DNA of 64,000 nucleotides. It comes from Aphanomyces cochlioides (Eukaryota > Oomycota > Saprolegniomycetes > Saprolegniales > Verrucalvaceae). Position 1 is the stretch's first letter; every line of letters starts with the position of its first letter. Location: the NCBI GenBank assembly GCA_019828595.1, contig JAHQRK010000007.1, forward strand, positions 1,116,001 to 1,180,000. The letters are read 5' to 3'. A program made the translations under genes and the position numbers. This document shows, one piece after another, positions 1 through 64,000 of the stretch. The notes below the pieces were generated by a model, which was not told the DNA's origin, ran no database searches, and was given only the letters and a program-made list of their open reading frames with translations.

Positions 1-2
1 AA

Positions 3-761
3 ACTGTGCGTCTGCTGAAAGAGACGATTGAATCCCTCCAAGGCTTTGCAGTGCAGCAGCAACGACTCGTCTTTGCTGGCACGGAACTCGAAGACGACTG
101 GACGCTTGGAGATTATCAAATTCCCCAAGACGCGACGGTGCATTTGATGCTTCGTCTCCGCGGCGGCGGTGTCGAAGCTGCTCGATTATTTGCAGACGTG
201 GAGGATGAGCAGCTCCTCGAGCAGCACGAGTTTGCGTCGACAGGTCCACCCTGGCGAGCTGTCGATGTTGGTCTCAACATCCAAGGCGTTTGCACCAACG
301 GCGCGTGCGAAGCCAAGGGCCAGCACGTCATTGCGCCTGTCAAGTGGATGCCATTCAACCTACAAAGACACACCGCCAAGTGCCCAATGTGCCGCTTGAC
401 CATTGAGCCAAAGACATGTGGCTTTTACAAATGTCGTTGGCGCTTTGAAGGCTTGAAACTCGAAGCCCACGAGCACGTGAGCAGTCCATGGGCTGTCGCG
501 GATGGCGAGGTCTACCACAGCCTCAGCGCTGACGAGAGCAAGCAAGTGGCGTGGGAAAGCCTCGTGATCATTCCAATGCCACTGCGCGTCGACAGCGACT
601 GCGTCTTTTGCATGGACAAGTTGGCCGACCAGACCAAAGTTTTTAGTCCTCCATGCGGCCACTTGGTTCATCGAACTTGTGTCATGCTCTGGGGATCCTA
701 CTGCAAAGCCAACCACGCCGACGTCACGTGTCCAACCTGTCGAGCTGCCATTCAACTCTAA
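3..761 (+). CDS. Ubiquitin-like / RING-H2 protein, 5' partial
   Basis: The frame is open from the window edge, so the true start lies upstream; the first in-frame triplet that could initiate is only a GTG. Three parts are visible. The C-terminal half of a ubiquitin fold comes first (QQRLVFAG, then a pattern like ubiquitin's TL.DY.I, ending LRLRGGG). A middle Cys-rich block follows (C-x4-C, CPMC, C-x4-C around GFYKCRW). A C-terminal RING-H2 ends the protein, with C-x2-C, CGH, H-x2-C and final CPTC. Such architecture suggests a ubiquitin ligase or ubiquitin-like adaptor; that is inference. It is the first of three tandem paralogues, and the next begins about 240 bp downstream. No intron is needed. 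Confidence 0.8.
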
Positions 762-1004
762 TCGCTGCCATGGAATTCAAAATCTCCGCCAGGACAATGC
801 ATCGTCGTCGTCGTTCCGCCACCAACTTCAGCAGCTTGATAAGCATAAAACCTTGAGTAATACCGCCAGGGAAGGACTTCAAGTCTTGCTTGTCATCCTT
901 GGCTAGCGTCGGCTTGGGCTCAAGGCTAGCAGGAGAGACCGTTGGAGTTTGGGACAGGGACGACGTGGTCAGCGAGGCTCAGTTTAGATTTTTCGACCAG
1001 AGCA

Positions 1005-2102
1005 ATGAGTGTATTAGTGCCTGTGCTGGTGACTGACGTCAAGGATGAAGAGGAGCCGCGCGTCGTCGACGTGGCTGTTCAGACGGAAGAGCTCGATGAA
1101 CTGACAGTCAAGCAATGGAAGAACAAGATTGCTGACGCGCTTGGACTGGAAGAATGCCTCATGACATTGCGATTCTATGGCCATCGTCTTTGTGAAGATG
1201 ACGAAGCCAAGCATTATCTCCCTTCGCTGCAACTTTGTCGTGGCATCCGTTGGATGTTTCGGTTCAATCGCTCGTCCTGTCGGGGGAATGCCATCCTCTA
1301 CTATGTCAAGATGCTCACGGGAAGAACAATTACATTACAAGGGAGCAGTAGCGACACGATTGAAGCTGTCAAACTGGACATTGAGGATGCTGAGGGTATT
1401 CCTCCAGTCCAACAGCGATTGATCTTTGCAGGCAAACAACTCGAAGATGAACAGACACTTGGCAACTACAACATCCAAAAGGAATCTACCTTGCATTTGG
1501 TGATGCCTCTTCGCGGAGGAGGAGCGCTCTTTGCCGATGTCGAGAACAGCCAGCACTTGCAGCAACACAGAGTGTCGTACGGCGGTCCCACGTGGCGCAC
1601 GCTTCGTCATGGCCTCAACATTGAAGGCAAATGCTTGAATCGACAGTGTCGGGCCTTTGGAAAGCTCGTGATTGAGCCCATTTTGTTGAATCCTTTCAAC
1701 TTGCTGAGCCACTCGATGAAATGTCCAATATGCCGCGCTCATGTGAAGCCCATCACGTGTGGGTTTTACCAATGTCGATGGCGGTTTGAAGGCGTGAAAG
1801 CCCCCTCGATGATGCAAATGTGCAGCGCGTGGTCTGTGGCGGACGGAGACAAGTACCATCGATTTAGCTCGGACGAGTGCAATCTTGTCGAGTGGGAAAG
1901 TCTCTTGATTATTCCAATGCCTCTGGGGGACGACTCGTGTGCGGTTTGCTACGGCAGTCTCAGTCGTCATACTCTTCTCCACCATCCCCCGTGCAACCAC
2001 AAGGTGCATGCCACGTGCTTGAAAGCCTGGACGAAGAGATGCTTGAGCATGCACCGCACAGTCGCGTGTCCAACCTGCCATGCAGTCCTGGAAATTCTTT
2101 GA
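1005..2102 (+). CDS. Ubiquitin-like / RING-H2 protein, full-length paralogue
   Basis: I start at ATG 1005 because the longer frame begins only with TTG at 942. The protein has 365 residues. A divergent ubiquitin-like domain (about residues 35-105) is followed by a second one much closer to ubiquitin (about 106-180, beginning MLTGRTITL, with [13 protein letters not shown] and the terminal LRGGG). Then come a Cys-rich block (C-x4-[12 protein letters not shown]) and a C-terminal RING-H2 (CAVC, CNH, H-x2-C, CPTC). The residues after GG are not cleaved off as in polyubiquitin; they lead straight into the zinc-binding part. It is tandem with the genes on either side and single-exon. Family membership is clear; E3 ligase activity is inferred from the RING. 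Confidence 0.82.
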
Positions 2103-2329
2103 AGAGACCAAGGGGGGATTCTGGGGCGATATAGGGGGACATGCCTGAGAGTAACGAGAAACAATGCCATGCATTCCATTAAGTGCTTCATGGCTAATAT
2201 TACCGAGGGAGAAGGTCGAACGACTTCAAATCTCGTGGCTAAGAAGAGTTGTGGCAGTTGAATCCCCCTCGCTTTCCCGGATCTCAACCATTGTTCAACG
2301 GTCAGTTTTGTTTTCACCCTGCTGATCTC

Positions 2330-3396
2330 ATGCAAGTGTTGTGGCTCGATCCAGTGACGAAAGAAGCGAAGGGAACGCTTCGTCTGTCGGAAGAAGTACA
2401 TCGTGCAGGAAGCGTCGAAAGGATCAAGAACAACATCGCGGCGAGATTGGCGGTGGATGCAAACGGGAGAAAGACACTGAAGCTCTATGGCGAGCCACTT
2501 CCCAGTGGTGAAATTGCATCGTACCTCCCTTGCTTCCAGTCAAACTCCCCCCGCTTTGTCTTCACTTATGATCTCTTGAGCCGCTTCAGTGGATCTGTCT
2601 TTGTGTGCGTTCCTGGAAAAGGAACTCTTGTCGTTGACACTACTCCCAACATGCTCGTGGATGAGGTGGCTCAAGTCGTCCAAGACAAAACAAATATTCC
2701 ACGCGTCGACCTAACAGTGCTATGGGGCGGACGGAGTTTGCAGGGCCATCGGTCGTTAAAAGCGTATGGAATTGTCGACGATGCGACTCTGAACGCGTCA
2801 TTTCGATTGCTAGGCGGCTCCATTCTTCCTACATGCCTCTTTGCTGATGTCTCTGATGGGACGAACCTTGAGCTGAGACTGTCGTCACCAATTGGCCCAA
2901 AGTGGCGGCTTGAATGTTGAAGGCCGATGCGGGAATCCTTCCTGCGCTGCCTTCGCTAAGTTGGTGATTGCGCCAATGCAATGGCGACCTTTCAACCTGC
3001 TGGCGCACACCGTGCAATGCCCGATCTGCAGTTCGAGATTGACGCCGTTGACTTGTGGCTTCAGTTTGTGTCAATGGAGATTTGAAGGCGTCCAAGTTGG
3101 CACTGGTGTGCACATGGGCAGCCCGTGGCAAAGAGCCACAGGAGACATATTTACCACCGATTTCGACACAGTAAGTTGGCGACATGGCAAAACTTGATGA
3201 TTACAGCGATACCACTTGACCCCAAAGTCTGCCCTATTTGTTTTGGATCTCTTGCCGACCAGCATCAGCCGTCACGAGTCCTTCCTTGTACCCACCGTGT
3301 CCATGAAAAGTGCTTGATGGAGTGGTCGAGAACATGTGAACGCCGTGATGTGTCCCAAAAGTGACCGACCTGTTGGGCTCCAGTGGACTCGCAGTG
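2330..3396 (+). pseudogene. Third ubiquitin-like/RING paralogue, decayed
   Basis: The N-terminal frame (ATG 2330) encodes two ubiquitin-like domains aligned with the upstream paralogue, then breaks near 2908. There about 14 bases are missing after the conserved G-P-x-W-R, shifting into the frame used from about 2910 (GLNVEGRC, CPIC, CGF). A second shift near 3170-3185 moves to the frame carrying the RING start (CPIC, PCTHRVH). Finally a TGA at 3361-3363 replaces the codon of the first Cys of the last CPxC pair, followed by PTC and a stop at 3394-3396. Three independent lesions make this a pseudogene rather than a spliced gene; no plausible GT..AG intron repairs the first shift. Confidence 0.75.
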
Positions 3397-4549
3397 AGCT
3401 CCCCAAGTGTGTTTCCCTGCATCTAATAAGTTCATTGCTTTATTCGCTTGTCGTTCTTTCAGGTTCTGAGGCGCGGGGAATTCTCGCATGGACATAAAGC
3501 ATGAGGCAATCGTTGTATGGCCAGCGATGGACATTTGAGCCGAGTGAAATCAGTTTTATACCTTCTTGGACATTTCTCGAGATTTATGGTGACCGATGCC
3601 CCACCGCAGCTTCCGTCGCGTCTTCCATCTCTCTGCCAACCTTGTCAAGTGACGAAATCCTTCCATAAGATTCGAAGAAAGATCGTTCTCTCGTCATCTT
3701 AACAAACATCCATGTCATCATGAACCATCATCCAGATGGAACACCCCATGTCACGAACTGAAATCTCAGCGGTATACAAACATCAAGTATAATATTTAAA
3801 TAGTATTATATTCCAATCATAACAGTATTTAAATAGTGTGAACATTACATTGTCGAGTCGTCATCCAGCAAATCCAAGCTGCCAACCGATCTCGAATGCC
3901 GAGAAATTATACATAATCATCAATTTCAGCTAAGATGACGTGGAATACAAGCTAGAAATGTCCTGCTTGGAGAGATATCTTCCTCTTGATAGTACTTACA
4001 CTATTTAAAGTGTAGACGAGCCAGCTGCTCGTTCGTTCGTTCGAAACTGGTCCTCCAATGACGTCACTCTCCCAACAAAATTCTCTTTAGAATGTTTGTC
4101 ATTTGACAGAATGTTTGTATTACTCCAGTGCAGTTGGGAGCAAACGGCAAAATTGCACATGCCATGTCACAAACCATCCAAAGCACATTGGCATCCAACG
4201 ACATTCTGACCGCATTCAAAAAATCCCGCGGAGTCTTTCATAGCATGTCAGTTCTTCCAACGTGGGAGAAAAAGCAATCGACTGTCGAATGTCGAAGCTT
4301 CGACCCCAATCACACGAAACAGAGTATACGAAAATATTGAATTTATTTAAACAGGATATGATAATATACAGTAAAACTTAGATGAATTAGTCAAATGATA
4401 GTGATAAGATAAGGACAACTATTCACTTCTACAGGTAATTTACAATTCAAGCCTTCCGAAAATCTGGGTTGTCGCCGTTCGACTAATCGAGCAGACGCTC
4501 CTCTAGTGCCATCCTCCGACTCACGCGCTCTTACAGCGCCGCCACCGCC
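3397..4549. other. Intergenic, AT-rich, no supported gene
   Basis: No frame here has recognisable domains. The stretch 3780-4040 is AT-rich and carries repeated TATTTAAATAGT (around 3794 and 3828). The last 100 bases presumably hold the promoter and leader of the kinase gene. The open frame at 4128-4340 has no family features and is not called. Confidence 0.5.
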
Positions 4550-7144
4550 ATGATCCGCATGATGTCGTCTCATTCAATCACAATTGACGAAGACTTGAGT
4601 GCGCCGCCGACGCCGCCGTCGTCTTTGTCAACGTCACGGCCGTCCGTGCTGCGATGTCTTCCGTTTCTCATTTGTAGCGCCACGCTGGCTGTCGTCGCCG
4701 CACCGTTGACGCTCCTTTCGTCGTTTTTGGCCGCTCTATCGCGCAAACGCTTCGCGTCGTGGCATGTTTTGCTCCTGGAATGTCTCTGGGCGATGAAATG
4801 GCGTCTCCTGCGCTTTGTGAAAGCTCCCCAGGCGAAACCCACCGCGTGTGCTTTGTACTCCAACCCGTCGTATGGCACAGTGTTCTTTGGCGCGTGGAAT
4901 CTCCTCGATGTCGTCTTTGTGCTCGTTCCGGTGTCGCTCGTTGTCGCCTCAGTTTTGATCGTTTTCAATGTCGCCTTTGGCACTCTCTCGACCGCCACGA
5001 TCGCTATCGAGTCGACCGTCGCTGTTGTCGCTCTCGTCGGCGGTGCATTAAGCGCCCGATCGATCGTTTTCAATGGCGCCCTTCCCTTCTTCACGGCGTT
5101 TGCACTGCCGGAGACTCCCTTTGCGAGGGGAAACTACGCTATGCCTCAAACCCCAACCGACGGCGATGGGTTCCACACGTCGTATCATCTCGACGCCAAG
5201 CTCACGACGCTCTTGACGCCCAGTCGTTCCTTCCTCGCTGATCTCTTCCAGCGCTACACGAACAGCGTCGAGTCCACCGCGAAACGAGTCCAAAGGTGGA
5301 GCGATCCAACGCCAATGTTGCCCGTCCTGGACACGCCCATGTCGTCCGCCAGTGAAAGCGACGGATCTCCTCGTCCTCTTTCTTCCGATGAAGACGACAG
5401 CAGCGCCAGTTCTCCGCGTGATTTCGTCCGCCCGTCGTCTTCCTTGGCTCCATTGAACGTTCAAACTTGCGCCGCACTGATCAAGCGCAATTTCCAACGA
5501 CGAATCCATCGCCCCGCGCCTTCGCGCCGACAATCTCTTCACCGCCACCATTCCGCCATCGTTTCCTTTGCGCCGTCGGCTCCCCCTGCGGCGGACGTCC
5601 TCAGCGCTCCCGTCCCTCTGAGGCAGCTTGCCCCCATCAACACCAGACAACAAATTGGCCGTCGCCCTGCATCCGTGACGTCTTCCAGCGATGAGGAAGA
5701 CTTTCAAACACTGTGCGATACAGTCCTGAAGCGCTCGACGCCTCGTGCTCCGCATCAGCCGCTCCTGTCGCCGTCGTACGACCGACTGAGCCCTCGATCT
5801 AGCAGTCTTTCCTCGAGCAAAACGTCGTCGCGGCCTGTAAGTCGTAGTTTAGCAGGTGCTGCGCTCGACGACGAAGCGCTTCCGCCTTGTTTCACAGCGT
5901 TTGCTCCCAAGCGCGTCGCTCCAAACACATCGTTCCATCTCGTCGTCGGATGCCACTTGGCCCATGAGCTCGACGAAGTGAAGGAGCTTTTAGCAGAGGT
6001 TGGACAGCGTCCAGCCGCTCGGACACTTTCTCTAGACGACGTGTTGCCGCGGGGAACGCGCGTGACGATCTCTATCGACGTGCCACCGGGATTTCAAGTG
6101 CTGAGCCCGAGTTTGCACCAAACCATGACGTGGCGCGCTGACGTGGACACAATTGCGTTTCATTTATTCGCGCAAGGATCGTTGTTGCGGTCCAATGCGC
6201 CGCATTCGATCCTTGTCAAAGTTGTCGCGCAGTCGTTCGTTGGCGTGTTGCATTGCTGCGTCGTCGTCGGTCCATCCGGCGTCTCCAAGGCCCAGCAGTG
6301 CGAAGACGCTTGGTTCGACATGGAGCCTGTGAGCGACCCCTTGGAAGTCCTCGAGCCTGGCTACGAAGAGATCAACTACGACGAGCTGCGTTTGATCAAA
6401 TGGATCGGCCAAGGACACTTTGGCGACGCCTACTTGGCCGAGTACAAGCAAAAACAAGTCGTCGTCAAGATGCTGCGGAAGCACGACATCCCCGCGCTTC
6501 AGCATGAAGCTGCCGTGCTGTCCATGTTTGGCCATCATCCTTGTGTCGTTCCTTTTGTCGGCGCTTGCACAGACGCAGGTTCCCCGCTGGCAGTCGTGAC
6601 CGAGTACATGCCACTTGGGTCGCTGTCGTGTCTCGTGACTGCGCCAGACGCCGTGGCTCGCTTTCCATCGTCTATTCGTTCCAATATGCTTCGAGATGCA
6701 GCGAACGGTCTTGCCCATCTGCACAGCTCGGAGTTCCTCCACCGCGACGTCGCGGCGCGGAATTGCTTTGTGGATGCGCATGAACAAGTCAAAGTGGGCG
6801 ATTTCGGACTCGCGCGTCGTGGCTACGTCGTGGAATCGGCCGCCCCCGTCGTGGGGCCGCTCAAATGGATGGCTCCGGAGACTTTACAACCTCCGTATGT
6901 GTTTTCCCAAGCGTCGGATGTCTTTGCCTTTGGCGTGACGATGTGGGAAGTCTACCACGGCCAAGCCCCATATGCCGACTTGGATCCAATGCAAGTGGCC
7001 GTCCGCGTCTGTGAGGGCGACAGGCTTCCCCTCAACGGGACCGAAATCCCGCGACCTCACGTCGATTTAATCGCGCGATGCTTTGATCCCCAGCCGGACA
7101 AACGACCGAGCATGGTGGAAATTTACAACCATCTCAGTCACTAA
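4550..7144 (+). CDS. Transmembrane tyrosine-kinase-like (TKL) protein kinase
   Basis: 864 residues, single exon, start ATG 4550 in a GCCGCCACCGCC context. Two hydrophobic blocks (about residues 33-62 and 115-170) predict membrane insertion. A long Ser/Pro-rich linker follows (about 240-450, many SSSDE and SPR stretches). A beta-rich segment comes next (about 455-590, with RGTRVTISIDV and TMTWRADV). The kinase domain occupies about 608-860: glycine loop GQGHFG, ATP lysine in VVVKML, catalytic HRDVAARN, DFGLAR, APETL, and a W-E-V-Y helix. HRDVAARN is tyrosine-kinase-like, a known feature of some TKL kinases, so substrate specificity is open. A paralogue with the same order of parts lies at 34349-36738. 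It probably signals from a membrane. Confidence 0.88.
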   Translation: MIRMMSSHSITIDEDLSAPPTPPSSLSTSRPSVLRCLPFLICSATLAVVAAPLTLLSSFLAALSRKRFASWHVLLLECLWAMKWRLLRFVKAPQAKPTACALYSNPSYGTVFFGAWNLLDVVFVLVPVSLVVASVLIVFNVAFGTLSTATIAIESTVAVVALVGGALSARSIVFNGALPFFTAFALPETPFARGNYAMPQTPTDGDGFHTSYHLDAKLTTLLTPSRSFLADLFQRYTNSVESTAKRVQRWSDPTPMLPVLDTPMSSASESDGSPRPLSSDEDDSSASSPRDFVRPSSSLAPLNVQTCAALIKRNFQRRIHRPAPSRRQSLHRHHSAIVSFAPSAPPAADVLSAPVPLRQLAPINTRQQIGRRPASVTSSSDEEDFQTLCDTVLKRSTPRAPHQPLLSPSYDRLSPRSSSLSSSKTSSRPVSRSLAGAALDDEALPPCFTAFAPKRVAPNTSFHLVVGCHLAHELDEVKELLAEVGQRPAARTLSLDDVLPRGTRVTISIDVPPGFQVLSPSLHQTMTWRADVDTIAFHLFAQGSLLRSNAPHSILVKVVAQSFVGVLHCCVVVGPSGVSKAQQCEDAWFDMEPVSDPLEVLEPGYEEINYDELRLIKWIGQGHFGDAYLAEYKQKQVVVKMLRKHDIPALQHEAAVLSMFGHHPCVVPFVGACTDAGSPLAVVTEYMPLGSLSCLVTAPDAVARFPSSIRSNMLRDAANGLAHLHSSEFLHRDVAARNCFVDAHEQVKVGDFGLARRGYVVESAAPVVGPLKWMAPETLQPPYVFSQASDVFAFGVTMWEVYHGQAPYADLDPMQVAVRVCEGDRLPLNGTEIPRPHVDLIARCFDPQPDKRPSMVEIYNHLSH

Positions 7145-7318
7145 GTAAATATTGTCTGTTGTGTCTTTGTTCTTCATCGAGAGGGCGTTCTTGGAGCTAG
7201 GACGAGGGGGGGAGCATCGGGGGCTTGCCAGGGAGTCGAGATGTTCCTTGTCATAGACGCAGCTTGCGAGGGGAGTCAAGGGGAATAGAGTAGGGAAAGC
7301 TTTTCAAGGAGTTGTGCA

Positions 7319-9697
7319 TTAGAATGGACATAATTGCGCCAAGATAAGCTGGGAAACACGCTCTCGAACATGCTCATCCGTGGACGAGACGATCGTTTTG
7401 TTCTCTGTCGTGACAAAGGTGAGCATTGTATCCTTGAACGACGCGACTGTGACTGCATTGGGCGTGCGTTCTTCGACGCGAATGGGACCGAAATCCATCT
7501 ACATTGAGCCACTGAGTTGTCGACTGCATGGAGTTTTGTACCTCCAAGTGCTGAAAGAGTAGATTCAGGTCCAGCTCGCCAAGCAAGACGTTGGTCTTTT
7601 CACGCACACAGAGCTTCTTGCTTGGAGTCGCTCCGGCTGCTTGATCGAGTGTATGCTGCCAGAAATCTCCCGCGACGGGTTTCAGCTCGACGTGGCCAGA
7701 TGCGTGTGAAAGCGTTGCATGGACTAGCGCTGCTGCTTGTTTGTCGACAAGCGTCAACGTCGTCTGCGCTGCAAGCTACGAGAAAAGAGTGAGCATGGTG
7801 TACACAACGACAGCACAAGTACTTCAGGATCGAGGATGGCGTCGACAGTCTTCTTCGTCTTGTTGACAACGACTGGATGCAAATGATGGAGCAAGACCGT
7901 CGATTCTTCCTCTCGAGTCACGATGAGCTCGTGGAGTTTTCGCACGCTTTGGCCATTTGGAACTTGTCTATCGAGGTCTCGTCAAGAACATGAAAGGGAA
8001 ATGCCGTACTGGAGATAGCAAGCGGGGAGAACGACTGTCTGGGGTTTGCATTCTGCAATGAGCATGTTGGCATTGTTGCATGAGAGACGAAAGTCAATCG
8101 GCGCATGGATGACCTCCATCAAGACATTCGGCTGGAACGGCCCCATGGCTTGCTGAGGGTTCACGTGGGGATCGATAAAGATGATCGCATTCGTCGCGCG
8201 GGTTTGAAGGCGAGGGATCAAGTGCACGACGTCGCCAAAGCGAACACTTGGATGGCTAGCAAAGATCACGCAGGGTTCCTAAGCGAATATGTAACGTCAA
8301 GACGTAGGGGACTGAGGGTATGTACGTCGAGGGGAAGGGGGGAACCGGGGGGGAGAATGCGCAAGTGGCCATGCTTGGCCATGGCAGCATGGACAAAGGG
8401 AGACTCGCCAGAGTACAACTAAGCGAGGATGTCAATAGATGCAGGGGACAGCTAGTAGACCTTTTGAATCTTGGAGTCGCAAAGCCACTGAGGCGCAAAT
8501 GTCGCGGCATCCAAGGGCGATGATGTTAAAAAGTAGATTGGGATCGGGCCATGATTGACAGCTTTGAGGAAAAGCTCCAAGTTTTCAAGCAAGTCAAAGA
8601 GAACGCCGTCAAAGAGGCACGGGATCAACGACGTTCCTTTGCGTGTGTAGACGGTGAGGAGGTGGCTCAAAAAGGTTTCAAGGCGCTTGTCGATCATGTG
8701 GATGTCTCTGTCAACTTTCAAGTTCGACACAAGCATGATATCTGCATCCTAGAGGAAACGAACGATGAAGATAGAGCCCATGGCAGCAACGATCGAGTTT
8801 ACCTTTAAATGCTGCATGTCTAGAGCTGCAGGATGACGATCTACTTCTGAAGACGCGGCCGGGACGTAAACCTTGGAGAAAAAATGTTAAGACGTGGAAG
8901 ACATCGGACTGCGCTTACGAGTTTTTCCATGGGGCTTTCCATGACCCAACAGCAAGAACCGAGAGCAAAGCCAGAACTGACTGCCGTGAGCTTGAGCTCG
9001 TATGACAATGTGAGCGTCTACGATTGACCCCATGAGGAATTCCAGCCTGGAAACGGACATAGACCTGGCGGAAGGAAACAAGCGTAATACGCTGCAAGCA
9101 GCGCTCAATCTCAAATTCCGTGTATGGTTCCGCCCATTTTTCGTATTCCATGCCCTAGTAATGGTTGTGACGAGGGGCTCGACTAGGCCGACAGTAGATA
9201 CCAAGAGGAGATCCTTGTCTGGAAACGACAGTGTCTTGATATCAGCGCGGGACATCCACCCTTTGTTGGCACTTCGTCGTCGTTTAAACATCTCGAGCAT
9301 TTCCAGGAGCATTCGCTTGCCAAAGCGCACGCATGGTTCTGTTGCAAAGATCGCACCCTGACATGTTGTCAGCAACGATCTATCTCGTAAGGTTTACCTT
9401 GAATGAAGTACGCTCCGTGAGTAGAGGCAGACCAAGCAAGCTCAAGTGGTTTGAAATCACAACGCAGTCGATTGAATCCACGTCGATTGCATGGAGACTC
9501 GGACCGTGGAAACGATATGGACCTTGGAGTGGCAAATGCACCAAAGCTTTCATATTCAAGCCGCAATCCAGCAAAACTTGGCGACCACACGTCCCAGCCA
9601 AGAAGGAAGAAACACCTTCTTCAGCATGGCCAAGCTGAATCTACAGAGAAAGTCCATCAATCAAACTCATGCATGCTTTCCTGCCGACCAACTTCAT
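7319..9697 (-). CDS. INTS9: Integrator complex subunit 9 (IntS9), 12 exons
   Basis: Exons (coding order, minus strand): 9697-9689, 9640-9398, 9357-9202, 9154-9065, 9017-8919, 8871-8803, 8748-8461, 8418-8326, 8278-8010, 7967-7823, 7775-7542, 7498-7319; 1875 nt, 624 residues (human about 658). Phases agree at every junction, introns are 40-54 nt, and the order of conserved blocks follows IntS9. These blocks are an MKL start, LLDCGL, VVISNH, IFATEP, VSSGFALGS, TSLIPC, HPSVRFGDVVH, APIDFRL and a C-terminal domain with VEER. IntS9 is the catalytically dead metallo-beta-lactamase/beta-CASP partner of IntS11 in snRNA 3' processing. The active-site HxHxDH is replaced by SNHLSLLG, as expected. It converges on the upstream kinase gene and is head-to-head with VPS33. 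Confidence 0.9.
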
Positions 9698-9900
9698 GCT
9701 GTCGCTGATACCTTGATCAAATATGTCCGGATACACAAAGCATAATTGTCCGTATACTTGAGAGATCCGGATAATACCATGTTTATACGGATGTTTCCTA
9801 TTATCCGGTTAAAGTGCTTTTAACCGGACATTTGTAATCCGGATACATCTTTATGGTATCCGAATTACCTAAGAAATGAAACGGCACAAAAATCACATCA
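9698..9900. promoter_or_regulatory. Bidirectional promoter INTS9/VPS33 with repeated TCCGGATA
   Basis: The 203 bp between two divergent start codons hold three exact copies of TCCGGATA (9726-9733, 9766-9773, 9838-9845). Degenerate relatives add to these: GTCCGTATAC, TATACGGAT, TTATCCGGTTAA, TTAACCGGACA and TATCCGAAT. Their density and both orientations suggest a shared regulator binding site or initiator. This is inference from sequence only. Confidence 0.55.
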
Positions 9901-12111
9901 ATGGCGCATCCATGCACGCTCGAAAAGAGCGTCTTTGCGCTCAAGCAAGTCCGTGAAGCAGCTACAGAAGCTCTACAAAAGACGTTAGTATCTTTAGAAG
10001 TCGGTGACGTCGAATTAGCAGTCGAATCAAGCTTTTTGAAGCTGTTTCGACACGCTGTCAACCTAGAGAACGTCCAAGTGCGAACAATTTATGCGCTAGA
10101 AACCCACCAAACATCGAGCTTTCAACGAAATGGCGCGAAGATTGTGTATATTGTTCGACCGCAAGTTGCACACGTCCACCTCGTGACCAAACACATTCAA
10201 GAACATGCTATTCCATTGCCTGAGTGTGTTGTCCTTCACACTGGTACTGCAACACCGGAACCTATCTTTGTACCATCATAATCTCTCAATGCTTAGGTTC
10301 ATGGAATGCGTTGTGTGCTGACGTTTTCACTCGGTTTGATACTGAGAAGCGGATTAAACTTGTGCCACTTGCGCTTGGATTTGTTCCTCTCGATCATGAC
10401 ATCCTCACCCTTGGCCACGAGTCTCTCCTGCGGGATTGCTACCTCCACGGGAACAAGACGGGACTCACGTACGTACACCTTCCTCGATGGCGCTATTTCT
10501 TTCTTCGTAGGGAAATTGCGCATGCTCTGCATCTCCTCCAGCAGACGGTTGGTGAAATTCCATCGATTCATTACAAGGGCGAGCTGTCGAAGAGCGTTTG
10601 GAAAGCCTTGGTGGAGTTGAATGCCAAAGAACCACCGCCTCCCAAGCAAAAGAAGCAGCGCTTGGATGGACTCATCCTTCTCGACCGCAAGCTTGATTAC
10701 ATTGCCCCTTTGAGTACTCCCTTGACGTATTTCTAGCCGAGTGCATGGCTTGACAATCAAGTAGACACGAAGGACTCATGGCAGAGCTTCTGGATTTTCA
10801 AAATGGCGTCGTCAAAGTTGATCCAAAGGTTGCAAATATTGTCGATGCCAAGCCCACGACTCCAATGGTACTGAATGCATTGCGACTATTCATGACGACG
10901 GTCTTGTAGGTTGAATGGAACTTTAACAGCGACGACGAGATCTTTCAAGACATTCGAGACAAGCACGTCCAAGCTATCGGTCCTTATCTCCACAGCACTA
11001 GCGCCGTCTTTTCCGAAGAGCGCAAGCAAATCGAAGCCACGCTCAAGTCCGACTCGACCTCTGTGAAAGATCTCGATGCCCTCAGCATATCCATGACTCA
11101 GCACGTCGTACGTCGTTTGCAATGCGATGCAACTTGAGCCTTCTCATCAGGACAAATGCGCCATCCTTGGGCAGCATATTGCATTGGCGGAGCTCATTCA
11201 GGTCACGACCAAGTCCAAGACCTTCAAGAGTCAATGGCTGCTAGAGAAATCCATGTCTGACCGATCTCCGAGCGGCATTTGATGACATTCAACGTAGACT
11301 CGAGCGACAAAATCACTTGGGCGACATTGAGGCGTTGATTTGGAAGCAAACGCCCGCCTGCACTGTCTTGCGCTTGCTGTGCTTGTAAGTCCTGAAAGAT
11401 TCATGCCGAGCTCACCCTGAAGTAGACACAGCTTGGCCAACCAAGGCATTCCCAAAGCTGCGTATTTGCATTTGAAGTCGCAATGCCTAAACCTGTACGG
11501 CTTGGAATACCTTCATGTCTTTGAAAACCTCGAGATGATGGGCATCCTGACGCCAGCAGCAGCGACGAATGGACTAGGCGCTGTCAACCAGATCGACGCT
11601 TGGCATTTGACAGGCCACTTTGACTGCGATCCTTGCAATCCTGACGATCCGTCGTACGTCTCGGGGGGATATTGCCCCCTCACAGTCAAGCTCGTGGAAG
11701 CTGCATTGAGTAAATTCCATTTCCGCCAGTTCTTTCTCATGTCATGCGTCATGTGTAGGCGACGAAGGATGGAAACCACTCGAGGCCCTGCTGAATCGCC
11801 TACCAGGCCCTTCAGCAGTCCTGTCGGCTGTACGATCTGCCTTCGCGTGTTTGAGTGACTGAAGTCCTGTAGCCTGTCAAGCCAAAGAAGACGAAGAAGG
11901 TTCTCGTTGTTGTCGTCGGTGGCATCACGCCGCTTGAAATGGCCGCGCTTCGCTTCGTAGGCAAGAAAAGTACGTTCTACAGCTCCACGAGCTTCACTGC
12001 CTATTGTGTCTAGACAAGTGCTCGTTTTTGTTTGCAGGCGATGCCATCCTCTCTGGCAAAGCATTCTTGAATCAAGCCATGGGGCGCATTCCAAATGGAC
12101 TGCTCCTGTAA
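9901..12111 (+). CDS. VPS33: VPS33, Sec1/Munc18-family tethering subunit, 11 exons
   Basis: Exons: 9901-10243, 10297-10468, 10511-10726, 10765-10867, 10910-11107, 11151-11254, 11298-11384, 11426-11709, 11759-11829, 11873-11969, 12014-12111; 1773 nt, 590 residues, close to human VPS33A (about 596). Anchors are FVPLDHD...CYLHGN, GLILLDRKLDYIAPL, EIFQDIRDKH, CTVLRLLCL, YGLEYLHVFENLE, YCPLTVKLVE, and the C-terminal VVVGGITPLEMAALRF. These correspond in order to VPS33 blocks (LLLLDRNVDLLTPL, LRLVCL, GGVTFAEIAALRF). VPS33 binds SNARE bundles within HOPS/CORVET for endosome and vacuole fusion. Introns are 38-53 nt and all phases match. In the tyrosine of the usual QLTYEGL motif a histidine is predicted, codon split by intron 3. 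Confidence 0.9.
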
Positions 12112-12319
12112 CCTGCAAGGGGAAAGTAACAAGCGATCCTCTCTCGAATTGCTGTGTTTCCCCTTGGGATTCCCATGCAAGAACCTGTTGAAAGCTCAGG
12201 CGACACTTCGATCCGAGTCTCACCTGAGCTTTTGTCTGCCTTGTCCCAGGACTGACATGATGCAGTTGTGACAGAAATTGTCGACGGGGGATGCTTCAGA
12301 CTTGGATTCGTTTTGTCCA

Positions 12320-13610
12320 ATGCGCCTCGCTGGGTTTGACATTCATGTTATGGTAGCGGATGAAGCCCAAGAATATCCCTGTAAAGCGACAGAGTATCAG
12401 CACTCGATCCATCTTGACGGGAGAAGCGTGACGGCGTGGATTGAAGCGCAGCTTGGAGCCGAGTATTGGATTCAGTACAGGTACGACCATCCTCGCCGTC
12501 GATCATGTGTTCAATGCAGTTGGTGCGTAGATACAGGGGCCGGGCGAGTTTGACGACAAGCAATGCCCGCAGCATCAAGGTTTACATCGATGGGGAGCTT
12601 GTCGCTTGCAAGCTTGCGTTTCGAACAAGCAACGGTGTCGTCGATGTCAAGCACACGACGTCGTACGGGGCTGTTCGACCATTCAAATTTTGTCCACCCG
12701 AGTTTTCTTCCCAAGGTGAGAAGAACCGAAAGCGTCTGGCATCCACAGGCAGGTTAGCTTGCAAAGACGAGGAAAGGCTCTCAATTGTGCTGGTAGTATC
12801 GTCATCACTGTGCACAATGCGGTCGTTGGAGCTCCGGCGTATGGCCAAGACATTTCAAGTCCCGATTTCATCGACACGCTCTATGACACTTCGAAAATCG
12901 CATCGTTCGTGTCGGCGACGACGAGGTTTGTTTCTCTATCAATCATGTCTTTGGAGATTAAATGCAGTCTAGACTGGGCGACGTCGAGCAGCACGAGAGC
13001 AGCGTCGACACGTACGAAGTTGAAGACTTGGAGCTCATGGGCACGGGATGTTTCATTTACAAGACGCGAGGTAACAGCGATCCCATCATCTTACATTCCA
13101 GTGTCATCACAATATGAGCTAGACGACTTGATAGCTCAGGGCATTCTCTCTCCATCGCCAGCTCGGCGTGTTGTGTATGCACCGGATAGTCCTCTTCCAC
13201 CATGGTCAAACTGCACTGAGACCAAGGAGAAAAAGCTGCAAGGAGAACGCAACATGGAGCCCCCTCCAGTCGAAGGAATGCTCAATGATGACGGCATCCT
13301 CGAGGATAAGCAACTGAGTGTTGCGTCAAGCAGTCAGAGCGCAGAGGCGAGCCTCAGTTTGAACAGTCCTGAGGCTTTGGATAGATCTCTCGTGGAGGAC
13401 GGCGAAGTTCCGCTTTTTTCTCAAGCTCAGTCGGCGTCGTGGCTGGCAGTAGAATGGGCAAAGCAGTTCCAGAATCAATTGGGAGTTGACTACGAGTCGA
13501 CGCTTGATCTTTTCAAGGATGCAAAGATTGCCCAGGAGTTCCAGCACGTAGATGCCACCGATCAACTCGAGTGGATTCAGTGGACGCTGCTGCAATGGCG
13601 CTCCAAGTGA
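12320..13610 (+). CDS. DUF7918-like protein with recurrent C-terminal module
   Basis: Exons: 12320-12480, 12531-12752, 12797-12925, 12973-13070, 13102-13610; 1119 nt, 372 residues. The exon borders are supported by the paralogue on the minus strand at 16868-18184, which shares them: exon 3 is 129 nt in both. The N-terminal half (about residues 1-175) resembles the DUF7918 beta-sandwich family known from fungi: FDIHVMV, a W-I-E...YWIQYR strand, VYIDGELV, RPFKFCPPEF. The naming is from memory and moderately sure. An acidic Ser/Pro linker leads to the ~50-residue C-terminal module (residues 323-372) shared with four other genes nearby. The last intron is only 31 nt. Function is unknown. Confidence 0.7.
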
Positions 13611-13680
13611 GAGCTACAAGTCGACGGTACATTCAACTGATGTTGGCTTATAAGGGTCTAATGCACATCTATTCTATCGA

Positions 13681-16080
13681 TCATGGGGCCGCAAAATTCA
13701 AGTTGGCAACTCGACGGCTGAGGAATCCTTGCTGGAATGCCGACAAGTACTCGTAGCCGCCCACGGATACTAGACACTTGGCATTGTCTTGACCCACTGA
13801 GTGCTCAGCGTGTTCACGGAGGCAAATTCGGTCTGGAATTGAGTCTCTCGAGGGCACAGGGTCGAAAGAAACAGTCAACAAGCTTCCAGCTTCTCCAAAC
13901 TGTGCTGGATAGCTGACGAGCGTCGTGCCTGACGCTGCTCTGCGAGGGTTTCCAACATACGTCGGAGCATACGGCGCGAACGAATACGGCAATTGACTCA
14001 GTTCGAAGGCAAGCCAATAGGTTTCTGCGGCACCGTTGGAAAATTTCAATCGTGGCTGGTCGACAGTGATGAGCTCCAAAAGCACGTCGATGACAACAGT
14101 GGAGGCCAATTTGGACTTGTCAATGGCAACGAGGCTGGCGTCTTGTCGGACGGCGCTTTCTTTCTTCCACGCTTTGGATTCCTGCAGGGAATGAGACGGC
14201 GATGGCCCTCCAAAATCAAACTTGGTGTAGTTGAACGTCGCAATAAGAGCCTCGAGAGCCGTCCCTTGGCGCGATGCATCACTTCCAGATACTTTGAAAG
14301 TCGTGGGTTGATTGAGGAACGCCTGTCCAGAATTGGCATGCGCATGGAAGAAATATGTGCCGGTAGAGATGAAGGCTGGTTTTGACCACAGACTGGTTGG
14401 ATCTTCAAGAACGACTGAGTGGATATCAAGCAGAACGACGCGCTTTAACTTGGTATGCACTAGCGCGAGAGAGGCAATCATGTTGCTGCGGAGGTCTTTC
14501 ACTTGTGCAGTCGTGATCTTTCCCGTGATGACGAGATCGTTGCAACCATCCACGACGTGGACTTTGGAATCTGAGAGATGTAGTCCTTGGAGAATATCCG
14601 ATGGAAAATTGCCGAGGCAATGGTATGCATGGATCCAACCTTTGTAGCCAACTGTACGGAGTTCTTTCACAGCTGTGATGGCCAGGTTGACATCTTCCAG
14701 CCCTACCAGCCAAATAATCACGCCTTCATCGGCGGCAACGTGGCGCTGAACGGCCTCGGCGACGGCAAACGTGTCAGCAATGCGTTGTTCCATTGACCTT
14801 CGCTGTGCAGACGTCATGGCGACGTAGCCTCGTTGGTACATGCACTCCTGGGGACAACTTCCGTTGGGTTGCATGATTGGCGTCGGACCACGGGGACGAA
14901 GGCCAGCAAAGTAGCCAGGTATGTTGTTTGTCAATTCCTGCTTCTTGTCAGCATTGAACGAGTGGTCGTAGGCATTGACTGCGTCAGTTTTCGTGTATGG
15001 ATTAATGAGACGATTGCCATTAATATGGAGAATGTCTGCGCGACCGCTCTCAGGGAAAAAGTGAGCAATGTCACCGCAAACCGTATTGGGATCATGACCT
15101 TGACGGCCGCTACAATGAAGGAATTAAACGGGAAGATGCAGGAGCGCTTACCCAGCAGCAGACGTCCCATGGGGTGAAAAATTGTATGGCGACTGGCTCA
15201 ATTCATAAGCGAGCCAAAAGTTTTCCTTATCACCCCACGAGTAAGTGTATCGGTAGCGCCACTTGGTAATGAGAAACCAAAGGACGTCCATAGCGAGAGG
15301 ATGCTTACGTTTGTCAACGACAACAATGCTGGAATCTTGTTCGTGGGCGCCTTGGCTGTTGTATGGGAGTGACTCCAAGACGTGCTTTGATGGGTTGCGC
15401 TCCAAGTCGAAGCGAGAGTATTCAAAAATTCGCACCATTTCCTGGAGTGTGTTTTCCTCAATCTCGACACCACTGGGGAGCGTGAGCTTGTGCTTGCCGT
15501 TCAGGTACGAGTTTTCGTTGATTTCACGGTCGTAGAAAAAGATCGTTCCGATTGATTTGTACTCAGGTACGTCCCAGAGTGCGGCAGGATCCATGAAGAA
15601 GATATCGTCAGCGTCTAGCAAGATAGGTTGATCAAGACGAGTATGAATGAGCGCCAGGGGCTTGATATAAAAATTTCGGAAGTCCTTGGCTTGTTCGAGC
15701 GTGAGTTTGCCCGATTCGACGTACTCATGGCACACGTCGACGACTTCGATGTAATTGTCTGCCCGGTGTAGCAATTGCAATGACAGCGGAGAGAGTTCAC
15801 CAAGGCAGTGATATACTTGGATCAAATCAGTGTTGCCATAGCGTCGAAGTTCTTGGATGAGTGAAATCCCAATCGGAAGCATCGCGTCAAACATGGGGAT
15901 GACAAATCCCCGCTTGGCAGCGCGCGTACTTTTCGTCAGGAGTGGTTCGACTCTTGAGGACATGTACCAATAGGAGAACAGGACCCAGAAGATGATAAGC
16001 GCTAGAAATACCATCTGAAGGAGGCGAAGCGGCTTTCGCACGGCCCGAGCTTGGCGCCTTCCTTCTTCCACGCTCGCCAT
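13681..16080 (-). CDS. Tandem-domain Mnn1-like (GT71) glycosyltransferase
   Basis: Exons 16080-15152 and 15109-13681 (42-nt intron), 2358 nt, 785 residues. The TTG-led extension upstream of ATG 16080 was ignored. It is a type II membrane protein: basic tail, then a signal anchor at about residues 19-42. Domain 1 (about 57-340) has the DxD-type motif LLDADDIFF (D156-D159) and DSSIVVVDK; a Cys-containing stretch CGDIAHFFPESG follows. Domain 2 (about 435-730) repeats the fold with AYHCLG, ALVHTKL and QDASLVAIDK. The metal-binding motif is degraded there to LLDIHS (D538-S541). Without the intron the two halves look like separate genes; the splice restores one frame through GNRLINPYTK to the second domain. 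It probably mannosylates glycoproteins in the Golgi. Confidence 0.8.
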
Positions 16081-16867
16081 CGTTCGCCCACTGTGCAATT
16101 GGAATTTGAAACGGGAAGTCTACCATGCAGGACTTTCTCTCCCAAACTCTATATTTCATTAAAGTATTCATTTATAGAGTAAATATCTCCAAAGTTGCGC
16201 TCGCGTGACTTGCACCCTGACGATTCTAAGTGAATAAAATAGTAGATAGAATTAGTCTCTACATGGTGAACACAATGGCTTTGTATCGAAAGGTCGATAT
16301 GGTCATGGGAAGACTGCGTTGAATATTGCACGGCACTGACTAGTTTCACTTGGAATTCGTATGAACGAGATTTGAAGATGATGACCTCGGAATTCTAGAT
16401 TTTGATTGGTGGAAAGTAAAAATTGAAGCGATTTGATTGGCTATAATCCACGGTGTCGACCTCGACAGTTTCTGAAACCGTTGCACGTTACATCCCGACA
16501 GGATGACGATGCTCTCTCACAGAACTGCTTGCTCAGACGCGGTGCTGTTCAAAAGTTGGCTCAGATCTATTGCTAGAATGAAGAGAAAGTACATCCTGAA
16601 TTGGGCAAGAATCGTCATTGGAGTGGTTGACCAGGGGTGAACTTGATGTTAAAAGAGCTGAGTGGGCAAAGAGAACAGCAGATCCGCTGCTTCATCAAGG
16701 GCGTGCCTTCTGTAGTATTCGATTCGTCCTTTGTTTTAGTTGCAATGCATATCGCCCGGGTGTATTCCGGTCCAGTGGATTTCCACTGTCGGAGTACAAG
16801 ATGACGGAGGAAAAAGCCGAAGATATCCTCGAGATAAATTGGCATAAACAACTATGTACATGACAAG
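16081..16867. other. Intergenic; upstream region of GT71 gene
   Basis: No convincing coding frame. Two ATTGG (CCAAT-box) elements, GATTGGTGGA near 16404 and GATTGGCTATAATCC near 16434, lie 320-370 bp upstream of the GT71 start. The remainder is AT-rich and unremarkable. Confidence 0.45.
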
Positions 16868-18184
16868 CTACGCTGACACGGTCTTGAGATCTTTCAGCTT
16901 CCAGCGGACCCACCCCTCGCGATCTTCATCATCTATGGCTAAGAATAAGCGAGCAGTCGAGTCTTGACTGATGAGATCGAGAGCTGGGTAGTAAAGGCCA
17001 CCGAGAACTGACCGCATTTTTCGCATTTCTGTACAGGCGCGCTCAACAAACTGCACTGGGACGTTGTCCTCGTCGTCCGATACTGTCAAGTCCACGACTG
17101 TGCTTTTTACTGTTCTTGCTCTCTTGGTTGTCACCCTTGCTCTTGGCTGTTCATTGCGTTCTGGTGCTACTTGACTATCTGGTTCAACTTCAACTACTTC
17201 GCTTTTGACGCCTTCTAGTTTAATATTGATCTCATTGATGGGCGGAGCTAGAGCATCAGGTTGCTCAGACGGCGCCGACGATTGTCCAGAACTGGCTGCC
17301 TCTTTGATGCGTGGTATAATGCCCTCGAATTGCAGAACATCTGCGCAAAAGCAGTCGAGTTGACCTAGCATGGCGTTGTTACCTCGAGTTCTGTACATAA
17401 ATTTGAATGTGAACAGCAGCGGGCCCTTCTCACATACACATGATTCGTTCGTGCTGGCCTCCGTGGCAAACTTCGTCGAGCCAACGCTACACAAAGATGA
17501 TTTTCACAAGTATGGAATAAAACAGACTTCACCTTGTTGCAGCAGATAAAAATGAACCAAGCTTCGTATCGTTCCGAACTTCTCCGAGCAATGTCTGCCG
17601 CTCGTAATTCAACCCCATAAACTCGTGCAGGAAACGTCCTTCATACAGCTCGACGTCAATCCTATTTGACCACATGACGAAGTTTGTGTAACACTTATCT
17701 TACCGCCCGACACTGGATAAGACATCTTCACTGTCTTCCCCTTGATTTGAAAACGCTGGTGTGCAAAACTTGAATGGTGTTCGGGTGACTCTGTCTCCAT
17801 GGTGTTCAACCACCTCACATCGCTTTGGGAAGCTGCCGTGCCGTGAATCTGTTATTGCTCTCTGGCCCATCTGGCGGCCATCCACAAAGTAGAGAATGAG
17901 CCGCGCGTACTCTTCCGTCAACTTCGCCGTGCCAGTGTAACTATCGACTCTCACAGCGCATCGTCAACTGATAGGTTCTACCTGCACTCAATCCAATAGT
18001 CCACCCCGATGAGCGCTTCAACATACGCCGAGGCACTCAGTCCATCCGAAGCAAGGACAATCTTGTACTCTGGCGCTGGCACTGGCCATCCATCACGCTC
18101 GATCACTATCTTGACGTCAAAATCGGCAAATCGCATCAATCTTCCGCCAATTCTTGCCTCCGATAGATACTGTACAGACACCAT
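16868..18184 (-). CDS. DUF7918-like protein with recurrent C-terminal module, paralogue
   Basis: Exons 18184-17982, 17949-17704, 17661-17533, 17486-17383, 17340-16868; 1155 nt, 384 residues from ATG 18184. It mirrors the plus-strand gene at 12320-13610: FADFDVKIVI, YVEALIGVDYWIECR, LYFVDGR, TPFKFCTPAF and MYRTRG occur in the same order. The first intron is only 32 nt. The last intron (17341-17382, 42 nt) is a multiple of three without stops, so an unspliced form would add 14 residues. The C-terminus (330-384) carries the shared module, with L-x-x-YYPALDLI, DREGWVRWKL. The acidic Ser/Thr-rich linker includes KRAR-type basic patches that could be nuclear signals. Function is unknown. Confidence 0.72.
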
Positions 18185-18558
18185 AACCCCTTCACCCCTA
18201 AAGCTCTAACCCCTTAACCCGTTCCCCCCAAGGATGTAGAAAGGACATCACACTGGTTGCATGACGTTTCCGCTTCCTAGAGCGCCATGACGTCGAGAGA
18301 ATCCCTGCTGTAGGCATCTCAGAGGAGAGAAAGGTAAGTCTTCCATGCCCGGAGACTCTGGCATTGACTCTCAGTGAAAACTTTGAGTTTAGCTGTCGGA
18401 GTCTTCTCCTGGAGTGGTTTACAGAAGTTTTGAGAGCTCTAACGACGAGATTAATCATTGAACAACGCGGATGAGGCTTTGATAGCATTCGCGGTATATT
18501 CATAAAGGCGATATTTGGACTTGCAGACGCATTCCGGGCTTGAGAAGGAAGTCGAAGC

Positions 18559-19263
18559 TCAAACTTCGACTGGAGGCTTCGTGTTTTGCTGAAGTTTCCA
18601 CTGGAGCCAGCCCAAGCGGTCTTCAGGAGGAATAACATTGAAAGTGTGTGCAATTTGCGCTTGGGCGAGCAAGTCGAGAGCAGGGTAGTATTGATCGCCG
18701 AGACTTTGTCGCAATTCTTGGGCTTGTCGACATGCTTGAGCACATCCGTCTTCAGCTTGGACGACTGGTTTCGCTGCCGGGGAGTTGGGGACTTTGGCGC
18801 GAGAGATTGTTCGCTTCGTGGATTCGATGAGTTTTGGGTGCGTGTTGCGTTTCGATCGGGCGACTGTAAGATCGTGGCGAATGATAAACTGGTAGACCCA
18901 ATACCGGAGCGATTTTGATCCTCCGTGGAACCCGGGGTCGATCTCCAACGCCCGCGCCATGAGCATGCTTGTATCGACAGCGACCCCTTCTTTCTGTCGT
19001 TCTTTGTAGTATTCAAGGAGCTTTTCTTCGACCGTTGGATTCGTCACAGCGGGACCTGTGTGGATTGAAAAGCTGTTGGGATTCCTTTCGGCCCGAGCTA
19101 GCAATTTCGTCTTGTTGCGTACCCACCGCGTGATTTGCCCGGCGCTGATACCATACTTCTTGGCCACAACGTACTTCGAGCCGTCGGAGGCCTCCCATTC
19201 CTCAATAATGGCCACCTTTTGGCTCAGCGGGATGGACTTGCGGGCTTTCGCGCTCTTTGGCAT
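18559..19263 (-). CDS. HTH_psq / CENP-B-type DNA-binding protein with recurrent C-terminal module
   Basis: Single exon, 234 residues, from ATG 19263; the longer frame starts with a non-ATG codon. Residues about 10-50 form a psq-type helix-turn-helix (QKVAIIEEWEAS, VAKKYGISAGQITRWVR). Residues about 75-140 resemble the second, Tc5/CENP-B-type HTH (VEEKLLEYYKERQ, MARALEI, SLRYWVYQFIIRHDL). This double HTH is the DNA-binding half of pogo/Tigger transposases, but no DDE catalytic domain follows. Instead a basic linker leads to the shared module (178-226: LRQSLGDQYYPALDLL, EDRLGWLQWKL). I infer a domesticated transposase DNA-binding domain acting as a regulator. Confidence 0.82.
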   Translation of the reverse strand: MPKSAKARKSIPLSQKVAIIEEWEASDGSKYVVAKKYGISAGQITRWVRNKTKLLARAERNPNSFSIHTGPAVTNPTVEEKLLEYYKERQKEGVAVDTSMLMARALEIDPGFHGGSKSLRYWVYQFIIRHDLTVARSKRNTHPKLIESTKRTISRAKVPNSPAAKPVVQAEDGCAQACRQAQELRQSLGDQYYPALDLLAQAQIAHTFNVIPPEDRLGWLQWKLQQNTKPPVEV

Positions 19264-19858
19264 GCTTGAAAATGAACAAATTAAAAACTGAAGCATACAA
19301 AAACCAATATTAAATTTAAATGTGTCATTAAACTAAAGAAATCAGCATTACTGAACTGAGGGCATTTCCTGTGTCTGAAACAGCGCACCAAAAGGCGGCG
19401 ATTCGTGAAGAATACAAGGCTGTCATGGGCCTTTGGAGGTTTATCGAATGCCCTTCGATAGCTGACTGATGTGAGGTGCGATCACATATTGCACTGGCAA
19501 CAAACCGTCCTGAATATCAATACTTCCCACGTGAATCTGCTGGTTTTGAGCTGCAAACCGTGGGCGACAACATAAAACGATGGAATTCTGGCCACCATCC
19601 CGCCCTTGGATGACACAACTGAAAGCCTTCACATAACTTCGTGGTGGATTCACGACGCGACATAAAGGCACAAACTCATGACACTCACGAGCTAAGAAAT
19701 GCCACCATACCCTTGAAGCTATCGACCATGGCGTTTTCGCTTCGCTGACTCTGTTTTTCAATTAATCTGCGTGAATCTGTGGCGAGCCGTGAGATCCTGT
19801 CCATCATGCCTAGCTCCACTTTCCATTACTGACACTGTTTACAAGTTCACACTATGGA
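19264..19858. other. Intergenic between Kelch gene end and HTH gene start
   Basis: About 595 bp serving as downstream region of nothing in particular and upstream region of the HTH gene. The open frames here have no recognisable motif. Nothing else is seen. Confidence 0.4.
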
Positions 19859-22552
19859 TCATTTCTTGGTTTGCGACGACGACGACGCGAGCATACGTTT
19901 CCACCTGAGCCATGAAATGCGGCAATCGTGATCGATTTTCACGAACGCTTGGGCGATTCCATAATCTTGAACAAGTTCCTTTGAGGCGAAGTATTCGTAC
20001 TCGTTGGCTTGGCTCAATTCCTCCTTGCACGTTTCCACAAGCCGCAATGCTTCGGCGACAGTATTCAAGCGTCTGCGAACCCATAGCAGTCGATCCTGCT
20101 TGGGCATTTTGGCAAAAGAATGCGCCGTCGCGGGATCGTCAATCAGCTCGAACGCCATTGCGTACTGCTCCTCGTCGAGCGAATCCTTCAACTCGGACAT
20201 GGCGGCCTGCGGATTGCGGATCGCATCCGTTGGACGATCTTGAGGCGATGCCGTTCGTGGTGTTTGCACTTCTTTGCCACTCTACAGCAACGGATCAACG
20301 TCCATCTTTTCTAGATTCTCCATGGAAAGCCTACCTTGCGGACAACTGGCGGTCCTGGCGGGGACTCCTCTTGCGAGCTACAAATGACAGATAAGATTTG
20401 GTCAATCTGGACAGTGAGTACTTGACTGTGCTCTGCGAGAGGTCTGAATTGTCGTGTTTCTGGATCATTGCAAAGAGCACATCGACTTTTTCCGACGACT
20501 TGGCCATGCTTAAAGCGTTCTACATCATTGACATGAGCCATGAGCCGCTGTGGAGCTTGTGGCAGAGTTTCTCACCTGGTTGATGTCGACGGCGACCATT
20601 TGCAAGTCTCGGCTCTACCAAAAAGATATTGTTTGTCATTGTCATCGACATCGAAGACATACCAAGGAATCTTTGACCAATCCAGCAATGTGTTGGACAT
20701 TGATTTCAGGCGTTGCGACCTTCTCGGTGACAAGTTGACTCAATGTCGTGATTTTCTCGGTCATCTTTTGATCCTTCTCGGCCATCTTTTGATCCCTCTC
20801 GGCCATATCCTGCCTCAAAGTTTGGACTTCTTTGAGCAGCGCTGCTTGATTATCCTATGTAACGCACAAAATGCTGCTATCAGTACTTCCGAGGAAGAGA
20901 CTTACCATGACTTGTCGAAGTTCGATCGCCGTTATGGATGTATGATACTCTTCTTGGGTTTCTCGGACCTCGCTAAGGCTAGGAACTGCAGATGGAATGC
21001 GAGTGCGTTTCTGAGGAGCTTCTACGAATTGGCAAAGCATCAGCATTTCCTCTTGAGCAGTCTCGTCGTACCAGGAGAGTCGGAAGTACTTCGTCGGCGT
21101 TTTAGCAAACTCACTGGTGTGATCGGTGGCGCGGGAAGCGGCTTTGCTTGGCTCATTTCATGTTTAAGTTCTTGCGTCGTGGGTAGCTTCCAAGCCTTGC
21201 CAACGTGGACGCCAGTGTGCGGCATGTTGACTTTGCGGTGGGCAGATGTCGGGACGCCTTTTTTGCCGCCAAAGCAGATCAAAGTCTACAGATCCACAGT
21301 GAGCACGCAAATCAATGTCACAAGGAACAGACCGTCGCATCGAGCGAAAGCAGGCTTCCTCCTGTAAACTGAAGCGGCATCAAGCCTTGGCTAACATCGA
21401 CAGCTTCCTTCGTCTAACCGTCACAAAAAATTTGTTCAGGGCCTCAAAAATGGCACTAGAAGTACCTCGATGTCCCAAGCCCACGGTCGAAAGATAATAC
21501 CACGATCTTTGTTCTTCCCGCCGGCAACAATAAGCGTCTTGCCGTCAAGCCAAGCCATCTAAGAGCCACGATCGCCGTAAGAACTCACGGATTCCGACAA
21601 GAGTTAAACATACTGTGTGGTCAAAGCGCTGGATGCACGTGCGGTCGTCTTTTGCTGCTGGTCCAAATTGAATGTTCGTGCACGTGTGCGGCGAATCCAA
21701 GTTAAACTTGACAATGATAGACGGAGATTTGACCAAGTGGTCTTTGTAATCGGGGCCATACGATAGCCCACCATGGACGTAAATGTCTGTTCCTCGGGCA
21801 GCTATGGAAAAGAACGACCGCGCGAGGAATGGCAAATTGGTCACGTGTTGCGCTTCGAGGGTCTACAGACGATTCAATTTGAATACCACAAGGCAGTGTT
21901 GTTTTTGGCGTACTGTTGGGTTGAAGATGACCAAATCATTGTAGTCTTGAATCGATTTGCCGACCGATCGTCCGCCACACGTTACAATACGACCATCTTC
22001 GAGAAGAACTGTACTGTGTGCCAGTCGAGGTGGAATTACTCTTGGAGTAGTGTAATGAACGACTTCCCAATACGCACTCAACGTGACTGTGTCGATGCGA
22101 AAGCGTTGGATCTCAAAGTCGTCCTTGACAAACCATTCTGCTTTCTGTTGGTCGCACGTGCGGTTCCCGAACACATAAACATACTCGCCGACGGCAATCA
22201 TTGTGTGATTTCTATCATAAATTACATGCAAGACAAACAAGAGATCATACCGATTGTGTCCGGTATCTGGGGAATTGACCGATCGCAGTCGCTTCCAGTC
22301 GACAGACGCTTGCAACGTTTGGTCGGGCGCCACCGAATGATGTATCGTCATGAGCCACACGTCTTTTTGCTGCATATCCGCTTTGGACTCAACGTCGCGA
22401 GAGATTCCGCCATAAACTACGACCTGTGTCGGACTAAGCTGTGCAACTCCATGGGAGTAGCGATACGTCGGGTCTGGCGTCACTCCTGGCCGCGGCAGCG
22501 TAGCAGGGACCCAGTCGAGGCGGAACTCCATTGGAAATCGATTAATGACCAT
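19859..22552 (-). CDS. Kelch-propeller / coiled-coil protein ending in two recurrent modules
   Basis: Exons: 22552-21914, 21862-21614, 21558-21466, 21413-21333, 21285-21072, 21021-20906, 20854-20663, 20614-20576, 20547-20335, 20281-19859; 2259 nt, 752 residues. At least six Kelch blades are visible (VVVYGG, VYVFGN, RIVTCGG, IYVHGG, LIVAGG, LICFGG). The last sits across exons 4-5, which is what joins what otherwise look like two genes. A basic Pro-rich linker and a coiled coil (repeated AERDQKMAEKDQKM) follow. Then comes a segment with CALCNDPETRQF. The end (640-696 and 697-752) holds two tandem copies of the module shared with four neighbours. The intron at 20548-20575 is only 28 nt. The start could be ATG 22531 instead. 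Kelch/coiled-coil proteins are usually scaffolds. Confidence 0.68.
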
Positions 22553-22756
22553 ACCGTTAAAAAAAATAGAAAATAAACAATACAATATTCATTTTTGAAT
22601 CATTTCATACAATTTTTAAATGAATTTCGTTATTTATTACTTATTTCTCATAATCTATTTAGCAAGGGATCATGTTACACTATTTAGAACCAACCAATCA
22701 AAGACCGTAATTTGTGGAAAATGTCCAGCGACCAACATTAACGAGCGTCAGGAATA

Positions 22757-23350
22757 TCAGCGCTGCCGCAGTTTCCAAAGGACCCAGCCGAGCCGATCCT
22801 CCATTGCGACGACGAGGAATGCCCGCGCCGTTGTCGGATCTGTGAGCATGTCCACGACGTCAAAGTACTGTTCGTCCAAGGTCTCTCGCAGCATTTTAAC
22901 TTCGCGGCAAGCTTCCCTTGCAAAGTACAGGTCAGTGGCAATGTCGCTTTGGAATCGCGTTGGCTCGTCGAGTGGCGACGGTGGTGGCGCGATGGACTTT
23001 TGTTTGCGTTTTGGCGGAGTCGGTGTACTGCTCAGGCCGAAGTATATGGTTTTGCTCTCGATCGACAGAGTCTGGTATTCATTCCACCGCTTGGTATGTT
23101 GCGTCGAGAGGTGATGCCGATAGTTTTCAGGACGGAACGGTGCTTGGAAGATTTTGATCGACGTGTTGTGCCGCTTTCGCTTGGGAAGTTGACCGCCCGC
23201 GTCGCGTTCTTCACGGCCATAGACTGCGCAAAAGAGGCATTGAACCGCAGTCACCTCGTCTTTGCTGTCCTTGGAGCAAACCCTCAGACCAAACATCATG
23301 CCGTGCTTGTCTTGGAACGGCGTCGATCGTTTGCCCGTCGTCCGTGGCAT
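22757..23350 (-). CDS. BED-like zinc-finger protein with recurrent C-terminal module
   Basis: Single exon, 197 residues, ATG 23350. The N-terminal part has CLFC (about residue 39), a basic stretch KRKRHNTSIKIF, and YRHHLSTQH (about 81-90), a C2-H2 spacing like BED or related zinc fingers common in transposase-derived proteins. A Pro-rich basic linker (TPPKRKQK) follows. The C-terminus (148-197) is the shared module: LRETLDEQYFDVVDML, EDRLGWVLWKLRQR. No catalytic domain is present. As with the HTH gene 3.5 kb away, I infer a DNA-binding regulator built on a transposase-type finger. Confidence 0.78.
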   Translation of the reverse strand: MPRTTGKRSTPFQDKHGMMFGLRVCSKDSKDEVTAVQCLFCAVYGREERDAGGQLPKRKRHNTSIKIFQAPFRPENYRHHLSTQHTKRWNEYQTLSIESKTIYFGLSSTPTPPKRKQKSIAPPPSPLDEPTRFQSDIATDLYFAREACREVKMLRETLDEQYFDVVDMLTDPTTARAFLVVAMEDRLGWVLWKLRQR

Positions 23351-25051
23351 TGACTGTCAACGAAATAAAATACAATGATATCTTCTCCTCATATGAATGG
23401 CCATATAATAAAATAAAATGTTTAATTATATTATAGAGTGTAAATATGCCTCATTTTGTAGTTCATGGGCCAATCAACTTTCATCTTTGTGCCGAATATT
23501 GGCAGACAGATTACCTCTGAAAACCAAGTTTGGCACTAGAACAGCTTGCTTCGTGGCGCTCTAGCGCTTGGAACATGCCCCCCCACATGGCTGATCAATT
23601 CCCCAAAGTGCTGTCGACTTTTGCCCGCAATGAATTCAATGCGCCAATGGAGGGGGCTCGTTTGGGGGGCTAGAAAAACATTGTTTCCCAGGAGATTTCA
23701 CGGGGTAACACGCTGAGATCTTCAAACTATCAATGATGAAGACTTGAGTACACGTGTCGTTGAAGTTTTGGGGGGCACGAATTGTCCAGTGAAGCCCATG
23801 TACACTCGGCAAAGCTGGGAACTTTATGGATCTGGTGCTATTTCATCTCTGATGCCTCAGGCTTGATCTATCGCTTGAGTGATGTGTGGTTGATATCGTT
23901 TGTTGGGTTTACTCTTCAATGGCTTGGGGTTTCATGTTGGGTGGATTGTCCGAATTCGGACATTTGGTTCAAGCCAAAGGCTACACACGCTTGGTAATTT
24001 GCCGACCTAGGCACCTCGTGTTCAATCGGTGCAGAAGTCTGAAGAGTACTAGGAAGTACAAAATTCTCGGATTAACTTATTTTAGACCTCCCCATTGACA
24101 AAATTGGCTGGAGGCTCATGAAGGCGTAGAAGGAATGGAGACTACAAATATGTTGGCCTCAAAAGGCGAGGATTCTGCTATAGGACGCCAATCCTTGAAG
24201 ATCTTGCCGTGGATTTATTGCACAAGCTTGCCTTGGGAGTATGCACGAACCCAACACATATTCCAGATGATTCAAGCAATGAAGGATGCGTGGCTGAATC
24301 AAGTGTATGGTGTCGCACACTTGTTCTAACGGACATGAATATTTCCAGTCGCCCTTGCCGTTTTCGTCAATTTGTCTTTCAACGCCGACGACAAGCCACC
24401 ATGGAACTCTCTATCGCTCCATGCCAAATCGTCTCAGATAGCACAGCAAGAATAGAAATTTTCGGCCTGTCCAGCACTCTCACTTGACTCGAGTTGAAAA
24501 CTGCTCGCGAATCTCACGACTTATTGTTCCATTGTTTTGGGATGGACGTTTCGCGAACCCTCTCAAGGTGCACGGGACATGACTTTGGTCAAATCTCTCT
24601 TCTAAGCCGACACGCGTTGGACACCTCTTGAATCGAGGTGGCCGCACCAACATTTCCTTCCATGGTCCTTTGAACCACAACTTGCAGCCTTTAATCAATC
24701 CCAGCTGATCGATAGTCCTTTGCAATCCTGTCAAGTTTGAAAACGAAGCTTCAGGAGCGTCAGGAGCTTGACAGTTCGAGCCATAAAAGGAATGAAACCC
24801 ATCGTGGACATGGTTCAACTTGAAGGGGAAGAGGACATGTCATCTTTACGACTGGACAGATGTCGAATCTATCGACAAAATTATCTTGGTTTTAGTATAC
24901 TGGCAGTTACAAAATGTGAACTGACGACAGCTCCATACAAATTTCAAGTGAAAAGGCCAAGACATCCAACGACTATCAGTTGCAAATCGGTTACAGAAGG
25001 CATGGCGTGAATCTTTTCTTTCCGTGTCATTGATCAATTTGTCAACATCGA
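23351..25051. other. 1.7-kb stretch without a supported gene
   Basis: Several short frames exist on both strands (for example 24480-24818 minus), but none has recognisable motifs, clean splice sites or similarity to neighbours. The stretch includes the promoter of the first secreted-protein gene. It may contain degraded sequence; I cannot assign it. Confidence 0.4.
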
Positions 25052-26272
25052 ATGAAGTCTCTCTCGTTCCTCTCCGTGGTTGCGCTCGCTGTGACGGCCC
25101 AGACCAACAGCACAGCCAATACGACATGCACGTCACTCTACAGTCGCAAGAGCGCCATGTATCAAGCGCTGGCTGAGTTCTTCCGCTCCGACACGGTCCC
25201 AGAGACAACTGCGTACGTCTTGGATGAAACGCTGAGCTCGTTGCCGAAATCGTGGGCCACATGCATCGGTACCTTGGATCCTTCTGCGATTTCAACTGCA
25301 GTCTCAACCGCTTTTGTGGGCCAATCGACTTGCCTTGCCGCTGCTCCTACCTTGTTGCCTCTCTTTGAAACCAACTCATCGTCCACGATAGTATCGCCTG
25401 ACGACAGCCGTTCGTCGTGGAGCTCGTGGCTCAATGTGAGTGACATCTACTTCCAGCAGCTCTGCTCTCCACTTGTGGCGTCGATCCTTCCTTGCATCGA
25501 TACTGCAGTCCTCGCACCTATCTTTACTCAAATCAATGCCTCGTCCTGCTGCACTGACATGGTGAATGGCTTCCAAACCATCACGGGTCTCTCTCCTGAA
25601 AGTTTCTTCACGACTTTGCTCAAGCTTGGCTCGGATGTCGTGTGTGCCACGGAATCACCAGCATTTGATGGCTCTAGCAACCAAACCTGTGGCTACGCTT
25701 GGATCAAGAGCTTCACCGCAGGCGTGACATCGTGGCGCAACATCTCAACTTTGACAACTCGAATTTACACTGCCTTGCAAGTCCCCAACGACCAAGGATG
25801 CGCCGCTGCCAAAGGCAGTTCGTTCACATCCACGACTGGTGCGATTGTATCGAATCTGTTCACGTCGCCCACCATTCCTGGCTCGTGCGCTAAGCCCGCC
25901 GACAGTTTGCTGACGTGGGTGCGAGCCTTCCCTGGCTTAACTAATGCGTCATGGGGAGATGTCCGCATCCTCGATTTCCTAGAAGACGGCAAGTGCGTCA
26001 ACGGCACCACGATTTCCAAAACGTTTGGTCGCGACGCCTCTGAAGTTTACGCAGAACTCGGACTGCGCAAGAAGGATGTAGATGCCGGGTGCTTCCATTT
26101 GGCCAACGGTGGCCTTGGATCGTGTACGTTCTCGGATGCAACGACGAGTGCGTGGCCATCGTCCTCTTCGGGTAGCTCGTCAACCACCCCCAGCTCGGCA
26201 AAGTCTGCATCAAGCCCGCTTATGCTTTCCATGGCGCTCGCATGGGCACTTGTCGCTGTCGCTCTTATCTAA
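25052..26272 (+). CDS. Secreted Cys-rich, GPI-anchored-type protein, array copy 1
   Basis: 406 residues, single exon, ATG 25052. A signal peptide (residues 1-17) is followed by N-glycosylation sites (NSTANTT) and a Cys-rich body. Diagnostic segments shared by the array are WATCIGTLDP, CSPL...LPCIDT, SSCCTDM, NQTCGYAW, QVPNDQGCA, IPGSCAKP, DGKCVNGT and CFHLANGG. A Ser/Thr-rich stretch (about 365-385) and a hydrophobic C-terminal tail without a cytoplasmic part fit a GPI-anchor signal. The family is not one I can name; it lacks the compact six-Cys elicitin pattern. It is the first of five direct tandem copies. A cell-wall or surface role is inferred. Confidence 0.8.
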   Translation: MKSLSFLSVVALAVTAQTNSTANTTCTSLYSRKSAMYQALAEFFRSDTVPETTAYVLDETLSSLPKSWATCIGTLDPSAISTAVSTAFVGQSTCLAAAPTLLPLFETNSSSTIVSPDDSRSSWSSWLNVSDIYFQQLCSPLVASILPCIDTAVLAPIFTQINASSCCTDMVNGFQTITGLSPESFFTTLLKLGSDVVCATESPAFDGSSNQTCGYAWIKSFTAGVTSWRNISTLTTRIYTALQVPNDQGCAAAKGSSFTSTTGAIVSNLFTSPTIPGSCAKPADSLLTWVRAFPGLTNASWGDVRILDFLEDGKCVNGTTISKTFGRDASEVYAELGLRKKDVDAGCFHLANGGLGSCTFSDATTSAWPSSSSGSSSTTPSSAKSASSPLMLSMALAWALVAVALI

Positions 26273-27137
26273 CGTCGTATGAATAATGTATACTTCCTCG
26301 TGAACGCTTCAATTCATTCATTACAAACCAGGACAGGGGAGATCAAGGAAAGAACAAAGCATGCCACAGAGAACCAAGCTTGTAGTTGCTCCAACGTGTG
26401 AGAGATAACACGCTCTCATGTCGAGAACATGAAGCAGGGGCCATCCCTCGCCTGGAGAGAGAGCAAGAAAATTGGCGTGGCAATGGTTCAAAATCATTGA
26501 CCTGTGCATGGCCGCGTCAACAAATCCAGTGAATACCCCAAGAAGTGCCTCCATACCTCGTGACGAATCGATGAGCCCCCTCAGCGAAGCTGCACACCGT
26601 GGCAATGGCAAAGTTCATCCAAAACTTTTGAGGAAATCTACTTTGAGGCTCCAGTCGACGTAAAAATGCTAGCAGTCTGCTTGAAATGACAATAAAAAAG
26701 GATTCCAGCGTGGATAAGCCAGCAATTGCGTACATCTGAGCTGCCGTGGTGTTGTTGTCTTGTCCAGAACGTGTACGACATGTAGTCGACCAAGCACCAA
26801 CTTGCTTGACTCCAGATGAGAGCTTTTCAGGAGATGCAAATTTTCACACATGACTGAATTTACGATGGGCGGCACTACATACAAATGTTCATATTAAAGT
26901 CAAAGTTCTACAAAAACAGTTAGAAAAATGTTCATTTGATTTTACTATGAAAATGGTAGAAATTATTAAATTCAAAGTTCAAAATAAGCTGAAAATTGAA
27001 CCAAATTTCGCATTCCATACAGATTTCAAGTATAACTTCCAGGATGTAATTGTAGGTGCCGTCGTGAGACCCATTGTCGTCCTCAGTGCAGCGAAACTTC
27101 ATGAAGGTCGACACATTCTTGGACTTGCGACTTGGTG
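26273..27137. other. Intergenic between array copies 1 and 2
   Basis: About 865 bp. The part around 26900-27060 is AT-rich. No frame with recognisable motifs, and I do not see the opposite-strand relic found between later copies. Confidence 0.4.
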
Positions 27138-28364
27138 ATGAAGACGACCTGCTTTGCTGCGAGCGCGCTGGGCTTCTTGGCTTTGGCGAATGGACAGACC
27201 AATCAAACGAATTCGTCCAGCACATGCTCGTCGTTGGCAGACCCGAACAACGCCGTGACGGAGGTGCTCTCGTCACTCCTGTCGAAGAACGACGTAGTCA
27301 AAGTCGCTAAGATCTTGCCTCAATCATGGTCGAGCTGCATTGGATCTCTCGACCCCGATGCGATTAAATCGGCTGTGCTCAAAGGGTTTGCAACCCAACC
27401 GACTTGTTTAGCTGCTGGACAGATCTTGTTGTCGTGGTTCAATGGAATTCCAGCCAATACGTCCAGCAAGATTGAAATCCCATCGAGATATCTTACCGAC
27501 GACGACAGCGACAGCTCTTACAACTTTACCAATGCCGATTTGGTGTCATGGTGCACTCCCATCGGTGATTCCGTGCTTCCTTGTGTCACAGGGGGAGTTC
27601 TTTCCCCTGTCTTCGACCAAATTACGGCGAATCCATGCTGCTCCGCCATGGTATCTGAAATTAAAGCCGCTGTCGGTACCTCGCCCAAGGATTTCACCAA
27701 CAAGTTGCTCAACTATGCTACCAACATCGTCTGCAATACGCAAACGCCAGGCTTCAATGGCGCCGCCAACCAAACTTGTGGCTATTCCTGGGTCCAAAGC
27801 TTTACCAATAAAGACTCTTCGAGTCTCAAGTCGCGCATTCTGAATGCGTTGCAAGTTCCCAATGATCAAGGCTGCTCTGCTTTCCAAGGCAACGCGTTTA
27901 CAACGACGAAGGGCGTGAGCGTCTCCAACTTGTTCACCAAGCCAATCGTTCCTGGTTCATGCGTGAAGCCTGTGGATGACCTCTTTGGTTGGGTGCGCCA
28001 ATTCCCCATGTTGAGCAATCTCACGTGGGATGACGTGTCGATCCAAGCTCTCTTTGCCGACGGCAAGTGCGTCAATGGCAGCGCTGTCAACAAGGCTGTC
28101 TTGAGCTCGCTGAGCAAGAACGATGCTGCGGATTTGTACGAATCGCTTGGTGTGTCGTCGGACGATGTCGCTGGTGCTTGCTTTCACATGTCCAACGGTG
28201 GCTACGGCAAATGCACCTTTGCTGGCGAGTTGAAAGACGTCGTGCCTCAAGTAAGCACGGCCACGACGACTGCGATCCCAACAACGACTCCCAAATCGTC
28301 GATTGATCTTGCGACTGCTTCGTTGTTTGTATCCACCGTTGCAGTCGTCGCGCTCACTTGGTAA
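27138..28364 (+). CDS. Secreted Cys-rich, GPI-anchored-type protein, array copy 2
   Basis: 408 residues from ATG 27138; the longer frame begins with TTG 27132. Signal peptide at about residues 1-19, then the same order of blocks as copy 1: WSSCIGSLDPDAI, WCTPIGDSVLPC, ANPCCSAM, NQTCGYSW, QVPNDQGCS, VPGSCVKPVDDL, DGKCVNGS, CFHMSNGGYGKC. A Thr/Pro-rich stalk (TTTAIPTTTPKSS) and a hydrophobic tail suggest a GPI anchor. It is more similar to the three decayed downstream copies than to copy 1, especially in the stalk, so copies 3-5 probably derive from a copy-2-like ancestor. Confidence 0.83.
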   Translation: MKTTCFAASALGFLALANGQTNQTNSSSTCSSLADPNNAVTEVLSSLLSKNDVVKVAKILPQSWSSCIGSLDPDAIKSAVLKGFATQPTCLAAGQILLSWFNGIPANTSSKIEIPSRYLTDDDSDSSYNFTNADLVSWCTPIGDSVLPCVTGGVLSPVFDQITANPCCSAMVSEIKAAVGTSPKDFTNKLLNYATNIVCNTQTPGFNGAANQTCGYSWVQSFTNKDSSSLKSRILNALQVPNDQGCSAFQGNAFTTTKGVSVSNLFTKPIVPGSCVKPVDDLFGWVRQFPMLSNLTWDDVSIQALFADGKCVNGSAVNKAVLSSLSKNDAADLYESLGVSSDDVAGACFHMSNGGYGKCTFAGELKDVVPQVSTATTTAIPTTTPKSSIDLATASLFVSTVAVVALTW

Positions 28365-28900
28365 ATCCGTACATAGTCATTTCTTTCCCATCTTGGGCTT
28401 TGGTCTCCTTTCCAAGTAGCAGATTGATCCCAACTGTACTCTGACTAATATCGAGAGGTGGAGCTGTGCCGCGCGGACACCCGGCTGCAACATGCCACTC
28501 GCAAAGTTGAGAGCTTCCTGAGAGCTCTGTCGTCATTCGTGATGCAAATACACAGCTTGGGCAATTCTCAAGATGCAGATTGCACTCCAGCTTCCTAAAG
28601 ACAAGGCGCTGTGCCGTCGAATCTATCGCGACCCAAGCAACCCAAGTCTGATGCCGACTGTGGACCATTTCCTTGCCTGAGAGCGTCAGCACGAGCTCGA
28701 GGATGTCGCTGCGATGTGTCTTCCTGCGTTTTTCCTCATGGCGTGATCCAATTGACGTCATGTTGGACACGAAGCGTGTCCACTTGAAAGCGAGTCACTC
28801 TGCTTGGACCATGTCGTCATCAGCAACGTGGGACGTGTCGTCTTGTATGTTGATCGAAATGGCATTTTGCAGCTTGCTCAGCAGTCCAGACTGAAGAGGA
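28365..28900 (-). pseudogene. Opposite-strand relic upstream of array copy 3
   Basis: The minus frame at 28354-28770 includes VAWVAIDSTAQRLVF and LENCPSC but has no clear family. Part of it (about 28761-28800) matches at nucleotide level a stretch before copy 4 (29951-30000) and one before copy 5 (31775-31820), around AAGTGGACACG...TGTCCAAC. I infer that a divergent neighbour gene was co-duplicated with the secreted-protein gene and then decayed. Confidence 0.4.
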
Positions 28901-29690
28901 ATGAGAGCGTGGGGTCTACTTGAGTCTGTCGCTGGCTTGTTGTCAGCTCATGGACAAACCATTTCGTTCAACGCGTCGAGCCATCCATGCAAACCATTCA
29001 CCGACTCGACAAGTCCATTCCATGACTTCCTCGTGGAATTTACATCCGAGGAGAGCTTGCCAAGCGGCAAATCCCGTCGTCTTGGTCCACCTGCATTGGC
29101 TTGCTCGACCCGACAACTGTCAAGTACGTCATCGCCAAGGAATTGACCACCAATGCGATCTGCGATGCCTCTCGACCATTCTTGTTCAAGTGGCTCTGGG
29201 GAACGAACGAGTCGACGCCCATCTTGCGCCAATGGCTCAAGAATGGCAACGCGACAAGTCCGCCAGCGAGATCTCTTACAGCGTCAGACTTGTTTGACGA
29301 CGACCCCTCGGCGACGCGATCACGACGACGAAAGGCGAGAACGTCGCGAATGTGTTTGCCAAGCCTGTCGTTCCTGCTCGTGTGTGAAACCCGTGGATGA
29401 TCTCTTGACATGGGCTCGGCAGTTTCCTTACATTGCAAAGTTTATTTGGAACGACGTGACGCTTCGAGACTTGTTCGACGATGGCAAATGCGTCAACGGT
29501 ACGACACTCAACCAAGCATTGTTTCAAGGACTGGCCAAGAGCGACGCCGAGAGCTTGTACCGTCTAATTGGTATAAGCAACGAATTCAACCGCAACACCG
29601 ATCCCAACGACAACTCTCAAGTCATCGATCGACCTCGCATCGACCTCGTTGACGGTTTCCGCGATGGTCGCCGTTGTTCTTGCATGGTAG
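28901..29690 (+). pseudogene. Secreted Cys-rich protein, array copy 3, decayed
   Basis: Begins with ATG 28901 and a signal-peptide-like start (MRAWGLLESVAGLLSAHG), then shifts frame within about 200 bases. Recognisable pieces of the family occur in three frames: LDPTTVKYVIAKELTT, SCVKPVDDLLTWARQF, DGKCVNGTTL and the C-terminal stalk and hydrophobic tail ending at TAG 29688. A large internal piece is deleted near 29300, joining the DLFDDD segment directly to sequence from much later in the family; this removes the NPCC, NQTCG and PNDQGC blocks. One further missing base lies near 29375. Confidence 0.75.
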
Positions 29691-30093
29691 ACATCCATTC
29701 GGCATGTAGAGATATTCATCAACAAGATGTAGCTCCGTGACGAGAAGATGGATTTGCAGAGGCTGAGCTACGATCGTTTAGAAGCAACCCAGCGGCAACT
29801 CCAGCAGTGACGAAATCGTCATCGGCATCTTGACGGCGTCATAAAACAGAGCGCCGTCAAATGTCGATGATCGTGAAAACAAGCTGCAAAAAGTCGCTGC
29901 GATCGATGGACAACATGCAACTCACTCACGGGGAGATGTAATTGCGTCAAGTTGGAAAGCCAGTGGAGATTCGCGTCCACTTGAAACTCAAGAGCGTCCC
30001 GCGGGGCCATGCAACGTTGGACGTCTTCTCCCTCTTCTTCTGTTGCAATGCTGGTCTGAATGCCATTTTTCAAGTTGCTCCGCTGCTTGCGCA
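29691..30093 (-). pseudogene. Opposite-strand relic upstream of array copy 4
   Basis: The minus frame at 29819-30094 contains FQVDANLHWLSNLTQLHL, which aligns with ELDTNLHWVSNSK in the equivalent place before copy 5. No other domain is recognisable. I interpret it as the co-duplicated divergent neighbour of the secreted gene, now degraded. Confidence 0.4.
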
Positions 30094-31313
30094 ATGAGAG
30101 CGTGGAGTTTGCTCGTGTCTGTCGCTGGCTTGTTTTCAGCTCGTGGACAAACCATTTCGTCCGATCCGTCGAGCTATACGTGCAAGCAATTCACCGACCC
30201 GGCAAGTCCATTCCGTCCATTCCTCCTCGAGTTGACATCCAAAGAGAGTTTGAACAACGCCGCGCGGCTCGTGCCATCTTTGTGGTCCTCTTGCATTGGT
30301 TCACTCGACCCGACAAGTGTGAAATATGCCATCGCCAAGGCATTGACCACCGAGCCAAGCATCGGCGCCGGGCTTGCTCCAGTGGCTCTGGAAAACAAAC
30401 GAGTCGCCGCCTGTCTTGCGTGAGTGGCCCAAGAATGGCACCACGACGACAACTCGACCTGCAAGATCTCTCACTGCGGCGTCAGACTTGCTCAATATCA
30501 CCGAGGCGGACATCGCTTCCTTCTGTACTCCAGTCGCTCACGGTCTCGTTCCTTGTGCGGCCAACTATCTCTTTCCTGGGCTCTTCAAACTCATCACGGC
30601 AAATCCATGCTGCAACGTCATGGCTCAAGATATTCAAGGGAAATATCAAGAGGCTGTCGGCGCTCCACCGCTAGAGTTTGCCCCAGAGCTGCTCTCACAA
30701 GCTGCAAACATTGTCTGTTCGATTCAAACGCCAGGGTTCTTCGGCGCTGCCAACCAAACGTGCGGCCTGACGCCAACGTAACGTTTGACCGCATTCGGAC
30801 TGCCATGCAGATTCCCAACGATCAAGGCTGCGCTGCAGTTCTCGGTGACGCGACCACGACGACGAAAGGCGAGAGCGTCGTGAATGTGTTTGCCAAGCCA
30901 GTCGTTCCTGGCTCGTGCGTGAAACCCGTGGATGACTTCCTGGCACAAGTTCCTTTCATTGACACTGTGACTTGGAACGGCGTGAGGTTCCGAGACTTGT
31001 TTGACGATGGTAAATGCGTCAATGGCACGACAATCAACCAAGCCATGGTCGTAGGATTTTCCAAGAGCGAGTCGACTTGTTTTACCGTCTCATGAAACCT
31101 GACGAAGTAGCACCAATGTGCATCCATTTTGCCAACGGTGGCGTTGGCAAATGTGCGTTCAACGAAGCAACCAAAGATGCTGCACCGCCAGCGAAGAATT
31201 CAACCACGTCCAAGACAACAGCGATACCAACGACAACTCCCAAATCATCGATTGACCTCGCATCGACGTTCTTGCTTGTTTCAACGATGGCTGTCGTTGG
31301 TTTTGCGTGGTAG
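30094..31313 (+). pseudogene. Secreted Cys-rich protein, array copy 4, frameshifted
   Basis: Full length in outline: ATG 30094, signal peptide (MRAWSLLVSVAGLFSARG), SSCIGSLDPTSV, then a shift near 30360. ITANPCCNVMAQ and NQTCGL follow in a second frame. A third frame, from about 30780, carries QIPNDQGCAAV, VPGSCVKPVDDF and DGKCVNGTTI. A last shift near 31070 leads to CIHFANGGVGKC, the TTKTTAIPTTTPKSS-type stalk and the hydrophobic tail ending at TAG 31311. Part of the NQTCG-PNDQGC interval is missing. No GT..AG pairs convincingly explain the shifts, so I call a pseudogene. Confidence 0.72.
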
Positions 31314-31920
31314 ACTTTGAATCGACATCGAGAAATTTGGTATCTCCTTGACAAAGACGAATCCCTCGACGGGTTATGACATGACAATCCCTTGACCAGT
31401 GTCAACGAGATCTCTTTCTTGGCGCAGGGAGTCCATGCCGTTTTCTCGTTTGGAGAAGACAAGCCTTAATCTGTGCGGACGACGTGAGACCCTCCATCGA
31501 GACCATTGCGCTCGAGGGCCAACGTACACCGCACAGGGGTTTTGTTAAATCTTCAGACATCAGAAAGTAAACCGAAAGGTGATACCGTCACCCTGATGAG
31601 GCCTGCTGGCCACACATGACAAAGCATGACGCTTTCATCCTTTCTGGCCATGGAAACAGTCCCATTTCTATGACCTAACGCAGCCTGTCTCGCACCTGTT
31701 TGTTGCCTCGTTCTGGCCGATGTGATCTGACAACGTGGACATAACTCCTGGAGCCCATGAAGCGGTCGAATATTGCCTTTCGAGTTGGACACCCAGTGGA
31801 GATTCGTGTCCAGCTCAAATTTTGACCATTGTCGTCATGTGCAGTGGTGCATCGAATCTCTTCCCTTCTTGTCCTCTTGTATGTTGATCGGAGTGGCATT
31901 TTTCAATTTGCTCCGCAGTG
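31314..31920 (-). pseudogene. Opposite-strand relic upstream of array copy 5
   Basis: Minus-strand sequence around 31675-31830 includes ELDTNLHWVSNSK and CPRCQITSAR, with similarity to the relic before copy 4. No complete frame remains. Interpreted as part of the duplicated unit. Confidence 0.38.
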
Positions 31921-33121
31921 ATGAGAGCCTTGAGCTTGCTTGTGTCCATCGCTGGCTTGGTTTCAATTGCAGCGTCAACATGTCCTCCTTGGGATAAGTC
32001 AACGAGATTCGAGCGATGGCCGAAATCTTGGTCCATTTGCTTGGACTCGCTCGACTCGACGACGTTGCAATATGTCCTCGCGCGGGAGTTTACCACCAAG
32101 CCCATCTGTAAGGACACCGCGCCGTTCTTGTCCATGCTGTATTTCGGAGAGGACATATCGACAGAAATCTTGACTGCATGGTTCAAACAAGCCAACGCAA
32201 CGAGAGCTCCACGGACGAGATCTCTCGAGGTGTCAGACTTGCTTGACGACGTTGATCTTCACGACTCGCTAAACATTACCAAGGCAAACGGCGCCACGTT
32301 TTGCAATCCATTCCTTGGGTCCCTCGTCCCCTGTGCGACCGACCACCTCATCCTCGAGGTCTTCGAGCTCATCACGGCAAATCCATGCTGCAACGATCTC
32401 TGATTTTCAGCAGGCCGCCGGCACTTCACCACAAGAGTTTGTCACCAAGCTGCTCTCCCATGCAGCAAACATTGCCTGCTCCATTCAAACGCCAGGGTTT
32501 CATGGCGCTGTCAACCAAACGTGTGGCGCTGCGTGGATGCGAAGTCTCAATTACCACTACGACGATGGAAACGTAACTTTTGACCGCTACCAGACCATGG
32601 CGCAGATTCCCAACGACCAAGGCTGCGCGGCAGCTCTCGGCGATTCAATTACGACGGCCAATGGCTTCAAGATGGCGCATGTGTTTGCCAAGCCTGGAGT
32701 TCCTGGCTCGTGTGTGAAACCCGTGAACGATCTCTTGACGTGGCTACGACAGATATATTACCATATCTCGCAAACTCGAATGCATAACGCTTCGAGATTT
32801 TTTTGACGATGGCAAATGCGTCAATGGCACGGCAATCAATCAAGCTATGGCCGAGGCATGGGCGGGCGACGAACTTACAGGCTTTTAACTCGAAATTGGG
32901 ACGAAACCAGAAGAATTGGCGCGGCTGTGCTTCCACTTTACCAACGGTGGGTTTGCCAAGTGTGCGTTCAACGAGACAATCAAAGAAGCTGTGCGGCTGG
33001 AGAAGATGCAATCACGTTGACGGCAACAGTGACTCCATCGACAACTCCTAAATCGTCGGTGGGCCTCGCAACGATGTCTTTGTTTGTCTCGACGATGGTT
33101 GTTGCTGCCCTTGCGCAGTAG
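31921..33121 (+). pseudogene. Secreted Cys-rich protein, array copy 5, frameshifted
   Basis: Starts at ATG 31921 (MRALSLLVSIAGLVS...), with LDSLDSTTLQYVL and LVPCATDH up to NPCCNDL and a TGA near 32401. The next frame gives SPQEFVTKLL, CSIQTPGFHG, NQTCGAAW, QIPNDQGCAA and VPGSCVKPVNDL. It breaks again near 32800 before DDGKCVNGTAI, and once more before CFHFTNGGFAKC and the TPSTTPKSS stalk with hydrophobic tail, stop 33119-33121. Part of the N-terminal region (between the signal peptide and the FERWPKSW segment) is also shortened. At least three lesions. Confidence 0.72.
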
Positions 33122-34348
33122 ACCTCCATCATCCTTTCAATCAGCATGTTGGGCATACCAGAAGAGGGCTTTCAGTTGGAGCATTAATCTCCATGGTATG
33201 AACAAAATAGTACATCGTCTTCCTGTCGACATGCCTGGCGTGATCGCTTGCAATCCACAAGATCACATTTGGCCTAAAAAAAAAGTCTCAGGAGTTCCGT
33301 CAATACTGTTGGCATCCTCGTCCCGTGCACTCTGTTGAGCCCCCCTCATCTCTAAACCACCTCCAAGTCGCCCTCCTTTCATAGTCGTCGCATCTTGCTT
33401 TACTTGGGGGAAGAAGAGTCAATAGCGCAATGGATGAGAGGATCATCAGGGCATGAACGATCAACTTGGCCAGCGAATCTCCAATTGAGGGGGCAGGAAT
33501 AGGCTGTCTGTCCAACGCTGCTCACTCTCGTCACTCATAATGTTAGCGAACACATTGGAGACAAATGCAACGTTTCTCCATCTCGGTCATGAAAATTTCT
33601 CGAAATGGATGATGAAAGAATCACATCCATGTAAATTTCGAGTCATGATGCATTGGTAAACCACGGCAGTGCGCACCAAAATATATCACATATTCAAAGA
33701 ACTGGCCCCCCCCCACTATTCCTCCGTCAATTGAATCAACTTGAAAGTCTCCCTTGAATAGAATAGTTCTCAATCCTTCTCTCCCTTCCATTCCCCTCAC
33801 TTTCTGTCCTCTCTTTCGACGATGTTAAGATCAAAGCATAATATGATTGGCTAAAATTAAATGTTTTTGATCATTTTGATTGGATAATTTACTCAGAGAA
33901 GTTCAGCATGGTGGAACGAGGGCGTGAACAGTCAGTAAGCGAGCATGCTCCGCACGTGAAAAGCATTCAATTGCCTCCAGAGTGAGATTGAAAGAAATGG
34001 ACATCCCGCGATTCGTTGAAACGTTAGCGGAAGACTCACAATCGTGCGATGTTCAATGTTACCTCTGAAAATTAATAACTTATTTCGAAGGTCGGGGGTG
34101 ATTTGTGGGGTGCAGGGATCATTCTTGAAGTCGCCGAAGGAAGCACGGGGAAGACAAGAATGATAGCGCCAATAGACACACTCAAGTCCATTGATTCCTT
34201 CCTGGGGAATAGCTCTTTGATCGCTCTTCGCTTTTGTTCCCGAGTGTTCGTGTTCGATATTTTTCAAACGTCACTCGTGAGTCACATTCAAGAATGTATG
34301 TCATTTTGATCAACATTGCTCATTTTCCATCTGATCTGCTGGTACACA
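33122..34348. other. Intergenic, upstream of second kinase
   Basis: No supported gene. GATTGG elements near 33846 and 33878 lie about 470-500 bp upstream of the kinase start. An eleven-C stretch occurs near 33705-33716. Otherwise nothing is seen. Confidence 0.42.
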
Positions 34349-36738
34349 ATGGACGCGGCGGCGGTCCGACGCCAGATTTCGCTCGATTCGTGGCTTGGCC
34401 CTCGTGATCCGCGGTCATATCGACGGCTTTTTGTCTACTTTGTCTTAAATTGGCTCTTCTCTATCAGTATTTGGCTCTATGTTGCCTTGAGTCTCGTGGT
34501 CAGCGTTGCATTCGGTGCATTGCTCTATCTCTTTCGTGGACCCCTCCGTCGTCGTCGCCTGGCGTACAAGGCGATGGCATGTCTGTGGAACCAAGAAGTT
34601 TTCCTCGCGAATCTTGTGCTCCCAGCAAGAATTTCCATGATGAAAATATCCCATTGGGACGTCACGCGAGAGTCCATCTACCTCTCAGCCATCTACTTCG
34701 TCGTGTGGAAAGCTTGCCTGGGATTTTTGGTCTTTAGTCTACCGCTCCTTTACTTTGCAATTGACTCGACGAGCCTCCGTATCTTGAATATCGACGTCGA
34801 CGTGCTTATATCTACCATGAACGTGCATCCCATTGTGCTCCGACTTGCTTTTGTTGCCTACTTCCTCATTTGTCTTTGGGCGTGCGAAATCAAGCTCGCA
34901 TTCATGGTTCATGTGTCTGCATCGACGTATTCACATGTCTTCGAAGCATGTGTCCTCTTTCGCGAGAGTCTTCAGTCAAATTTCCCAGCTGAGCCTTTGC
35001 AGCCACCGATTGGTGGCGACCAACCCACCGCTGACGTCTTGACCACTTATTCCCGTGTGACGTCTGGCCGCACTGCGATTGCAGACACACGATCCCCTAT
35101 GGTCATTTACACGAAGTCACCGATGCCCTCCACACAAATAGAGTCGCCCGAGCAAGAAGATCATATCGCAATTGACCTCGTGCCATCCAAGAAAGCGCTT
35201 CAACCTGCTGTGCGTGTCAAGGCAGTGTACGACCGTATGAGTCCTCCACCTTCGCCGCAGTACTCGATGCTTACTCCTCCTATCGCTCCAGGAGTGAGTC
35301 GTGCAGTTCCAGTCGCAGTAGAAGATGCGCATTTTGCAATGTACGGCCCACCTTGCGTTGGTACCGAGGCTTTCTCGCTCCACTTGTGGGCATTTTCAGC
35401 ACAGCAGCGAGAAACCATGGACGAAATCGCAAGAGAAACCTCCAACCATTCGGCAATCTCGCGAGAAAACCTCTTGAAACAAGTCGCCCATGGCAGTTTA
35501 GTCCATGCGACGTTGGAAGTCCCTCAAGGTTTTGATCTACTCACGGAAACGCCAACGCAATCCATGGTAGGTATTTCTGACAACGGGGCATTACTGGTCT
35601 TGTAGACTTGGACAGGAGACATCGAAAGCTTGTCGTTTGCCCTCCAACGTGCCTCGGATGCCGAGATAACTGGCCACGTTTTGTTCAAATGCACGTTGGT
35701 CGTCGGTGCCAAAGTACTCACGATGCGAACCTTTGTGTTGGTTGCTCCTGAAGCTGCCAACGAAGACGTTCACTTGCTTGAGAGTTCATTTGAGGAACTC
35801 GACAAGTCCTACCAAGAGATTCCGTACACTTCGCTGCAAATCCACGAGTGGATTGGCTCTGGAGCGGGCGGCGATGCCTACCGTGCAACTTATGAAGGCG
35901 AAGAAGTCGTTGTCAAGACGATCCGTGCGAGTGAATTTGGAACTTCGGGGGATGTCATTCAACAAGCTTTTCAACATGAAGCTGCGGTGCTCAACCGATT
36001 TGGCCATCATCCCAATATGGTTCCATTCGTTGGAGCTTGCACTGATCCATCCTTCCCTCTGGGTATTGTCACAACGTACATGCAGCATGGATCGCTGGAA
36101 ACGCATTGTCAAGAAAAGAGCCTCAGCATTATGGAAAAAGAACTCATTCTAGCTGATGTCGCTGCTGCCACTTGGACAATTCACGACAGCGGCTTTGTCC
36201 ACCGGGATTTAGCAGCTAGGAATTGTCTCGTGGATGCAAACCACCGGGGCGTACTAAGTGACTTTGGTATGTGTCGCCAAGTTGGTGCAGTCGGTGGTGG
36301 CTTTGTGCATCATGGAAGCAGCGGGCCTCTTAAATACATGGCCCCTGAAACCTTAGCACCACCGCATGGATTCACAGCCAAATCGGACGTGTATGCATTT
36401 GGGTAAGGTGCTTAAACTTGCATGGAGCTAACTCTTTGTTGCGTTGTAGCGTATTGGTGTGGGAAACGTTGTTCGAAACAAAACCATTTGCAAATTTGAC
36501 CCCGCTCCAAGCAGCCGTGCGTGTACTTGAAGGAGATCGACTGCCTCTTGTTGATCTCGATGAACGATACAAAACGCTCCTCTCGGCATGCTTTCAAGAA
36601 AACCCAACCCATCGCCCCACGATGCAGCACATCTATCACACGCTTCGATCGCGAGATGCGAGTGTGCCTCGATGGGATACCGAGAGATTCGAAGCAACCA
36701 ATATCTCAAGGCGGACAAGGAGGGAACTTTCCGGCTGA
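34349..36738 (+). CDS. Transmembrane TKL protein kinase, paralogue of the 4550 gene
   Basis: Exons 34349-35566, 35606-36402, 36450-36738 (introns 39 and 47 nt); 2304 nt, 767 residues. The splice at 35566/35606 restores SMTWTGDIESLSF, matching TMTWRADVDTIAF of the other kinase, and that at 36402/36450 restores AFGVLVWET. Three hydrophobic blocks lie in the first 195 residues, followed by a Ser/Pro linker (SPPPSPQYS) and a beta-rich segment. The kinase domain (about 495-755) has GSGAGGDAY, VVVKTI, HRDLAARNC, SDFGMCR and APETLAPP. In the activation start the usual D-F-G is intact; the glycine loop is GSGAGG. Likely a membrane receptor-like or stress kinase. Confidence 0.87.
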
Positions 36739-37697
36739 TCTTCCTTTTCTTGCGTCGTTTGTTCGTTTCCAAGATGATGTCGTCATTTCGTGTTATTGTG
36801 AATTTCATTGAAATTTATATTTTGCTGTTTGATTTGCGGAATTTGTTGATGAGAAATCCCCCACGCTTTTTCAAATTCGTCATGTCAGAAGTCCTGCCGA
36901 CGTTGCCGCCTCAAGCTGGATCAATTCCGTCAACGCACCTCTGCGCGTGAACAGCGTCCCTAAAAGTGACGCTGACCAAGGCTTTCATTCGATAAAGATG
37001 AGAAAGAACGTGACAGTGAATTGTGCCGGTCGTGCCAAACGATTTGGAAACAAGGCGTCTCAATCATATCGCACCCATGATCGGTGAACACCACCACGTT
37101 TAGCATGTATTTTTTCGCTCGCGGTGTCATCTCTCTTAAGAGATCATCGAGTTGCGTTGGGCGACAGACTGTAGCCTACAGTATGGCATCTCTTGTTGAT
37201 ACACTCCTTGTCATATTCACTTGTACATTCAGTGTAAACCTCGAACAAGCGTTCTACTATTATAGTCTTTCATGCCACATCGCGCACACAGAATGTTGTA
37301 TTCTTCACAAAATCAATGCCCAAGCTGAGATAAATGGGATTGCCATCATCTTCGCGGGGTCTCCTCGCAGTTCGTCTCAACCACGAGTCAGTCGTCGCTT
37401 GTTCGCTTGTCGTTGATTCGTTTTTCCCACAAATTTTTAAAAAGTATTTTCGATTTTATGAATTTGAGAGAAATGATTGGCTGCTGTATAACCCGCGAGA
37501 TGAAATTCAAACAATTTGAATTTTGATGGAATTGCACTCGTTTACCGCCATCTGATCCTTTTTTTCAATATTGAATATATAAATATTTGATATTAGAATT
37601 TTAAGACAAAATATTTACTTTCGTTGAAAAAATATATGTACAATTTGATTGGTGGAATTTTCGATCCAAGAGAGTTCCGCGCACTTTTCATTTCGCC
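36739..37697. other. Intergenic, AT-rich, promoter of DUF7726-like gene
   Basis: No supported gene in 959 bp. GATTGGCTG near 37475 and GATTGGTGG near 37637 lie 220 and 60 bp upstream of the next start, in the CCAAT-box orientation and spacing seen before other genes here. Confidence 0.45.
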
Positions 37698-38561
37698 ATG
37701 ACCGGACCTGTTGCAGCCGTAGTGAATCCATCGCCAACCAACTCGTTGCCGCATCCGATTGTCATCATCAGCTCGTCGGCATCGATCCAACGCATGTTGG
37801 GTGCAACCAATGACCGTCCAGCAGCAACGGAGCCGCCGTCCGATGAAGACGAAGACGAACGCGACGAAAGATTGAGTCAGAAATGGTCATGCCAAACGAT
37901 TCGAGGAAAGATCAACCGATTCCTCGCGACCAAGGAAATGACACAAACGGCTTTCCTTAAAGAAATTAGTGCAAACAGCAATTCGTTTCAGCGATTCATG
38001 AAACTCAAGGGACCATTCGGAGGCAGTCAGAATTCAACGTACTGGGGAGCTTTGCGCTTCTTCGATGAGCGAGAGAAGGAAGCGAAAAAAGCCAAAGCTT
38101 CTGGTACCAACAAGCGCAAAAAAGCAAGCAAAGGTGATGATGAAGAGTCCCCTGCAGCCAAGAAGAAAAAGTTTGCGGAGCGCCTGAAGGAAATCGATGC
38201 TGTCGTATTGCCAGAAAACCTCAAAGTCTACGACGATTGCGATGTTGTGCGAGGCCACATTCAAGAATTTCTTTTGACAAAAGTGATGCCTCAGACAGAA
38301 TTTGCGAAGTACTTGAATGTCTCGCTGGCGGCTTTGCACAAGTATTTGGCTCGCAAGGGCAAGCGTGAAGGCGTTGGAATTGTATACAAAGCTGCCTACT
38401 TTTTCTTCGAGAAGAAGCGCATTTTGGATGGAGTTCCCAAGACAGCCAAGCGCAAGAAGATTGAAGAGACTATGCCCCAGGGCTATTCCCTCGAGCGAGA
38501 CCCGACACACTGCTGGGTATACGTTGGAAAAGATCGTAGTAGATCGCTAGGTACAAGCTGA
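37698..38561 (+). CDS. DUF7726-like nuclear protein with two helical repeats
   Basis: 287 residues, single exon, ATG 37698. Two similar segments are visible: about 60-125 (WSCQTIRGKINRFLATKEM, TQTAFLKEI, SFQRFMKLKGPF, YWGALRFFDERE) and about 175-245 (YDDCDVVRGHIQEFLLTKVM, TEFAKYLNV, ALHKYLARKGK, YKAAYFFFEKKR). The pattern C-x2-(V/I)R-x-(K/H)I-x-(R/E)FL...(M/T)-x-Q-(T)-x-F with FF(D/E) at the end matches what I remember of DUF7726, a helix-turn-helix-like domain usually seen once or twice. Lys-rich patches (KKAKASGTNKRKKASK, AAKKKKF) are likely nuclear signals. It converges on the heat-shock-factor gene with 42 bp between stops. Confidence 0.75.
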   Translation: MTGPVAAVVNPSPTNSLPHPIVIISSSASIQRMLGATNDRPAATEPPSDEDEDERDERLSQKWSCQTIRGKINRFLATKEMTQTAFLKEISANSNSFQRFMKLKGPFGGSQNSTYWGALRFFDEREKEAKKAKASGTNKRKKASKGDDEESPAAKKKKFAERLKEIDAVVLPENLKVYDDCDVVRGHIQEFLLTKVMPQTEFAKYLNVSLAALHKYLARKGKREGVGIVYKAAYFFFEKKRILDGVPKTAKRKKIEETMPQGYSLERDPTHCWVYVGKDRSRSLGTS

Positions 38562-38603
38562 TTGGTATGATATTAAAATTAGGAACGTAGGTAGACAAGG
38601 AAG

Positions 38604-39428
38604 CTAATAGTACCAAATCGAAGATGCATCAGCAGGTTGTGGCATTTGATTGAGCTGTCGGCTGTTGTTTTGGTCAAACATTGCAACCGACCGGTGGTAG
38701 TGGTGCATGGGAGTATGGATGAAATGGACTTGCTCCATGAGCTGCGACATATTTGTAGGATGGAGTGGCGGGACATCTTGATGCAAGAAAGTCTGGCGGG
38801 GCGTCATGTTGGGGAGTCCTGCCATGGGAACTTTGACATCGACTTGGAATGGTGTGTGTCGCATGGCATTCGTCGCTGCCATGGGCGTAGAAGGGTCCGA
38901 CGGCCACGCAGGAAACGCTGAAGCTAGTGTCTTGGGCATGTTTCGCCTTGCATTGATGCGCTCGGGGCGATTCTTTCGCTTGATGTAGCACATGCGATCC
39001 GGTCGATGCTTGGTGAACTCTGGGTGTGAAAAGGTGCAGATGTTGGTTTGGGATTTCGTCCACTTGCGAAAGCCAAAGTAGTTGAGTTGGCGCTGGAAGC
39101 TCGCGTAATTGGAATGTTTGAAGTATTTGGGGAGAACCACAGTCGCGACCGCTGCCATGTCAAGGATTTGAATCGACGTGCCGTCCCCCGCCCATGAGAT
39201 TATGGTCGGATCTTCGCATTCTAGGATCTGAAAGAGATAGCGAAGAAACTTGGGCACCCCGACTTTGCGCTGCTTAACTGGCTTTGATTTGGTCGAGTCG
39301 TGAACTTCAGCCACTGGATGGTGGAGCGCCATACGCCTTGGCTCTTTTGACTCAAATGAGGAACTGAAATCTTCTCGCAGGTTTCGCATCTCGCATGGAA
39401 CTGTCACCCAACCCCCTCCTTCTGCCAT
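38604..39428 (-). CDS. Heat-shock-factor-type DNA-binding protein
   Basis: 274 residues, single exon, ATG 39428. Residues about 55-150 form an HSF DNA-binding domain: VPKFLRYLFQIL, IISWAGDGTSIQI, LPKYFKHSNYASFQRQLNYFGFRK (recognition helix region) and FSHPEFTKHRPD. HSF-type domains are expanded in oomycetes and many lack the trimerisation coiled coil; none is obvious here. The C-terminal 120 residues are rich in Pro, Met and His without a clear motif. A transcription-factor role is inferred from the domain. The gene lies 100 bp downstream of the PTEN gene's stop on the same strand. Confidence 0.88.
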   Translation of the reverse strand: MAEGGGWVTVPCEMRNLREDFSSSFESKEPRRMALHHPVAEVHDSTKSKPVKQRKVGVPKFLRYLFQILECEDPTIISWAGDGTSIQILDMAAVATVVLPKYFKHSNYASFQRQLNYFGFRKWTKSQTNICTFSHPEFTKHRPDRMCYIKRKNRPERINARRNMPKTLASAFPAWPSDPSTPMAATNAMRHTPFQVDVKVPMAGLPNMTPRQTFLHQDVPPLHPTNMSQLMEQVHFIHTPMHHYHRSVAMFDQNNSRQLNQMPQPADASSIWYY

Positions 39429-39528
39429 ACAATCTTGCAGTCACGTCACGAAACGGCCGAAACGGTCGCCTTCAATGTATTTATAGGTGAAACCAACGAC
39501 CGCCGCTGGATTAGCTTATAAATACACT

Positions 39529-41918
39529 TTACTTGAAGCTCTCTCGCCCTGCGACCATGTCGATCAAGTGTCCGCTGTCTTCGTCGACTGCATCCAGTAA
39601 GCCGGGGAACATGTCGTGAGCTAGCAGCAAGACGAGCTGCACTGCGTCAGCGCGGTCCATGTCTCGGAAGGCAGTGAATTGGCCCGTCTCCTTCAAATGT
39701 TGCTGCAGATCGGCGGCCGAGAGGAGCTCTTCTGTCGAATACTCATACGTCGACACGATGGGCGTGCGAGGTGGTGGTTTTTTTGCCTCGACAATCTGTG
39801 GCTGAGCTGAGCGGTCTTCAAACGAGTGGCGATGCATCATGCGATGGGATGCCGAGCTCGGAAGAGAATTGCGAAATGAAAACTGGTTGTTGCCTCGTGC
39901 AGTAAAGGAGCTTGTTGTACTCACGAACGAATTGTTTTCCTCGACGAATGACGCGCTCTTGGTTATGCTGCCTCGGGAGTTGCGATACTGAAGCAACGGA
40001 GGCACGTTGCCATTTTGGGTTTTCAAGACACGGACCCAATCCAGCATGTCAGCTTCGGATTCGGCTCCAAAGTAGTAGATGCGCTTCTTTTGCGCCCCCG
40101 ATGGCGGTTCCACCTAGTCATATTCATCTGTCAGCAATTCAGTTGACGTATCATCTTCTATCACCTTGAAGTAGAAACTCGCCTTTGGCAGTTTGGCCAT
40201 GTCGCGACCCTGGCATCGGTCAATGGTAGCCCCTTCGAGGGACACCACACCGGTGGCCTGGAGTTTGGTTTCGCTCTTATAGTATGTCAGCTTCCCTTCT
40301 TTCGCAACACACCATCGACGCTTCCAGTTTTGAACAAAGCCACCCTAGTGAAGCATAACGAGTCGATAATGAACATGAGGTGGAGTTTACTTGTTTGTAA
40401 AGCCAGCCACGCTTTATGAATTGTTCCTTTTCACGCACATCATGAGGCATAAGATGGCGCACTGATTCGTCTTCACGCGACGGAGGAACTTCTTCAAGCA
40501 TGCATTCAATCGTGAACCTTTCTGGAAAGCGTTTGTTGTCACTGGCGTCGTCTACTTCCGACTTCGGAAGCAAATATGCTGAGTTTTTGGCAATGTGAGG
40601 TCTGACGTAGTCGGTATGTAGCGTGAAGTGACACAGTTGGCTCTCTTTCTTTCCAAGGATTAAAGTTGCATTTGAGTTGTAAATGCGGACGAGAAAATCG
40701 CCTTCGACGATGCATTCCGTCTGCGGAGAATGACGTCAAATCAAGTAATTCAATAGCGTGTGTACCGGAAACACAACTCGTCTCTGCGAATCTGCCATGT
40801 ACGATTGAATCGTAGGAGTGTCCCATGCGCTATTGTACAAAATTTTGGACGGCACATGCTCGGAAGGCGCTGGATGGACCTAAGCCAACAATTAAAAGAC
40901 GGATTGATCAGAGTTATTGCATACCAGAAGGAAAGGGGAACAGCCTCCTGCATCAATGTTGGGAATGCCAGTCATGACAATGGAGCGCAAAAACTAGTCT
41001 GATTTAGATTGCGATGCCAATGAGTGTGCGTACGAGTCGGCATGGGCGTGGCAAAGGAGGAAGACGGTACTGCATTTGCCGAGGAGTGAGTGATAGCCGA
41101 CATAAGTACTGCCGTCACATCGTGAGAACTACTGAGAAGATCAGGACCGACGTACCTTGATGAAGTAGTAGATATATCGACTTTGGCTTGGATAGCGTAC
41201 GCCTTGACCCCGCTTCTTCCAAAAGATGCCATTTACGGTTTGCACATATTCGAGCAAGCTTTCGTCCGATTGATCGTAGTAGTTGAGATTGTAGTTCCTG
41301 GACATTCATGAGTGCAATGCATAGAGTTATGGAATGTACTCTTCGAAATATCCAAGAACGATCAAAAAGCAGGTGATGACTACGCCCGTGCGGCCTTTGC
41401 CGGCCATGCAATGGACCACGACAACGTTTTCAGGATCTTGCATATACCATTCGAGCATGCGGTTGAGAATATCCAAGAGGATCTGTGCAACGAACAACAG
41501 GTCAGAGGGCGCATTCCACGCATTGGTACTTGTAGAGGCGGTGGATGGTGATCTGGAAATCCGCATTCATCAACTCGTCCGCCAAATTTGTTGCCGTCGT
41601 AGTGACTACTCCATTGTCATGAATATTCTCCCCATGATCGTCCAGCGAGCATACCGTTCACTAAGGTTATAAACGAAGTACTTGCCACGGTGTTTCTTAT
41701 TTAGAAACGACGAGACGTCCGAGACGTCATTGCGGTACGTCTTTTCCACACCTGTCGCGGGATATCCCATAGCGACCACTCTACAAAAGAACAAAAAGCT
41801 TGAGCGCTCTCGCAGACAACATTGCATACCTGTCGTGGATGTAGGTCAAGTCTAAATCGTATCCATCTTGCGTGTATCGATTGCGCGAGCCTGAAATCGC
41901 ATTCCGCAGCACTTTCAT
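39529..41918 (-). CDS. PTEN-like phosphoinositide phosphatase with C2 and PH domains
   Basis: Exons: 41918-41830, 41780-41655, 41605-41530, 41482-41340, 41297-41156, 40993-40925, 40879-40766, 40720-40391, 40344-40165, 40113-39529; 1854 nt, 617 residues. It starts like PTEN (RYTQDGYDLDLTYI), then VVAMGYPA, YRNDVSDVSSFL, YNLSER-HYD and FPDHHPPPL (D90). The P-loop is HCMAGKGRTG (Cys122, Arg128). A C2 domain follows (about 190-350), and a PH domain (about 354-456: RGWLYKQ, VQNWKRRWCV, LDWVRVL), then a Ser-rich tail. PTEN removes the 3-phosphate of PIP3. Human PTEN has HCKAGKGRTG; here the Lys is Met. Most introns are 40-50 nt, but the one at 40994-41155 is 162 nt. Confidence 0.87.
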
Positions 41919-42241
41919 CGGAACCGCGACGTTCCCGCTTCGTGGATGACAACCTCGTTTCAAGAGTGAGAGACAGCTGCGGATTATACCAAATGGACTT
42001 ATTTGATTGGTCAAAATAATATATATACGACCAATCCGAATACAATAATTTTTTCAGCGCATATCAGAGAGGAATTCCGGATAAAACTACTTTATCCGGA
42101 TGAAACAAGGAACCAACAACGAATCAACGCTGAGTTTACAAACAAACGACACTTGTGTCGGAAATTCAGCCAATCCGAGATGCCCATTTGCTCGATCGGG
42201 GTTCCGACCAGATGGACGTGGGGACGTGAAAAATGGGCATG
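41919..42241. promoter_or_regulatory. PTEN upstream region with TCCGGATA pair and CCAAT box
   Basis: Between the PTEN start and the end of the DRC12-like gene. GATTGG near 42005 and two opposed copies of the 8-mer (TCCGGATA 42076-42083 and TATCCGGA 42093-42100) sit 85-185 bp upstream of the PTEN start. Function is inferred from the same motif recurring in other promoters of this window. Confidence 0.5.
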
Positions 42242-42967
42242 CTATTTGACAGGCTGGATGGGCTTGGACGGCGATCCACCGAGATTGAATTCGTCCAAGC
42301 GACGCATCATGGGCTGCCCCGATTCATTGTCGTAGCTCGTGTTGGAAATTTCAATGCGTTCGCGCATGCGGTCGAGCGTTTCTTTGAGCATGTCGCCAAA
42401 TTCAGCGGCCATTTCTTCCATTTTGGCCTTCAGCTCTTGGATCTCGCTGTTCTTGTTGGCAATCACGCTGTCTTTCTCGCGCTTCACGTCTTCCAAGTGC
42501 ACGCGCGCCAGCTCTAGTCGGGGAATATATCAAACGACAGCCAACAGATGGTGCTGTACCGAGCTGGTCGCGCAATTCAGTGTTGGTGTTTTCCAAGGCA
42601 TTAATGCGATTGAGTAATTCTTCCTGCATGCTCTTGTACTGCCGCGTCATGTCTTGCGTGATGCCAAATGTGTCGTTCTTCCCGGCTTCGAAGTCGCGCT
42701 GAAGGTCAGACACACGGTTCTGGAGCTCCCGTTTGGCCTCCATAGCGCGCACAGCCAGCTCATGGCGGTCGGCGAGTTGTTGCTGCAACGATCGATTCAC
42801 ACATCCGAGGAGTTTGACTTGATCTTCCGGCGTTAGCACACCTCCATTCTCAGCCGTATCGTCGGCCGCACCTATTTGTTCAAGATGACAATTTATCGAC
42901 GTCGCTGCACACAGACAAGCGTACCTTTCTTGTCTTTGCCCTTCTTCTTGTCCTTCTTCGGCCCCAT
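42242..42967 (-). CDS. DRC12: Dynein regulatory complex subunit 12-like (CCDC153) coiled-coil protein
   Basis: Exons 42967-42925, 42871-42560, 42513-42242; 627 nt, 208 residues. It begins with the Lys-rich MGPKKDKKKGKDKK typical of several DRC subunits. The rest is almost entirely coiled coil (LQNRVSDLQRDFEAGK, MQEELLNRINALENTN, VHLEDVKREKDSVI, AKMEEMAAEFGDMLKETLDRM). The layout, length and the MLKETLDRMRERIE segment resemble human CCDC153/DRC12. The N-DRC links axonemal doublets in motile flagella, which fits zoospores. Other short axonemal coiled coils are possible, so the symbol is moderately sure. Introns are 46-52 nt and phases agree. Confidence 0.7.
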
Positions 42968-43390
42968 CTCGCTGTAACTGATCCTTTCTTCTCGATCGGT
43001 TTCATCGTCGAAACCGTCATCGTAGGTATGAAGTGTGCTTTCGCATGTCCTTTTCATTTCACATGACCTCGACACATGTTCATGAGCCCCTCTTGTGTTT
43101 GCGCGTGTGTGCAATGAGGTTGTGTTGCTGACACTTGTCAAGTGGTCCTGCGTGTGTTCAATCTTCGAAACTGGCCTTGGCGTACTGTAATGCTCGCCGT
43201 TGTTTCTCTCATTGATGGCGTTAATTCACTGCCAAATCCCTGTGGCCACGCGCGTTTTTCTTTGTTTTGACTGCGTCCCTGCACCCACTTTCCCATATAA
43301 ACTGGTACAAACCATAGGGTCCCCCCTATGCGTCAAAAAGTTTTTTTACCAAATGTGTAATTGTACTGTAATGCGCATCATGTAATTTTC
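42968..43390. other. Intergenic, upstream of DRC12-like gene
   Basis: No supported gene. Contains the presumed promoter of the DRC12-like gene; no TATA box or repeated motif stands out to me. Confidence 0.4.
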
Positions 43391-43720
43391 CTACAATGTG
43401 CAGCTACTAGTAGTAGTGGTCGCTTCATCGAATCTAGCGGCGATTTCAACCGCACAAGCGGTCGTTTCTGCAATACGATCGACCTTTTCTCGTTCTAATG
43501 CCTTGTTCTGACCCTCCCGTCGAGCTATGCATGCATCTCGTACCGTCGTTTCTCGCCTTGGAAGGCTGAAGTAGTAACTACTAGAGCGTGGATTACTCAC
43601 ATCCGGATATGCTTGGTATGTCACAAGCTTGACGAGATTTAATCTTGAAGTTTGTATGGTAGGGAGAGGAAGGTCCTCTCTCCCTCGCAGCTTTTGCTTG
43701 CGTCGGTCATTTTCACTCAT
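43391..43720 (-). CDS. Small hypothetical protein, head-to-head with FYVE gene
   Basis: 109 residues from ATG 43720, only 28 bp from the divergent start at 43749. The sequence is basic at the N-terminus (SENDRRKQKLRGREDLPLP) and helical, Ala/Glu-rich near the end (REGQNKALEREKVDRIAETT). A possible 35-nt intron (GTGAGT...CAG inside) would break the frame, so I kept it unspliced. The region is also the upstream region of the FYVE gene and holds a TCCGGATA motif at 43602-43609. It could therefore be promoter rather than gene. No family is recognised. Confidence 0.35.
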   Translation of the reverse strand: MSENDRRKQKLRGREDLPLPTIQTSRLNLVKLVTYQAYPDVSNPRSSSYYFSLPRRETTVRDACIARREGQNKALEREKVDRIAETTACAVEIAARFDEATTTTSSCTL

Positions 43721-43748
43721 TCACCAGGCCAGGTCTTGCGTGTAATAC

Positions 43749-46700
43749 ATGGAGTCGTCTTGCGCCAAGTGCAGCAGCACCATCGCCGCGACGGACCAGT
43801 TCTGCATCTATTGCGGTACTGCAGTCGAACGTTCGAACGCGGCATCCAAGACGGACAAAGCGCCTTCCCCCCCTGCAGCAGCAGCAGCGGCCGCACCGTC
43901 GAAATCAACGTCTCCCCCTGCTCAAGCAGCCAAGCAACCGACTGCCACGCCAGTCAAGCAACCGACAGCTACCCCTGTCAAGCAATCTTCATCAAATGCA
44001 GTGAAGCAACCCCCTCCATCGGCCCCGACCGCCACACCCACTCCAGCTCCTACCCCATCACCACCCAAATCCGCACCCGTGGCCGCGCAACGTAAAACCT
44101 CAAAATCCAACCATGACGAACGACGAGATTCGATTGATGGATTTGGACCAGACGATGCATCCCTCGCGCAGATTGCCGACTTGCAAAAATTGTGGGTTCC
44201 CAATGACTTCTCGGACGACTGTATGGACTGCGGTAAAACGTTTGGCTTCCCTCAACCCCGCCGCCATCATTGCCGTGTCTGTGGTAAATTGTTTTGCCGT
44301 GACTGCGTCGCCAACAAATGCACGATTCCATCGTCGTTTGGTTACGGAGACAAGCCACAACGTTGCTGCAAGAGCTGTACGATTTCGCTTCAAATGAAAG
44401 CGATCAACACACCCGCTGATGTCTTCTCCCAGCGTCAACAAGCTCAATCACGTGTTGTGTCTACGAGTACTCCAAAGGCTAACGCTGCTGCTCCTGCCAG
44501 TGCTCCAGCTGCCGCTGCCTCCGTGCCCACTGCCCGTGCGGGTCTACGTGGCGCTGCGACCGCAGTTGTTGCCACCAACCGTATCAAATCTGGCGCCGAA
44601 ACTGCGTCGGGCGTAAACTTGAACGATTTTGCCAGCAAGAATCCTGCGCAAGTCGCGCGTGCTGAACAAAAGGAATGCCAAGTGTGCTTCCGTCAATTCG
44701 CCATCGGTCGTCGTGCGTACCATTGCCAACGCTGCACACGTTCTGTGTGCAACCAGTGCTCGCAAGGCAACAAGCCAATTCCTGAACTTGGTTTCCCAAC
44801 ACCAGTGCGCCATTGTAACAACTGCATGTCGAAGCCTCCTCAATTTGCTTCGCTTGAAGCTGAAGGCGTCGTGGAGCCTCTTCCTGGATTTGAATTCCTC
44901 TCCAAGATGGACTTCAAGGTTGCTGTCGCTGATGTCGGCGGTGATGGTGGCGAAGTGTACAAGGTCGATGTCTACTTCGAACCTAACGCCGCTCACGTGA
45001 AGAACTTGAACGAAACTTTGCGTCCCAGCGATATCGAAGCCGCCAAGGAATATGCCATGTCTCGGAAGCGCAGCGCTGCTGACTTTGACTGGCTTGTCAA
45101 CGCCTTGGGTGAACAAGTCACGTCTAAGGCTTTGCCGAACTACCCCGACAAGCGCATTCCTCGCGGCGGCAAGAAGGGTCAATCGCTCCAAGTCTTCTTG
45201 ACGGGCTGCTTGGTCCATCCTCTGTACCGCTCGTGCGATGCCCTCAAGGCTTTCTTCGGCTTGACGAACGAACAATTCCGTGCGTTCAAGAATGCCGGCG
45301 CCAACACTGAGCTCAAGGTCGCCCCAGAGTACACTGACATCCTCATGTGGTTGCTCCTCAAGATGGAGCAAGATCAAATGGAACACAAGTTGGCTACGTT
45401 GGTCCAACGCCGCAAGGACAACGAAGCCCGTGTGGCCAAGCAACAAGCTCGTAAGCAAGCTTATGAAGGCCGCAAGGTCAACCAAAGCTCGCGCCGCATG
45501 AACGCTCAGATGCGCTACGAAGCTTTGGTCGCCCGCAAGGAGAGCCAACTTGCCCGCCATGCTCGCGAACAAGAACGCCTTCGCATCCAACAAGAAAGCG
45601 TCGCCATCGTCTACGACGACACCAAGGAAGACGAAGAAACCCGCGCGACGGAGGAAGATGTCCGCCAGAAGGAAAAGGTCGAATTTGTCAAGTCGAAGGA
45701 TGCGTTCCAGACGGACACGACCGACTGGAACAAGGACATGGCTCTCTGGAGTCGTCAACGCGCCGACTGGAGTGACGTGCACAATCCTCCCGTCTCCAAG
45801 CAAATCGCCAACGAATGGCTCATCAAGGCCTTTGGTATCACGCATCGATTCACGGCGGAAGGCAACGTCGCTGTCATCCCCAAGGAATTGATCAACTTGC
45901 ACGCCAAGGTTCAACAGCTCCAAGATGAAGAGCCCGCTATCCTTGAAAAGGAAGGCCAAGCGCTCGATGACGAATGGAGCGAATTGAGTAAGGAACGTGA
46001 CAACTGGGCTCAAGACCGCGCCAACATGAAGCGCGAAGACGAGATGTGCGCCGACGAAGATGTCCGCTACAAGGCCGAGCACGAACATGTCCGCTTGTAC
46101 CTTGAATGCCGCCAAAAGAAGATGGAAGCGATTGAGGCCGACTTGGCTGCGCTCGACATGGAAATCAAGGGCCGCACCAAGGCGTACACGCAACGCAAGC
46201 TCCGCCACGAAGCCCTCGACAAGGAATACGAGCTCGAGTGGAAGAAGAGCCAAGATGCCCGCATGGCCTTCACGTCCGAACGTCTTACTTCGCACAATGA
46301 CCGCATTGGCCGCGGCACGAAGCGCTGCGAAAGCCTCAGCGACCAATTGCAACGTCAGCAAAAGTCGAGCCGCTTGTTGCTTTTCAAGCGCGCGGCCATG
46401 AACGAAGAGCGCGATGCCGATACGACGCTCTTCATCGACCACAAGGATGGCTGCAAGTCTGCACTTGAAGCCGCCAAGAGCAACTTGGCCATGGCACCTG
46501 AATACGTCACGCGTCTCAACTCGGATGTTGAAATCAACAAGCAAGAAACGGATGACATTGTTTCCTCCAACTACCGCACTCCCATGGAAGGCGATGCCGT
46601 CGACGAACGCGATCCTTTCATGAACGAAGTCCGCGCCCGTCGCCGTGCGTTCCAAGTCGAATTGGACACGCAACTCAAGCAACTCGAGGGTGAATTCGGC

Positions 46701-48570
46701 GTCTGCGACTCGCTCCTCAAGCGCATCTCGGGCTTCATCGAACGCCTCAACTCGGAAACGACCACTGCCGTCACGGAAGAAACCCTCATCACCGAATACC
46801 AAGCGATCTTGGACTCGGAGAAGAAGCTCATCGCCGACGAAGAAACGTGCCGCGAACAAAAGAAGCAATACTTGACGTCGCTCTTGACGGACGCTGGCAA
46901 CTGGGTCTACGATGCGCTCCACGACCACTCGAAGCGCAAGAAGCGTGAAGCCGACCGTCTTGTCAAGCAAGCTCTGCGCGCTTCGGAACTCCAACGCCTC
47001 GTGCAACATTTCACGCATCGTGTGATTGAGCAAGAGGAGCGTATCATGCGCCAGAAGCAGCGCATTCTCTTGGGCGAACACAAGTTGGAAATGCTCAAGA
47101 GCTCCGACTCGTGGTTCCTCTACGTGACGGTGCACACGCCGGACATTGGCAAGCACGACGCCAAGTGCCTCGAAACTGCCAAGAAGGAACGCGAAGACGA
47201 CATTGCCCAAGGCGGCAAGTTGCTCTCGGAAGACGACGCTGACATTGTCGCTGTGACGGCCGAATTGGAGAAGTCCAAGGCATGCGCCGAAGAAAAGGTT
47301 GTCAAGCGCGAAGTCTGGGCGTACGTCGAAGACGTCTACAGCACCGAGAAACCCCAAGAGAAGGACGAAGACATGATGATGACGTCGCAAATCCGTGGCT
47401 TGGTCGCGCAACTCGGCGAGACGTTCGAGATGCTCACGAACCGCTTGGCGGAAGAAGAGGAAAGCTTGCAACACGCTTACCAAATCTTGTACGGCGAAGT
47501 GGAATCGATCAAGAGCTTCATGGAACGCATCGAGTCGGAAGAATCGGCGCTCTCGGCCACCGAGAAGGCCTCGCTCTTGAAGGAAAGCAACGTCCGCAAG
47601 TCGGAAAGCGACTTGGTCGAACAACGTGCCCGTGCATTGAGCTCCAACTACAAATCGATCGCGTCGGAACACGCCAAGTTGCCGGTCGCGTTTGATGCCG
47701 TCAAGAAGACACGCTCGGAACGCGAAGTGCCGCTCAAACTCCGCGATGCTGAACTCGAAGTCGCTCGCAAGCTTGTCAAGGCCCGCAACTACTACGACAA
47801 GAAGGCGTGCGCTGAATTCTCCAAGAAGTTCGTCTCGACTCCCGTCGAAATGAACGAAGTGCGCGACATCTTGGATTGGTTGCTCATCGCCGTCGACGGT
47901 GACATCAAGGCCGTCGAACGATGGATGGAATTGAGCAAGGGCGAGCGCAAGGAAATGACGCTCTTGGCCACCAAGGCCAACGAAATTGACTGGAGCGCCG
48001 ACATGTTGACCAAGATCCCTGCCTTCATTGAAGTCGATGAGATCATCAAGGACAAGGGTAAGTCGCTCTTGATGGAAAAGAGCTTGGAGAACTCATGATA
48101 CATGCGTAGGTGTCAGCGCTGTCCACGCCAAGGAACAATGGGTCGTCGAATTGATCAACGTCAAGAAGGCGATCGCGTCCAAGGACAAGGACTTGTGCGC
48201 CGTCGTGGATGAAACCTTGGCTGCTGCCAAGAAGGAAGAAGCCAAGGTCATGCTGTGCCTCGACAAGTTGAAAGCTTCCAAGGAAGAAGTGATCAACACG
48301 CTGCGCATCATTGACCGCGAAGAAGCCAAGGCCGTGCGCAATGGCAAGCCGTACTTGGATGAAACCAAAGTGGCGGCCCCTGCTGCCCCTGTCGTCCAGT
48401 CGAACCGCAAGCCCCGCAACAGTAACAACAAGACCGATTTGGTCGTCGATTCGCCGATTGCAGAGGAACCGACGCCCAATATTCCTTCCCCGGACGCCGC
48501 TGCCGCCAGTGCTGCTGCTGCTGCCAGTGCGGAAGTGAAGAAGGAAGAAGTCGTGGAAGCAACGCTGTAG
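43749..48570 (+). CDS. Large zinc-ribbon / double-FYVE-like / coiled-coil protein
   Basis: Exons 43749-48057 and 48110-48570 (52-nt intron); 4770 nt, 1589 residues. A zinc ribbon (CAKC...CIYCG, residues 5-22) is followed by Pro/Ala-rich low complexity with a duplicated TATPVKQP. A canonical FYVE domain follows (about 149-210: W149 region, CMDCGKTFG, RRHHCRVCG, CCKSC). A second, FYVE-like zinc module (about 310-360: CQVCFRQF, YHCQRCTRSVCNQC) lacks the RRHHCR signature. From about 640 to 1520 the protein is highly charged coiled coil. FYVE domains bind PI3P, so an endosomal tether or scaffold is likely. A strong codon bias leaves an antisense frame open for over 3 kb, which I reject as a gene. 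Confidence 0.88.
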
Positions 48571-48634
48571 AGAAGACGGAAGAGTTTTTATAGATGATGA
48601 TATATGATGATGAATGGAAGTCTTGTGTGTCGAT

Positions 48635-49400
48635 TTACGCAACCTCAATCAGGACATAATCATCATGGACGACGCCGTCGGCAGTGGCGCTGTTGCCGAC
48701 GACTTTGGCGACTGGCACCATCGTGGCTCGATATTGGCGCGGATGCCGCGGGCGGAGACAGTAGCGACGGCGGTAGGTATAATAGACAGCGCCACATAGA
48801 GACAGCAAGACGACGCACGCAGCGAGGAAGGACCACCACGACGTTGGGAATCGAATCGGCGCAATGTGAGGAAACGCGTCGAGCGCATGATCGTCGTCTG
48901 TCTTGTCTTGGCTCAAGTTGGACGACGCTTGGACTGCCAATTGCCGAAAGGCTTGTCGATGCGCATGGAAAGCACTCGAGAGTGAGTCGAGTCGCCACAT
49001 GGACAATGACAAAATGCGCACCAAAGGCCGCAGAGATGATCTTGACGACAAAAATATCTCAACGGCTTGACCGTGGCGTCATGATGGAAGGCAAATCGTC
49101 ATGGGAGATGGCTAAATTTAGCCGCAAGATGGCTCGTGATGGAGAGAATTTTGCCTACGATCTCTCTACTGTCGAACGTCGTGGCGTGTTCTGGCTGGGG
49201 ATGTGTCTCTTTCAATCGTTTTCGCCACCACACGTGTGTCCTCATCATCAATCCGGTAGCAGATGGTGCAAGCTTCTGGCGAAATACCCCGTTGCTTCAA
49301 GGGGATGGTGACCGTGAGACTCGGGACCGTCGTGCTCGTCGTGTAGAGCACGATGGACGCTGTAGTCGTCAAGGAGATCGATGTACCGGTAGTTAGCTAT
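48635..49400 (-). CDS. Single-pass membrane protein, exon structure unresolved
   Basis: The minus frame ending at 48635 encodes a convincing C-terminus: Ser/Asp-rich ectodomain (ASSNLSQDKTDDDHALDAF), a transmembrane helix (SWWSFLAACVVLLSLCGAVYY), a basic stop-transfer (TYRRRYCLRPRH) and a short tail. The upstream minus frame at 49166-49400, entered after a possible acceptor TCTCATAG near 49400, reads VPSLTVTIPLKQRGISPEACTICYR and may be an ectodomain exon. I could not join these with certain splice sites, and no ATG start is assured. Plus-strand frames over this region lack such features. Type I membrane protein, family unknown. Confidence 0.4.
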
Positions 49401-49828
49401 GAGAGATGAATTTCATTGAGGGCGGCAGGCTCATCAAGGATCGATCCGCGACGGACGCGTGCTATCAATCGTACACAAGAGCTGTCGCAGTATGTAGCAA
49501 ATGGTCAAATCTCCAGAAAGACGAACGAGAGACGCCATCGGGAAGAAAAAAGAAGAGAGAGAGGATCGTTCATTTTGCAATCTGCCACCGAGTCAACACC
49601 CATCATGGCCTTGCCCTTGCCGTTCAGCTTCACAGCCATCAAGTTGACCAAAGCCACCAAGACGACAGAATTGACAGCCACGAAGACGACATCGTTCACT
49701 GGCAAAGCTGTGCAGCAGATTCGACGACGGCTCTCAAATGGAGACGTGAAGCCGCCGTCGACGCCTCCGCCGTACAAGACGCGCCACGAGTTTTAATATT
49801 GTAAGCTCCAACTAATCTATTCGACCTC

Positions 49829-50215
49829 TCATGCAAACATGACGTCTTCAATGTCGCGCCGTGCTAAGATATCTATGGCGACGGTGCTGCCGAGTTGATC
49901 AGGTGGTAGATCCAACAGATCTTGCGTCAATTGCCTCGTCGCGGCGTTTCCACTGGCAAGCATTGGCGTCCGTGAGGATGCAAAGAGAGGTTTGTCGGTC
50001 GTGCGAAGTCCTTCAGACACCAGCGATTAGATCTTCTTCGACCAGGACTTCATAGCTTTGTGAGGTGATGAGATCGACGAAGTAATCGCCGCTTGCGTCG
50101 CGTCGCATTGCAACGCGAACACAGTCGCTGTCATGACTATGGCTTCGTATATTGTGGATTCGCTAGAAATTTCCCAATTTGGATTGGTTTTTGTATCAAT
50201 CTCCAATCGCGCCAA
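49829..50215 (-). CDS. Possible small gene, fragments only
   Basis: Two minus-strand pieces look protein-like: about 50140-50030 (VRVAMRRDASGDYFVDLITSQ, then EVLVEEDLIAG) and 50020-49829 ending LGSTVAIDILARRDIEDVMFA. They are offset by one base, and no good short intron joins them, so this may be a frameshifted gene or an error in my reading. CCAAT-type elements (50287-50294 and 50322-50326) sit just upstream. No family is recognised. Confidence 0.3.
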
Positions 50216-51043
50216 TACATTGGATGAATGAAAATTAGAACAGTACTTTCTCTCATGGGGACTGTACTTTCTTTAAAATTTTATTCAGCCAATCAAAATC
50301 ACCCAAAATATTTATTAGCCAATGGCGTCGATTGGTGAATCGATCCGCCGGCGTGATTCGATTGAACGGGGTCTGGAAATTCGTATCAAATCAACAATAT
50401 TCATATGGACGTATTTTTGTACATGTATAATACAGTGTACAATCCAATCGATTAGCACAATAGGTACACCTATACTTTAACTAAGAGAAAACTTTTTTGT
50501 GTACAAATGAGTAAAACACCCGTTAACTCTTTCCTGTAAACGATTTGCTCGGCAATTTGCAGGAAATAATCTGTTTAGAGGCAGTCTTTGTGCACTTGAA
50601 GTCAAAGACGGCGATGGAAAGATGAATCTTGGCAGTCACACACCTACCGTGACTTGATTGGACAAAAATAATTCATTTTGACTGGACAAATATATTTTTT
50701 TAAACATCTGATACACGCTATAGAAATCTTCCTGCCTGTCGCTGCGTGTGCATGATGACGCATAGAGTGCATCATCTCTATATATTATATAGATAAATTA
50801 CCAACGTTGGATGTCATATCTTCGATGCCAATGACTTTCCGATCAACTTCAAACTGGATGCAAACAGATTTCGGAGGAGGTGTCTCTATTCTATCTGCAT
50901 CCTATCCTCCATAAACTGATAAATTTGGAGCCGACCTCTCATAACTTGTTGCATCATCTGCAAAATTAGACGATTTTGGAGACAACCTGTGATTGGACGA
51001 AATGGAAAAAGTGGTGGTTGTGGAGTCATGACGAAGACTTGTA
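50216..51043. other. AT-rich intergenic flank of the Tc1/mariner element
   Basis: No supported gene. Contains GATTGG/CCAAT elements near 50285 and 50330 and a TATA-rich run near 50780. The final two bases (51042-51043, TA) are the left target-site duplication of the transposon. Confidence 0.45.
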
Positions 51044-51234
51044 CTACACCATTTGCCGGTTTAGTTCGCTTAACTTGCGATATATTTCGTGTCACGTGCA
51101 ATATATTTTGTATGACTTGCAATGTATTTCGTATGACTTGCATTTAATTTCGTGGCCCGCGACGAAAATCGATTTATATTTCGCATGACTTGCATTATAT
51201 TTCATACCTCTTGCATTTAATTTCGTTTTTTAGC
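51044..51234 (+). repeat. Left terminal inverted repeat of Tc1/mariner element
   Basis: About 190 bp that match the reverse complement of 52909-53104. It is internally made of a ~20-bp tandem unit of the form ATATTTCGYATNACTTGCAAT, repeated about eight times with drift. A central GTGGCCSGCGACGAAAAT block interrupts the tandem. Confidence 0.8.
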
Positions 51235-51429
51235 TTATATTTCGTATCACGTGCATTTAAATTCGCAGCTAACAATTAAAAATTATTCATTTCCAATTTT
51301 CTCCTGGGCTGAATGCTTCGAAGATTACCGACTTTGGCGAGGAAACGTGTATGTACTGCCCAAAGTGTTATGACTGGGCAATGTTAGATTGCATATAGAG
51401 TCTTTCGTCATGGGCATTCGAAAGCGAAA

Positions 51430-51565
51430 AATGCACCAAAGCTGCCTACAATTTTAAAAAGCGCGCGAAAGTTTCGCTACACTATGATACTTCAATAAAG
51501 TATTGAAGTACGCCAAACTCTCGCGCGCTTTTTGAGTCTTTAGGCAAGATTTGGCGCATTTTCGA
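51430..51565. repeat. Imperfect inverted repeat with perfect hairpin core inside the transposon
   Basis: Arms of about 55 bp (left around ATTCGAAAGCGAAAAATGC...AAAAAGCGCGCGAAAG, right around CTCGCGCGCTTTTT...GGCGCATTTTCGAAT). They surround a perfect 23-bp hairpin TACTTCAATA-AAG-TATTGAAGTA at about 51488-51510. It lies between the left terminal repeat and the transposase start, so it may be the transposase promoter/regulatory hairpin or a nested MITE. Both are inference. Confidence 0.6.
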
Positions 51566-51633
51566 ATACATCCTGCCATGAACACATCAGCAGAGACTAC
51601 GCGCGCGGTAGTGCAAGAATCTATGTAGATCTA

Positions 51634-52815
51634 ATGTTTGACCAGACACAAACCCGTGGGAAGTACAAGAAATATTTTTCGTCGCCGAAGAAGAGAATCA
51701 TCCAAGCATGCAACTCGGGGGAAGATTGGAAAGCCATTGCCCGAGCAAATGGAGTCAGCGAGTCCACAGCTCGGACATGGATAGTAAATCAAGACTCTGT
51801 TGCCAAACAAAGAGGTAATACTGAAGAGTTGAAAACTTAACCGATACATAGGAGGTCATAAGCCGTGTCTTATCGATGAGTCTCGTGCAGATGAGGTGCA
51901 AATGTGGGTTGAACACGATTGTCAACTCACTTTGGACGAGATCTGCGTGAGACTTAACGACAAATACGGAATATGCGCTTCTCGGTCAACGGTTTAGAGA
52001 GTCTTGCAAGGGAGGGTGCTCACTTACAAGACTCTCCATTACGAGCCGTTGCAATTGAATTCAGAGGAGTTCAAGGAGCTCCGTCGCAACTACGTCCGAT
52101 CCCTGCGTGAAGCTATGGGTCTCGGAAAAATTCCTATATGGATCGACGAGACCAATTTCAATATTTTTACGTCAAGAACAAAGGGAAGGTCAAGACGAGG
52201 AAGTCGTGCTGTTTCAGTTCGAGGGTCCACTCAGCATGGAAAAAATTTGCACCTTATTGGTGCTATGTCTGCTACCAACTTTTTTCTACTGTGAAATGAA
52301 GCGCGGTTCTTACAAATCAGACGATGCCAATGAGTGGCTTCGCCGAATGCTTCGCAGTGCAATTGAGTCAATTGGAAGCTTTAATGACATTGTTGTCATT
52401 GCTGACAATGCCCCTTGTCACTCCAAGTATTTATTTGAAATATCTATTTTAACTGTTTGATAGATTGTCAAGAGTCATCGAAAATGACGAGTTTTTTGGC
52501 GTTCAGCTTCTGAAACTTAGCCCTTACTCACCGATGCTCAATCCCATCGAGAATCTTTGGTCATCGATGAAAGCATTCATCAAAACTCGTTTGCGAGAGC
52601 GTTTGGCTGCTTTTTTTGGCCGTCCTCCCGACGGACAAACACGAGAAGAGTTTCGAATTCAGTATTTAGAGCATATTGCTCGAGATGCAATCAGAGGTAA
52701 ATATGAATTTTTGATACCTAACTCATCATGTAACGGTCGACACTTCTGGTTTCGGTCGCTACATCATACGACTGGATAGGTTCAATGGTATTGCTGAAGC
52801 TCTAGGCAACATGTA
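51634..52815 (+). pseudogene. DD35E transposase of the Tc1/mariner element, inactivated
   Basis: ATG 51634 opens an HTH domain (WKAIARANGVSESTARTW). A 37-nt intron (51815-51851) joins it to HKPCLIDESRADEVQMW. An in-frame TAG at 51995-51997 interrupts the second HTH part. The first catalytic Asp is in IWIDETNFN. A run of six T at 52280-52285 shifts the frame by one. The second Asp is in VVIADNAPCHS; a 37-nt intron (52427-52463) follows. LSPYSPMLNPIENLW carries the Glu, 35 residues after the second Asp once that intron is removed. The C-terminus ends near 52815 (RLDRFNGIAEALGNM). One nonsense codon and one frameshift indicate a dead copy. Confidence 0.8.
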
Positions 52816-52908
52816 AGTTGGTGCCTAGATTAAATGAGCAATTTTTGCAGATCATGAATTGACGTAACTCTTTAATGGATTTCATTTTTTGATGACCACG
52901 AAATCGAA

Positions 52909-53104
52909 TAAGCTAAAAAATACGAAATTAAATGCAAGAGGTATGAAATATAATGCAAGTCATGCGAAATATAAATAAATTTTCGTCGCCGGCCACGAAA
53001 TTAAATGCAAGTCATTCGAAATATATTGCACGTGATGCGAAATATATTGCAAATGATACGAAATATATCGCAAGTAATGCGAACTAAACCGGCAAATGGT
53101 GTAG
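52909..53104 (-). repeat. Right terminal inverted repeat of Tc1/mariner element
   Basis: Reverse complement of the left terminal repeat, ending ...CCGGCAAATGGTGTAG next to the TA at 53105-53106. It contains the same ~20-bp subrepeats (TGCAAGTCATGCGAAATATA-type in this orientation). Confidence 0.8.
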
Positions 53105-53106
53105 TA

Positions 53107-54816
53107 CTTCTTAATTCACACGACAACGGAGGAAGCAACTCCATGAAAGCCTGAGATGCACTTCCTGCAAACCTGCAGACAATACCCGACTTCACCACAG
53201 CAGAATTGATAGCAAATAGCCGTCATGTCGATTTTACGTGCGTGTTAGAGCTCACCGAAAGTTTCAAACCTCCTCAAAACACCTCGGTGGGGTTCAACAA
53301 GACAAAGCGGGGAAACTAGGCTGCTGAATGAGTTAATCCCTCTCTATGATGATCTCCTCTACATGAGGCATGTTGCGCTGTGGCGACCAGACATATGGAA
53401 TTTGGATTAAAGATAGAAAACGTTTCCGAAATCTCTTGCACAATATTCTGCATTCTATCTCTATTCCAAGATTTTGGAATGAAGATAGGATGGAGACAGT
53501 CGTCCATCCTATCTTCATAATATAATAATAAGTACTACATGTAGCAGTCGAGTCGGCGAGTAGTGAAAGGTGCACTCTGGTCGGAAAATATTCACTTAGA
53601 GAGGTACTCATTTCCAAGTTAGATACTGATATTTGTATGCTTTGGAGCAGGGTAGACTATATCATGTTTTAAAAGTATAAATTATCATGTTAGGACCACG
53701 TACACAAACCATAGTGAACTTGAAAACTTGTACAAAAATAAAATCATATTTCAAGATATCAAGTTGTGGTCGTCACCTAATTGGAGGGATATCGTAAAAC
53801 GATGTCAAAAGCGAAACAAGGCAATGACGATCATGAAATTGACTATCCAATTGTTGGAGAGTTTCGGGACCTTGTCCAAGTGACTCTTCGCTTCATTTAT
53901 CCATGAGATATCAACAGGTCTGTCAGGAAAACTCGCAATGATGTCGTTGGTTGCACACTGCGTAGTCGCGTAATCTCTTCCTTCTACAGGAGAGTCAATT
54001 AACTTTCCGAAGACATAATTGACTTGAAGAAAATCTCAATATGTCACGATTATTTGGATTGTCAAGGTAGTAGACACAGAATACTCCACCAATACTCACA
54101 TATTCGATACTTGTAAATTTATTTATTACTAAAGGTATTGTTATTTACACTCTAAATTGTGACTGGGAGATGCGGAAATATTGCTCAAAACTTTTTTAAA
54201 TTACATGATTGTTGGTGTATACAACATTTACAAAAGTTTCTTTAAGTTCCAAAATCTCTGACTTGTCGCTTAAAAAACTAACCAAGACATTTCCCATTGC
54301 GATTACTTTTCGTTGAAACTTATAGCTATAAGTAGGTCTACAGCTGAGAACAATGAAATCCAGGATTGAAATGGTTTGAATGTGGGTTTTTTTAATGTAA
54401 AGTTAAAAGAAACGTCTAAAAACTCCGACTTTGACGTTGAAAAAACCAAACAAGACATGCCAAAAGTTGATGTTTCTCGACTGATATCCTCACGAAGTAT
54501 TCCTAAGTACCTTCTCCTAAAATATCAAGCTTTGAATCGTTTTGGAAGTGAGGTTTTTTTTAGGTCGTTTTGCAAGTTTCTTTTTTGATTATATAATCCT
54601 AAAAGAATCCTCAGCAGTCTCTGGATTTCGTAATGCTGGTGAAATCACCTTTTGGCAGCACGTGATTGGTTGAAAGCTAGCGAATAGTATGGTTTCTGCA
54701 TTTTGCATTCGGAAGAGTGACGGCAAGAGGGAAGCAAGCCGAGCCATAACCTCGGTGAGAAGACAATATGCGTTGCAAGCCGTCAACCATTCAATGTGAA
54801 TCAACACAATGTATAT
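53107..54816. other. AT-rich region between the two transposons, no supported gene
   Basis: About 1.7 kb without recognisable coding features on either strand; frames are short and lack motifs. It presumably includes one terminus of the Crypton element, which I could not locate. Crypton ends have no inverted repeats. Confidence 0.4.
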
Positions 54817-56897
54817 CTATTGCATTATTTGATTACGTAACATCTCTTTCTCATGTAGAAGCCGACAAATTGTTGTGATCTTCATTTGCTCGAGTCCCCG
54901 TGGCTTGTTTTTCCTGGTCGTTGTGATTTCAAGTTGGATGGCCTTGATGGCCTGGTCAAACGCTGTCTGGACAACTTCATTGCTCGAACCAGCCCGTGGA
55001 ACACAGAGGGACTTCTCCTGTAGATAGCTTACCATTTTGTTTATCACATACTTCCATTGATAGAAAGTATTTCTCACAATACGATTAGAAAAGTCATGAA
55101 ATGATGCTTGACAAAGGGGAGACCAGCGTTGTGACGCATTACCACACCACCAAAGATGCCAAGCAGCACAAACACCAACACTAGGAAAGACAAATGATTC
55201 GGGGAGATGATGAAAACGACCTTGCCAGTTGAATGCATCAAAAGTCGAACCACCAGAGTTATTTTGGGACAATGATTCCATGCTAGATGTAGATCGTTGT
55301 AAGGAGCTTAAAGCACGTGACAAGGTTGATTCCAACACTTCCTTCGTAATATTTCCAGCCATGATTCCTTTCTCTTCCAATAGCTTTGAAATACCATCAA
55401 GTACAATTTGTGGCAGGGGGTCAATTGAGGAGTAATTTCGTTGAATGCCACCATATATGTGAACATGGGGTGGTATACCAGAAGGCTTCATAGGAGACTT
55501 ATTCATATCGACAAGAAGAGCAGATTCAAGCTGACCAAGCAAATTTGGATCTCGGAACAATGGTGTAGATAACAAAGCATGTGTAGAGGGCAAGTGGGAC
55601 GATAAAAAACGAGCATGGTGTACAAGCGAAGCAAGGGCGATTTCAAGAACGGGAACAAATGATGCGTCTTGACTCAACGATGGGAACATCAATAGAAGGG
55701 CTTTGTCTGTCGAGGGGGATAGATGGGGTAAACTGGGGTGGTAAAGCAGCAAATGTAGCTGAATCCAATGGAAGGCCAGCCACTAGTCGTCCACATATTG
55801 ATCTCCAGCACTCTCATAACGAAAATATCGTTCCAGAACATTTCCTAAGGCCCACCCACAACGCAAACAAACACTTACTATAGTTGGACCGGCCGTCGAG
55901 CCAGAGCATGCAAAGGTGGCAACACCTTTTCGAATAGAGTGGGTGCCGATATCTTTTCTTGTACGCTCAATATGTGATGAATGTTGACGAGCAGCGAGCA
56001 ACTTATGAAGTGACTTTGCAAATCGTTCTCGTTGGTTTGAACCAGGAAACAACCAACCAACACCAAGCTGTGGTTGACAAGCCAAGTAGATGCCAAGGGC
56101 AAGGAACAGGCATGTATGAGGGCTCATAGGATTTGCATAACAATGACGAGGATCTTATAAATTCGAGCCTATAGGATATAGTTATAGTTGTCGACATGTT
56201 GCACTTTCTACCCTCTTGCTGTGTCTTTGTCTTATAAAAGCATACATCTATCGAGTCATTCTCAAGCAGAATATGATGCAGTTGAATTGTTTCCGTAGAC
56301 TTGGAACGACACATGAGATTCCAAGTTAGGATCAGGAAAAGATGAGTGAATCCACCGTCCTTTAGCGACAACGACCTCTCGCATAAAATTGAATACATAG
56401 CATAGTGAAGAGGCTTCTTCCCCGACCCAACTTTTTCTCCACTTTGCAGCTTTTCAGCATGCATTTTCCTGATGCCTACTTACTATAAGAATATACTACT
56501 TATGGAAGGAATGTACCTGACAAAATCTCTTTCAGATCTTCGCCATATTCGTCTGGAATTGGCATTTGTAGGTCTTTGTACAGCGATTTGATTGAACTTC
56601 TATACTTCGATAGTGTATTGGGCTCTATGTCCTTAGAACGCATTGTATGTGTTATAAATTCTTTGAAATGGTCGTATTTGAATACGTTGAGGTCAATGAT
56701 CTGCTCACCACTGTCGCTTTCTCTTAGCAAGTACAACTGATCTGTCTCCTATTCACAATCAATGACTACCGTTATATTTCATGTCAGACCTGTATCCATG
56801 CCCTTATTTGATGTAGACCTGACGCATATCCTTTTCGTGTGCTATCCGAAATTCGCTTCGTCCGCGCACGTTGAATCGTGAAGTCTTCGACCGGCAT
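54817..56897 (-). pseudogene. Crypton-type tyrosine recombinase (YR transposon)
   Basis: Exons inferred: 56897-56790, 56748-56517, 56475-56212, 56153 onward to 54817. The N-terminal SAM-like/core-binding part reads RKGYASGLHQIRAWIQ, then KYDHFKEFITHTM and LSKYRSSIKSLYKD. The catalytic part has TWNLMCRSKST (first Arg), DPRHCYANPMSPHTC, GTHSIRKGVATFACSG (His-x-x-Arg) and LERYFRYESAGD (nucleophile Tyr). This R-H-R-Y set and the ANP and HSIRKG blocks are typical of oomycete Cryptons. At about 55783-55790 the expected GRLVAGLPLDS continues in another frame and the main frame meets TAG, so the copy is frameshifted there. A 36-nt intron is an alternative. A long C-terminal region (LASLVHHARF, STPLFRDPNLLGQLE) follows. 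Confidence 0.75.
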
Positions 56898-57431
56898 TGC
56901 AAATTTGGAAATAAGCAGCGTGTCTTACACCAAATTTTTGGCCAATGAAATTAGAGAAAATTTGAGTGGTGCACAGAATATCACGATTTCCATTTCCCGC
57001 AGGATACTTCTTGACTGTGAATACAACTATCAAAGAAATAGATAAAGGAAACTCCCGAGAAATGGAAATTGTGATGACGCCAGCAATACGACTCTCACAA
57101 CTAATAGCTGTGAGCATTACCTTTTACGGTTTATCTAAAAGAATCTCGAAGAAACTTTTTTTAATTATTGATAGTTTTATTAAAAGTCGTGAATTCCTGC
57201 ATCTCCCTGGGGTGAAAAATGTATCTATTTTTCCAAATCAATTTCAAATCTATAGCCAATCAGAGTCGAGGATTTGCCTTCTTGACAAAAACACACGCAA
57301 AACACACATTCAAAACTTTACTTTATTGAATGTACTTTCATATTACACTTGTACTCACTATATCTGAATTGTATTTGAGAATATTTCAATTTTTAGTCAA
57401 AAATACAAATTTCAGTGAAAAAGACAATACA
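56898..57431. other. AT-rich flank upstream of the Crypton
   Basis: No supported gene. The plus frame at 56966-57367 has no domain and low-complexity composition. It may hold the Crypton promoter and terminus. Confidence 0.35.
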
Positions 57432-57900
57432 GAAAAACCTGCTAGTTTAAACACCTCTGATAGCTAAACGCCTTTCGAACTGAACAGGTTTTCAATCCAC
57501 GGACAGATTTCCATATATGTCGACCCTGGTAGATTGAACAAAAACCTCTCATGCTAAACGAAGTAATTTGATCAAATATGAGTTGTACAACGTAACGTCA
57601 GAACACATCGTTGGTTAGCCACACATTGTTAGTCTTGGTGGAAGGATGGTCGACTTGAGATGGAAGACAAAGTCACCATGCTGAAGATGATCGATGAAGG
57701 CACCCCATACGAAGACATCAAGAAGCGCTTCAAGTGCTCGGTTGAGACAGAGTAGTTGATGAACGACAGACGTTACTTATGGAAATGTCCTGATACCAAA
57801 CGGTACATTAGTAACTTGAAATTTGTATACCTATACAAACGCTTCGATAAAGCTATAGCTGAACACCTTTGGAATTGAACAAGAATCCCACTCCACGGCG
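57432..57900. mobile_element. Relic of a pogo/Tigger-like element
   Basis: Two related direct repeats, ATAGCTAAACGCCTTTCGAA... (about 57465-57513) and ATAGCTGAACACCTTTGGAA... (about 57848-57897), each end in TCCACGG. They flank a 31-codon frame at 57660-57755 beginning with a psq-like HTH (VTMLKMIDEGTPYEDIKKRF) that stops early. The combination resembles the N-terminus of a CENP-B/Tigger transposase and terminal sequence of such an element, but no catalytic part remains. Confidence 0.45.
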
Positions 57901-57944
57901 CGTTGTTCAAACAAGCAGGTTTATCTGTATCAATTTTCATGCGT

Positions 57945-58466
57945 TCACTGCTCGCCGACTCGACTGTAGTACACAATAGTACATGTGTACAGTACAAGTG
58001 TGCAAATGGACTGTAACTTACTGTACAATGAATTATACGTATTATACGAAGCGATAGTCATGACAGGTTGTGACCTTGGAAAGACGTTTCTTGTGTAGTT
58101 GCCGCGATAGACGAACGAGAAGCAATCCTCTTTATCAACGTCAATCCATTGCAGCACGCCATTAAAGATGGGAAAGCTTCGATTGTAGTGATTGAACTTG
58201 ATGAAGACTGAGCCACAATTGTGATCTCCTTGTCTTGGTAGTCCAAGCAATCTCTTGGCCAACTCAACCACGCTCTCGTCAGGCTTCGTATCCACGACAA
58301 CAGCGATCGGGGCGCTGGATCGTTTGGATGGTCGTGTTCTTGGAGTCTTTTGGGGTTTGTTCTCTTTGTGGATCACTGGGAGAGACACTTGCTTGGAGGG
58401 TTTCTTCTCATGGAGAGGTCGTGGATTGCCTTGTTTGGACGCGAGGACTTTCTTCTGGATGAGCAT
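57945..58466 (-). CDS. Hypothetical basic protein, conserved-looking core
   Basis: 173 residues from ATG 58466. The N-terminal 60 residues are Lys/Arg/Pro-rich (KKPSKQVSLP, KTPRTRPSKR). The core about 65-135 looks folded: VVELAKRLLGLPRQGDHNC, VFIKFNHYNRSFPIFNGVLQ, WIDVDKEDCFSFVYRGNY. The last 35 residues (many Tyr/Ser, YNTYNSLYSKLQ) are low quality, and the true end may lie at an unrecognised splice site. I know no family for it. It lies beside the transposon relics and divergent from PIG-X. Confidence 0.5.
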   Translation of the reverse strand: MLIQKKVLASKQGNPRPLHEKKPSKQVSLPVIHKENKPQKTPRTRPSKRSSAPIAVVVDTKPDESVVELAKRLLGLPRQGDHNCGSVFIKFNHYNRSFPIFNGVLQWIDVDKEDCFSFVYRGNYTRNVFPRSQPVMTIASYNTYNSLYSKLQSICTLVLYTCTIVYYSRVGEQ

Positions 58467-58598
58467 TTTTGAATAGAATTTACACTATTTAAGTGTCAGA
58501 ACTATACTACTTGATGATGATTATCGTAGTTACAGCAAGCTTGATTTTTGTATGAGTACAAAACAATATTAAATAGTTTAATTTTTACACAAAGCAAG

Positions 58599-60564
58599 AT
58601 GAAGAGCATGTGGCAATGCATGGCGCTCTTCCTCTGTGCGAGTGCCGCTGCGGCTGGAGAGGAAGCTACGACAGATAAAGGCTCTTCTGCAGTGTTTTGG
58701 CCGCAGGAATTCGACGACAAGCTCTCAATCCAAGGTACATCATCGGAGAGAAGAACTTGATGGATCGACGTCTTGCGCGTAGGCAACCAAGTAAGATCAA
58801 CAGGAAACATGGTGATTGTCCATGAGAAGCAAATCGCGCTAGACTTGCCGGTACGTATACATGAAGGTTACCCATGTCTTGATGAATTTCAATTAGAACG
58901 TCGCATGGCATCCTTCCCTCGATGCGATTGACATCAGTTTCATCCCGGCCTTGACCTCCCAAGTGTCCAATGCAGCGCCGATTTGGTCGCGCTATGTGTC
59001 ATCGACTGTCCATACTTTGCACGACACCACTGGTATGCATATTCGAATCCATCATCGAGGCGCGCCTGTTGATATCAAGGATCTCCAATCCAACGTGACT
59101 CAGGTGTTGATTGACATGTTGGGACCTTCGTACGCTTCATCAACGTGCTCTGTGGGATGTGAAAGCAACACCTTTCACTTTGAATCGACAATCGTGTTTG
59201 CCAACGCGTCATGCAACCTTCCAGCTTATGTTAAGCGTCTTGGTCAAACCTCTGAGCAACCCTTCACGTTATCATTCTGTTTGGTGTCCTCTCGATATGC
59301 GCCGGACGTAGAAGTCCCAACCCTTTTTCCATCACTATCAAAAGTGCCATCAACTCCATTACAGGCCATCTTATCTTCGTACGCTCGTCAAGATTGTCCA
59401 AGTTTCATTGTGTCGTAGGTCGAGCCAGATTCAACCCGATACCATCTCTGAATGGCACATCCGCGCCACTCACTTGACTCTCACATTCGATAAGGTTTGC
59501 CCAACCTTAATGCCTTTGTGATGATTCTTGTCATTTTGTAGAGGGTTCTTTTGAACATTCAGCAAGTGATTGAGTCGCGTCGCCAAGGTGAATCAGTATT
59601 GTCAGTGACTGTTTCGGAAGATATTGCTGAGGCAGCAAAGGTCGTCCAGTCTATCTCTTCAGACTCCTTTTCCATCCTTAAGTCATTGTATTCGACTGAA
59701 GCCACCTCGGTGACAGTGTCACCTGAACCAGCAATCCGCGTTCTTGATGTCGACACAACTGTATCTGGCTCTGGTATGACCAATTTGTTGTTGCTCGTCT
59801 CAATATGCACTAGGGTTTCATCAACTACTTCACGTTAACGTGCAATCGAGCCATACAGATAGTACCTGTCGATTGTTGATGGCGCAGCCATTTCCAACAA
59901 CTGCGTATGCCGACATGGATGAATTGCGGGTACCTTGCTGCGAGAGTACGATGTGTCATCTTTGTTGTAGCGTATGGAGCGGTTCAATGCCTTTCAAGTC
60001 ATTGCATTTGCCAAGCACATTGAGATTGAACGTCCATCAGCACTTTCAAGCGAACATGTGGTGGCCTTTGTTTTGTATATCGAAATATCATGTCTTCCCC
60101 TTGACAATGAAACCTTGTAGGCCGCTCTCGTCAACAAATTTGACCGTTGACGTCCCCATACACTTTCGCTACCAGTTCCCTTCGAATCAGACCTTGTATC
60201 GAGCGGTGCACCTCGTTGCTCCCTCCTTGTATCTCCATTGCGAAAGTGATCCAACACCAACCGATCTTCGTACCTTGGGAATCCCAAACAATCCTGATAC
60301 CTATTGGAAGCGGTACGGTTACTATCAGACTGTCATTGTCATTGATCTCTTGGATGTAGAGTCACACTGAATCGTCCTGTCCAAGGCTTGACATTGCAAA
60401 TTCCAGTGGGAAACCTCAACGACGGCCGATTTGTCACCGCCGTGACATTATTTGTGAGCGTTTTGGGCTGCTTGTTCATCTTCGTCTCGCTTCTCCCATC
60501 CAAATCTCCATCTCCAGCCAAATCCACGTCGTGGATCCCGCAGAGTAGCATAAAGCAGGATTAG
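58599..60564 (+). CDS. PIGX: PIG-X / PBN1, GPI-mannosyltransferase I stabilising subunit
   Basis: Exons: 58599-58734, 58783-58850, 58897-59378, 59419-59494, 59542-59773, 59814-59929, 59971-60074, 60121-60312, 60360-60564; 1611 nt, 536 residues. There is a signal peptide (MKSMWQCMALFLCASAAAAG), a long lumenal part, and the PIG-X domain: GFHQLLHV, STCRLLMAQPFP, DMDELR, HIEIERPS, VPIHFRYQFPS and LYLHC. Then come LQIPVGNL and a transmembrane helix with a short cytosolic tail (FVSVLGCLFIFVSLLPSK). The blocks follow human PIG-X in order (GFHRDLL, HTCRLLIKQDIP, PVHCRYHRP, LQVPVG). PIG-X stabilises PIG-M, which adds the first mannose to GPI in the ER. Introns are 40-48 nt with consistent phases. Confidence 0.85.
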
Positions 60565-60616
60565 CAGTTTTGATCTTGGCGCCAAAATGAAAAATGGCAG
60601 TTTCATTGCTAGATAA

Positions 60617-60645
60617 TTTATTATCCGGAATTTCCGGATACCGGG
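60617..60645. promoter_or_regulatory. TATCCGGA/TCCGGATA pair upstream of MORN gene
   Basis: TATCCGGA at 60622-60629 and TCCGGATA at 60633-60640 face each other 48-66 bp upstream of the MORN start. The arrangement matches the pair upstream of the PTEN gene (42076-42100). Confidence 0.5.
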
Positions 60646-60687
60646 CATCGCACGGTCGACTGCGCGGCGACAGACAGATCCACAAGC

Positions 60688-62087
60688 ATGGAGTACTCTG
60701 GACAAATGAGCGATGGGCTCATGCACGGACAAGGCATGCTTGTATATCCAAACAAGGAGAAATACACGGGAGAGTTCGTCCGGGGCAAACGACATGGCAT
60801 CGGCGTCATGCAATTTGAAGACGGCAGCGTGTACACAGGTTAGTCTGGTGTCCAGCTCTGGATAATGTACGACTAAGGCATGTGGCAAAACGACGTCATT
60901 CACGGTGTTGGCGCGCGCCAGTATCCCAATGGAAACAAGTACGAAGGCGACTGGGTCAACGGTGTTATCAATGGCAAGGTAAGACAAAAGTCAAATGAGA
61001 CGGTATCACATTATCGCACCGTCAAGGGAAGATTACATTACTACGACGGCGACTTTTATGAGGGTTACTGGAAAGATGGCAAGATGGACGCACATGGCGT
61101 GTACCAGTTTCATAATGGCGATCGGTACGAAGGCGAGTGGAAAGAAGATCAGCGCCACGGGCGCGGCACGATTGTTTATAAGGGTGGCGACGGACACATT
61201 CATGAGAAATACGAGGTAACAGAGGCTGCAAGTAACTCTCAAGAAGGTGACTTGGGTAGGGTGAATGGTGCCGTGGGCAAATGCATGGGAAAGGAACTTA
61301 TTGGTATGGTGACGGGAGTTTGTACGAAGGCGAGTGGCAACATGACCAAATGCACGGCAAAGGCACGTATGTCTACCATAATGGCAACAAGTATATTGGC
61401 GAATGGTTCCACGATCTCAAGGTATGTCTTACTGAGAGGAGATACCCTAGCTTGACGATGTTTTCCAGCAAGGATATGGTGTTATGGAGTATACGAATGG
61501 CGAAAAATACGATGGATTATGGCAGGAAGATCTCTTTCATGGCATGGGCACCTTTCGCGACATCCTCGTGCGTCTCAAGCCTATGGATCTGTCCACTGAC
61601 TCTCTTTTTCTTGCAGGGCCATCAATATACTGGTCAATGGGTAGCTGGGCTGAAGCAAGGCAAGGTATGTGAGCTGCCTTTGAGAAACCTGAGGAATAAA
61701 TCGCATGAAGGGGCAACTTGTCATGAAGAATCGCGACGTCTTTGTGGGCCAATGGGGTTGTGATGGTACTACAGCAGGAGGTGTCTTGACGTATGCAAAT
61801 GGCGACAAGTATGAAGGGCAGCTCGTTGGCAATGCGTATGGGATCGATCATTTGTGCTGATTGAGCTCATTTCACGTAGACGGCAAGGCACTGGCACATT
61901 TTACTGCAAAGTTGACGGCAAGAGCTACCACGGAGAATGGCTAAACAACAAGAAACACGGCACAGGCAGTCTCCGATTCCCAACTGGCGAAGTCCTCCAA
62001 GGGGAATGGAAAGAAGGTGTGCTCGTGCCAGGAACTCTGGTGTTTCAACTCGCCCCGGCATCGCCGTGGAACGAACCAACCTATTAA
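60688..62087 (+). CDS. MORN-repeat protein, 8 exons
   Basis: Exons: 60688-60838, 60878-60978, 61027-61215, 61260-61421, 61469-61567, 61617-61664, 61711-61835, 61880-62087; 1083 nt, 360 residues. About twelve MORN repeats (pattern Y-x-G-x-(W/F)-x(5)-HG-x-G) run end to end: YTGEFVRGKRHGIG, YEGDWVNG, YEGYWKDGKMDAHG, YEGEWKEDQRHGRG, YEGEWQHDQMHGKG, YIGEWFHD, YHGEWLNNKKHGTG. There is no other domain. MORN proteins act as membrane/phosphoinositide-linked scaffolds and in flagella and cell division in protists. Splices rebuild repeats cleanly. The gene lies 124 bp after PIG-X, and its stop codon overlaps that of the convergent gene. Confidence 0.88.
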
Positions 62088-63771
62088 TTTAATCGTGCCA
62101 AGTCTAACTGGACCCTGTCCTGGACGTCTTGTCCCTCAGGGCGCAGAGCGGACAAATTCTTCGGCACCGACGAAGTTTTGCGTTCGATATTGGGAATGAT
62201 TGAAAATTGCGATAGATGCTGGCTTCGTATCCCCAGTCTCCGGCTGCTAAGTTTATGAAGTCGAAGCATCGACGTTGGTTTAGCAGGACGATGAGGAATC
62301 GGCGTTGGAAGAATTCGTTCCGTGGCAGAAGCAGACTCATCGGTGGACGTTTTGTTGTCGTCAGTCACGATACTCATGCGATGAAGACCGTCGTAGACAT
62401 GGGCAGCATCATTGTGGATGGGATGGAGGTCATAAAGCGGCCCAGTGTTTGGAAACAATGGGACTGCTTCATGGATTGTGTTGGGCACCGATGCTGCGAG
62501 TGGTGTTACAGCAGCAGGGCGAACAATTCCCTTGCTACCTCCACTCTTGCTGCTGTCTTGTCGCTTTGACGTGGGAGGAAGCTCAATGTCTTGACGGATT
62601 AATGTATTCTGGCGAGTCGTGGGGCCTTGGGCGGGCATGACACGAATGCCAAGCACGGGAACTTCTTCCAAAGCGACGCGGGATTTGATAATAACGCAGT
62701 AGCGTGGAGCATTGAAAGCCCAGTACGTGTTCCGCACCATGTAGATCGTTAGGATCTGAAGGCGTTGGATGGCAAAGTCATAGACGTTGAAAGTCCACGT
62801 CAGCGGCACGTCTTCGACAACTTTGCAATCCAAATGGACGAGGCCATGAACAACGTCAACATAAAGTCGATGATCGAGGGAGCCGCTGCTGACACTCATT
62901 GAAACAGTCGCAACAAAAAGGCAAATTAAAATGATCAGGAGAATGTACTTGGCGAGGTTGCGCATCGAGAGAGGGTAGGCATCGTACATCACGACAGCGG
63001 AAAAGCCTAGGATGCCAATGATGTTGTATATGATGATGACGAGGTCCCATTCGTAGAGAGCCATGATCGCGACGGCGTACAAAATGGCTTGCGTGATGAA
63101 GAACCATGAGTCAAAGTAGCGCAACACGGTGACAGTCATGCGCCAGTTGAGCTGCGACCAGAAGTAGAGCACGAGCCAGAGGATTGAGCCCATGGAGATG
63201 AGGCGGCAGGTTATGTCGCTCGTCAATCGAAGTAGAAAATGCTGCAGTGGCGAATTGTACAGCAGACTCCACACTGTTGTAATAGCTGCCAGACGACTAG
63301 CGACTGGTTTGTGGAGCGACCAAAAGGACCCAATGGCTTGACCAAAGAGTTTTTCAAAGACGGACGTGTTGACGTCGTACTCGGACAACTCTGTGAAAGG
63401 CGTCACTGCGCATAGGATGCCTTTGATCGCGGTCGTGGCTAGCCCGCTCTCCGTTTCGGCATGTGTTGCCACCAAACCGACAGAATGCCGCGACACTGAG
63501 CCTAAATGCACGCATAATGGAGTGAGGAAAGGAAGCTCAAAGATGCCATACCAGATCCAGAGAAGCGATTGACGGGATGGAAGTTGGACGCATTAAAGTA
63601 TTGCCGCCCTGAGCTGCTCAAGCTCGTTCGCCGCCGATGATACCTATAGATGCGATCGACGTACTCTTTGAGTGTGTACATGGCTTTGACTTCGTCATCT
63701 GTGAGCATGGGCTTTCCACGGAGGTAGTTTGTCGTTGCGGCAAAGAGCCGCGTGCCGACAGTCTCAGCCAT
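62084..63771 (-). CDS. Multipass membrane protein, family not recognised
   Basis: Exons 63771-63552 and 63501-62084 (49-nt intron); 1638 nt, 545 residues. I chose ATG 63771 (MAETVGTRLFAATTNYLRGK); an in-frame ATG upstream at 63819 is possible. After a soluble N-terminus come about six to seven hydrophobic segments between residues 115 and 330 (ILWLVLYFWSQ, FFITQAILYAVAIMALY, LVIIIYNIIGILGFSAVVM, YILLIILICLFVATVSM, and an amphipathic stretch ending TYWAFNAPRYCVII). A ~190-residue Ser/Thr/Pro-rich tail with basic patches follows. The layout resembles uncharacterised oomycete transmembrane families; no transporter or receptor motif is visible. Confidence 0.72.
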
Positions 63772-64000
63772 TGTTGAGCCCTCGAGTTTGCTAAGAATAG
63801 ACTGGTCAAGGCATACCATACTTAGGCGTCCTGAAAGAGTGTAACACCTTTCGTCCACTGACAATATGACAACTAGCGAGCTGCAGTCGCGGACTCCAGA
63901 CTGGCCATGATATCGGCACCTTCCAACTGCATTGTCAATGTCAACAATTGCCAGATACAGAATAATACTCTTCATCTACCAACTGGACAACTCGTCGTCA
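63772..64000. other. Upstream region of the membrane-protein gene to window end
   Basis: The minus frame stays open to 63975, but this part lacks conserved-looking sequence and is probably 5' untranslated or promoter. Nothing else is supported. Confidence 0.4.

Follow-up and report, generated by a model that had tools for sequence, protein, structure and literature searches.

Six copies of a module of about 50 residues close five adjacent, otherwise mostly unrelated genes in the window, which is the whole 64,000-nucleotide stretch of DNA analysed here, and profile comparisons relate this module, remotely, to the domain that ends the PIF/Harbinger ORF1 (Myb/SANT) proteins of this genome. By analogy with known Harbinger systems, we see slightly better than even odds (a probability of about 0.55) that in this module the host has domesticated a relative of that domain, spread onto five proteins that dock a DDE_Tnp_4-type protein. 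Genes were modelled from reading frames and splice signals, and these models are collected with the module copies in Table 1.

Table 1. Modelled genes and module copies in the window, with the score of each copy when held out of the profile.
Feature	Position	Strand	Description	Held-out score (bits)
DUF7918 gene a	12320..13610	+	modelled exons 12320-12480, 12537-12752, 12797-12929, 12968-13070, 13102-13610	
W1	13458..13607	+	C-terminus of DUF7918 protein a	34.9
DUF7918 gene b	16868..18184	-	modelled exons 18184-17982, 17940-17704, 17661-17533, 17486-17383, 17340-16868	
W2	16871..17035	-	C-terminus of DUF7918 protein b	53.5
HTH gene	18559..19263	-	order: CENP-B_N, HTH_Tnp_Tc5, linker, module	
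W3	18586..18732	-	C-terminus of HTH protein	76.0
Kelch gene	19859..22552	-	multi-exon from frame analysis; provisional start codon; junction near 21,114 ambiguous	
W4	20066..20200	-	Kelch protein, tandem copy 1	40.4
W5	19889..20029	-	Kelch protein, tandem copy 2	29.6
BED-like finger gene	22757..23350	-	single open frame	
W6	22760..22909	-	C-terminus of BED-like finger protein	58.8

All six segments that a preliminary description of this DNA had picked out are present and in frame, and they represent one module: a leave-one-out profile found every held-out copy (6 of 6, at 29.6-76.0 bits), while the best of 10,000 shuffles per copy reached 9.9-15.7 bits and none matched the real score. The copies had all been placed at the very C-terminus, which holds for five of them (0, 0, 0, 8 and 9 residues ahead of the stop codon) but not for the first Kelch copy, which ends 12 residues ahead of the second. 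The HTH protein has a probable orthologue in A. invadans, and a search of the whole 76.2-Mb genome with the module of that orthologue gave nine matches at E <= 10, namely the six window copies, two copies on contig C13 and one Harbinger ORF1 C-terminus (E 0.5); counts from the genome are lower bounds. The two C13 copies belong to a duplicate of part of the Kelch gene. The module is concentrated at a single locus.

The N-termini of the five proteins were compared with Pfam families. Both DUF7918 assignments were borne out by the spliced models (a, 36.4 bits; b, 51.9 bits; cut-off 27), as was the HTH_psq/CENP-B-like N-terminus (CENP-B_N, 33.3 bits against a cut-off of 21.2; HTH_Tnp_Tc5, 28.2 against 22.2). 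The Kelch part of the "Kelch plus coiled coil" protein is supported (Kelch_6, 35.1 bits, cut-off 25.3), and its coiled coil was judged by eye only. The BED-like finger matched no Pfam family at E <= 10. Of two transposase-type DNA-binding domains said to lack catalytic parts, at least one stands, that of the HTH protein, in which no DDE domain was found. More specifically, a Pfam scan detected no DDE_1 in the HTH protein or its three database relatives, and HTH_Tnp_Tc5 together with DDE_1 was present in L079 and L082, the two further relatives scanned. The HTH protein resembles Tc5/pogo-type transposases (CENP-B_N, HTH_Tnp_Tc5, DDE_1) in its CENP-B_N and HTH_Tnp_Tc5 domains, and differs from them in having no detected DDE_1 and in carrying the module at its end. 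Relatives of the BED-like finger were found elsewhere in the same genome.

The kinship with ORF1 was assessed in several ways. A window-type set of ten modules (six from the window, two from C13 and two from orthologues) was aligned by hhalign against 16 ORF1 modules, giving 90.6% and a P of 1.3e-6; on trimmed alignments P was 1e-6, compared with 0.0025 for the best of 300 column-shuffled ORF1 profiles and 0.25 for the reversed profile. With the six-copy window profile, 19 of 23 ORF1 modules, several of them near-identical, outscored all 5,400 shuffles; in the reverse direction, just two of the six window copies stood apart from 12,000 shuffles with the ORF1-module HMM. Kelch copy A as a whole-genome query retrieved ORF1 copies at E 9e-4, and an ORF1 module retrieved Kelch copy A at E 0.006; W4 scored highest of the window copies against ORF1 modules (26.7 bits with the ORF1-module HMM; E 4e-6 by tblastn of P0009). 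AlphaFold2 predicted four helices for the module with a mean pLDDT of 85.8. The last two predicted helices span residues 31-39 and 42-57 in W3 (9 and 16 residues) and 281-289 and 292-309 in ORF1 (9 and 18), and the aligned Phe (F37 in W3, F287 in ORF1) and Trp (W48, W298) each occupy position seven of their respective helices; the break points of the first two predicted helices differ. The window module and the ORF1 domain, whose partner is DDE_Tnp_4, are alike in remote profile similarity, C-terminal position and the register of their two final predicted helices, whereas the ORF1 domain ends W-L-x-R-Q and window modules mostly W-x-W-K-L. The module is predicted to be a small four-helix domain with At2g29880_C (PF24769) as its closest named family, so that the earlier idea of a helical module common to different readers is retained without the statement that no named family fits. 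A candidate for a similar fold is the MLLE (PABC) domain, as in 6h7b.

The ORF1 relatives of the module in this genome have a transposon context. Myb_DNA-bind_3 was over its cut-off in all eight full-length ORF1 proteins scanned, and a transposase lay convergently downstream of ORF1 at 30 of 30 loci examined (weakest E 5e-6), these having been drawn from at least 44 genome matches to the ORF1-module query, one of them in the window. Two further loci examined came from a separate genome search; at L006 and L008, which are also among the matches to the ORF1-module query, a transposase lies beside ORF1 too. The one ORF1-adjoining transposase scanned was a DDE_Tnp_4 protein (75.6 bits), and the element family is very abundant, with at least 994 candidates in the genome and all 150 of those scored exceeding the DDE_Tnp_4 cut-off. 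Unlike PIF/Harbinger ORF1, the window proteins have no detected Myb domain or adjoining transposase: Myb_DNA-bind had no match among the module-bearing window proteins scanned, none of three transposase queries matched the window at E <= 1e-5 (best E 0.7), and the sole hit of an ORF1 query there was the module. L004, L015 and L072, considered as further modules, were weak matches that on reading were unlike modules.

Harbinger elements encode their transposase separately, and ORF1 binds it through its C-terminal part; in the zebrafish element this binding also brings the transposase to the nucleus, and ORF1 binds the element ends. From this we infer how the domain was transferred and spread locally, what it docks and to what end. 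An ORF1 C-terminal domain would have entered one Aphanomyces locus, leaving its Myb reader behind, and local duplication would then have placed it on five other proteins: two with DUF7918, one with Kelch, one with a BED-like finger and one with a DNA-binding domain of the Tc5/pogo type. Through the module, each of the five would most likely dock a DDE_Tnp_4-type protein, which may be a Harbinger nuclease that the host has domesticated or else the transposase that resident elements encode, and would bring this partner to, or keep it from, the targets that its N-terminus recognises. The Harbinger link makes a more specific suggestion than the heteromer or chromatin role supposed initially, namely that the module docks a DDE_Tnp_4 transposase or some domesticated relative. 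More tentatively, the five proteins, with their four kinds of N-terminus, may be a locus-born adaptor set in which one transposon-derived docking domain lets them jointly capture the transposase of this very abundant element family, as decoys policing Harbinger or as carriers that bring a domesticated nuclease to several targets; if so, what was domesticated from the transposon would be an interaction interface, taken over as a single module, and neither the DNA-binding nor the catalytic part. To our knowledge, most described cases of transposon domestication involve DNA-binding or catalytic domains, or entire Harbinger pairs of Myb protein and nuclease. In the window the reused part appears to be the partner-docking domain alone, fused at one locus to host domains as well as to parts that come from a different transposon superfamily, and oomycetes may offer a setting in which to study transposon interfaces turning into host adaptors.

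Known systems supply the analogy and its limits. The host proteins ALP2, HDP2 and NAIF1 bind a Harbinger-derived nuclease through their C-terminal part (PMC7282668 and PMC9710019), as is proposed for the window proteins; these three derive from a whole Myb protein, whereas in the window the C-terminal part stands on other N-termini. Interactions have been mapped to the C-termini of Ping, HDP2, NAIF1 and ALP2. In PMC7282668, ALP and Ping proteins showed no binding, which is read there as divergence of their interfaces; a domain that has been relocated may thus have switched to another partner. ALP2 was bound by neither half of ALP1 on its own. In yeast, Ping ORF1 left the localisation of its transposase unchanged (PMC2836001). 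That five neighbours carry the module, one of them as a tandem pair, and that a compact helical domain is predicted would also fit a self-association domain, through which the five proteins homo- or heteromerise, the Harbinger kinship merely reflecting ORF1 dimerisation; we regard this as rather unlikely, as the mapped partner of the Myb C-terminus in known Harbinger systems is the transposase (PMC7282668).

A further alternative concerns PF24769, which window-type modules matched in 6 of 10 cases at E <= 1 (0 of 8 shuffles). The module shares with it C-terminal position, length and profile positions ~11-47, but the window N-termini are not Myb/SANT and no window copy reached the cut-off of 26 bits (best window protein, 24.0). 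P0007, a probable orthologue, gave 24.5 bits as a full protein and 28.1, over the cut-off, as an isolated module. By sequence, the window module appears to be a remote relative of PF24769 and not a member. Together, this match and the Harbinger ORF1 kinship mean that the profile does in part hit known families, and the description of the module as undescribed is not supported. PF24769 fits ORF1 more sparsely: at E <= 1 it matched 2 of 16 Aphanomyces ORF1 modules, at E <= 0.1 none of 19 database proteins of the ORF1 type, and among the eight full-length ORF1 proteins scanned just one (L006, E 0.042). The window module is therefore linked remotely to PF24769, and PF24769 in turn remotely to ORF1. 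The better fit of window-type modules, and their grouping on a single side of a 25-module unrooted tree (91/97; L033, L037 and L041 omitted, L033 being absent from alignments A3 and A6 as well, owing to a stop inside its frame), are what would be expected if an old cellular helical domain had been gained independently by ORF1 and host genes, with a function unrelated to transposase. This is improbable, given that every examined true module locus beyond the cluster and its C13 duplicate is an ORF1 locus with a transposase.

Functionless debris of duplicated transposon and gene fragments would be a very improbable account of the cluster. On C13 the 3' part of the Kelch gene is partially duplicated (77-85% DNA identity), the third splice donor of DUF7918 gene a is weak and uncertain, and one Kelch junction is ambiguous; against this, the frames that bear the module are open, and proteins of the cluster occur in other species. 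The BED-like finger protein has close A. euteiches counterparts (P0001 and P0002), and the sequence of the last two exons of DUF7918 gene a is present in the A. euteiches protein P0006, with a different junction. One of the five, the HTH protein, is conserved in three other species: probable orthologues in A. euteiches, A. astaci and A. invadans keep both the module and the DNA-binding domains, the numbers of module proteins in other species being lower bounds from 8,000 scored candidates. Compared with the A. astaci and A. invadans proteins, respectively, 27/52 and 28/52 module residues are kept, and in the linker 7/25 and 1/23, with 45-46 gapped columns.

The six module copies reported in the preliminary description were all found in frame where it had placed them, each about 50 residues long and together ending five genes within 11 kb. 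They are clearly separated from shuffled controls, as leave-one-out profiles scored 29.6-76.0 bits, compared to 9.9-15.7 bits for the best of 10,000 shuffles per copy. A search of the whole 76.2-Mb A. cochlioides genome with the module from the probable A. invadans orthologue of the HTH protein returned the six window copies and two in a duplicate on contig C13; the next match was one Harbinger ORF1 C-terminus (E 0.5). Among the genome matches listed for the BED, HTH, Kelch A, DUF7918b and DUF7918a modules, window-type modules outside the window and the C13 duplicate were not found, and the rest proved to be ORF1 C-termini or weak hits that did not resemble modules on inspection; the genome-wide number of window-type copies is a lower bound, and further copies are possible. 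The C13 sequence (locus L061, C13:286001-293500, at 4245-5970) partially duplicates the 3' half of the Kelch gene, both tandem modules included, with 77-85% DNA identity to window 19632-21164; the Kelch part was not matched in it, and a 211-aa protein (P0004) is on record for it. A Harbinger element (L054, L060) lies about 10 kb from this duplicate, and pogo-type frames, recognized by eye, lie closer.

The DUF7918-like N-termini held up in spliced models of five exons each, both of which exceeded the cut-off of 27 bits (36.4 and 51.9 bits). One A. euteiches protein (P0006) contains sequence from the last two DUF7918a exons, with a different junction. The HTH gene, a single open frame, ends in the module, and its predicted HTH/CENP-B-like N-terminus was borne out by CENP-B_N and HTH_Tnp_Tc5 matches over cut-off; as had also been claimed, a catalytic domain was looked for in this window protein and not found. 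Two relatives scanned from elsewhere in the genome (L079 and L082) are transposases with HTH_Tnp_Tc5 and DDE_1. For the Kelch plus coiled-coil protein, Kelch_6 scored over cut-off, while the coiled coil is a likeness by eye only; both modules lie within the last modelled exon of a gene model that is provisional at one exon junction. The name BED-like finger likewise reflects a likeness by eye, and the finger had no Pfam match at E <= 10. The finger recurs at L075 2038-2238 and L076 1906-2142 in front of other C-termini: in one case a carboxymuconolactone decarboxylase domain that passes its cut-off, in the other an enoyl-CoA hydratase-like stretch that does not. This recurrence suggests that the finger itself has been shuffled.

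A second, larger group of relatives in the same genome comprises 44 matches to one ORF1 module, window Kelch copy A among them. Myb_DNA-bind_3 was over cut-off at the start of all eight full-length proteins scanned from this group, and at 30 of 30 extracted ORF1 loci a transposase followed in convergent orientation inside the 1.5 kb retrieved (weakest E 5e-6). A transposase was also present at loci L006 and L008, and the one ORF1-adjacent transposase scanned matched DDE_Tnp_4 at 75.6 bits. These ORF1 loci belong to PIF/Harbinger elements, whose ORF1 ends in the module. Three transposase queries had no match in the window below E 0.7, and the module was the sole window match to an ORF1 query. 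The genome carries a very high load of PIF/Harbinger DDE_Tnp_4 sequences (994 candidates; all 150 scored were over cut-off).

The window modules and the ORF1 C-termini are remotely homologous. Profile-profile comparison of 10 window-type with 16 ORF1 modules gave P 1.3e-6, and a repeat with trimmed alignments gave P 1e-6; the best of 300 column-shuffled controls gave 0.0025, the reversed profile 0.25. The six-copy profile placed 19 of 23 ORF1 modules, several of them near-identical, above 5,400 shuffles; in the converse test, the ORF1-module profile placed just two of six window copies above 12,000 shuffles. Furthermore, a tblastn search of the window with the ORF1 protein P0009 matched Kelch copy A (E 4e-6). 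In AlphaFold2 models, the last two helices of the HTH-protein module (W3; residues 31-39 and 42-57) and of ORF1 (281-289 and 292-309) are predicted in the same register, and the aligned Phe (F37, F287) and Trp (W48, W298) occupy the seventh position of their helices in both; the break points of the first two predicted helices differ. In an unrooted tree of 25 modules, which left out three ORF1 rows, the 10 window-type copies form one side of a branch (91/97), the DUF7918a copy being a long branch. This one-sided grouping of sequences fits a single origin of the window-type modules with local spread afterwards.

The Pfam domain PF24769 (At2g29880_C) matched four of the five module proteins, all under cut-off (best 24.0 bits), and six of 10 isolated window-type modules compared to none of eight shuffles; the isolated A. 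invadans module reached 28.1 bits, above the cut-off of 26. PF24769 matched two of 16 ORF1 modules at E <= 1, none of 19 database ORF1 proteins at E <= 0.1, and one of eight scanned full-length ORF1 proteins. Given this poor fit to ORF1 modules, the window modules, PF24769 and the ORF1 modules are joined by a chain of remote sequence similarities. The observation itself is sound; the proposal of an undescribed family falls in part, the module being divergent but related to both a named Pfam domain and the C-terminus of Harbinger ORF1. What is unusual, and was not found described in the literature searched, is that five proteins of one locus carry this domain in the absence of its Myb partner.

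Harbinger elements divide catalysis and DNA binding between two proteins, which have to meet. PMC7282668 reports that the Myb protein uses its C-terminal part, and the nuclease its N-terminal part, to make this contact in rice Ping, a reconstructed zebrafish element and HDP1/HDP2; it also describes a C-terminal part of ALP2 as enough to bind ALP1, and ALP and Ping proteins as not cross-binding, so such interfaces diverge. Two further papers report repeated co-domestication of Myb/nuclease pairs (PMC9710019), and a division of labour between the two Harbinger proteins, with Ping ORF1 leaving the localisation of the transposase in yeast unchanged (PMC2836001). By analogy with the known Myb C-terminus/nuclease contacts, we propose that the module most likely serves to dock a DDE_Tnp_4 protein; the five window proteins would then be adaptors that either direct this protein to different targets or keep it away from its own element.

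Probable orthologues of the HTH protein occur in A. euteiches, A. astaci and A. invadans. Compared to A. astaci and A. invadans, respectively, the module keeps 27/52 and 28/52 residues, the second HTH 32/67 and 33/67, the first HTH 32/49 and 30/49, and the linker 7/25 and 1/23, with 45-46 gapped columns. Among the matches listed, the BED and DUF7918a proteins occur outside the window species in A. euteiches only. The BED-HTH neighbourhood is probably kept there, because the locus tags of the two genes are two apart (LEN26_008201/008203; AeMF1_012620/012622).

Other features of the window
Feature	Window position	Strand	Remark
Two adjacent Mannosyl_trans3 (PF11051) genes	13684-16119	-	between the two DUF7918 genes
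Open frame	25034-26269	+	signal-peptide-like start by eye, similar-looking to that of the next frame
Open frame	27105-28361	+	signal-peptide-like start by eye, similar-looking to that of the previous frame
1,182-codon open frame	44547-48092	-	antisense to the next frame
1,450-codon open frame	43746-48095	+	antisense to the previous frame

No Pfam match at E <= 1e-4 was obtained in the two frames with signal-peptide-like starts, and the 1,450-codon frame contains FYVE domains. Elsewhere in the genome, part of the HTH domain gave twenty mostly evenly spaced matches (about 1.94 kb), each weak (E 0.72), at C3:961376-1002280; they sit in open frames of 394-597 codons, and the region consists of some gene or element repeated in tandem.
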